A DNA stretch of 36,518 nucleotides from Syntrophobacteraceae bacterium. GTDB taxonomy: Bacteria; Desulfobacterota; Syntrophobacteria; Syntrophobacterales; Syntrophobacteraceae. The notes beneath the pieces were generated by a model. It saw only the letters and a program-made list of their open reading frames with translations, was not told the DNA's origin and searched no databases. Position 1 is the first letter of the stretch. Every line of letters starts with the position of its first letter. The stretch spans positions 1 to 36,518 of the forward strand of contig JABUEY010000027.1 of NCBI GenBank assembly GCA_013314815.1, given 5' to 3'. A program made the translations under genes and the position numbers. Positions 1 through 36,518 of the stretch are shown piece by piece.

Positions 1-1
1 G

Positions 2-310
2 CGGAGTTACCTGGCCGAGCGCCGACGCCGGGGCGACGGCGAATGCCGGGCCATGTTCCTCTCCAACCGCGGGGAGCGGCTCTGCGAGCGGCAGGTGGCC
101 AGGCGGCTCGAGTATTGGCTCAAGGCTGCCGGCATCGACAAGAAACTCAGTCCGCATACGCTGCGGCATACCTTCGCCACCCACCTCTATAGCCGGACCG
201 GGGACATCCTGGTGGTCCAGCGGGCCCTTGGGCACCGGGACCTGTCGACCACCCAGGTCTACACCCACCTCGTGGACGGCGCGCTGGAGGACGCCCTCGA
301 GCGCCTCTGA
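2..310 (+). CDS. Tyrosine recombinase/integrase, C-terminal part (cut by window edge)
   Basis: The reading frame is open from base 2, so the gene begins outside the window and about 102 residues are visible. The segment carries the C-terminal catalytic boxes of the tyrosine recombinase family: HTLRHTFATHL (catalytic His and Arg), then LGHRDLSTTQVYTH, with the box-II histidine and the nucleophilic tyrosine. These residues are intact, so this end of the enzyme is not obviously decayed. The family catalyses site-specific DNA strand exchange for XerC/D-type resolution or for integration of mobile elements. The sequence is XerC/D- or phage-integrase-like; IntI-specific features cannot be judged without the N-terminal half. 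It is the only clear plus-strand gene and faces the CRISPR operon head-on. Confidence 0.9.
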   Translation, partial: RSYLAERRRRGDGECRAMFLSNRGERLCERQVARRLEYWLKAAGIDKKLSPHTLRHTFATHLYSRTGDILVVQRALGHRDLSTTQVYTHLVDGALEDALERL

Positions 311-493
311 TCCGCCGCCGCCCATGGAAGCCAAGCGGTCCACCCGGGCCGCTTTCCCGTTCCCGCCTTCGGACAGGCAATGACAGAGGCAAGAGACAGT
401 CAGCATACAGTCGCGTCCCCGAACACATCCGCAGGCAATGATGCGGGCAGCATCGGAGCCTTCGGGAGCCGGGCGGAAGCATTGATCGAGAGA

Positions 494-523
494 ACCTTCC
501 GCCGACCGAGGTTCTCGGAAGGT
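494..523. repeat. Perfect 8-bp inverted repeat, possible weak hairpin
   Basis: ACCTTCCG at 494-501 pairs with CGGAAGGT at 516-523 across a 14-base loop. No T-run follows on either strand, so it is a poor intrinsic terminator. It lies about 185 bp past the integrase stop. Confidence 0.35.
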
Positions 524-539
524 CAGAGAACACGTCTTA

Positions 540-641
540 TACCAAGTTGCATTCAAGCCGAAACTGCCCACCCGTAGGATTCATCCCTTTGCTCGAAATC
601 TTCACTCAGCATGTCAGGGCGATCTTGGGCGCAACTTGGTA
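540..641. mobile_element. MITE-like 102-bp element with terminal inverted repeats
   Basis: The ends are TACCAAGTTGC (540-550) and GCAACTTGGTA (631-641), a perfect 11-bp inverted repeat. Allowing mismatches the similarity runs to about 17 bases (ACCAAGTTGC, three mismatches, then CAAG). The sequence TTA lies directly outside both ends (537-539 and 642-644), as a 3-bp target duplication would. The interior has no coding capacity. This fits a miniature non-autonomous insertion element; the family mobilising it cannot be named from one copy. Confidence 0.5.
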
Positions 642-802
642 TTATCCGACATTCCCAGGCCCGGGATGGCCGCAAGTCCGCGTGTTTCGCGGGTCGCTGC
701 ATGGCGGGCGGTGGTGTTATCCGACGCCGTTCACGGGGTTTCGCAGGTTGGGGGAAAGGGCTGGTGGGTTATAAGCGACACGCGCCTTGTGGAAAAGGCA
801 AA

Positions 803-1867
803 TTATTTCATATGCTGGAGATAACTGGCGACAAGATCGGTCTGCGCCTCGCCGCGGGCCGTGGTCTCGACCCGAAGAGGCAGCACATCTTCCGGACCAC
901 CATAGCAAACGCCGATGACGCCGTTTGCCGCATCCATCACTTTCACGCTACGGATTCCCGCACATCGTGAATCGTAATGGACCGAAGTGACGCAGTCGAT
1001 GGCACAAAGCCTATCCACGAACCGTTCCCATCCGGTCGCCCGATGGTGTTCCACCCCTGAAAGGTGGTTCTTCTCATGGGGTGGTCTTGGGTCTGCTTCG
1101 GGCCAGAGCGCCCGCGGTCCCATGGAGAGACGCTCCGCGGCCACCTTGTAAAGAAGGTCCCCGGCCGCCGAAAGGTAGGTATGTCCGTCTCCGCCGTCTT
1201 CCACCAGGGGCCTGAGCTCGGGCCTTCCTTTCAGCCACGATTCCACTTCGGCGCTTTTCCTCGGCTCCGAATCGATCCAGCGAAAAAAGTCATCGTGCCT
1301 TGCGACGAATGCCGCATCCCAGGTGAGCGGAAGACGCGGCAGCCGGACCAATTCCCTGTGCAGTTCGTGAATGTAGACGACTTCGATTCCAAGAAGCGCC
1401 CCCATGAGGTTCAGGAAGGCGATTTCCGCCTTGAATCCGCCGGTGGCGCAAAAGACCGTTTGAATGCCACGGTCCTGGGCCTGATGGACCCGGCGGATCG
1501 CCGCGTCTACAAGAGCTTTGAGTCCCGAGGTGAACTGCGCGGCCCCATAACCCAGCTTGCCGATGTGAACCAGGATCGTTTCCCGAACACTCGAGGCATA
1601 GTAGGTCTTGAGTCGCTCCGCGCAAAAGCGGCCCTCGGGGGTGTCGGAGTGCAACAACACGAGGATGTCCGTTTCGGCAAGATCGAGCCTGGCCAGGGTG
1701 TTGGTCTCAGCGCTGGCCGCAGCCGCATCGGCCCTTCTCAGCCAGCGGACCACTTCATCGTCGGCCGGCAGCGGATCACCGTTGCGCGGATTCCAACCGC
1801 CCCAGGGGCGGCCGTCGCGATTAGTGAGAAGCGATGTGCCGACGGTGCAAAGGATCTGGCGGGGCAT
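803..1867 (-). CDS. CARF-domain CRISPR ancillary protein (APE2256/TIGR02619-like), possible C-terminal RelE-like domain
   Basis: This is a 354-residue protein. Its N-terminal half is a CARF sensor: the first strand and loop read CTVGTSLLTN (residues about 7-16), and the ligand-site motif ATGGFKAE lies near 138-146. CARF domains bind the cyclic oligoadenylate made by Cas10. Residues about 190-260 look like a winged helix (EVESWLKGRPELRPL then YLSAAGDLLY). The last 80 residues include GIRSVKV and LRVETTARGEAQ. I read these tentatively as a degenerate RelE-type fold, as in CARF-wHTH-RelE mRNA interferases (Cami1). A ring nuclease or an inactive sensor is also possible. The start is ATG at 1867 because AGGAGG lies five bases upstream; a TTG precedes it. 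TGATG overlap couples it to the upstream RAMP gene. It is the last gene of the operon. Confidence 0.75.
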   Translation of the reverse strand: MPRQILCTVGTSLLTNRDGRPWGGWNPRNGDPLPADDEVVRWLRRADAAAASAETNTLARLDLAETDILVLLHSDTPEGRFCAERLKTYYASSVRETILVHIGKLGYGAAQFTSGLKALVDAAIRRVHQAQDRGIQTVFCATGGFKAEIAFLNLMGALLGIEVVYIHELHRELVRLPRLPLTWDAAFVARHDDFFRWIDSEPRKSAEVESWLKGRPELRPLVEDGGDGHTYLSAAGDLLYKVAAERLSMGPRALWPEADPRPPHEKNHLSGVEHHRATGWERFVDRLCAIDCVTSVHYDSRCAGIRSVKVMDAANGVIGVCYGGPEDVLPLRVETTARGEAQTDLVASYLQHMK

Positions 1868-4296
1868 CAATTCCTCCTTCTCTGATGTGTTCCACCTGAG
1901 GCTTGGACGTCTTGGAGAGTAGGAAGGCCCGGGTCCTGCGCAAGATCGCCAAGGGCAAAACGGGCGACATCCTTCTCATTGGCGACAAACCACTTGAAAG
2001 ACTCCCCGTCGGGGCTTGGTTGTCTCGTGACCCGGGGATAATGAACCGGCAGACGGTCATCGAAACCCATACATGCCTTGAGGAATGCCTCGATGAAAGA
2101 GACCTGTTCGAAGGAACCATTGCCGTCCGCACGGCCGTATGCATGAGTTACTGCTTCCTTGAAGGCGGCCACGGCACCTTCCGAGATATCCTCGCACCTG
2201 CATTGATCAGACCACGCACGATACCTTTCACACAGAAGTTCCCCTGTCATCAGTTTGCATTCGGCTGCGGACAACCGCACACTCCCAAACCCAAGGGGCT
2301 TGCCGCCGCCAAAGCGATGATAATGTCCCTCGGGAAGCTGAAGCAGGAACAATAGGGCTCCCAATTCAACCTTGGTGAGATTGGCCACATGGATGTCGAA
2401 GCCGAACCGTGTACCGGATTTCACCCAACCAAGGATTGATCGGTTTTGATCGTCCCGCTGCTCATAATTGTCTTTCATGGGACGCCGGTATTCCTGCCAG
2501 GGGCCGTTGGGGTTCTGAGTGCGGTCCTCCAAAGCGTTTTGCCAATGATCCGCTGGAAGACCAGAGTGGTGCGGGTAGACCTTGCGTCCCCTTAGACCTT
2601 TATTCGCCGTGTAGCCGGCTTCAGTCTTGGAGAGCCTACCGTTTTGAGCTTCACCTTGGGGGGATGCGGCGACATAGAACCTCCCCTGCTGGGGTTTGGG
2701 AGCCGCCAGGACGGCCAACGGCAGGCCGTCTCCCGGGAACGTTTCGATGGCATCCTCCGCAGAGGATTCGCTCGTTACCGGTCCGATACGTAACAGTCCT
2801 CTCACTGCTGTTGGATTTCTTTGCTCCCTCTGTTGGTTGCCGGGATCCCCCATGACCCAGCCGAAGACGCGGTCGGCGGGGGAGAGTTCAGAGATCTTTG
2901 AAGCGGGCCGAAGCGAGGAATGCAGCAGATCCCATGGGGAAATAGGGTAGAGTTCCCGTGCAATCATGACGGGAAAAAGCGCTTCCACACTGGAGTTTCC
3001 GTTTTTCAGGCGGGCGTAGCAGAGGGTTCCGTCCCGCAGTTCGCGGTCCTGCTCCGTATACACGTGGCGGGACCAGGCGGTCCGGCCCGGCTCCGGACCG
3101 AGGTATTCATCCGGCACTTGGTTTTGCCTCTCACGCCTTTTCAGGTCTTCTTCATGTATTTCCTGGTAATTCTCGATGAGCTGCCTCCATTGCTCTCGGA
3201 GCTCATCGGTTATGGGAAAAGGCCCGGTGGGAGGCGTCCCTTCGCTGAAAAAAACTCTTTCATCGTGTTTGCGGTTGATGTTGGCGTTGGTGATGCAGAC
3301 CCAGCCGCGGATTCGTTTTGAGGTCGCCGGTGGATTGCCTATGTTTGCACCATTTCTATCGATCTTTGTTACCTTCCAATACTCGAACCTATCGCTACTA
3401 TGCCGAATACGCTCCACCCAACACTCCACCTCGTCTCCATGCTGAGGGAGCGAACCATCGGGATAGGTGATGGCGCGAGTCGTGTTCTTGTTGTTCCCGC
3501 TGTACCTCGGCAGCCAGGCGGCATACTGCGGGCCATCAGGCGATCCATCGTTCCTGATTCGAGAAGTGCCGGTAAGCAAACGAATTCTCCCATCCTCGAT
3601 ACGGGCCGGAATCAATCGGAGCCCCCCCTTCGCCTCCATCCGGTAGGCCAGGCGCTTGCCGTGATCGTTCTTGGGAAAACGCCCGAACCGCGAGTTGGTC
3701 ACGGCCTCGTAGGCCGAACGCAGCATTCCTCGTATGCTGGATGAAGGCAGGAGGGGTTTGCCGTCCTTGCCGAGCAACAAGGCAAAGGTCTTGTGCCCGC
3801 TCTCGTCCTCCCGACAGGTATTGGGGTCAGGGACGAGAAGCGGCGTGATCGTTTCCATGACAACACGAATACGGCCGGTGAAACGATCCGGGTGAAACCG
3901 ATCCTGCGGCACGGGCTTGTAGTCGCCCAAGTCTGGATCATCCGTCTTGCGAGGCGGCGCGGGGATGAAGTTGTATGGATTACGGAAGTCACGGTTCATG
4001 GTGGGCGGCTGGTCGGCTGTTCTTCGATCCCGGACTTTCCCGCGATCAGATGCTCTTGAATAGCTGGAAGGGGCTGCCGCGGCTTGCGCCGGCGCGAACT
4101 GGGATCCCACCTTGCGAATCTTTTTTGGCTGCCCGCCTTCGAGTTCGAATTCCACCTCTGCACCGTTCAGTTCTTTCAGCCGTGACAGAATGGATTGGCT
4201 CAATTCACATTGCGCCGGGTTAAAAAGTTTCCCGTCGATTTCGATTTGTGGTTTTCCCTTCTTGCTGAGCACCAGTTTCCCCCGTGTAAGAGCCAT
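1867..4296 (-). CDS. TIGR03986-family RAMP protein of type III CRISPR complex
   Basis: This is an 809-residue protein. Residues 1-70 form a small beta-rich domain (GKLVLSKKGKPQIEIDGK) followed by a charged linker. The family signature NPYNFIPAPP lies near 105-114. A RAMP/Cas7-type core follows: TPLLVPDP and LLPSSSIRGMLRSAYE (about 180-195). The glycine-rich loop of a second RAMP fold, HRFGGGKPLGFGSVRL, is near 660-675. The protein is probably a backbone or end-cap subunit contacting crRNA in the III-D complex, perhaps equivalent to the large insertion-bearing Cas7 of III-D variants; that equivalence is inferred. It is much larger than ordinary Cas7 proteins (about 200-350 residues). AGGAGG lies seven bases before the ATG, and the start overlaps the csx19 stop as TGATG. 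Confidence 0.85.
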   Translation of the reverse strand: MALTRGKLVLSKKGKPQIEIDGKLFNPAQCELSQSILSRLKELNGAEVEFELEGGQPKKIRKVGSQFAPAQAAAAPSSYSRASDRGKVRDRRTADQPPTMNRDFRNPYNFIPAPPRKTDDPDLGDYKPVPQDRFHPDRFTGRIRVVMETITPLLVPDPNTCREDESGHKTFALLLGKDGKPLLPSSSIRGMLRSAYEAVTNSRFGRFPKNDHGKRLAYRMEAKGGLRLIPARIEDGRIRLLTGTSRIRNDGSPDGPQYAAWLPRYSGNNKNTTRAITYPDGSLPQHGDEVECWVERIRHSSDRFEYWKVTKIDRNGANIGNPPATSKRIRGWVCITNANINRKHDERVFFSEGTPPTGPFPITDELREQWRQLIENYQEIHEEDLKRRERQNQVPDEYLGPEPGRTAWSRHVYTEQDRELRDGTLCYARLKNGNSSVEALFPVMIARELYPISPWDLLHSSLRPASKISELSPADRVFGWVMGDPGNQQREQRNPTAVRGLLRIGPVTSESSAEDAIETFPGDGLPLAVLAAPKPQQGRFYVAASPQGEAQNGRLSKTEAGYTANKGLRGRKVYPHHSGLPADHWQNALEDRTQNPNGPWQEYRRPMKDNYEQRDDQNRSILGWVKSGTRFGFDIHVANLTKVELGALLFLLQLPEGHYHRFGGGKPLGFGSVRLSAAECKLMTGELLCERYRAWSDQCRCEDISEGAVAAFKEAVTHAYGRADGNGSFEQVSFIEAFLKACMGFDDRLPVHYPRVTRQPSPDGESFKWFVANEKDVARFALGDLAQDPGLPTLQDVQASGGTHQRRRN

Positions 4297-4892
4297 CAGC
4301 GCACCTCCTTGAAGACATGGACAAGGCGGCTTGCGGCCACGCGGACCGCCCCGGTCTGCGGGTCCTGTTCAAAGTAATGCCGCACCCTGAGTCGAAGGGG
4401 CCAGCGACCGCCCGTGAAATCCTTTTCTGTGCACTCCAGTGGAACCGCGTGTTGGATTCCTGAGGCCGTTCCCACACGGGAAAAACGGTCTTTGAGTTTC
4501 TCCACAAGACGGTCCCCCATCAGGATGCGGGTCTCGTCATCGGGCCGGGTCGGCGAGTCCACGGGTTGGTGCGGCTCATCGACCAGGCGACGACCCTGGA
4601 ATTCCTCATCGCTCCGCCAGAGCATGATCTCCCCTTTCTCTCCGAAAAGGCGCATTTCGAGGAGATTGTCCCTGGAAACAGCCGGGCAGAGATCCGGAAA
4701 GGGCTCTGAGGACAACCGCCAGCGGGAGTTCTCGCGCCGACCCCAGGTTACGCCGTCCCGGCAATGGGCCAGCAGCCAGCTGAAACCATGGTCGCATCCG
4801 GCCGGCGCCGTTCCTCCGGCGACCCAGTCAAGAACTGCGAGCGAGGTTTGCCGATCCAGCGGTTCGATGGTGCATCCTTGGATCCGTCTCAT
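4296..4892 (-). CDS. csx19: Csx19 (TIGR03984), type III-D subunit
   Basis: This is a 198-residue protein with features I recognise from the TIGR03984/Csx19 family. They are HGFSWLLAHCRDGVTWGR in the N-terminal third, an EMRLFGEKGEIMLWR strand pair in the middle, and a RHYFEQDPQTGAVRVAASRL block near the C-terminus. Csx19 marks subtype III-D loci and has been reported as an integral subunit of a III-D variant effector complex; its molecular role is poorly defined. AGGAGG precedes the ATG by seven bases. The gene overlaps the upstream double-RAMP gene by ATGA and the downstream TIGR03986 gene by TGATG, so the three are almost certainly co-translated. Confidence 0.85.
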   Translation of the reverse strand: MRRIQGCTIEPLDRQTSLAVLDWVAGGTAPAGCDHGFSWLLAHCRDGVTWGRRENSRWRLSSEPFPDLCPAVSRDNLLEMRLFGEKGEIMLWRSDEEFQGRRLVDEPHQPVDSPTRPDDETRILMGDRLVEKLKDRFSRVGTASGIQHAVPLECTEKDFTGGRWPLRLRVRHYFEQDPQTGAVRVAASRLVHVFKEVR

Positions 4893-6355
4893 GATCGTGC
4901 CTCCTCTGGTTTCAAAGGAGCAGCCTCATGCAAGGCCGCGATCTTCTTATCGAAGACCTTCCGGGCTTCTTCGTTCACCGAAAGGTCCTTTGCGATTTCG
5001 TATGCCGCCCCATCCGGCAGCCGAACCCGGGCAGTTCCCCGGAGCACTCCCCGGCCCACCGATACCGCACCGCCGACCGGGATGTATCCCGAAAGCAGGT
5101 CCTTGAGCAAAAGCAGGAGCAAGCCGGTTTCGGCATCGGCCGGATCGCGCAGCTCGAGTCGCACCTTGAGGTTGCCGCCCGCCAGCACCTGTTCTTCGAA
5201 AAGCGCGCCTCGAACGACCCCTCCGGTGAACCGGTCAATGGCAATCCGCGTCTGCCTCCGGCCCTCGCCGTTTTCTAGAAAGGACTCGGAGATCCGTAGC
5301 CTGGAGGCCATGACCTGCCCACCTTGGGAGTTCGCGGCTTCCCTTTCGAGCCGGGGTCCAAAAAGGCGGTCAACCCATCTATCCCCGTCGCCGCGGTTTT
5401 CTCGAACGAGCCGGGCGATTCGAAGCGCCTGGGCGCGCAATGCCCCAGCCAGGCCGGTTCCAGGGAGCACGGGTTTTCCCGCGCTGTGTAGATGGACAAC
5501 GTCAGGTGCACCTGCGTCGGTTGCAGGGCTGCGGACCAAAAGATCGCCTGCCAGGTCCAGCTCGAGATCCACAAGCAGGCGGCGGCGTCTGTCTGCGAAC
5601 TCCTCGATCGTCACGGTCGCACAGGCTGCTCGAATGGCCTCGGCGGCCGAGCCGTGACCCGGCACATGGTCCCCGATGGGTTTTTCATGATCGGATGTCA
5701 GCCAGCAGAGCCAACCCTGGGGCGTGGCGAGATCATGGCGGACGGCCTTCCAGTCATGGACCGAGATAGCTCCCAGCCCTCGCGAGCGTCGCATCCCAAG
5801 GCCGATGTCGCCTTCCGCAAGACCGTTCAGAGCGGTTACGAGAAGGACGAGGAGTTGCGCTTCCTTCTTGAGATCCCCGACAATCAATTCTACACGCACA
5901 GGAAAACACGTTCCGGCCGGCAGAATCTCGAAGTCGAACTTCTTGTGGGCATCCGCCGTGCCGGTGGCAGGATCGATGGCCACGCCGTCGCGGATTTCCA
6001 ACGCCATCCCCCCGGGCAGGGTCCCTAAAGAATCGAAGACGACCAAAGGACTTTGAGACCCTGCGTCGTCGCTCCGTGCCGCCCCGAAAAGAGCACCCAC
6101 TTCCTGGCGTTCCGGGGAGCGGTATCCGCCGAGGACATCGGCCAGATGGCTGCGCAACGCCCCGGCCAGCGAGGTGCCGGGAAGCAAGGGCACACCCTCC
6201 TTGGGATCGCGCAGGACGGCCATGTCCACCGCGGCGTCGCCTTCGCCTCCCAGGTGTGCGGCCGTCTCGAGCCGCATCTCGCCGGTAACGACCCAGCGCG
6301 CCGCCATGGGACGGATGCCGCCGCCATTGCCCAATTGCCACCAATTAGCGTTCAT
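4889..6355 (-). CDS. Double Cas7/RAMP protein (Cas7-2x, Csm3-like)
   Basis: This is a 488-residue protein with two successive Cas7-type RAMP folds. Domain 1 has LPGTSLAGALRSHL near residues 58-71 and, just before it, AVDMAVLRD, whose Asp aligns with the catalytic Asp of Csm3. Domain 2 repeats the pattern: APDVVHLHS followed by LPGTGLAGALRAQ (about 297-309), then FTGGVVRGALF and VGRGVLRG. Both Asp residues are present, so both halves may cut target RNA at 6-nt spacing. A tandem Cas7 fusion of this kind is known from III-D variants. I chose the ATG at 6355 because AGGAGG is six bases upstream; a GTG directly before it is too close. The start lies 11 bases inside the csx10 reading frame. Confidence 0.85.
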   Translation of the reverse strand: MNANWWQLGNGGGIRPMAARWVVTGEMRLETAAHLGGEGDAAVDMAVLRDPKEGVPLLPGTSLAGALRSHLADVLGGYRSPERQEVGALFGAARSDDAGSQSPLVVFDSLGTLPGGMALEIRDGVAIDPATGTADAHKKFDFEILPAGTCFPVRVELIVGDLKKEAQLLVLLVTALNGLAEGDIGLGMRRSRGLGAISVHDWKAVRHDLATPQGWLCWLTSDHEKPIGDHVPGHGSAAEAIRAACATVTIEEFADRRRRLLVDLELDLAGDLLVRSPATDAGAPDVVHLHSAGKPVLPGTGLAGALRAQALRIARLVRENRGDGDRWVDRLFGPRLEREAANSQGGQVMASRLRISESFLENGEGRRQTRIAIDRFTGGVVRGALFEEQVLAGGNLKVRLELRDPADAETGLLLLLLKDLLSGYIPVGGAVSVGRGVLRGTARVRLPDGAAYEIAKDLSVNEEARKVFDKKIAALHEAAPLKPEEARS

Positions 6356-8021
6356 CACCGGCCTCCTCTGTCTTGTTGCGGACGGCCAACGCGGCCAGGA
6401 CCGCGTCGATGAGTTTGACCGAGATTTCTTTGGGTTTTTCTTTCAAGATCCCCTTGGCCGATTCTTCCGAAACGATGTGGCAGCGTTGGGCCAGGACGTC
6501 CGCATTGAGCCACGAGAGAACCTTGTCGCGATCAGTTGCCTCCAGGATCCAGTCAGCCAAGTTTCTATTGCCGTCCATCCGGCAGCGCTCGAGCTGGTCC
6601 ATGGCGGACCGCTTCAACCGCTCCGCCTCGCTTCCGTCCCGCAACCACCGTTTTAAGGTCTCGATCGCCTCCTCAGGTTCACCCCGCAAGGGAGTCCGTA
6701 GCCGGCCGATCAGGCTGTTACTTGGAAGGTTCCGTGCAGACCGGGCCAAGTCGGCTGCTTTGTGTTCAATCTTTCTTGCGAGTTGCGCGAGGACAATTCT
6801 CTTTTCAATGTCCTGGACAACATGGGGCGGTTGACCGTCGCCCGCCGACACAGGAGCCGTCTCTTCGGGTTCGCGCAAGGAAAACTCTGGCAGCGGCGCA
6901 TCGAGAAACAGGACCCGTCCGTAGCCTTCTTCCCTTCGTTCGCCCAATCCCTCGTTTTCGATGTCGTAGAGGTCGCCGACAGGGATGTTGTGATCGGCTT
7001 GGAGCAGGAACACCGAACCGGCCGAAACGGCCAGGACTTGCGGCAGTTCCAGGCGCCATTTGCGATTGAAACCGCCGATGGGCGAAAAGGCCCATCTTGT
7101 CCGCACCAACTTCGCCCGGCCGCCGAATCGCCTTTCGATCAACTCCGGCAATGCCGCCGGGTTGATTTGCCCGGTGCTCCCATCGCGCACGATGCAAGCC
7201 GAGGCGAGAAGTAGGCGGAAGCTGGCACCCTGCGAAATATCGCCGCCCACGGGCCGCAATCCTTCCCTTCCCGGTCCGTACACCTCACGCTCTTGGCCTT
7301 TACCCCACTGAAGCGCCGCCATGCCGCCGTATCCCGCCCTTCGGGAGCGGCCGATGAGGATGGCCTGCCCCAGCAAATCTTTGATCCGGTTTTCGGTCGG
7401 ATCCAGTTCTTCCTCGGTTGCGCCCCGCACCTGGATCATCCCCTGAAAGGACTGCCCGGCATCCAGGGACTCGAAGACGAAGATCGCTCCGTGGGCAGTG
7501 CCGTCCCGGTCTTTCCACGCCCGGCCTTTTTCGCGGTCGCGCTGGTGATGGATGCGGGCGCTCATCTTCGGCTGGAGCAGCACCGGTTGGGCTGCGCCGA
7601 TGGTGAGAAATTCTTGGCCAAGCGGCGCCAATTGTTCTTCCGGCCAGCATTCACCCGGCTCGTCGTCCCGTGTGGGATGTCCGTCAAACGCCGTGAGATC
7701 GACGACTTTTACCTGATGATTGCCTCCCGGATCGTCCTTTTTCCGACGTAGAGATACCGGGACTGGGACAGATCTGAGGCCGCCCAGAGACGGATAGGCA
7801 TTCAGATACCCTACCTTTCCACCGAAAATGAGATCCCGGAATTCTTTCTGCCTGGCTGTATCCCTGCCCGGATCGCCCAGGGCCTTGGCCACGGCCCCGC
7901 GCACGGCCGCCCCGGGAATGAAGGGCAGAGTCGAGGAGCTGTTGGGATCGCCTCCAAGCGCGGTGATGATGGCCGGAGATTGCAGCGTCAAAATATAGGG
8001 AAGATACCGGTGGAAAGTCAT
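6345..8021 (-). CDS. csx10: Csx10 (Cas5-group RAMP of type III-D) with long helical C-terminus
   Basis: This is a 558-residue protein. It opens with a beta strand (YLPYILTLQSPAIIT), then LPFIPGAAVRGAVAKAL (about 31-47), the RAMP loop typical of Csx10. Near 354-370 is NEGLGERREEGYGRV, the Csx10/Cas5 glycine-rich loop. Csx10 is the Cas5-like subunit that holds the crRNA 5' handle. Residues about 400-558 are predominantly helical and charged (ARKIEHKAADLARSARNL, SNSLIGRLRTPL, ETLKRWLRDG). They may be a fused Cas11-type small subunit, since no separate Cas11 gene exists in the operon; this is inference. An upstream extension to 8363 is open but overlaps cas7. The ATG at 8021 has AGGAGG in place and an ATGA overlap with cas7. 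Confidence 0.88.
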   Translation of the reverse strand: MTFHRYLPYILTLQSPAIITALGGDPNSSSTLPFIPGAAVRGAVAKALGDPGRDTARQKEFRDLIFGGKVGYLNAYPSLGGLRSVPVPVSLRRKKDDPGGNHQVKVVDLTAFDGHPTRDDEPGECWPEEQLAPLGQEFLTIGAAQPVLLQPKMSARIHHQRDREKGRAWKDRDGTAHGAIFVFESLDAGQSFQGMIQVRGATEEELDPTENRIKDLLGQAILIGRSRRAGYGGMAALQWGKGQEREVYGPGREGLRPVGGDISQGASFRLLLASACIVRDGSTGQINPAALPELIERRFGGRAKLVRTRWAFSPIGGFNRKWRLELPQVLAVSAGSVFLLQADHNIPVGDLYDIENEGLGERREEGYGRVLFLDAPLPEFSLREPEETAPVSAGDGQPPHVVQDIEKRIVLAQLARKIEHKAADLARSARNLPSNSLIGRLRTPLRGEPEEAIETLKRWLRDGSEAERLKRSAMDQLERCRMDGNRNLADWILEATDRDKVLSWLNADVLAQRCHIVSEESAKGILKEKPKEISVKLIDAVLAALAVRNKTEEAGDER

Positions 8022-8653
8022 GCTGATCCTCCTTTCGCTGCGTTCCGGGTTTTCTCCGGGTCTCCATCGAGGGTCATCCTGATATGCCCCCGTCCGCGGT
8101 TGCGGCTCAGCCCCGCGTGGCGCGCCGCCAGAAGGGCCAAAGAGAGGCAGCGGACATCTTGGGGGGTCGGATCGGCCAACCAATGGAGGGGCGCTCGAAG
8201 CGTCAGTCCCCGGACGATCACCCGTACCGCGCGCAGGGTGGTCTCGGCCGGTGCTCCCGTACTCCGCTCCTCCGAGGTCTGCCGCCGGATATCGGTCAAA
8301 GCTTCCAGCACGGCCGCCGGGGAAATGGAATGGCTTGGCCTGGATTCCGCCGCTTCGATCCATCGGCGGGTTTCTTCGTCCAGCACGGCGTCGCCGATGC
8401 GCAACATGGAGGACTCGTCACAATCGGCTGCGGGGCCGAATACCCGCCCGGTCGTTTGCGCTAGCTCAGGAAAACAGTGATGCATGGAAAGCCAGGAATC
8501 GCGAAGGAGTCCGCGGATGGTCTTGCCTCCCAGAAACGGCAGCCCCCGTTCGTCGTGCTCGACCTCCACGTCCACCACACCGGCCGTCCCTTCTCCCCGG
8601 CTGAAAGTTGCGTCGGAGAGAAGCTCGATCTGAATGAATGAATTTTGGTTCAC
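8018..8653 (-). CDS. cas7: Cas7/RAMP protein (Csm3-like)
   Basis: This is a 211-residue single RAMP domain. LPFLGGKTIRGLLRDSW (about 38-54) is the conserved Cas7 loop and helix. GVVDVEVEHD just before it supplies an Asp at the Csm3 catalytic position. LSRNRGRGHIRM near 181-192 is the C-terminal glycine-rich RNA-binding loop. It should form part of the crRNA backbone and one target-RNA cleavage site. The start is GTG, supported by GAGGAGGG nine bases upstream and by a GTGA overlap with the cas10 stop. The ATGA at its own end couples it to csx10. Confidence 0.87.
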   Translation of the reverse strand: MNQNSFIQIELLSDATFSRGEGTAGVVDVEVEHDERGLPFLGGKTIRGLLRDSWLSMHHCFPELAQTTGRVFGPAADCDESSMLRIGDAVLDEETRRWIEAAESRPSHSISPAAVLEALTDIRRQTSEERSTGAPAETTLRAVRVIVRGLTLRAPLHWLADPTPQDVRCLSLALLAARHAGLSRNRGRGHIRMTLDGDPEKTRNAAKGGSA

Positions 8654-10230
8654 GGCGTCTTTCCCTCCTCTGCCCCGTGTTCTCCAGCCGCATCCAGCAT
8701 CAGATGCAGATCGAGCAACTCCAGGGCGTCGATGAGCGGCGTGCGTGTCTCGGCGAAGAAGCCGTTTCCTGCGATGGGCTTTGGGAGCTGAAGGTTTTTG
8801 TCCACCACCTTCCAGGCTTCCAAAGCTGCATGCACGCTCTTCGGGCCTTCCCTCGCCAGCTCGGCAAAGGCCTTGACCTTGTTGCGCCTTCCGGACCAGG
8901 CCCCTTCCCTAAGCCCAATCATAGGGTCATCAAGGAGCGTTCTGGTAAGCCACTCCCAGGTCTCCGTCTCATCTTTCCCGGCGCACAGCCGATACGGGCG
9001 GCAGGTCAACCAGCAGCCGTTCGTTCGATATTGCCTCTCCCGAATGCCTTCCACCGTTTCCCCCGGCCGGGAGATACCGATGTGCCAATCCAGCGCGCAG
9101 CCCTCCCCATTGCTCTTCTTCAGCATGCGTTTGGCGGAAGCGCACAGTTTTTCCGACAAATCGTATGCCCTGGCAAAGGGTGCATGCACGCGGACCATGG
9201 CCGCCCCGGCGCAGGCGGTGATTTTTCCCAGATGAGGGATGTCGCTTGTGTCGAAGACATTGAGGGCCGTTTCAGCCAAGTCTAATGCGATGCGACCGTC
9301 GCAAACAAAGGTCAAATCATCCCCGCCGAGCAGAATCGGTCGCAGGGGAAGCATCCATCGGCCATCTTCCTGTTTCAGTTCAAAGACCAGACGCGCCGGT
9401 TTGCCGGTGACCTTCATCTTTTCCGTGCGATCTTCAACAGTTTTCTCGAGTCGTTGGCAGATACGATTGACCACAGCCTGCAAGGCTGTCTTTCCAAGAC
9501 AGTCAATGGCCTGAGACCACTCCAGGTATTCCCGACGCACGGTGTCGCCATCCACGCCGTTCTCGGATTTTCCCATCAACCATTTCTTGATTTTGCTGCC
9601 GACGCTGTTTCCATCCACGTGAACCACGCCAATGAGGCTGGTATCGCCCATGGTTCGGCCTAATTGATCCAGTTCCATCGGAAATGCGAATCCGTCCCAG
9701 TCTTTCAAATACGCTTCCCAATGCCGATTGGCTTCCTCCAACTTGTCCCGGCGTTTCAGTATTTCTTTGGAAAGGGAAATCGTCGGTTCACTTGATTCGA
9801 AACCGATAGCAGGAAGACCCGTTTCCCTGCAAGAAGCCGTGACGGAAAGGCCCAGAAGAGGTGCCGACGGGAAGCGTTCGGTCTTTGTGCGCGCCAGTTC
9901 GATCTGAATGTCGAGAAGCGTCCGGGCCAAGCTTCCGTCGTCGTACTCCTTATGAACCACGGCGACTTCCAAACCCGGCGCCTCGTCATGCAGTCGGCGG
10001 ATATATCGGGCTGCAAGCGAGCGTGCATCCTGCATGGACCCGGTTTCGACAATCGCGTTTCCCCCGCCGGCCAAAAGGATCTTATCCGTCGGGACCAAGC
10101 CCTTGAGCGCACCCTCCGCAGAGGTGCTCCAGTGGACCAGGTACGAGCCGGTCACTACGTCCCGGAGCCGGTTTGAAAGAAAGACGAACCGTTGTACCCC
10201 CAGCACATCGATCGCTGTCAATACAGGCAT
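8650..10230 (-). CDS. cas10: Cas10, small form without HD nuclease domain, cyclase motif intact
   Basis: This is a 526-residue protein. LIGVVHVDGNSVGSKIKKWL (about 201-220) is the first Palm-like domain, and LLGGDDLTFVCDG near 299-311 carries the GGDD metal site of the second Palm. That motif makes cyclic oligoadenylate from ATP when target RNA is bound. There is no N-terminal HD phosphohydrolase motif and no room for one: the first 200 residues look like a degenerate Palm (IDVLGVQRFVFLSNRL). The complex therefore probably lacks Cas10 DNase activity and acts through signalling and Cas7 RNA cleavage. The length is short compared with usual Cas10 proteins (about 750-1000). I chose the ATG at 10230: it lies 8 bp after the upstream stop and has an AGGGGG ribosome-binding site. 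Confidence 0.92.
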   Translation of the reverse strand: MPVLTAIDVLGVQRFVFLSNRLRDVVTGSYLVHWSTSAEGALKGLVPTDKILLAGGGNAIVETGSMQDARSLAARYIRRLHDEAPGLEVAVVHKEYDDGSLARTLLDIQIELARTKTERFPSAPLLGLSVTASCRETGLPAIGFESSEPTISLSKEILKRRDKLEEANRHWEAYLKDWDGFAFPMELDQLGRTMGDTSLIGVVHVDGNSVGSKIKKWLMGKSENGVDGDTVRREYLEWSQAIDCLGKTALQAVVNRICQRLEKTVEDRTEKMKVTGKPARLVFELKQEDGRWMLPLRPILLGGDDLTFVCDGRIALDLAETALNVFDTSDIPHLGKITACAGAAMVRVHAPFARAYDLSEKLCASAKRMLKKSNGEGCALDWHIGISRPGETVEGIRERQYRTNGCWLTCRPYRLCAGKDETETWEWLTRTLLDDPMIGLREGAWSGRRNKVKAFAELAREGPKSVHAALEAWKVVDKNLQLPKPIAGNGFFAETRTPLIDALELLDLHLMLDAAGEHGAEEGKTP

Positions 10231-10238
10231 AATCCCCC

Positions 10239-11405
10239 CTATGAATCGAGCCACCTTCTGAGTGAGTCCATATTCGGCCGGCCGCCGATTCCCGCCCATT
10301 CCTTCAACTCATCGAGACCGAAAACCTGCGGCGTGTTGGGCGCATCCCAGACGTCGGCCACGTCGTTTCGCAGCTGATCCACGAAAGCGCCCTTGGCATC
10401 GCTGCCGTGGAGAAGGCACACCAGGGCCGAACGGGCCAGGTCCCCGCCCAACTGACGAGCCCGCATAGCCACCTCGAAAAGCTTCGACTTGCAGAGGCCG
10501 GTCTTGGTGTCCGTGGTGCAGGAGATTACATAGAGTCGATGGCCTCGGACGAGCGCCACATCGATTTCGCACTGCCTCCCGTTGGCCAGCTTACATTCGA
10601 GGCCGACGGCAATCTCGTCTCCATCGACAATCTGCCGCACCAGGGCGCTGCACCAGGTCTCCAGCCATCCGCCCCCCAGAAAATCCAACCAATTCTCGTA
10701 GGCTTGCCTCTTCCAATGAGCCTCCGGAATCCGCCGAACGCTCAGATCGCCGGGCACCAGTTCGTCAAGTATTACGTCATCAGCCTTTGCTTTTTCAAAA
10801 GACCGACGTTTATTCTTTTCGTCACGATGGATGCCATAGAGTCTTTTTGCGAGGCTTGGGTCATTCAAGACCGCTCCAGCGATGATCCCGGCATCCTCGC
10901 CGGCAGGGCCATCCGGCTGTAGGTGGTCCTCACTGATACGCTTGATTGCGTGAAGCGCAAGAACGTCGCCTAAGGTCAATCGGAGACGTTGTTTTGACAG
11001 ATCCATTTCATAGCCATCGTCGAAACGCAACACCCCTTTCCGCTCATCCAGGTAGGAAGCCTGTTCATCTTTGCCGCCGGATTCCCGAAAGGCCATCCGA
11101 GCATGAGCTGCCATGATCTTTGTGCCCCCGGTGTAGTGAAGGTGAGCATCGGAAGTAATTGAGCCAAACGCCTGCCTGACTTTGGCCGCGCTGGTTACAT
11201 CGTCGATGCATGTTTCATCCAGTTGTGCACCCGAAAGGCCGGTCGTCAGCGCTTCCCAAAGGTGCTTCTTCACTTTTTCCGTTTCCGGGCTGTAGAAAAG
11301 GCGGATGGATTTTGGTTTCAGGATGAGGGCGGTAATGTAATTGGGCAAAGGGTTGGAACCGACGAGCAGGAGAAGTTTATCACATGTCCTTTCTCTTTCA
11401 GTCAT
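10239..11405 (-). CDS. CARF / PD-(D/E)XK nuclease, Card1/Can2-like (DUF1887-type)
   Basis: This is a 388-residue protein. The N-terminal CARF domain begins LLLLVGSNPLPNYIT and has the ligand motif LHYTGGTKIMAAHA near residues 88-101. The C-terminal part is a restriction-like nuclease fold: GGWLETWCSALV (about 245-256), CEIDVALVRGHRLYVISCTTD (about 278-298). Relatives cut single-stranded DNA and/or RNA when cyclic tetra-adenylate binds the CARF dimer. The first acidic residues are present (Glu of WLET, Asp of EID). The usual ExK/SCK element reads ISCTT, with Thr where the lysine is expected; a lysine follows four residues later (TDTKTG). So activity is not certain. The ATG is preceded by GGAGGG and lies 3 bp after the regulator gene. 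cas10 follows after 8 bp. Confidence 0.85.
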   Translation of the reverse strand: MTERERTCDKLLLLVGSNPLPNYITALILKPKSIRLFYSPETEKVKKHLWEALTTGLSGAQLDETCIDDVTSAAKVRQAFGSITSDAHLHYTGGTKIMAAHARMAFRESGGKDEQASYLDERKGVLRFDDGYEMDLSKQRLRLTLGDVLALHAIKRISEDHLQPDGPAGEDAGIIAGAVLNDPSLAKRLYGIHRDEKNKRRSFEKAKADDVILDELVPGDLSVRRIPEAHWKRQAYENWLDFLGGGWLETWCSALVRQIVDGDEIAVGLECKLANGRQCEIDVALVRGHRLYVISCTTDTKTGLCKSKLFEVAMRARQLGGDLARSALVCLLHGSDAKGAFVDQLRNDVADVWDAPNTPQVFGLDELKEWAGIGGRPNMDSLRRWLDS

Positions 11406-11408
11406 TCG

Positions 11409-11726
11409 TCACCCTCCCACTGGCTTATCGTTGGACGGCATTGTCATCTCCGCTTCTTCAGGCAGCGAACCAAAAGAGGCCTCGGGTTCGCGGACAATCG
11501 CAATTCCACGAGCCTTCCGGGGTTCGCGCTTCAGATAGCCCTTGCGGACAAGCTGGCTCACCTGGCCGTGGGCGCTGGCGTGCGATATGCCGAGGATGTC
11601 CGCGAGTTCCTTCATGGTCGGGGGGAACCCCCGCCGGTTCGTGAAGAGGCGGATCTCCTTCAATGTACGGCGTTGCGGCTCGGTTATTTCCTGAACGGGG
11701 CGTCTGCCTCGCGGTCTTTGACTCAT
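11409..11726 (-). CDS. LexA-type winged-helix regulator without protease domain
   Basis: This is a 105-residue protein. ITEPQRRTLKEIRLFTNRRG (about 13-32), followed by FPPTMKELADILGISHASAHGQ, closely resembles the N-terminal DNA-binding domain of LexA. The wing then reads LVRKGYLKREPRKARGIAIV. The S24 autoproteolysis domain of LexA is absent: after the wing there are only about 30 residues. It is the first gene of the CRISPR operon, so autoregulation of that operon is likely. A matching palindrome sits in the promoter 100 bp upstream. I chose the ATG at 11726, which has GAGG seven bases upstream; a longer open frame starting at 11804 would begin inside the presumed leader and lacks a ribosome-binding site. 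Without a cleavage domain, release would need another signal such as a ligand or partner. Confidence 0.8.
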   Translation of the reverse strand: MSQRPRGRRPVQEITEPQRRTLKEIRLFTNRRGFPPTMKELADILGISHASAHGQVSQLVRKGYLKREPRKARGIAIVREPEASFGSLPEEAEMTMPSNDKPVGG

Positions 11727-11817
11727 GTGTATCCTCAACCATCCAAATGGCTTATTTATGAACGCCAATGGCCGCAGGGCCCGGTCAGGGCAAACTACGG
11801 CCACATTACAGGCTGAT

Positions 11818-11846
11818 ATTATACGACCTGATAGGCGTCAGGTCAA
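11818..11846 (-). promoter_or_regulatory. Sigma70-type promoter of the CRISPR operon
   Basis: On the minus strand TTGACC (11846-11841) and TATAAT (11823-11818) are separated by exactly 17 bases. This is a near-consensus promoter and the best one I see in the window. Transcription would start around 11811, leaving a leader of about 85 nt before the regulator ATG. Confidence 0.8.
11825..11844. promoter_or_regulatory. Palindromic operator inside the CRISPR promoter
   Basis: GACCTGA-N6-TCAGGTC is a perfect 7-bp inverted repeat. It covers four bases of the -35 box and most of the spacer. A dimeric winged-helix protein bound here would block RNA polymerase. The LexA-like protein encoded immediately downstream is the obvious candidate. 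Confidence 0.75.
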
Positions 11847-11961
11847 TAGAAAAATGTACATGAATCAGGGGGTTTGAGGAATCGCTGGCGGGTGAGGAGA
11901 AGAGAGATTCGGTGATCGGACGGGTGGATAGAGAGGCGGCCGGTTGCCCTGAGCGGGGGCG

Positions 11962-12389
11962 TCAGCTCATCCGCTCGGCGGTCAGCTTCGCCCACATCTT
12001 TCGTTGACGCGACCAGTGGGGAACTGCGGCAATGGGACGGACCTCTTTCTCCCGAAGCCGGTCACGCCCCTTGACCGTCCGGGGCAGGAAGAGAATCTCC
12101 TCTTGGATGTCCGGGGCCAGGTTGAGCAGGTTCATAATCTGGGTGATGCGTGCGCGCGTCACATAGCCGAGCCTGGCCAAATCGGCATAGTCCCGCACTT
12201 CGCCGCGCCGGACCAGTCCGTCGAAGCGGATCGCCAATGCCATCAGCTTCGAGATGCGGGGCAGATTCCCCGGCTCGATGGTTCGGTCTACCTCGTGTGG
12301 ATGGTTGTCGCTTTTCCTGCGGTTCTTGGGTTTGAAACTGAAGGAGATCTCCAACCGGCTCAGTCCCGTTCCGTCGGATGCGGTATTTT

Positions 12390-12393
<4 letters not shown>
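11962..12393 (-). CDS. Small HTH protein of the recombinase cassette
   Basis: This is a 143-residue basic protein. It contains ISKLMALAIRFDGLVRRGE and then a helix-turn-helix-like stretch YADLARLGYVTRARITQIMN. LLNLAPDIQEEILFLP follows, an arrangement reminiscent of ParB-like HTH segments. Proteins of this type are commonly found directly after serine recombinases of the zinc-ribbon class; the function is unknown. AGGAGGTG-like sequence (GGGAGGTG) lies seven bases before the ATG at 12393, and the start overlaps the recombinase stop as ATGA. It probably binds DNA, for example as a directionality or regulatory factor, but nothing here proves it. Confidence 0.7.
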
Positions 12394-14002
<1,609 letters not shown>

Positions 14003-14006
<4 letters not shown>

Positions 14007-14539
14007 TCGTTCCTCCTCTCGGGTTTGCGGCTCCCGCCCTTGGTCGCGGCATCGGCGATACCGAAGAAGAGGAACCCGTTCCACTTGCTCCCGGTGACCT
14101 CCTTGGCGATGGCTGAGAGGGACTTGTACCGTCGGCCGTCGAACTCGAAGCCGTTGTCGAGTACCTTGACCACAATGTCGCGGCCTTGGAACTCGCGGGC
14201 GAGCAGAGTTCCGGGCAGCGGCAGCCTCGGGTCGTGCGACGGGGATATGCGGCTGGTCGCCGTTCTCGCTTTGACCTCGGCGGAACCCGAGGCGACCGGA
14301 TCACGCGGAGACCGCGTTCTCAGGTCGGCGTCATTGGCCAGTTCCTCAGCCCTGCGCCGGGCCCGCTCCGAAAGGTCACCCTCCGCCAGAGCCTGAATGC
14401 GCCAGGCGATTCGCTTGCGAAGAAACTCCTTGTGGTAGGAGCGGGTCTCTTCTCCGAAGACCTCGAGGTACTTGTCCCGGAGTTCTCCGACAGTCATCCG
14501 GGAGAGCCCCTGGACCTCTTGATACGTTGTTGCTTCCAT
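14003..14539 (-). CDS. DUF2924 family protein
   Basis: This is a 178-residue protein. The N-terminal half holds LSRMTVGELRDKYLEVFGEE and YHKEFLRKRIAWRIQALAEG, the typical DUF2924 opening. The C-terminal half has LLAREFQGRDIVVKVLDNGF, FEFDGRRYKSLSAIAKEVTG and SKWNGFLFFG. That last block looks like the small DNA-binding-like domain used by many recombinase-associated proteins. The family nearly always lies immediately upstream of a zinc-ribbon serine recombinase, as here, and is thought to be part of the mobile unit; its role is unknown. I chose the ATG at 14539 (MEATTYQEV), which has AGGAGG six bases upstream. Confidence 0.85.
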
Positions 14540-14607
14540 CCGAAACCTCCTTTGCTTCATGGGCTTCGCCCCGGCGGACGGCCCGTCCGCACCGCAATCT
14601 CAGGGCG

Positions 14608-14829
14608 TTAACTCGTGAATGAATGAAGGCTTCGGTGGCCCGGAATATCAAGGCGAATCGAAGTAAACGCCTCAGATTCTTCAACTTGCGCTACATGCTC
14701 TGCCCCACTGCCGGAATCAGGGGCGATTCGGCGTCCGTTTCGATGGCGCATGTAACCCCGGGCCAGGATCGCGGCGATCTCCGATATCACCTCGTCGAGA
14801 GAGATTGGGACGTGTTCGTTGGCCGGCAT
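14608..14829 (-). CDS. Small conserved-type protein of the recombinase cassette
   Basis: This is a 73-residue protein beginning MPANEHVPISLDEVISEIAA, then ILARGYMRHRNGRR. Its start at 14829 has a clean AGGAGG five bases upstream, which is the main evidence that it is real. Small proteins with an 'ILARGY.R.R' helix are usual at the head of DUF2924/serine-recombinase units. I know of no function. About 70 bp separate it from the DUF2924 gene. Confidence 0.6.
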   Translation of the reverse strand: MPANEHVPISLDEVISEIAAILARGYMRHRNGRRIAPDSGSGAEHVAQVEESEAFTSIRLDIPGHRSLHSFTS

Positions 14830-15009
14830 CCGGTCCTCCTTTTGCGGGAGGCCGCGGAAGGTTTCCGTCATGGATGCCGCGGGGCTGGATAGGCCGGTCA
14901 TCGAGAAGGCCGTTGGAGCCCATCCGACACCACCCGAAGGCGATGTCGTCGGCACCCACAACGGTCTCCGATCTCACGGCTGTTTCCGCTGTCTGGTAAT
15001 CCGCTTGCG

Positions 15010-15027
15010 CCGGACCCACTGGTCCGG
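15010..15027. repeat. Perfect 7-bp inverted repeat with 4-base loop
   Basis: CCGGACC-CACT-GGTCCGG. It is GC-rich, with no T-run after it on either strand, so it is a stable hairpin or a protein site rather than a clear terminator. Confidence 0.45.
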
Positions 15028-15170
15028 CTTTCGGCAGATACCTACCGGAGGGGAGTTCGAAATGTCGAAACGGGTGTCCGGATGCAGCCGGGCTGTTAAA
15101 CAAGGCGGGGCGAAAAACGGAGAACGGGAGAATTCGGAGAGGACATTTTCGGTGAGCGCCCGCAACCCCC

Positions 15171-15358
15171 AGGGTTGCACCCAGTCCCCGGACTGCGGGC
15201 TTCGAAATGGAGAATCAGGATAAATGTGCGGGCGGGCGTAAGTCGGCGTGGCACGCCGGAAACGACGAGACCCCGAGGGGATCACCCCACGGGGTCTTGC
15301 GTTAAACAAGAACCGCTGAAGTTCAGCGGATTGAATTTGGCTCCCCGTGTGCAACCCT
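15171..15358. repeat. Structured element enclosed by 10-bp inverted repeats
   Basis: AGGGTTGCAC (15171-15180) and GTGCAACCCT (15349-15358) are perfectly complementary. Between them lie three perfect hairpins: GGCGTG/CACGCC (15245-15257), the long hairpin at 15268-15297, and CCGCTGAA/TTCAGCGG (15313-15329). The left arm can also fold back locally with GCAACC at 15162-15167. It could be a structured RNA, a recombination site or a small palindromic element; sequence alone does not decide. Confidence 0.45.
15268..15297 (-). terminator. Strong hairpin, possible end of the long operon
   Basis: AGACCCCG and CGGGGTCT form an 8-bp stem. After one A/A (T/T) mismatch it continues as GGGG/CCCC around a 4-base loop. 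It lies 175 bp beyond the stop of the last operon gene. The tract after it on the minus strand (CGTCGTTTCC) is only moderately T-rich, so termination is likely but not certain. Confidence 0.4.
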
Positions 15359-15471
15359 CTTCATAACCGTTCTCCGTTCGGATGTCAATCCGAAAGCGCT
15401 TATCATTCAACGAGTTATCAAAGAGCATGCCGTTCCTTGTGAGGCGGAAACGGCGTCAAACTCAATTTCCC

Positions 15472-18400
15472 CTACACCGATTCTTCCAGGATACGTTTTC
15501 GAGCAATCTGTTCGATCTTAGCAGCATCAATACCTCCATCAGGCGCATCCTGGGATGTGATCAATCGATCCGAAAAACCGTTTTCCTTATACCAAGTCTG
15601 TTTCCGTTCCCACGCCTCGCGATAGCTGGGGACGTTTAGCATACCAAGATGTTCCCAATAAAAAACATCCCCTTCAAAGCTGACCGTGAAGTCAGGAAGG
15701 CGAAAGTCCTTCGGATCAGTCCGCGAATAGAGCGGTTGCTCGTACTCGTAGCTGATCCCAAGCGCATCCAACACATCTGCCACGACAACCTCGCTCTTGG
15801 AGCGGACTGCAATGCCCTTCCGCGTACGATGGATCAGTGCCTCCAGGTGAGGTCGCTTCACATCGTCCGGTCGCAGGGCTATCGTGAACATATGAGAATT
15901 TCGCAACCGAGTGTCCGAGCAGTCCGGGCTGCGTAAACGGCGAAGGGGCTCGATATCCTTTTCGACCAAGAGCACCAGCTTGCGACGGAACCGCGTGAGG
16001 CCGGTGTAGATCAGTTCTCGCGACAAAGTCGAGGCTTTCTGCGGGATGATTAGAAAAACCACCTCGAAGTCGCTCCCCTGCGCCTTATGGACGGTCAACG
16101 CGTAGGCAAGTTCGAGGTATTCGTCAACCTGACCGCGATAGTACCGATAGGAGGCGTCTACTTGCGTTGAAAAAACAGCGGCAAGGACATCGCTGCCTTC
16201 CTTCCTCTTGAAAGCCTCAGTAACAATCCCGATCTCGCCATTGGCGACGTAGTCCAGCCCACTTCCCGTGGGGTAGGCCCATCCATCCTTGCTTCGATTT
16301 CGAACCTGAATAACCTTGTCGGTCCAGACGATCTCATACTCACCGAAAGGCCGTGGCATCTTACTCCATTGACTCTGCGACTTCTGAAGAAGACCTGCCT
16401 TGTATTCTCTCTGGATCAAGCGGTTCAGATCGTCAGTGCCGAAGTGCTGCGCACGAGTGGGAGAGAGGATTTGCCACGCCTCGCTGCGGACCCAGTCCTT
16501 TTGATCGATCCCAAGCGACTGATTAAAGCTCTTGTAGTCGTCGTCACGGATACCAAGGATATCAGCCATCCGCCCCTTGAGCTTGGCAAGCAGATCGTCG
16601 TGGTCGTCCCAAAACACAATATCCAGGTCGCCCATCGACTGGCCCCGAGCAATTGAGGCCAGAATCTCGTCATCACCCGGATTGACGACTGATGTTCGGT
16701 ATCCGTCCGCAAGCGCCAAGGCGACACTCTCCTCGGCTGGAACGCCCTCCTCCTCATCAACGCGCATACAAACTGTGAGTGGAGCAACGCAGTCGGGGTG
16801 GTCTTTCTGAAGCCATTCGATAATGTCAGCGAAGGGCCTCCCAGGGCCAATTGGTGGTAGCTGGTTGGGATCACCCACAAGAATCAGACGACTCAATGGG
16901 CCGGAGTCAAGAGCACGCAGCAATGTCCCAAAGAGGTCCGTTGGGATCATTGAACACTCGTCGATGATAACGGTGGTCGCCTGGAAGGGGCTCTGATCGC
17001 TTTGTTGTTTGATTACGAAAATATCAGGCACGAACCAGCCCTGCTTAAGCAGGAACTGGTGAATGGTCATTGCATTTCGTCCGGTTTTAGTGGAAAGTCG
17101 AACGCGGGCCTTTCCGGTGGGAGCCAACAAGAGCGTCGGATGTCGACCCTCGACACGCACCAATTCCTGAAGAAATACCTTCAGTACCGAAGTCTTGCCA
17201 GTGCCAGCTCCTCCTGTCAGCACGCTCAGTCTTCGCGAGAATAGCGTGGCGAGGGCAGTTCGCTTCTCGGCCAGCGCCGCCCTTTCACGGTCGGATTTCG
17301 GTTCACCAAAGAGCTTCTTTAGCGCTCCGAGCCAGTCAATCGGGGGATCGACCGCCGGATTCGTCTTCTTGGCCCGCCGCTTAATCAGCGAAGCGGCATT
17401 TTCCTCCAGCAACTGGAGATGCTTGAGCGCGACAAGCTCGGGATCGGAGTCGAAAGCTGTCCACATGACTTTTTGATAAAATTCGGCTTCGGCCAATACG
17501 ACTTCACGATCTGGCCGACACGCCCTTCTCTCAGGAAAGCGTCCAATGATCCTGTTCAGAAAGTCAGTGAATGGGAGGACAGTATCTCCGTTATTTGCGG
17601 CCTCCTGGAGAACCGCAACACCAACCGCCCGAACCCTACGCCGGTCGTCGTGAGAGATCTCGTCGGCATCGGGAAACAGCGCGGCATCCCCTTCGGGCCT
17701 CAGGCCATGATCGACTGTTTCCAGCGCCACAGGATCGGAGTCCGCCGACCCAAGGTCGCACTCGGATAGGATGTAGGGATTGGCGACCAAGTCCTTCTCA
17801 GTCGCATCAATTCCGCTCGCTGCACGCTGGTCGGGATTGGCGATCCGCTGCACCTGGCTCGGGGTGAGCTCAAGCCGGACGAGCTTGGACAGCAGCGCAT
17901 GGCGAGTTTTTATGATGCGCCAGCGCTCTCTCGCTTTGAGGAGCCCAACTCGGTAAGGTCCATTGTCCGGCTCGCTCCTCCCTTCAAGGATTGACAGGAC
18001 GTAGTCCCATGAATTTTCACCCCGTTTTGCCATTGGTGCCAGCACAGTTCGCTGGAACGAGGTCCCCTTCGAAAACCCGAGGTACTGGAGCACGCTGCCA
18101 GCGCCAGGGAACGGGCCTCGACCGCTCCATGCCTCGGCCAGAACGTCGTTTAGCCAATCGAGGCGTCTTTCCCAGTCAGAAGCGACGTGCCCATCAGCCT
18201 TGACGCGCTCCATACACTGGATAACGCGCTCAATGATGGCAACCGCCACGTCGTCGGAAACATGTTCCCCTCCATACGAGAATGGAAGCAGCGCGCTCCT
18301 CGGAACTCGGCAGATGATATCGTCAGTGCTGTGACCATCCCGCAAGTATTCTTGGTACGGGATACGAACCCCCTGTTCGGGGTACGCCTGGGTAATCCGT

Positions 18401-19023
18401 CGGGACCAAACTGGATACTGATCTTGGTACTTTGGGGTCGTGCCAAAATAGATCTGAGGCCCAACCTCAGCGATCCTTCCAATACCGACAATAATGCGCG
18501 GCGAGTTTTCATCAAGAGGATTCCCATGGTTGCAGTAATAGAAAACAAGGGAGTTCTTTGGCTCAAGTTTTCCCCAGAATCGCTTGAGAAGCTCACGCTG
18601 GCGGTCAGGCTCGAAAACCCAACCATTACTTCGCGAATTGTCTGGCCCTCGAAGTGATATATCTTCAGCCTCGCAGACCTCTTGGACAAATTCCTCTCGC
18701 ATCCAGCGATAAGGAGCTGGGCACGACGAATACGGAGGGATGTCTTCTGAGACCGCCGGCAGCCTCCGAAACTCAAGCGGGTCTTGATGTGTTATTGAAA
18801 ATCCTCTTTCTGCGTAAGCGCCCGGATCACGAGAGCATGGGGGTAACCAACCCTCCAAGTCTGCAAGAGGCTTTCCGGCTGATCCGCGCTCCTTTTCATC
18901 GTCCCGCGAGTCACGTATGTGTTGGTGGACAATACAGTGAGCGTTGAGGTGCGGCTGGTCACATATGTGGCCATCCCAGGCCCGATCATGCCATGCCAAC
19001 CTTACTGAGAGATGCATGGTCAT
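15472..19023 (-). CDS. RecD-like SF1 helicase with C-terminal PD-(D/E)XK-type nuclease domain
   Basis: This is a 1183-residue protein. Walker A is GGAGTGKTSVLKVF (about 604-617), motif II is VIIDECSMIP (about 687-696), and VGDPNQLPPIGPG follows as motif III. ALTVHKAQGSDFEVV near 976-990 is the RecD/UvrD C-terminal motif, and YTGLTRFRRKLVLLV is motif VI. This is an SF1B (RecD2/TraA-like) 5'-3' helicase core. Residues about 1070-1150 look nuclease-like: RSKSEVVVADVLDALGI, then RLPDFTV, then YWEHLGML, giving E...D...ExH. The 600-residue N-terminus has helical hairpin-like segments but no named domain that I recognise. The translation start is uncertain: ATG at 19023 or 19017, with weak ribosome-binding sites. 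It follows the sacsin-like gene by 27 bp and is the last gene of the operon. By eye its GC content is below that of the hsd genes. Confidence 0.85.
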   Translation of the reverse strand: MTMHLSVRLAWHDRAWDGHICDQPHLNAHCIVHQHIRDSRDDEKERGSAGKPLADLEGWLPPCSRDPGAYAERGFSITHQDPLEFRRLPAVSEDIPPYSSCPAPYRWMREEFVQEVCEAEDISLRGPDNSRSNGWVFEPDRQRELLKRFWGKLEPKNSLVFYYCNHGNPLDENSPRIIVGIGRIAEVGPQIYFGTTPKYQDQYPVWSRRITQAYPEQGVRIPYQEYLRDGHSTDDIICRVPRSALLPFSYGGEHVSDDVAVAIIERVIQCMERVKADGHVASDWERRLDWLNDVLAEAWSGRGPFPGAGSVLQYLGFSKGTSFQRTVLAPMAKRGENSWDYVLSILEGRSEPDNGPYRVGLLKARERWRIIKTRHALLSKLVRLELTPSQVQRIANPDQRAASGIDATEKDLVANPYILSECDLGSADSDPVALETVDHGLRPEGDAALFPDADEISHDDRRRVRAVGVAVLQEAANNGDTVLPFTDFLNRIIGRFPERRACRPDREVVLAEAEFYQKVMWTAFDSDPELVALKHLQLLEENAASLIKRRAKKTNPAVDPPIDWLGALKKLFGEPKSDRERAALAEKRTALATLFSRRLSVLTGGAGTGKTSVLKVFLQELVRVEGRHPTLLLAPTGKARVRLSTKTGRNAMTIHQFLLKQGWFVPDIFVIKQQSDQSPFQATTVIIDECSMIPTDLFGTLLRALDSGPLSRLILVGDPNQLPPIGPGRPFADIIEWLQKDHPDCVAPLTVCMRVDEEEGVPAEESVALALADGYRTSVVNPGDDEILASIARGQSMGDLDIVFWDDHDDLLAKLKGRMADILGIRDDDYKSFNQSLGIDQKDWVRSEAWQILSPTRAQHFGTDDLNRLIQREYKAGLLQKSQSQWSKMPRPFGEYEIVWTDKVIQVRNRSKDGWAYPTGSGLDYVANGEIGIVTEAFKRKEGSDVLAAVFSTQVDASYRYYRGQVDEYLELAYALTVHKAQGSDFEVVFLIIPQKASTLSRELIYTGLTRFRRKLVLLVEKDIEPLRRLRSPDCSDTRLRNSHMFTIALRPDDVKRPHLEALIHRTRKGIAVRSKSEVVVADVLDALGISYEYEQPLYSRTDPKDFRLPDFTVSFEGDVFYWEHLGMLNVPSYREAWERKQTWYKENGFSDRLITSQDAPDGGIDAAKIEQIARKRILEESV

Positions 19024-19050
19024 GCTTTCTCACCCATGTTGCCTTCCATG

Positions 19051-22000
19051 CTAATCCTCGCTCCTTCCTATTTCTTCGAGAATCGTTTTTATATCGCAGA
19101 GATGGGTCTCGACGAACTGAATGGTCGTTTCAAGATCGCCGAGTCGCAATGGAGCCTCCAATGAGTCCATATTCAGAAGAGCCTTTCTCAGATCGGCCAT
19201 AACCGCTTCGTCCTTCTTGCCAAGCTCTTTGTACATTGCAGCGCAAAGTGGGCATAGGGCCAAAAACTGTGCCTCATGCTCCAAGGGCAATTGATCCTGA
19301 GAGAATGCCTCGACCGCTTCGAAATAGTACTGGCCGTCGCGTTTTCTGAAAGGCATTTCCTTCTTGCAGATCTGACACACCATTTGGCCGTTATCGTTGG
19401 TATACTGTTCTCTGAGCCATAGAGAAGGGTCGATAGCGCCTCTGGTTGTCCGAACGCTTCTTTCGCGCTCTTCATATTCCTTTTTTGGGGATTCGGAGAG
19501 CTGGTCTGTTATCCGTTCCTGCCGACGTTTTGGATTCGTAACCGTCCTTGTTGGGAATGTTGGTTTACTATTCCTTGATGCGATTTCAGCCTTTAGCTGA
19601 GCAAACTCGTCCGGATGTCTCTTCAAAAACTCTATATCCTCAAGAGAGACTCCGAGTATATTGGCATGTTGGCGTTTATTATCGTCTTCAGATGATGCTC
19701 TCCACCCGACACCTTGATTAATACCGAGAGCATCAATCAATTCCTCTGCCCCTTGAAAGTCATCAAGAAGCTGATCTGTGTTAATATCCCTCGGTTTTTC
19801 TATGCTCCCGTCCCGCGTAGGAATCCACTTCGTGTTCCTAAGGCGTGTCAGCATTTGAGAGTCGAAGGACTTGCTATGGGCGCTATAGTAAAACCAATGA
19901 TAGCGACCTCTGAAAAACCAGGAGTCCAATTCCAAATGCTCTTTAAGATAGCCCCACAGGATGAGAGCAGCTTTCGCCTTATCTTCAAAACCCTGAACTG
20001 CCTCCAAAGATTGAAGGAAATCATCCAGCCCATGAAGGTTATAGTTCTCGATTGTCTCGGCACGAGTTGAGTATTCACTTACACCAGGAGGCAAGCCATC
20101 AGAAAACAGGATGCGCCGCGGGAGAGTCGCAATGCCAAGGTCGGACAAAATGCCTGGGGATACTGAAGCCATCGACTGTTCGGATAAGAACCACGCGTCT
20201 GTCGAACCGGAAAAATATAGCCGCAAATTCGGACTTTCCTGGTAGACATCGAGCGGCCTTTTATATGCCAGGTTTCCAACAGGGGCGACAGCCTTGAGAA
20301 AAGGTGTTTGCTTTGCCTTCTGGATCACTCTTTTCTTACCGACCTCCGAGTCAGAGGTCAAAGCGCGGAGAATTTTGCGAATGTCCGCCTCATGCTCGGA
20401 CTCGGAAATCAAGGATAGATCACTTTTCGAGTACTTGGGTAGAACCCTTTCGACGATGTCATCAAACACGTCCGGTTCTAATAAACCCAACCGATTTAGG
20501 AAATTTCCCGCCTGCTCATCGCTTGCAATCGCCCGCTTCACAATCGGGAAGTCGGTGTCTTCGGGAGGAGGCAAAAAGGCATTTGGAGTTGTGCCGTCAG
20601 CCCGGAAAGGTATCACATGGCTATCATCTTGAAGACGGACAATAGGCTTGGAACGGAGAAGGCCTCCCGAATCCCCAGACCACCTTGGAGAACGCCAAAG
20701 TGCCTCTTGGCCAGACAAGTACCCATAAAACTCCAACAGCCATTCATCGTCTTGTATAGACAAAAAGGAATGGGTGATTCTTCGGGCAAAGCTATCGGGC
20801 GTGATCTCCTCGACCTTCAGTTCATTAAGCAAGTATGACCGTAGCTCCGGGGTTCGATCCTGAGTAATGGAGCCAGCCAGCCATTTGACAGTTGCTTCTG
20901 ATTGAAAGAGTTTGCGAAGCTGTTCATGATCCAACAGTTTTCTAAGGTCAGCGCCACGAGCTAGTTTCGCATTTCGCGCTGAGACGAAGCTGCCATCATC
21001 TGCGGGCAATAGTTCATTGACTGCAAGATTATCCCGAACCGAGGTGACAATCGGCAGAAACATGCTGCCTGGAGGAAAGTCGTCCATCCTTATTGGTAAC
21101 GCTTCAAGCAGTGAGACACCCAATAGACCAAGGTCCTTGAGTTGCGGCAACACTTCTGCCATAAGACAAGCAGTCTCGCGCACCAAGGTCGCGTTCCAAT
21201 CGTCCTCTTTCGGAATATTGTCCCTTGCCGGCGTGGTCTTGTATGGACCCTGAATCAAAAATCCTAATCGGGTTTCTTTTTCGGTCGGAAAAAAGACCAC
21301 GAGAGGTGAATCCTTGATTCTTGCAACCTCTTCCAGTTCTTCCCCCTCATTCCGTTGAAGGCGAAAACCGATCTCGACCGAGACTTGACGTGGACATTCC
21401 TCGGCAGGTTCAGGCACATCCACGGGCCGTTCAAAGAGCAGCCAGCTCTCGCTTTCATCCTCGCCGTTGTTCTGCCCAATAACCGTTACTTCCAGAGCAC
21501 TGCCTCGTGCAGTCTCGTCTCGCAGATAAACACCACCCATCCCAGCCGGCAGTTTGTACTCGATCTCCCTGATCCTTCGGAGAAAAAGTAGTGTCCTGGC
21601 GCTCAGCTTACGAAGTCTTGTACTTATCTCTCTGCATGCGGTTGCCGGTTCCACCTCCTCCTTATTGAAGGGAAAAACGAAGAGCGTGGTCCATGAATCA
21701 TCCATATTTCGCTTCTCGATGGCATATGGCCGCACATAGTTCTCGATTCTGAAGCTTTCATCGCCTGAGTGAATCTCTGGTGTCGTCGTGTAAGCGTAAA
21801 CTGACTTGAAACCGATTCCGAACTTGCCGATCTGAGTGAGATCTTCAACCTTTGTTCCTGCGCCCACCCCGCAAATTCCGCGCACATCCTTTTCATCAAA
21901 CGGCCGACCGTCATGAAAAACCTCGAGCTTGCCTTCAAGAAGTTGAAAAAGGACCCTCGATGCACCGGCATCCTCAGCATTTTGTAGAAGTTCAAATATG

Positions 22001-22107
22001 AAATGGGTTCGGTCTGTGTACAGCCTGCCCAGAAAGGACAGATGACGTGTTCCTTGACCGTATTCAATGATGTTGTCGACACGTATTTTGTCGTAATTAC
22101 TCGGCAT
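19051..22107 (-). CDS. Sacsin-like GHKL ATPase with C-terminal Cys4 zinc domain
   Basis: This is a 1018-residue protein. The N-terminus is a Bergerat-fold ATPase: FELLQNAEDAGAS (N-box, about 39-51), VFHDGRPFDEKDV (G1, about 62-74), and IGKFGIGFKSVYAY (G2, about 90-103). This arrangement is that of sacsin/HSP90-like repeats. The long middle has no domain I can name. Near the C-terminus CQICKK (about 908) and LEHEAQFLALCPLC (about 940-953) form a CxxC...CxxC treble-clef site that resembles HNH domains. The final histidine and asparagine of an active HNH are not evident, so nuclease activity is doubtful. The start is ATG at 22107 with GGAG upstream; TTG 22122 and ATG 22116 are alternatives. It overlaps the SNF2 gene's end by 11 bp, so co-translation and a joint function are likely. 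Confidence 0.85.
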   Translation of the reverse strand: MPSNYDKIRVDNIIEYGQGTRHLSFLGRLYTDRTHFIFELLQNAEDAGASRVLFQLLEGKLEVFHDGRPFDEKDVRGICGVGAGTKVEDLTQIGKFGIGFKSVYAYTTTPEIHSGDESFRIENYVRPYAIEKRNMDDSWTTLFVFPFNKEEVEPATACREISTRLRKLSARTLLFLRRIREIEYKLPAGMGGVYLRDETARGSALEVTVIGQNNGEDESESWLLFERPVDVPEPAEECPRQVSVEIGFRLQRNEGEELEEVARIKDSPLVVFFPTEKETRLGFLIQGPYKTTPARDNIPKEDDWNATLVRETACLMAEVLPQLKDLGLLGVSLLEALPIRMDDFPPGSMFLPIVTSVRDNLAVNELLPADDGSFVSARNAKLARGADLRKLLDHEQLRKLFQSEATVKWLAGSITQDRTPELRSYLLNELKVEEITPDSFARRITHSFLSIQDDEWLLEFYGYLSGQEALWRSPRWSGDSGGLLRSKPIVRLQDDSHVIPFRADGTTPNAFLPPPEDTDFPIVKRAIASDEQAGNFLNRLGLLEPDVFDDIVERVLPKYSKSDLSLISESEHEADIRKILRALTSDSEVGKKRVIQKAKQTPFLKAVAPVGNLAYKRPLDVYQESPNLRLYFSGSTDAWFLSEQSMASVSPGILSDLGIATLPRRILFSDGLPPGVSEYSTRAETIENYNLHGLDDFLQSLEAVQGFEDKAKAALILWGYLKEHLELDSWFFRGRYHWFYYSAHSKSFDSQMLTRLRNTKWIPTRDGSIEKPRDINTDQLLDDFQGAEELIDALGINQGVGWRASSEDDNKRQHANILGVSLEDIEFLKRHPDEFAQLKAEIASRNSKPTFPTRTVTNPKRRQERITDQLSESPKKEYEERERSVRTTRGAIDPSLWLREQYTNDNGQMVCQICKKEMPFRKRDGQYYFEAVEAFSQDQLPLEHEAQFLALCPLCAAMYKELGKKDEAVMADLRKALLNMDSLEAPLRLGDLETTIQFVETHLCDIKTILEEIGRSED

Positions 22108-25100
22108 GGGACGCATCTCCAACGATCTGAATCACTCCGTATGCCACTGGCTCCGCGGTTATTTCCGCCTTTTCCATGGCGATGTCCAGTTCTTGAATGC
22201 GTCTTGCGTAGTCCGCCTCGGCCGCGGAGATTTGAGACTGGCGCATTCTCTGAATCTTTTCGTTGTCTGCCTGTCTGAGCTGTTCTTCAAGAAGCGCTAT
22301 CCGCGCCCGATGACTCGTTGTAAGGCTTTCGCGGCGAAACTGCGCCAATTCTTGCGTTTTCTGTCGATGTCTCGCCCGTGCATCGGACCAAAGCTTGTAA
22401 TGTTGGCCGTCCAATGCATCCCAACATGCCGAATCAACTTCCTTGGAAATATCGGCATCGAGGTCTGTTGCCTTCTCAAGCAGGCGGCTAAGATATGGTG
22501 TGACCGCTTCGGCGGAAGCGACTGGCCGCAATACCAAATCCTCCTTGATTCCGTGAAACCGCCATTGATAGATGGCGAACTCATATCGACCGGTGGGAAC
22601 ATCGTTGGCCTGAACCTTTAGCGTGGCGACTGCACGTTTCTTTATATTAAATAATAACGCAGCCTGCCGGACCAAGGGATGTAGAGGCATAATGAATGCG
22701 GCCTCCGGATGTTGTAAAGCGCAGTCAGATTCAAAGGTGATGAGCAGGTGGGGATTTCCTCCTTTTAGCCAGTTTTCCCAATCTTTAAAAACAGTGGTGT
22801 TTTGTCTGGGAAGTTGCTGGAAATCACGCAGCAGGATAGTCCTGGCATCTTGCGATAAACGAAGCGTTTTGAGAGGTTTCTCGCTAAGGATGTAGTCCTG
22901 CTCTCTGCCACAAACCTTTTGTAAATAGAGGGTGACAATCCTTTGTACGGAAATAGGGGCTAACCAAAAGCTTGACGCCTCCTCGATTTCTTTCCTCATC
23001 CGGTCTTCGGGCAGGCGGATTCCAAAGAGTTCCATTTGACGCTGTTCGAGTTCCTCTTGTTCCTGTATCAGACGGATCTTGTTGTCCGCCAATTGCTGGA
23101 GTTTTGCCTGGCGGTCCTCCTCGCTCAAGGTGAAGTTATCTGCGATGTCTCTAATTTCCTTGGTGATTTCCCCCAAGATTTCTTCGCTGCCGCCTAAGGC
23201 GCTGTTGAACACTCCTATGCGCAGAAGGCACCGCTCGTAGATATCAGCGTCGACGGTGCCCGGCGTGATCAGGTTGATTATGGCAACGCTTTCGCTTTTC
23301 TGGCCGTTCCGGTCGATACGGCCAATCCGTTGCTCCACACGCATCGGATTCCAGGGCAAATCGTAGTTCACAATGCAATCGCAGAACTGATAGTCTAAAC
23401 CCTCGCAGCCAATTTCCGAAAACAACAAGACATCCAAGCTATCCGCATCGTCTCGATGCTTTTCGAAGCGGCCCCGGAGATCAACACGCTCTTCATCCGG
23501 TGTTCCGCCGTGTATCATCCCGACGCGAAAGCCATCCTCGCTGAGATGGCGATAAAGGTAATTTAGCGTGTGTCTGAAGCTACTAAACAGCATTACCTTG
23601 TTGTTGGGCAGCTTCTGCTTGTTCCGGATGGTGGTCCGTAGTGCCTCAAGTTTCGGATCGTCGGGGTCGAGTGATCGCGCACTCTCAAGGATCGATTGGA
23701 TTTGCGTCTGTATTGTGTCTACAGCTTCGCCACGAGGAACAGCTTCCGTGTCATCTGCTTCCTCCCAGGACAGCTCGTCAAGATGGCGGTTCAGGATATC
23801 TTCAAGAAAAGGCGCGAGCCCGAAAAGACAACTCGCGGCTTGGCGTCTGATCGTGGTCATCATGAACTTGACGTTGATATCTCCATGAAGGCGGGCGAAT
23901 ATGTCGGCCTGAACCCGGAGAAGTTCGTCATGCAGTCGCTGCTGAGCAGGAGTAAAAGGAACGACTACCGTCTCAGGTTTACGTATCGTGAATTCGCCTA
24001 TGTCCCTCCGGCGAGTCCGGTTTATTATTCCTGCGAAAGTGTGCATGGCTTCAAGGTCTCTAATGATCTGCACACGTTCCTCATTTGGGACGTCGCCTTC
24101 GGACAGTCTGGAACGTATTCGGATAAATTCCGGATTGTGGCGCAGAATAGCCTGACCCCAAGACGTAGCCGCAGCTTGATCAAGGGCCTCTCCTGACCGA
24201 GTTTGCCATTCCGGGTCTTGAACCCGTGCAAGCGATATCGCTTGGTTAATGTAAGGGTTTGGCTCCGCAATGTGCGCAAAACTCTCCTGATCAATGATCA
24301 GATCGGGACGGAGCGTATTCAGGAGGATGAAAAGGTCATTACTTCCGAGCTGGATCGGTGTCGCAGTCAAGAAGATGACAGCCTCAGCGTGGTCACAGAA
24401 AAAGCGCACAGCTTTGTGGCTGAATGTATCCTGATTTCGGATATGGTGCGCCTCGTCAACGATGACGAGATCGAAGCGAGGAGGCGGGTCGAGGTCAAGC
24501 AACCCCTTCTTGCGCTTTCGCTTGCCGTCTGGTCCTGAACCATAAAGCAAAACTTCATCGAACAAGGAATAGGGAACAATCACCCTCTGATGTTGCTCAG
24601 GCCAGACGCCTTCAAGGTGCATCTCGTTTATGCAGTAGCGCAGGGTGCCACCATCGAGATGTGTGAAACGTTCCTCGAAGCGCTTCATCTCGTTCATCCA
24701 TTTGCGCTCGGTTACCAACGGGCGAGGGCACACGATGAGTACTGACCGGATATCACGTCTTGCCTGCAATTCGCGGAGAATAAGTCCTGCCTCGATGGTC
24801 TTGCCGACGCCAACACCATCGGCGATCAATAATCGCGGTCGATCCGATCTGATGAACCTCAGCACGGGGCGAAATTGATACGGTATAAAATCGACACGTG
24901 CGGCGTTGAGCGAATAGAGTGTCGATAAACTGGGATATCTGATTTGCAGCGCGGTTAGGTAGGCGTGAAACTGCTCACAGGGGAAGAATTCAGTGTCATC
25001 GTCGGGAACATCTTCAGCTTGTAGCTGAGATGCATAGAAGGTCTGGGTTTCGCCATTTACGAAGACCTTGAAGCGATTTTCCGGTTTACCCGGCATGACC

Positions 25101-25702
25101 GAAATCACCGCGCCCCGAATAGATGTGTTGGACCGGACACATACGATCTGCCCCGGTTCAAATTCGGCACCATCCCCTTTGTTTGTCTGGGGCGGCTTAG
25201 GGGCAGCCGCATCGGTTTCTGAAGGCGATTCAGTTTCTTTAACAAGGAGTGACGTCTTTAAGGATCGTACCTCTTGAATCAATGCTTCATTCGCTTCGAT
25301 CACCACGGCAAAACGCTGGAGTGTGTCAAGGTCGCGGTATACATCGTCGAGGGGGAAGCCTTCAGTGGTCACATGGGCCCACCGGTTGCGGATCGTTTGC
25401 ATCTCCTTGACGAAATGACGCGATTCTGACGTCAGGCCGAGTTTATTAGAAATCTGATACCAGTTCTGATCGAGCACTCGAAGCAGGGCGGCGAGGTCCA
25501 GAGCACCCAGGGATGCTATGCCCCGTTGCTCCATCCGCCGACGTTGCTGAAACGACAGGCCATTAAGGACGGCTTCCTTCCACCAATCTGCAAAGAGGGT
25601 TGGCAGCACCTTCTCAAGAAAAAGGGTAAGCTGTTTGGCCACCTCGCCTAATAGCTTCGAGATGGCGGCTTGGGTATGTTGATCATTGAATTGGTCTGCC
25701 AT
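22097..25702 (-). CDS. SNF2-family helicase with N-terminal Swt1-type HEPN domain
   Basis: This is a 1201-residue protein. Residues about 1-140 form a helical Swt1-like HEPN domain. It contains FVKEMQTIRNRWAHVTTEGF, in which RNRWAH is the R-x4-H ribonuclease motif. Residues about 160-230 contain a small beta domain (GQIVCVRSNTSIRGAVISV). The SF2/SNF2 motor follows: LLIADGVGVGKTIEAGLIL (about 294-312), LVIVDEAHHIRNQ (about 414-426), IFLTATPIQLGSNDLF, and MRVEQRIGRIDRNGQ (about 790-804). The C-terminal 350 residues are largely helical, ending in a coiled coil (LLEEQLRQADNEKIQRMRQ). It most resembles SNF2-like helicases found in defence loci such as DrmD of DISARM, but no DrmA, DrmB or DrmC is present. 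The start lies 14 bp after the small Cys-rich gene; its ribosome-binding site is weak. Confidence 0.88.
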   Translation of the reverse strand: MADQFNDQHTQAAISKLLGEVAKQLTLFLEKVLPTLFADWWKEAVLNGLSFQQRRRMEQRGIASLGALDLAALLRVLDQNWYQISNKLGLTSESRHFVKEMQTIRNRWAHVTTEGFPLDDVYRDLDTLQRFAVVIEANEALIQEVRSLKTSLLVKETESPSETDAAAPKPPQTNKGDGAEFEPGQIVCVRSNTSIRGAVISVMPGKPENRFKVFVNGETQTFYASQLQAEDVPDDDTEFFPCEQFHAYLTALQIRYPSLSTLYSLNAARVDFIPYQFRPVLRFIRSDRPRLLIADGVGVGKTIEAGLILRELQARRDIRSVLIVCPRPLVTERKWMNEMKRFEERFTHLDGGTLRYCINEMHLEGVWPEQHQRVIVPYSLFDEVLLYGSGPDGKRKRKKGLLDLDPPPRFDLVIVDEAHHIRNQDTFSHKAVRFFCDHAEAVIFLTATPIQLGSNDLFILLNTLRPDLIIDQESFAHIAEPNPYINQAISLARVQDPEWQTRSGEALDQAAATSWGQAILRHNPEFIRIRSRLSEGDVPNEERVQIIRDLEAMHTFAGIINRTRRRDIGEFTIRKPETVVVPFTPAQQRLHDELLRVQADIFARLHGDINVKFMMTTIRRQAASCLFGLAPFLEDILNRHLDELSWEEADDTEAVPRGEAVDTIQTQIQSILESARSLDPDDPKLEALRTTIRNKQKLPNNKVMLFSSFRHTLNYLYRHLSEDGFRVGMIHGGTPDEERVDLRGRFEKHRDDADSLDVLLFSEIGCEGLDYQFCDCIVNYDLPWNPMRVEQRIGRIDRNGQKSESVAIINLITPGTVDADIYERCLLRIGVFNSALGGSEEILGEITKEIRDIADNFTLSEEDRQAKLQQLADNKIRLIQEQEELEQRQMELFGIRLPEDRMRKEIEEASSFWLAPISVQRIVTLYLQKVCGREQDYILSEKPLKTLRLSQDARTILLRDFQQLPRQNTTVFKDWENWLKGGNPHLLITFESDCALQHPEAAFIMPLHPLVRQAALLFNIKKRAVATLKVQANDVPTGRYEFAIYQWRFHGIKEDLVLRPVASAEAVTPYLSRLLEKATDLDADISKEVDSACWDALDGQHYKLWSDARARHRQKTQELAQFRRESLTTSHRARIALLEEQLRQADNEKIQRMRQSQISAAEADYARRIQELDIAMEKAEITAEPVAYGVIQIVGDASHAE

Positions 25703-25716
25703 GTGCCATTCCCGTT

Positions 25717-25965
25717 TCAGGACCCATCAGGGGAAGATGCTACTGCCGCCCTCATTTCGTGCGCCAATCCCTCAAGCTCTTCTCGGGCCTTCTGCAGAAT
25801 CAACGCTGCGCATTCCATGCAGTAGTTGTTCTTCGACATGTTCTCCTTGATGACCAAGCATTTGTCGCCCTGGCAGATAACGTGCTCCTGGTTCCGCGAA
25901 CAGTGTCTCCGCCGCTGGGCGGTTTCGAAGCAGGCGGAGACGAGAAGGCGTTTCAGCTTGGGCAT
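25717..25965 (-). CDS. Small Cys-rich, probably zinc-binding protein
   Basis: This is an 82-residue protein of unknown function. Cysteines at HCSRNQ, VICQGDKCLV and NNYCMECAAL could form one zinc site (CxxxxC, CxxC). A helix follows (ALILQKAREELEGLAHEM). A strong AGGAG ribosome-binding site lies seven bases before the ATG. It fits between its neighbours with gaps of 3 and 14 bp, so it is very probably expressed with them. It could be an adaptor, a regulatory subunit or an antitoxin-like protein; nothing in the sequence decides. Confidence 0.7.
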   Translation of the reverse strand: MPKLKRLLVSACFETAQRRRHCSRNQEHVICQGDKCLVIKENMSKNNYCMECAALILQKAREELEGLAHEMRAAVASSPDGS

Positions 25966-25968
25966 CGG

Positions 25969-27828
25969 TCATCTCCTTGAAAGGCGCTCCTGGATTTGGG
26001 CCTGGACGTCGTCCCCGATTTGGTCGATCTGTTCCAGAACCTCCTCCAGCCGCTCCAGCGGGATTTCGCCGCGGGTTCCACCGTCCGCCTCGAGCCGCTC
26101 ATTGACGACCCCGTTTACGATCATGATGACCGCCGCATAGTTGTTGGCGCTTCTCAGTTCGGGGTAGGCCATCACGATGTTGCGCCCGTTGATGGATGCG
26201 CCGAGGGCGTTCAGGATTCTGCTGGCCAAGGCCCGGGAGCGCTCGTTGAGCCTTCGGCGGGCCTCCTGTCGTCGTCGTTGGGGCGTGACAGGTATTTCCC
26301 GAGGCTCCATGCTCTCGCGGGTCCGAGCCTGGATGAGGCGCTGGCGGAGGTTTTCGCGGGAAAGCCCGAGGGCCTCGGGGTCGAGACCGCGTCTCCGGAA
26401 CTCCTGGACGAGGTCGTCGATCACGGCGTCATCCATCGGGTCGAGGTACGCCTGCTCGATGAAGTGGCTGATGATCTCGTTTTGAACAACCATGTCCTGT
26501 GTCAGGCGTCTTCGGCGGCCCGGCTCATCGGCCGGGGGACGCTCGTCACCCGCTTCAAGCCAGCCCTGGATGAGTTCCTGGTCCTCCTGGTCGATCCGCC
26601 GGAAATCCTCCCAATGACGGTCGATGTTCAGCCCTACGTGGGAGACCGCCACACCCCGGTTGTCCGGGTGTTGGGGATTGTTCTGGTGGATCACCCTCAT
26701 TACCCTTCCGATAAATTGGACATAGGGCGACAGCGACCGGAAGGGCTGGAAGATGGCGGCCACGCTCAGGTTTGGGTGATCAAATCCCTCCCCGAGCATC
26801 CGGACCTGGACGATGCAATCGATCCGGCCGCGGCGTAGGTCTTGGAGCACATCCTCAATTTCCTCCGCCGGCATGTTGCTGTGGATTTCACGCGCCTGCA
26901 GACCGCGCTCGGCGTAAAGGGACCGGACCTGGCGGGCGTGGTCCACCGAACATGCGACCGCGATCACTTGATGGAATGTGCCGGTCTCCCGGAGGTGCTG
27001 AAGCCACTGGATGCTGGCGTCCACGATTGACCGGTTGCACTCCGGCGCGAGGGCCACACCCCGGCTGAACCATTCCTCGTCCCGGAGTTGAAGGACCTCT
27101 TCGAGCGTGTGCCGCCGGGCATCTCCGCGATAGGTGAAGGAGATCTCCTCCGGCGCGACGTTCACGGCGGTGATCTGCTTGATGTACCCACGCACCATGG
27201 CCGTCCGGAACGGATACGCGTAAACCCGCTCGCCGACAATCTCGCGTCCGTCGCCCCTGAATGGCGTGGCGGTCAGGCTGACGACCTTGGCGCTGGGGAA
27301 CCGCTCGAAGACCCGCTCCCAGCTCCTGGCCACATTGTGGTGCCCCTCGTCGACCAGGATCAGGTCGAAGAAGTCATCAGAAAAGGCAGGAAGCCATCGG
27401 TCGGCCCGACTGGCCAGTTGCTGGATGTTGGTGACCACGATGTGCGAGTTCTCGCAGTCGTGGATGTTCGCATCCTGGCCGTCCAGGACGGCCGTGAAGG
27501 GACCATGACTCACGTCTGTCAACACGCGCGTGGATGTCCAGAAGCACTCACGCCCAGCGACGTCGAAGGCAGTGGAAATGCCCCGACGAATCTCAAGGTT
27601 CGGAGCAATCACCAGCACCCGCCCTTGGGCGGTCTCAAAAGGCAGCAGGGCCATGAGGCCAGTCTTGCCGCAGCCCACCGGAATCTGGAGGATGGCGTGC
27701 TCGGTGCTGTTCCGGAAGTGCTGGCGCGTGCGAAACCATCCCTCAACCTGGGGATCGCGCAGGTCGGGGTTGCCCTGGATAAACGCTCGGGTATCGTTGA
27801 AAAACCGTGCTATTTCTTCATTTGTCAT
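25969..27828 (-). CDS. SF2 (DEAD/DEAH-type) DNA helicase
   Basis: This is a 619-residue protein. Motif I is LQIPVGCGKTGLMALL (about 46-61), motif II DLILVDEGHHNVA (about 155-167), motif III VVSLTATPFRGDG (about 182-194) and motif VI YVQFIGRVMRVI (about 366-377). These are the motors of type III restriction/ResIII-like and XPB-like translocases. The C-terminal 220 residues are helical and Arg/Glu-rich, with no nuclease motif that I recognise. It overlaps the end of hsdR by 11 bp, which ties it translationally to the restriction genes although it is not a normal part of type I R-M. It may supply a second motor to the helicase group that follows. Confidence 0.87.
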   Translation of the reverse strand: MTNEEIARFFNDTRAFIQGNPDLRDPQVEGWFRTRQHFRNSTEHAILQIPVGCGKTGLMALLPFETAQGRVLVIAPNLEIRRGISTAFDVAGRECFWTSTRVLTDVSHGPFTAVLDGQDANIHDCENSHIVVTNIQQLASRADRWLPAFSDDFFDLILVDEGHHNVARSWERVFERFPSAKVVSLTATPFRGDGREIVGERVYAYPFRTAMVRGYIKQITAVNVAPEEISFTYRGDARRHTLEEVLQLRDEEWFSRGVALAPECNRSIVDASIQWLQHLRETGTFHQVIAVACSVDHARQVRSLYAERGLQAREIHSNMPAEEIEDVLQDLRRGRIDCIVQVRMLGEGFDHPNLSVAAIFQPFRSLSPYVQFIGRVMRVIHQNNPQHPDNRGVAVSHVGLNIDRHWEDFRRIDQEDQELIQGWLEAGDERPPADEPGRRRRLTQDMVVQNEIISHFIEQAYLDPMDDAVIDDLVQEFRRRGLDPEALGLSRENLRQRLIQARTRESMEPREIPVTPQRRRQEARRRLNERSRALASRILNALGASINGRNIVMAYPELRSANNYAAVIMIVNGVVNERLEADGGTRGEIPLERLEEVLEQIDQIGDDVQAQIQERLSRR

Positions 27829-30800
27829 TTGCGGCTTCGGCCTCCTCCCGGATCTTCTCGTAGACCTCCTTGAGGAGGTGTTGGCTGACAGCCTCGCGGA
27901 ATTGATCCTCGTTCATGAACTTGGCTGTGATCTCCTCGTTCTGCTCCATGCGGTCGATAAAAAGCCCCTCCAAGGCTTTGCGGAAGACGTAGCCGAAGTT
28001 CTCCATCGTGTTGGCGAGCGCGGCTTGACGGAGGCTGCTGTCGGCCACGGCGTCCTCGCGTATCGATTCGAAAAACAATTGGTCACCCGGCTTGAACTCC
28101 GTTCCGAACCGCTCGTTGAGAAGGTCGATAAGCTTGGACAGCTCGATCTCATCACCTCGAGCGACGCCGGTGCCCACAGACGTCGGCCCCGACACCTCGT
28201 ATCGGGCTCCCGGCTCCATGACGATGGAGCCCTCGCCGATCTTTTGCAAACGGTAAAACTTGAGCGCCACGTCATCATCAAAGTTGTAGATCGGTCCCCG
28301 GTTTTCTCTCGGCAGTTTGGTAAGCAGAAACCGGACGTATGAGTACAGCTTTTCCAAATCGGAGTCCTGGAAGGGGATCACCTGCGACATGAAAGAATAG
28401 AGGTTTCTGAAAGCGACCAACGTCTTCCGGAACTCCTCCCGGACCTCTTCCTCAAGTCCGTTGTAACGATTCACGGCCGGATCAATGCATGCGTTCATCC
28501 TGGCGTGGTCGGCGTGTGTTTGATTCTGTCGTGGTCTGTAGAATACCTTGCAGAACTCCTCGACCTCGGCCTTGTAGTAGACCTGGTGTCCGTCCAATTT
28601 GGCCTGAAGCTCGTAAAGCTGCTTCGGCTCGGCCCTTTCGCCGATGATCGTTTGCTCGTAGTAGGGCTGGAAGGCCTTCAGTATCTCTTCTGGTTCGTTG
28701 ACGAAGTCGAGAACAAAGGTATCTTCCTTGCCCGGATGGGTGCGGTTAAGCCGTGAGAGGGTTTGGACCGCCTGGATTCCTGCGAGCCTTTTGTCCACGT
28801 ACATGGTGTGAAGAAGCGGCTGATCGAATCCGGTCTGGTATTTCTCCGCCACGAGCAACACCTGGTACTCTTCTGTACCGAAGCGTTCGGGGAGCTCCTT
28901 TTCCCGGATGCCTTTGTTCATACCGACTTCCGTATACTCCACGCCGGGCGCATCCGGATCGATCACCGTGCCGGAGAAGGCAACCAGCGTCTTGATTCCC
29001 GTGTACCCTTTCTCGGCGATGTACTTATCGAATGCCTGCTTGTACTTCACCGCGTGCAATCGGCTGGAGGTGACCAGCATCGCCTTGGCCTTTCCGCCGA
29101 TCTTGTGCATGGTGAAGTGGCGGAAATGCTCGACCATGACCTCCGTCTTTTGTGCGATGTTGTGCGGGTGGAGACTCATGAAGCGGGCGAGCGCCCTTGC
29201 TGCCTTGCGTTTGTCCACCTTGGGATCGTCTTCGATGGACTTGATCAGGCGGTAATACGTCTTGTACGTCGTGTAGTTTTGGAGCACGTCGAGGATGAAA
29301 CCCTCGTCGATGGCCTGACGCATGCTGTACAGATGAAAGGGTTGCGGCTTGCCATCCACGCCGGGAGTGCCAAAGACCTCCAGCGTCTTGTACTTGGGCG
29401 TCGCGGTAAAGGCGAAGAAGCTGATATTGGGCTGGCGGCCGCGCTTGGCCATGGTCTTGAGGATTTCCTCTTCGTAGTCGGGCAGCCCTTCTTCCTCAGC
29501 CTTCGCTCTGGCTTCTTCTTTGATTGCTGCTCCTGCGAGCACACCCTTGAGTTCGGTCGCCGTCTCGCCGCCCTGAGAACTGTGAGCCTCGTCCACGATC
29601 ACCGCGTATCGGCGCATGGGCAAATCGCCCATCTTCTCGGTGACAAAGGGAAATTTCTGGAGCGTCGTGATCACCACCGGCACACCGGACCCGAGGGCCT
29701 CGGCCAATTGGGTCGAGTTGATGTCGATCTTCTGGACCACGCCCTGCTTGTGCTCGAACTGATAGATGGTGTTCTGGAGTTGCTGGTCGAGGACTACCCG
29801 GTCGGTAACCACGATGATCGAGTCGAAGACCTTTTCGTCCTTTTCGGTGTAGAGGCTGGCGAGCCGGTGGGCCAGCCAGGCAATGGAGTTGGACTTGCCG
29901 CTACCGGCGGAGTGCTGGACAAGGTAATTGGTCCCAGCCCCCCGCACCCGGGCGTCGGCCACGAGCTTCCTTACGCAATCGAGCTGGTGATAGCGTGGGA
30001 AAATCATCGCCTCCCGTTTCACCTTCTTGCCGCCGAGCTGCTTCTCCTCGACCTGGAGGTGAATGAACCTCGCCAGGATGTCGAGAAAGCTGTGCCGCTC
30101 CAGGACCTCTTCCCAGAGGTAGGCGGTTTTGTAGCCGCCGGGGTTCTCCGGGTTGCCTGCGCCGCCTCCGCAGCCCTTGTTGAAAGGGAGAAAATAGGTG
30201 CTGCGGCCGGAAAGCCGCGTGGCCATGTAAACTTCGTCGGTGTCCACGGCGAAATGGACCAGCGTGCGTTTTTTGAACTGGAAGATCAGATCCGCCGGGT
30301 CGCGGTCGTTCTTGTATTGGGTGATGGCATGCCGCCAGGTCTGGGCGGTCATGGGGTTCTTGAGCTCCAGTGTGGAGACAGGGATGCCGTTCAAGGCTAA
30401 AGTCACGTCCAGTGTGTTGCCGTGCTTGGCGGAGTAGCGAAGCTGACGGGTGACCGTGAGCCGATTGGCCGCATAGAGCCTCTGGGTGTCCGGGTTCATC
30501 CCGCTCGCCGGGGCGAAATAGGCCATGCGGAAGAGCTTGCCGAAGCATTTGAAGCCGTGGCGCAAGACGGATAGGCACCCTTCATGTTCGGAGTTCAGCG
30601 CCCGGCAGAGGTCGTCCAGCAGAATGCCTTCGGCTTTCTCCTTTTGGAGATTGGCGAGGTATTCCCATTCCTTGGGCTGAGTTGCCTGGATGAACGCAAT
30701 CACATCGGCAGGAAACAGGGCGCGGACCGGGTCGAACGCCTCCCGGTCGCCTTTCTCGTACCCGCCTGCCGAAGTCAGGTGGTGTTCGATGGCGGTCTCA

Positions 30801-30829
30801 AATGCGTGTTCGGTGTGTTGGCCTGGCAT
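27818..30829 (-). CDS. hsdR: Type I restriction enzyme R subunit HsdR
   Basis: This is a 1003-residue protein. The N-terminal nuclease domain has LDVTLALNGIPVSTLELKN (about 139-158), giving the D...ExK catalytic set. The translocase has HSAGSGKSNSIAWLAHRL (about 305-322), VIVDEAHSSQGGETA (about 407-421), FFAFTATPKYKTLEVFG, and LSRLNRTHPGK as motif VI. HsdR uses ATP to pull DNA past the bound complex and cuts it when translocation stalls. All key motifs are intact and the length is usual. Its ATG shares a base with the hsdS stop (TGATG). Confidence 0.95.
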   Translation of the reverse strand: MPGQHTEHAFETAIEHHLTSAGGYEKGDREAFDPVRALFPADVIAFIQATQPKEWEYLANLQKEKAEGILLDDLCRALNSEHEGCLSVLRHGFKCFGKLFRMAYFAPASGMNPDTQRLYAANRLTVTRQLRYSAKHGNTLDVTLALNGIPVSTLELKNPMTAQTWRHAITQYKNDRDPADLIFQFKKRTLVHFAVDTDEVYMATRLSGRSTYFLPFNKGCGGGAGNPENPGGYKTAYLWEEVLERHSFLDILARFIHLQVEEKQLGGKKVKREAMIFPRYHQLDCVRKLVADARVRGAGTNYLVQHSAGSGKSNSIAWLAHRLASLYTEKDEKVFDSIIVVTDRVVLDQQLQNTIYQFEHKQGVVQKIDINSTQLAEALGSGVPVVITTLQKFPFVTEKMGDLPMRRYAVIVDEAHSSQGGETATELKGVLAGAAIKEEARAKAEEEGLPDYEEEILKTMAKRGRQPNISFFAFTATPKYKTLEVFGTPGVDGKPQPFHLYSMRQAIDEGFILDVLQNYTTYKTYYRLIKSIEDDPKVDKRKAARALARFMSLHPHNIAQKTEVMVEHFRHFTMHKIGGKAKAMLVTSSRLHAVKYKQAFDKYIAEKGYTGIKTLVAFSGTVIDPDAPGVEYTEVGMNKGIREKELPERFGTEEYQVLLVAEKYQTGFDQPLLHTMYVDKRLAGIQAVQTLSRLNRTHPGKEDTFVLDFVNEPEEILKAFQPYYEQTIIGERAEPKQLYELQAKLDGHQVYYKAEVEEFCKVFYRPRQNQTHADHARMNACIDPAVNRYNGLEEEVREEFRKTLVAFRNLYSFMSQVIPFQDSDLEKLYSYVRFLLTKLPRENRGPIYNFDDDVALKFYRLQKIGEGSIVMEPGARYEVSGPTSVGTGVARGDEIELSKLIDLLNERFGTEFKPGDQLFFESIREDAVADSSLRQAALANTMENFGYVFRKALEGLFIDRMEQNEEITAKFMNEDQFREAVSQHLLKEVYEKIREEAEAANDK

Positions 30830-32199
30830 CAGACAGCCTCCTTGCGCACGTCGATCCTGCCGGTCACGGCGGCGGAGATCAGGGCGGTGCGGTATTCGCG
30901 TAACAATTCAATGGATTTCTCCACCTTCTCGATCAGCGAGTCGATCCGCGCCGTCTCGCGGTCAAGAAAGGCGGCAATGGCGCGCTGCTCGGGGAGGGGA
31001 GGAAGAACAAGCAAGCCGTTCTCAAGCCAATAATTGCCAAGCCCGTAGCGGGTAATCCCGGTTGACGCAACTTGGAATTGGTAATTGATGGCCTTCGATG
31101 CAAAGGCTCTGAACAGATATTTCCCATCAAGTATTTGAAATTTGGCACGAATCTGCGCCAGGTGGTAACCGCAAATAACCCCTTGGAGTTGATCGGCCAC
31201 ATATGCAGGAACCGCTATATCAGTCCATGACTCTGAATCTTTGGTTATGACTACATCTCCCTGTCTGAGAGTGAACTTTCTGATTTCCGCTCTTGTTGCG
31301 GTTGCTTGCATGAACTCGAAATCGTCCTTAATTAACTCGTTCTTGTAAACGTCAATATAGTTGCAAAGGCGAACTGGCTCCTCTCCTTCAAAAGTATTCT
31401 TGTCAACATTGCTAAATTGCACAGACGCAATGTATTTCAGTCTACGCAGTTCCCAATGCTCCGGAATCTCCCCCAGCCATTCGATGCCGGAATCCTTCAT
31501 CTTGGCGTTGGGGTCGAGGCCCTTGGTGACGGCGTGGCTGATCAGGGCGGAGCGCTTCTCCCGGAGCAATTCAATCTGCCGCCGCTTCTTCTCGATCAGC
31601 CCATCAATCCGCGCCGTCTCGCGGTCCAGAAAGGCGGCAATGGCGCGCTGCTCATCAATCGCAGGAATTGGATGGCGGAAGTCCCGGATGAAATCATCCG
31701 GCACACGCTTCTGACCTCCCGCCCCATACATGTAAGAGGCCCCGATCTGCCGGAAAGCGTGGCTGATTGTAAGATAAAAGAGATAATTGCGATCCATGAA
31801 CGAGGATGGTCGCAAAACATGAAGCTCAGTGGTGCCGAACCCGATGCCATTCTCAAGGCCGTCAGCAATTGAGCCTTTTCCATTTTCAAAGCACGGTGTA
31901 ATCTTGGCGACAACGACATCACCGTCTCGGAAGTAGGTGTATCCGTTGGCCACATCCTCAAGTGCATGCCTCTGTTCAAGCCGAAGCCCGCCATATTCGC
32001 CGACTGCATCCATCGGCACGAAGGATACGACCGTATCCTGGGGTATTCCCCGAATCTCGGACTTCGAGGGGTTAGTCTTTACCAGGAAGCGTAGGCGGGC
32101 GACATGCCATGCGGAAGGTACGCTACCCAGCCATTCGATGCCGGAAGGCTTGTACGCCGGATAGGCCGCCCGCTTATGTTGTGTGGCTGCGCGGTTCAT
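30829..32199 (-). CDS. hsdS: Type I restriction-modification specificity subunit HsdS
   Basis: This is a 456-residue protein with two target-recognition domains. Each begins with a GIEWLG(S/E)(V/I)P-x-x-W element (residues about 20-30 and 240-250) and ends with a conserved helix, (P/D)EQRAIAAFLDRETARID, that spaces the two domains. HsdS decides the bipartite DNA site methylated by HsdM and cut by HsdR. The gene overlaps the DUF1016 gene by four bases. The duplicated helices are almost identical at the DNA level, which allows domain shuffling. Confidence 0.94.
   Translation of the reverse strand: MNRAATQHKRAAYPAYKPSGIEWLGSVPSAWHVARLRFLVKTNPSKSEIRGIPQDTVVSFVPMDAVGEYGGLRLEQRHALEDVANGYTYFRDGDVVVAKITPCFENGKGSIADGLENGIGFGTTELHVLRPSSFMDRNYLFYLTISHAFRQIGASYMYGAGGQKRVPDDFIRDFRHPIPAIDEQRAIAAFLDRETARIDGLIEKKRRQIELLREKRSALISHAVTKGLDPNAKMKDSGIEWLGEIPEHWELRRLKYIASVQFSNVDKNTFEGEEPVRLCNYIDVYKNELIKDDFEFMQATATRAEIRKFTLRQGDVVITKDSESWTDIAVPAYVADQLQGVICGYHLAQIRAKFQILDGKYLFRAFASKAINYQFQVASTGITRYGLGNYWLENGLLVLPPLPEQRAIAAFLDRETARIDSLIEKVEKSIELLREYRTALISAAVTGRIDVRKEAV
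30944..30990. repeat. HsdS direct repeat, copy 1 (C-terminal conserved helix)
   Basis: These 47 bases match 31607-31653 with a single mismatch (tcaag against tccag). They encode the AIAAFLDRETARID helix that ends the second recognition domain. Confidence 0.85.
31607..31653. repeat. HsdS direct repeat, copy 2 (central conserved helix)
   Basis: This partner of the repeat at 30944-30990 has 46 of 47 bases the same. It encodes the central helix between the two recognition domains. Recombination between the copies would delete or exchange one domain in frame. Confidence 0.85.
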
Positions 32200-33380
32200 G
32201 ACTTGTCCCCCTTGCCAGGTCTTTTTTCCCCGCTCTTCGGTTTGGCAAGCTTCTTCCGGGTGGTATCCTGTCGAACCGTCAAGTTTTTCTTGACGAATGC
32301 CTTTATGGATGCCTTACCCGTCTCCTCGCCGCGGCTTTCCAGCGCCAGCCGGCTTTTTTCGATGGCCTCATGCAACTTGCGTTTCAGGACATCCTTGGGC
32401 GGCAACACGGTAAGATATTCGGCGACGTGAATGCCCGAGCGGCCGAGTTCCAGAAGTTCGATCTGTTCGGCGTTTTTCCCGATGCAAAGAATGATGCCCA
32501 ACGGTGAGTCCTCGCCGGGCTTGCGCTCGTATCTATCGAGCCAGCGCAGATAAAGTTCCATCTGCCCCTTGTGATCGGGCCGGAACCTGTCGAGTTTGAG
32601 TTCCACCGCCACCAACCGCCGCAGGTCGCGATGGAAAAAGAGCAGGTCCAGGTAGAAATCGTCTTGATCCACGGTGATGCGCTTCTGCCGGGCGACAAAG
32701 GCGAAGCCGCCGCCCAATTCCAGAATGAAGGATTCCAGCTCGCGCAGAATAGCCGCTTCCAGGTCTTTTTCCTGGTAAGCGCCTTTCAGTCCGAGAAAGT
32801 CGAGCAGGTAGGGGTCGCGAAACACCAAGTCGGGCGTCATGCGATCTTCTTCCCGTAAGGCTTGAAGTTCGAGCTTTGCCAGCTCAGCCGGTTTCTTGGA
32901 AAGGGCGGTGCGCTCGTAAAGCATGGAAGCGATCTTCTGCCGAAGGGTGCGGACGCTCCATCGCTCCACCCGGCACATTTTGGCGTAGAACTCGCGCTGA
33001 AGCGGCTGCTTGAGAGGAATCAAGGCAATAATGTGAGTCCAACTCAATTGTCGTATCAGCGATACGACAATCTCTTCGTTGGGAAATACCTCCGCGAATT
33101 GAATCATGCGCCGAAGATTTTTCTCTTCAAAGCCCCGGCCGTAATCGGTCGTCAATTGTCTCGCCAGCGCCGAGACAATCTCCGCTCCATACTCCGCCCG
33201 CTCGCCCTTGAGTATCTCTTGGCCTATGCGCCGTCCGATTCGCCAATAGAGCATGGTTAGCCCGGCATTTACCGTGGTCGCCACGGCAGAACGGGTTTCC
33301 TCAATCATTTGGCGAATATCGCCAAGCAATTGATCGGGGGACATAGCCTTGCCTGAGGGTTTCATCGGCTTGCCGGTCAT
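32196..33380 (-). CDS. DUF1016 / YhcG-family PD-(D/E)XK nuclease
   Basis: This is a 394-residue protein. The N-terminal half has the DUF1016 helical domain: LYWRIGRRIGQEILKGERAE and EKNLRRMIQFAEVFPNEEIV, then LSWTHIIALIPL. The C-terminal half contains the nuclease core DFYLDLLFFHRDLRRLVAVE followed by LKLDRF (about 238-264), giving D...ExK, and MELYLRWLDRYER. A Lys/Arg-rich tail ends the protein. Family members are frequent inside type I R-M operons and are suspected to be accessory restriction enzymes. The gene overlaps hsdM and hsdS by ATGA at both ends. Confidence 0.92.
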   Translation of the reverse strand: MTGKPMKPSGKAMSPDQLLGDIRQMIEETRSAVATTVNAGLTMLYWRIGRRIGQEILKGERAEYGAEIVSALARQLTTDYGRGFEEKNLRRMIQFAEVFPNEEIVVSLIRQLSWTHIIALIPLKQPLQREFYAKMCRVERWSVRTLRQKIASMLYERTALSKKPAELAKLELQALREEDRMTPDLVFRDPYLLDFLGLKGAYQEKDLEAAILRELESFILELGGGFAFVARQKRITVDQDDFYLDLLFFHRDLRRLVAVELKLDRFRPDHKGQMELYLRWLDRYERKPGEDSPLGIILCIGKNAEQIELLELGRSGIHVAEYLTVLPPKDVLKRKLHEAIEKSRLALESRGEETGKASIKAFVKKNLTVRQDTTRKKLAKPKSGEKRPGKGDKS

Positions 33381-35389
33381 TCCGTCACCTCCGCCAGCAT
33401 GTCCGCGATTTCCTTCTCGATCTTCTTGAGGTCCGCCTCGATCTCCTCCAGCGGGCGCGGAGGCGTGTACTTGTAGAAATAACGATTGAAGTTTATTTCA
33501 TAACCGACTTTTGTCTTGCTCTCATCAACCCACGCATCAGGAACGTGCGGCAGAACCTCGCGCTTCATATACTCGCCCACGTCTTCTTTGAGGGGGACGT
33601 TCTCATAATCGCGCAGTTCCGGATCGGGCTCGGGATTGCCCTTGGCGTCGGTGCAGATATCGGCTGTCTCGTCCCGCTCGGAAAGGGCCATCAGAATCGC
33701 CTTGAAGAGGGCAGCCGGAACTTTGAGCCCCGACCTCTTGAACGCCGCCTGCACCATCTCCGAGAACTGTTCCCGGTTCTTGACGATGCCCTTGGCGGCA
33801 AGGGGCCGCAGAACGGACAGGATGGCTTCCTGAAGTTTGCCGCCTTCTTCGATTTCGGCCTGAGCGGCTTTTGTATCCTTGCGTTTCTTGCTGGCGGCAA
33901 GGTTGGCGAAGGCCGTTGTCTCCATGAGGCGGGCGATTCGAGCCTCGTCCACCGCGAAGTTAAGGCGCAGAGGACGTTCTACAGTGATGCGGCGGTAGCC
34001 AAAGTCGGCGTTGTCGAAAATGCGGACATGATCCGTATTCTTTAGATTTCCGTAGAGCCGGGTGATCTCGTCGCGCTGGTCGTCGCAGATTTCGTTACGC
34101 TTGTTGCCGAGGGATTTGCGCATCTTCTTGAAGAAGCTCGTTGCGTCCACCAGTTGAATCTTGCCCCGGCGACCCGGCTCTTTCCGGTTGGTGACGATCC
34201 AGAGGTAGGTGTAGATGCCCGTGTTGTAGAAGAGCTGGTCCGGCAGGGCGACAATGGCCTCCAGCCAATCGTTCTCGATGATCCAGCGGCGGATCTCGCT
34301 CTCTCCCGACCCGGCCGCACCGGTGAAGAGCGGCGAACCGTTAAAGACGATTCCAAGGCGGGTGCCGCCCTCCTTCGGGTCCTTCATCTTGCTGATCATG
34401 TGCATGATGAAAAGAAGGGAGCCGTCATTGATGCGGGGCAGCCCTGCGCCGAAACGTCCTCCGAAGCCCTGTTCTTCGTGCTCGCGCGTGATGAAGTCGG
34501 CTTCAGGCTTCCACTCCACGCCGAAGGGCGGATTGGCCAGCATGTAATCGAACTTATGGCGCGGAAACCGGTCGTCGGTGAAACTGTCGCCAAAGGCGAT
34601 GTGCTCGATATCCTGCCCCTTGATCATCATGTCAGACCCGCAGATGGCGTAAGCCTGGGCGTTGTAGTCCTGTCCGAAGACCTCCAGGCGGGCGTCGGGG
34701 TTGAGCTCGCGCACGTAGTCCTCAGCCACGGACAACATGCCGCCTGTCCCGCAGGCCGGATCGTACAGGGTCTTGACGATTCCTTTGGTGGTCAGGATGT
34801 CGCTGTCAGGCATAAAGAGGAGGTTCACCATCAGGCGAATGACCTCGCGGGGGGTGAAGTGATCGCCGGCCTCTTCGTTTGATGCCTCGTTGAATCTCCG
34901 GATCAGCTCTTCGAAGATATACCCCATCTCGATGTTCGAGACGGTCTGCGGATGCAGGTCGATATCGCAGAACTTGGACACGACCAGATAGAGCCGGTCG
35001 GCCTTGTCGAGCTTGGCGATGTGTTCCTCGAACCCGAAGTGCTCGATGATCTCTCGGGCCCGCGAGGAGAAGCCCTTGATGTAGTGGGTCAGATTGGCGG
35101 CGATGTTGTTCGGGTCGCCTTTGAGCTTGTCGAAGGTGAAGCGGCTTGTATTGTAGAAAGGCACGCCCGTGACGCGGCAGAGAATGGGATCGACGTTTTT
35201 GACCTTGCCGCCCGAGAGTTTCTTCTGCTGCTCGAGAACCTTGTCCTTGGTGGGCGCAAGGACGCAGTCGAGACGGCGAAGAACGGTCATGGGCAGCATG
35301 ACGTCCTTGTACTGGTTTGGCCGGTAGGGTCCGCGAATGAGGTCGGCAACCGACCAAATGAAGCTGACTTTTTCGCCGAAATTGTTCAT
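33377..35389 (-). CDS. hsdM: Type I restriction-modification methyltransferase HsdM
   Basis: This is a 670-residue protein. The S-adenosylmethionine-binding motif is DPACGTGGMLSVAE (about 207-220), and the catalytic motif is FDYMLANPPFGVEW, with NPPF near 282-285, so it should make N6-methyladenine. The N-terminal helical domain (FIWSVADLIRGPYRPNQYKD) is that of HsdM. The C-terminal 200 residues are a helical extension found in the longer HsdM proteins (about 650-700 residues). AGGAG is five bases before the ATG; 8 bp separate it from the XRE gene. Confidence 0.95.
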   Translation of the reverse strand: MNNFGEKVSFIWSVADLIRGPYRPNQYKDVMLPMTVLRRLDCVLAPTKDKVLEQQKKLSGGKVKNVDPILCRVTGVPFYNTSRFTFDKLKGDPNNIAANLTHYIKGFSSRAREIIEHFGFEEHIAKLDKADRLYLVVSKFCDIDLHPQTVSNIEMGYIFEELIRRFNEASNEEAGDHFTPREVIRLMVNLLFMPDSDILTTKGIVKTLYDPACGTGGMLSVAEDYVRELNPDARLEVFGQDYNAQAYAICGSDMMIKGQDIEHIAFGDSFTDDRFPRHKFDYMLANPPFGVEWKPEADFITREHEEQGFGGRFGAGLPRINDGSLLFIMHMISKMKDPKEGGTRLGIVFNGSPLFTGAAGSGESEIRRWIIENDWLEAIVALPDQLFYNTGIYTYLWIVTNRKEPGRRGKIQLVDATSFFKKMRKSLGNKRNEICDDQRDEITRLYGNLKNTDHVRIFDNADFGYRRITVERPLRLNFAVDEARIARLMETTAFANLAASKKRKDTKAAQAEIEEGGKLQEAILSVLRPLAAKGIVKNREQFSEMVQAAFKRSGLKVPAALFKAILMALSERDETADICTDAKGNPEPDPELRDYENVPLKEDVGEYMKREVLPHVPDAWVDESKTKVGYEINFNRYFYKYTPPRPLEEIEADLKKIEKEIADMLAEVTE

Positions 35390-35397
35390 GGCTGCTC

Positions 35398-35655
35398 CTA
35401 ATCCTGATCCGAGCCCAGGTCAGCGAAATCACGCATGTTTGCAGACAACGTCAACTTGCCTCGTTCGATCATCTTTTCGCAGAAAGATTTCAGCTGGGCC
35501 TTGGCGAGTTTTGAGGGCACGGATTGTCCGTTTTCCCACCGGTTGACGGTCGCATAGCTGACGCCGAGCTGCCGAGCCAGGTCCTCTTGGCTCAAGGCGA
35601 GCTGACGCCGCATCTCTTTCACCAACGCCGAAAAACTTCGACCCTCTGTGTCCAT
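35398..35655 (-). CDS. XRE-family HTH regulator heading the restriction operon
   Basis: This is an 85-residue protein. MRRQLALSQEDLARQLGVSY, followed by ATVNRWENGQSVPS, is a textbook Cro/C1-type helix-turn-helix. It is probably a control protein that sets the order of methyltransferase and nuclease expression. I chose the ATG at 35655 because GAGG lies eight bases before it; the ATG at 35682 has no ribosome-binding site. It is first in the operon, just downstream of a promoter with a palindrome. Confidence 0.88.
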   Translation of the reverse strand: MDTEGRSFSALVKEMRRQLALSQEDLARQLGVSYATVNRWENGQSVPSKLAKAQLKSFCEKMIERGKLTLSANMRDFADLGSDQD

Positions 35656-35700
35656 TTGCTGCACCTCTTGTCCGGATGGCAAACCACGGCCCTTGCCCGA

Positions 35701-35721
35701 ATATAATAGCGTATGTTATAT
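35701..35721. promoter_or_regulatory. Inverted repeat, probable XRE operator
   Basis: ATATAA-N9-TTATAT is a perfect 6-bp inverted repeat that covers the -10 box. The spacing fits binding of an XRE dimer on one face of the helix. Autoregulation is inferred. Confidence 0.5.
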
Positions 35722-35730
35722 CGTTCGCAA
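35703..35730 (-). promoter_or_regulatory. Promoter of the restriction/helicase operon
   Basis: On the minus strand TTGCGA (35730-35725) and TATTAT (35708-35703) are 16 bases apart in an unusually AT-rich patch for this window. It lies about 50 bp before the XRE start codon. No better promoter is visible within the following 20 kb of co-directional, overlapping genes. Confidence 0.6.
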
Positions 35731-35771
35731 GAGAAAATCAAGAGAAATCCGCGGCTTGGTCGAGACTGATT

Positions 35772-36341
35772 TCAGGAGCGCCACTTGCCGGACGGAAGCG
35801 GTTTGAAGCTGCGATTACTTGTTACTTCAACAACATAGAGCCAAGCCGGAAGCACGGTTCCGTGGGCCTGCGCCAAAACCAGAACACGGCGGTAGAGGCA
35901 GGGACCGCCGGGATGAAACCCCTCCAGCCGGTCGATGGCCGGAAGGCGGTTTTCGGGATCGTCGAAGGTCAGAAGCTCCCCATACACGGGGCCCCAGGGC
36001 GCGCCTGTGCCCTTCTTCGGGAGCCGGTCGGGGGTTGGCTCGGGATTGGACATGCGGGCCGCGACGTGCGCCTGTGTGGCCACGTCGGCGAGTGGATTGG
36101 TGGTCCCGATGGCAATGACGTCCTCATCTGGAACCTCCAGAAACGGGATTCCGGAGGATGTCTCGAAGAGGCGGCCGTGGACCACGGCGTCCTCCACCGT
36201 CAGGACGCCCCGGCAAAAGCGGTCGTGGTTCCAGAAACCGCGCTTCAGGGTGCCGTAGACGAAGAGTCTCAGCATTCCGCTTGTGTTCGCGTTTGAGGGT
36301 TTTGTTGGGTTCATTGCCTGGTTCATTGGGGTGTCTGTCAT
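35772..36341 (-). CDS. Gamma-glutamylcyclotransferase-like (GGCT/AIG2) protein
   Basis: This is a 189-residue protein. MLRLFVYGTLKRGFWNH is the family's opening substrate loop (YGTL). The stretch AIDRLEGFHPGG, followed by PCLYRRVLV, contains the conserved acidic residue and Tyr-Arg core. Members open or cyclise gamma-glutamyl amines; the actual substrate here is unknown. An internal stretch (residues about 75-125) is an insertion relative to the shortest members. About 22 residues precede the fold; the ATG at 36341 is kept because it overlaps the upstream stop as ATGA. MLRLF would be an alternative start. Confidence 0.85.
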   Translation of the reverse strand: MTDTPMNQAMNPTKPSNANTSGMLRLFVYGTLKRGFWNHDRFCRGVLTVEDAVVHGRLFETSSGIPFLEVPDEDVIAIGTTNPLADVATQAHVAARMSNPEPTPDRLPKKGTGAPWGPVYGELLTFDDPENRLPAIDRLEGFHPGGPCLYRRVLVLAQAHGTVLPAWLYVVEVTSNRSFKPLPSGKWRS

Positions 36342-36517
36342 GGTTCCGCCCCCTTTCTCTCCTGGGCGACGAACTCGAAGGGCTCCACCGAATACGCGGC
36401 CAGGTCCTCGCGCCGGAACACCACCAGGCTCATGGGCGGGACCGCAATCTCACGCCAGCCTTTTTCCTCCGCCAGCACGGCGTCGAGGTATGCGGGGTCC
36501 GAAGCGTAGAGAACCGC
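36338..36517 (-). CDS. C-terminal end of an unknown gene (cut by window edge)
   Basis: The frame is open from the window edge to a TGA that overlaps the next ATG as ATGA. About 59 residues are visible, including LDAVLAEEKGWREIAVPP and SLVVFRREDLAAYSVEPF. The good coupling, with GAGAAAGGGGG just before the downstream start, argues that it is real. I do not recognise the family. Confidence 0.55.
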   Translation of the reverse strand, partial: AVLYASDPAYLDAVLAEEKGWREIAVPPMSLVVFRREDLAAYSVEPFEFVAQERKGAEP

Positions 36518-36518
36518 T

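Follow-up and report, generated by a model that had tools for sequence, protein, structure and literature searches.

Gene content and composition of the locus

The window, the 36,518 bp stretch of contig JABUEY010000027.1, carries three very large consecutive genes on the minus strand: gene 1, encoding a HEPN-SNF2 helicase (22097..25702, 1201 aa), gene 2, encoding a sacsin-type GHKL ATPase (19051..22107, 1018 aa), and gene 3, encoding a RecD-like SF1 helicase with a C-terminal nuclease (15472..19023, 1183 aa). All three reading frames are open and, as given in a preliminary description of this DNA, genes 1 and 2 overlap by 11 bp and genes 2 and 3 are separated by 27 bp. Gene 2 starts at an ATG at 22107 (a mechanical ORF call begins at TTG 22122). 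The domain assignments made there also agree with Pfam (HEPN_Swt1, SNF2-rel_dom, and Helicase_C in gene 1, SACS in gene 2, and AAA_19/AAA_30/UvrD_C_2 in gene 3). Upstream of these genes and on the same strand lies a type I restriction run (25969..35389) that comprises a RadD-like helicase, HsdR-type, HsdS, DUF1016/YhcG nuclease, and HsdM genes. An 82-aa cysteine-rich ORF (25717..25965, minus strand), absent from the preliminary description, sits between the restriction run and gene 1 with spacings of 3 bp and 14 bp, matched no Pfam family and was not seen among the neighbours at other loci with genes 1 and 2. Because this ORF occupies the space before the upstream genes, the stretch from hsdM to gene 3 forms a single co-directional run of nine genes with a largest gap of 27 bp.

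The GC contents of genes 1, 2, and 3 (52.1%, 49.3%, and 55.3%) are below the background of 58.3 ± 2.2% for 41 genes sampled from contigs of the same genome, bearing out an earlier impression of a block lower in GC than its neighbours; the adjoining restriction genes range from 53.7 to 62.5%. Similarly, GC3 values are 0.57, 0.51, and 0.60 compared to 0.78 for hsdM, hsdR, and the RadD-like gene, and codon-usage distances are 0.13–0.16 among the three genes and 0.22–0.33 from them to the same neighbours. Only the sacsin gene falls outside the host genome's own compositional range, so the compositional case for a joint entry of the block is modest and its support weak. With a lower GC content and a linkage that recurs in other genomes, the locus therefore departs from the identical composition and absent linkage that the preliminary description had set as counter-evidence.

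The N-terminus of gene 1 holds a Swt1-type HEPN domain (aa 18–135; 25298..25651, minus strand; E = 5e-18) with a candidate RNase motif of the form Rx4-6H (RNRWAH, aa 105–110; 25373–25390), and the motif RNxW[AS]H is intact in all 16 of the fused homologues read. The SNF2 translocase core (aa 264–888; 23039..24913, minus strand), assigned from Pfam and motifs, retains Walker A (GVGVGKT, aa 296), DEAHH (aa 416), and motif VI (EQRIGRIDR, aa 790), and its closest solved structure is RapA. The HEPN domain is missing from the versions of gene 1 at loci L011 and L065 and from those of Rhizobiaceae and archaea, so it cannot be the essential effector everywhere. A separately encoded upstream HEPN in the Rhizobiaceae and Methanomethylovorans was rejected, as the small genes found there have neither a Pfam match nor a convincing motif. 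By eye only, those of the Rhizobiaceae are sigma-factor-like.

Gene 2 matches the SACS family (E = 1e-18), the family NF047352, and sacsin SR1 (5v47; 1.6e-17), and its GHKL ATP-binding region (21133..22026, minus strand) contains both Bergerat motifs, ExxQNAxD (ELLQNAEDA) and GxxGxG (GKFGIGFKS); this region is the most divergent part among otherwise near-identical loci. The predicted structure is of moderate quality (pLDDT 71.7, pTM 0.45) and has sacsin SR1 as its best structural match, with low TM-scores. The C-terminus (aa 878–970; 19213..19491, minus strand) is by homology an McrA-like HNH fold that is degenerate in the window protein: it matches EcoKMcrA (6ghc; E = 3.9e-10) and TagI (0.0012), and alignment with McrA and its relatives indicates that the zinc cysteines are retained and the catalytic H/N/H residues substituted. 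The same positions are substituted in most of the sacsin family members seen, and an H/N/H-like set is retained in the proteins of L068 and L069. Numerous bacterial defence loci encode sacsin-type GHKL ATPases that, to our knowledge, have no assigned function there, and no established case of sensing by these proteins in bacteria was found in the literature.

A coupled helicase–sacsin pair with an exchangeable sacsin gene

Wherever the sequence downstream of a close helicase relative could be read, at 24 loci from bacteria or metagenomes and on four plasmids, a sacsin gene or its remnant follows, and the pairing was recovered in searches starting from either gene. Many related loci share the 11-bp overlap, which persists even where sacsin genes have been swapped. 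Comparison of these sequences shows that SNF2 helicase and sacsin ATPase form an obligate, translationally coupled pair in several phyla, with gene 1 as its core; the pair is widespread yet apparently undescribed. Its distribution is sparse (1–4% of genomes), with copies on plasmids and viral contigs and some copies decayed, with apparent insertion elements. Neighbours elsewhere include restriction, Qat-like, or HmaC-like defence genes.

The sacsin gene is exchanged as a cassette. The helicases of L008 and L032 are 93% identical and the sacsin N-termini 30%, while the helicases of L055 and L067 are 95% identical and the sacsin ATPase regions 33%; in both comparisons homology stops exactly at the sacsin start and resumes at the sacsin 3′ end. 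Such unrelated sacsins behind near-identical helicases show, at the level of sequence, that the sacsin gene has been replaced as a cassette, and the N- and C-terminal modules also reassort, with all four combinations present. Helicase identity and sacsin identity are uncorrelated (r = 0.10). Two of the swap cases involve metagenome contigs, which may be chimaeric, although the frames and overlaps are intact and speak against this. Domain type stays constant in the variable part, which would fit recognition better than effector replacement, and the exchange could alternatively represent escape from phage inhibitors.

The helicase-nuclease gene and the alternative readings

Gene 3 is a full-length member of PDC-S68, a PADLOC candidate (1174 bits; protein 2–1177, profile 5–1218 of 1221), and the family alignment has GxAGxGK, DExSM, RSKxE, PDFT, EHxG, and K as invariant elements. 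The last four fall in a PD-(D/E)XK nuclease domain (aa 1073–1160; 15544..15807, minus strand), in which they read RSKSE, PDFT, EHLG, and K and for which the model gives an alpha-beta-beta-beta-alpha-beta core at a pLDDT of about 80. Overall the model is weak (mean pLDDT 51) except for the nuclease domain and the helicase core, and a comparison with the RecD fold gives Z 20.6 (rmsd 3.5, 349 aligned residues). For the N-terminal ~450 aa, no identity emerged from the model and fold comparison.

Gene 3 follows the pair in just four of about 20 loci, immediately behind it in the window, L005, and L055 and at a distance of several hundred bases in L069, and occurs anywhere in the genome in one of ten other genomes with the pair. 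Within one order (194 genomes), gene 1 is present in seven genomes, gene 3 in five, and both in only one. The gene-3 tree indicates that it joined the pair at least three separate times, and elsewhere it is often solitary or adjoins restriction systems. A search of viral contigs with gene 3 alone as query found nothing, and the family alignment recovered, in addition to L055, four complete or partial members, of which none accompanies the pair. Gene 3 is thus an optional neighbour of the pair that has been acquired repeatedly and independently, and neighbourhoods, co-occurrence, and tree led to rejection of the trio as an obligate unit. Only genes 1 and 2 are obligately linked, so the three-part machine proposed in the preliminary description is not shown.

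The domains encoded, the setting in defence islands, and the exchange of sacsin cassettes make a sensor-effector defence machine a reasonable suggestion, and genes 1 and 2 may constitute a two-component anti-phage module, to which we assign a probability of roughly 0.5. It is unlikely that genes 1–3 instead act as one obligate machine, in which the HEPN-SNF2 and sacsin proteins sense and the RecD-like nuclease executes. Codon usage is similar across the three genes and a different helicase-nuclease occupies the gene 3 slot in L015, and probably also in L068. Gene 3 is carried by only about eight of 589 sampled genomes, so its occurrence at four of about 20 pairs exceeds chance (rough binomial, 1e-4), an association inflated by the clustering of genes in defence islands; the absence of gene 3 from most pair loci and its several separate joinings argue against such a machine. 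Equally doubtful is an inversion of roles, with the SNF2 motor detecting invader DNA or stalled transcription and the exchangeable sacsin-HNH proteins serving as alternative killers or nucleases. The retained H/N/H-like sets of L068 and L069 would suit this arrangement; the substituted positions in the window protein and most of its relatives would not, nor would the unchanged domain types across swapped sacsins, as effector swaps in CBASS and Avs usually change domain type. Also in favour of this arrangement, a helicase sensor acting with a separate effector has a precedent in Hachiman (PMC12278908).

The close spacing of the nine-gene run, and the position of the pairs in L008 and L055, also downstream of type I restriction genes, would be expected if the genes were regulators or helpers of HsdR and no separate module existed. 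Most other pairs (L009, L010, L029, L030, and L033) have no adjoining restriction genes and composition sets the trio apart from the hsd genes, which makes this reading improbable. A role in housekeeping or stress, such as a RapA-like transcription-recycling or protein-quality pair under HEPN RNase control, draws on the resemblance of the motor to RapA and of gene 2 to animal sacsin, a chaperone-like ATPase (PMC3710099). It is very improbable, as sparse occurrence, decayed copies, plasmid and viral-contig carriage, defence neighbours, and cassette exchange suit a defence gene and not a core gene.

Proposed mechanism and comparison with known systems

If genes 1 and 2 are an anti-phage module, the RapA/DrmD-like SNF2 motor would patrol DNA or transcription complexes and the sacsin protein would act as a variable recognition switch, answering a feature of the invader through ATP-driven opening and closing and its HNH-derived C-terminus. 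This engagement could license the motor and release the HEPN RNase, a co-effector that would halt translation or kill the cell. Gene 3, as an optional accessory, may unwind and degrade invader DNA and could equally serve restriction systems. The pair moves in defence islands and, in the window, is appended to the type I restriction run. More tentatively, the pair may represent an undescribed class of bacterial innate immunity with a constant HEPN-SNF2 motor and an exchangeable sacsin-type GHKL receptor, in which whole receptor genes swapped behind a fixed translational-coupling junction change specificity, comparable to hsdS or NLR-like receptor genes. If so, bacterial sacsin/Hsp90-like ATPases would gain a direct role as invader-recognition switches. 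Near-identical helicases with unrelated sacsins are a natural experiment that singles out the ATPase as the component bearing specificity or caught in an arms race, and they supply ready-made variant pairs for testing this. Separating the two-gene unit from the optional helicase-nuclease matters for naming, annotation, and cloning.

No described system matching the HEPN-SNF2 and sacsin pair was found, and the main texts of papers on ARMADA (PMC12458937), BREX-related systems (PMC12839542), DefensePredictor (PMC13092281), and Dnd-related systems (PMC10853773) name no sacsin/GHKL partner of an SNF2 helicase. Hachiman and Druantia III are two-part helicase systems in which a sensing part is coupled to one that degrades nucleic acid (PMC12278908, PMC13192584); the likeness to the pair is an analogy of logic without claimed kinship, and no sacsin ATPase is described there. 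Gene 3 belongs to a single-gene candidate, PDC-S68, here placed behind the pair. The sacsin-type ATPase region of Tiamat TmtA resembles gene 2 (218 bits, aa 33–505), but gene 2 has a helicase as its partner and carries an HNH-like zinc domain at its C-terminus; membership is ruled out, as the best match covers only the N-terminal third of TmtA (36–513 of 1302).

From aa 181 onward, the closest defence protein to gene 1 is DrmD of DISARM (377 bits in PADLOC, 314 in NCBIfam), likewise a large SNF2 helicase in defence islands. Gene 1 misses the DrmD cut-offs (313.8 bits against 610 for NF038317 and 141 against 950 for NF038318) and none of DrmA, DrmB, and DrmC was found beside it among the scanned window proteins, ruling out DISARM membership. 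The genome's only MZB/DUF1998 domain sits on another contig. Unlike DrmD, gene 1 bears an N-terminal HEPN and has an obligate sacsin partner. A Swt1-type HEPN and an SNF2 helicase are also common to the restriction-associated Ava_2192-type operons, which carry one fusion of the HEPN with an AAA ATPase and another of the helicase with DUF3883 (PMC3710099), whereas gene 1 fuses the HEPN to the helicase itself and is partnered by a sacsin ATPase.

The gene trio and its neighbourhood

The window is an entire 36.5-kb contig from a draft genome of 4.06 Mb (97.7% complete). Three large genes lie in a row on its minus strand: gene 1 (22097-25702) codes for a HEPN–SNF2 helicase of 1201 aa, gene 2 (19051-22107) for a sacsin-type ATPase of 1018 aa, and gene 3 (15472-19023) for a RecD-like helicase-nuclease of 1183 aa. 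The ORF coordinates bear out the protein lengths, the 11-bp overlap and the 27-bp gap of the preliminary description. Based on Pfam, gene 1 combines HEPN_Swt1 (aa 18-135), SNF2 and Helicase_C domains, gene 2 has a SACS domain, and gene 3 has AAA_19, AAA_30 and UvrD_C_2 domains, with RapA, sacsin SR1, and RecD/RecD2 as the nearest solved structures, respectively. No second copy of gene 2 or gene 3 was found in the same genome.

Co-directional genes 5’ of the trio encode HsdM, a DUF1016/YhcG nuclease, HsdS, an HsdR-type protein, and a RadD-like helicase. A previously unlisted 82-aa cysteine-rich ORF (25717-25965, minus strand) separates the RadD-like gene from gene 1, leaving spacings of just 3 and 14 bp, so that hsdM to gene 3 forms a single nine-gene run; this ORF has no Pfam match and was not seen beside the pair in other loci. 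Downstream, gene 3 adjoins a DUF2924/large serine recombinase pair (12963-14560, minus strand), followed by a type III CRISPR set (803-11405, minus strand) of Cas10-like, RAMP, Card1-like nuclease, and APE2256-type proteins. At 373 aa, the recombinase is shorter than a relative of 663 aa (67% identity) encoded ~6 kb from a gene 3 homologue in viral contig L089, and a similar-looking DUF2924/recombinase pair lies immediately 5’ of an SNF2 helicase in Shinella (locus L046).

Composition sets the trio apart from the restriction genes. The GC contents of genes 1, 2 and 3 are 52.1, 49.3 and 55.3%, compared with 58.3 ± 2.2% in a sample of 41 genes of the same genome, and GC3 is 0.51–0.60 in the trio, 0.67 in that sample, and 0.78 in hsdM, hsdR and the RadD-like gene. 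Within the trio, codon-usage distances are 0.13–0.16, rising to 0.22–0.33 against these three genes; gene 2 alone lies outside the span of values for large host genes (0.213; maximum, 0.187). The lower GC content of the block is confirmed, and its entry as a unit is possible but weakly supported by composition.

The helicase–sacsin pair and the third position

With gene 2 as the query, a scan limited to close relatives found 11 loci in 84,980 species genomes, with a gene 1 homologue or its 3’ end adjacent wherever upstream sequence was readable. Independent searches with gene 1, in partly overlapping genome sets, recovered homologues from 8 of 395 genomes in the phylum, from 3 of 246 and 1 of 301 in a second and third phylum, and from 7 of 194 in one order, and one scan of viral contigs added further loci. 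Every readable locus has a sacsin gene or an interrupted remnant 3’ of the gene 1 homologue. Counting the window, this amounts to 24 loci from bacteria or metagenomes and four plasmids. The 11-bp overlap is identical in ~10 loci and most others fall between -17 and +5 bp. Judged from sequence, the pairing of genes 1 and 2 is obligate. More distant SNF2 helicases (~31%; L046 and L047) gave no sacsin match by tblastn and therefore mark the edge of the pair family.

Some copies look decayed through insertions or frameshifts (L004, L030, L032, L034). In L034 (6434-13919), apparent insertion elements, IS66-like and IS256-like by eye, split HEPN from the SNF2 gene and interrupt the sacsin gene. Four genes resembling QatABCD by eye lie directly 5’ of the pair in locus L070 (4028-8800), 50 bp before gene 1, and a sacsin-type gene precedes annotated qatABCD on Sulfuricurvum plasmid L016.

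Gene 3 is a full member of PDC-S68, a PADLOC single-gene candidate family; its SF1 motor is intact and its nuclease signature (RSKSE...PDFT...EHLG...K) invariant. The three-gene arrangement noted from the sequence recurs: gene 3 is found 3’ of the pair not only in the window but also in L005, L055 and, several hundred bases further on, L069; however, gene 3 is optional, being present in 1 of 10 other pair genomes. Within one order, the gene 1 and gene 3 families co-occur in 1 of 194 genomes, and a maximum-likelihood tree of gene 3 requires three changes of pair-linked state. Elsewhere, members of the family stand by themselves or next to type I RM, PLD-type helicases, or methyltransferases. 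The third position holds a different helicase-nuclease in the Rhizobiaceae locus L015 (annotated TM0106 RecB-like) and probably in L068, and in L033 the ORF directly 3’ of the pair (16252-17205), which matches SIR2 weakly, is a possible alternative third gene. An ADP-ribosylglycohydrolase-like ORF, recognized by eye, follows gene 3 in viral contig L055 (20798-21757).

Exchange of the sacsin gene

Identity to the window is fairly uniform and high for gene 1 and patchy for gene 2. The helicases of loci L008 and L032 share 93% identity as proteins and 92.1% as DNA, with sacsin ATPase regions at 30%; for L055 and L067 the corresponding helicase values are 95% and 93.4%, with sacsin regions at 33%. 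In these swap cases, DNA homology ends at the sacsin start and returns close to its 3’ end. Among the 69 locus pairs whose helicases are at least 65% identical, sacsin identity spans 29–95% and is uncorrelated with helicase identity (r = 0.10); the opposite pattern is seen in L005 and L033 (sacsin, 83%; helicase, 63%). All four combinations of the N- and C-terminal sequence classes occur (window, A/A; L008, A/B; L007, B/A; L032, B/B). L055 retains, after the new sacsin gene and ahead of gene 3, a 60-aa piece most like the A-type C-terminus (40% to the window sacsin; over 64 aa, the C-terminal region is 69% identical to L067), which we read as a scar left by sacsin replacement. Chimaeric assembly has to be kept in mind for the two of the four swap-case records that come from metagenomes, although the open frames and the retained 11-bp overlap argue against it. 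Exchange between loci is supported by direct sequence evidence and may track phage recognition.

Domain roles and relation to known systems

All 16 fused homologues read (window included) keep an intact HEPN motif, RNxW(A/S)H, yet the domain is missing from L011 and L065, despite motors 70–74% identical to the window’s, and likewise from the Rhizobiaceae and archaeal versions. The most fitting reading is thus that HEPN is a co-effector under selection yet dispensable, a role like that proposed for HEPN fusions of DndF (PMC10853773). At the position of HEPN elsewhere, Rhizobiaceae pairs have a 176–184 aa gene, sigma-factor-like by eye (L013, 5146-5676; L015, 5133-5687; L045, 5142-5672). A profile of the gene 2 C-terminal region matches EcoKMcrA (E 3.9e-10) and TagI, marking it as HNH-derived. 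The window version keeps the zinc cysteines with the catalytic positions replaced, and we infer that it binds DNA or a partner; the C-termini of L068 and L069 keep H, N and H.

Domain content, intact motifs, obligate pairing, gene overlap, exchange, and defence-island context are documented in the sequences themselves. In the mechanism proposed, the gene 1 motor would perform surveillance, the sacsin switch would do the recognising, HEPN would bring about shut-down, and gene 3 would degrade DNA. Effector replacement usually alters the domain; sacsin is read as the recognising part because its swapped versions keep their domain types while the sequences diverge.

Among the systems described in PADLOC, NCBIfam and the open-access literature, none combining these parts was found, though a name may already exist elsewhere. 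The closest published statement is a note on Swt1-HEPN/SNF2 operons (PMC3710099), and the locus joins known domain types in a modular pair that appears to be undescribed.
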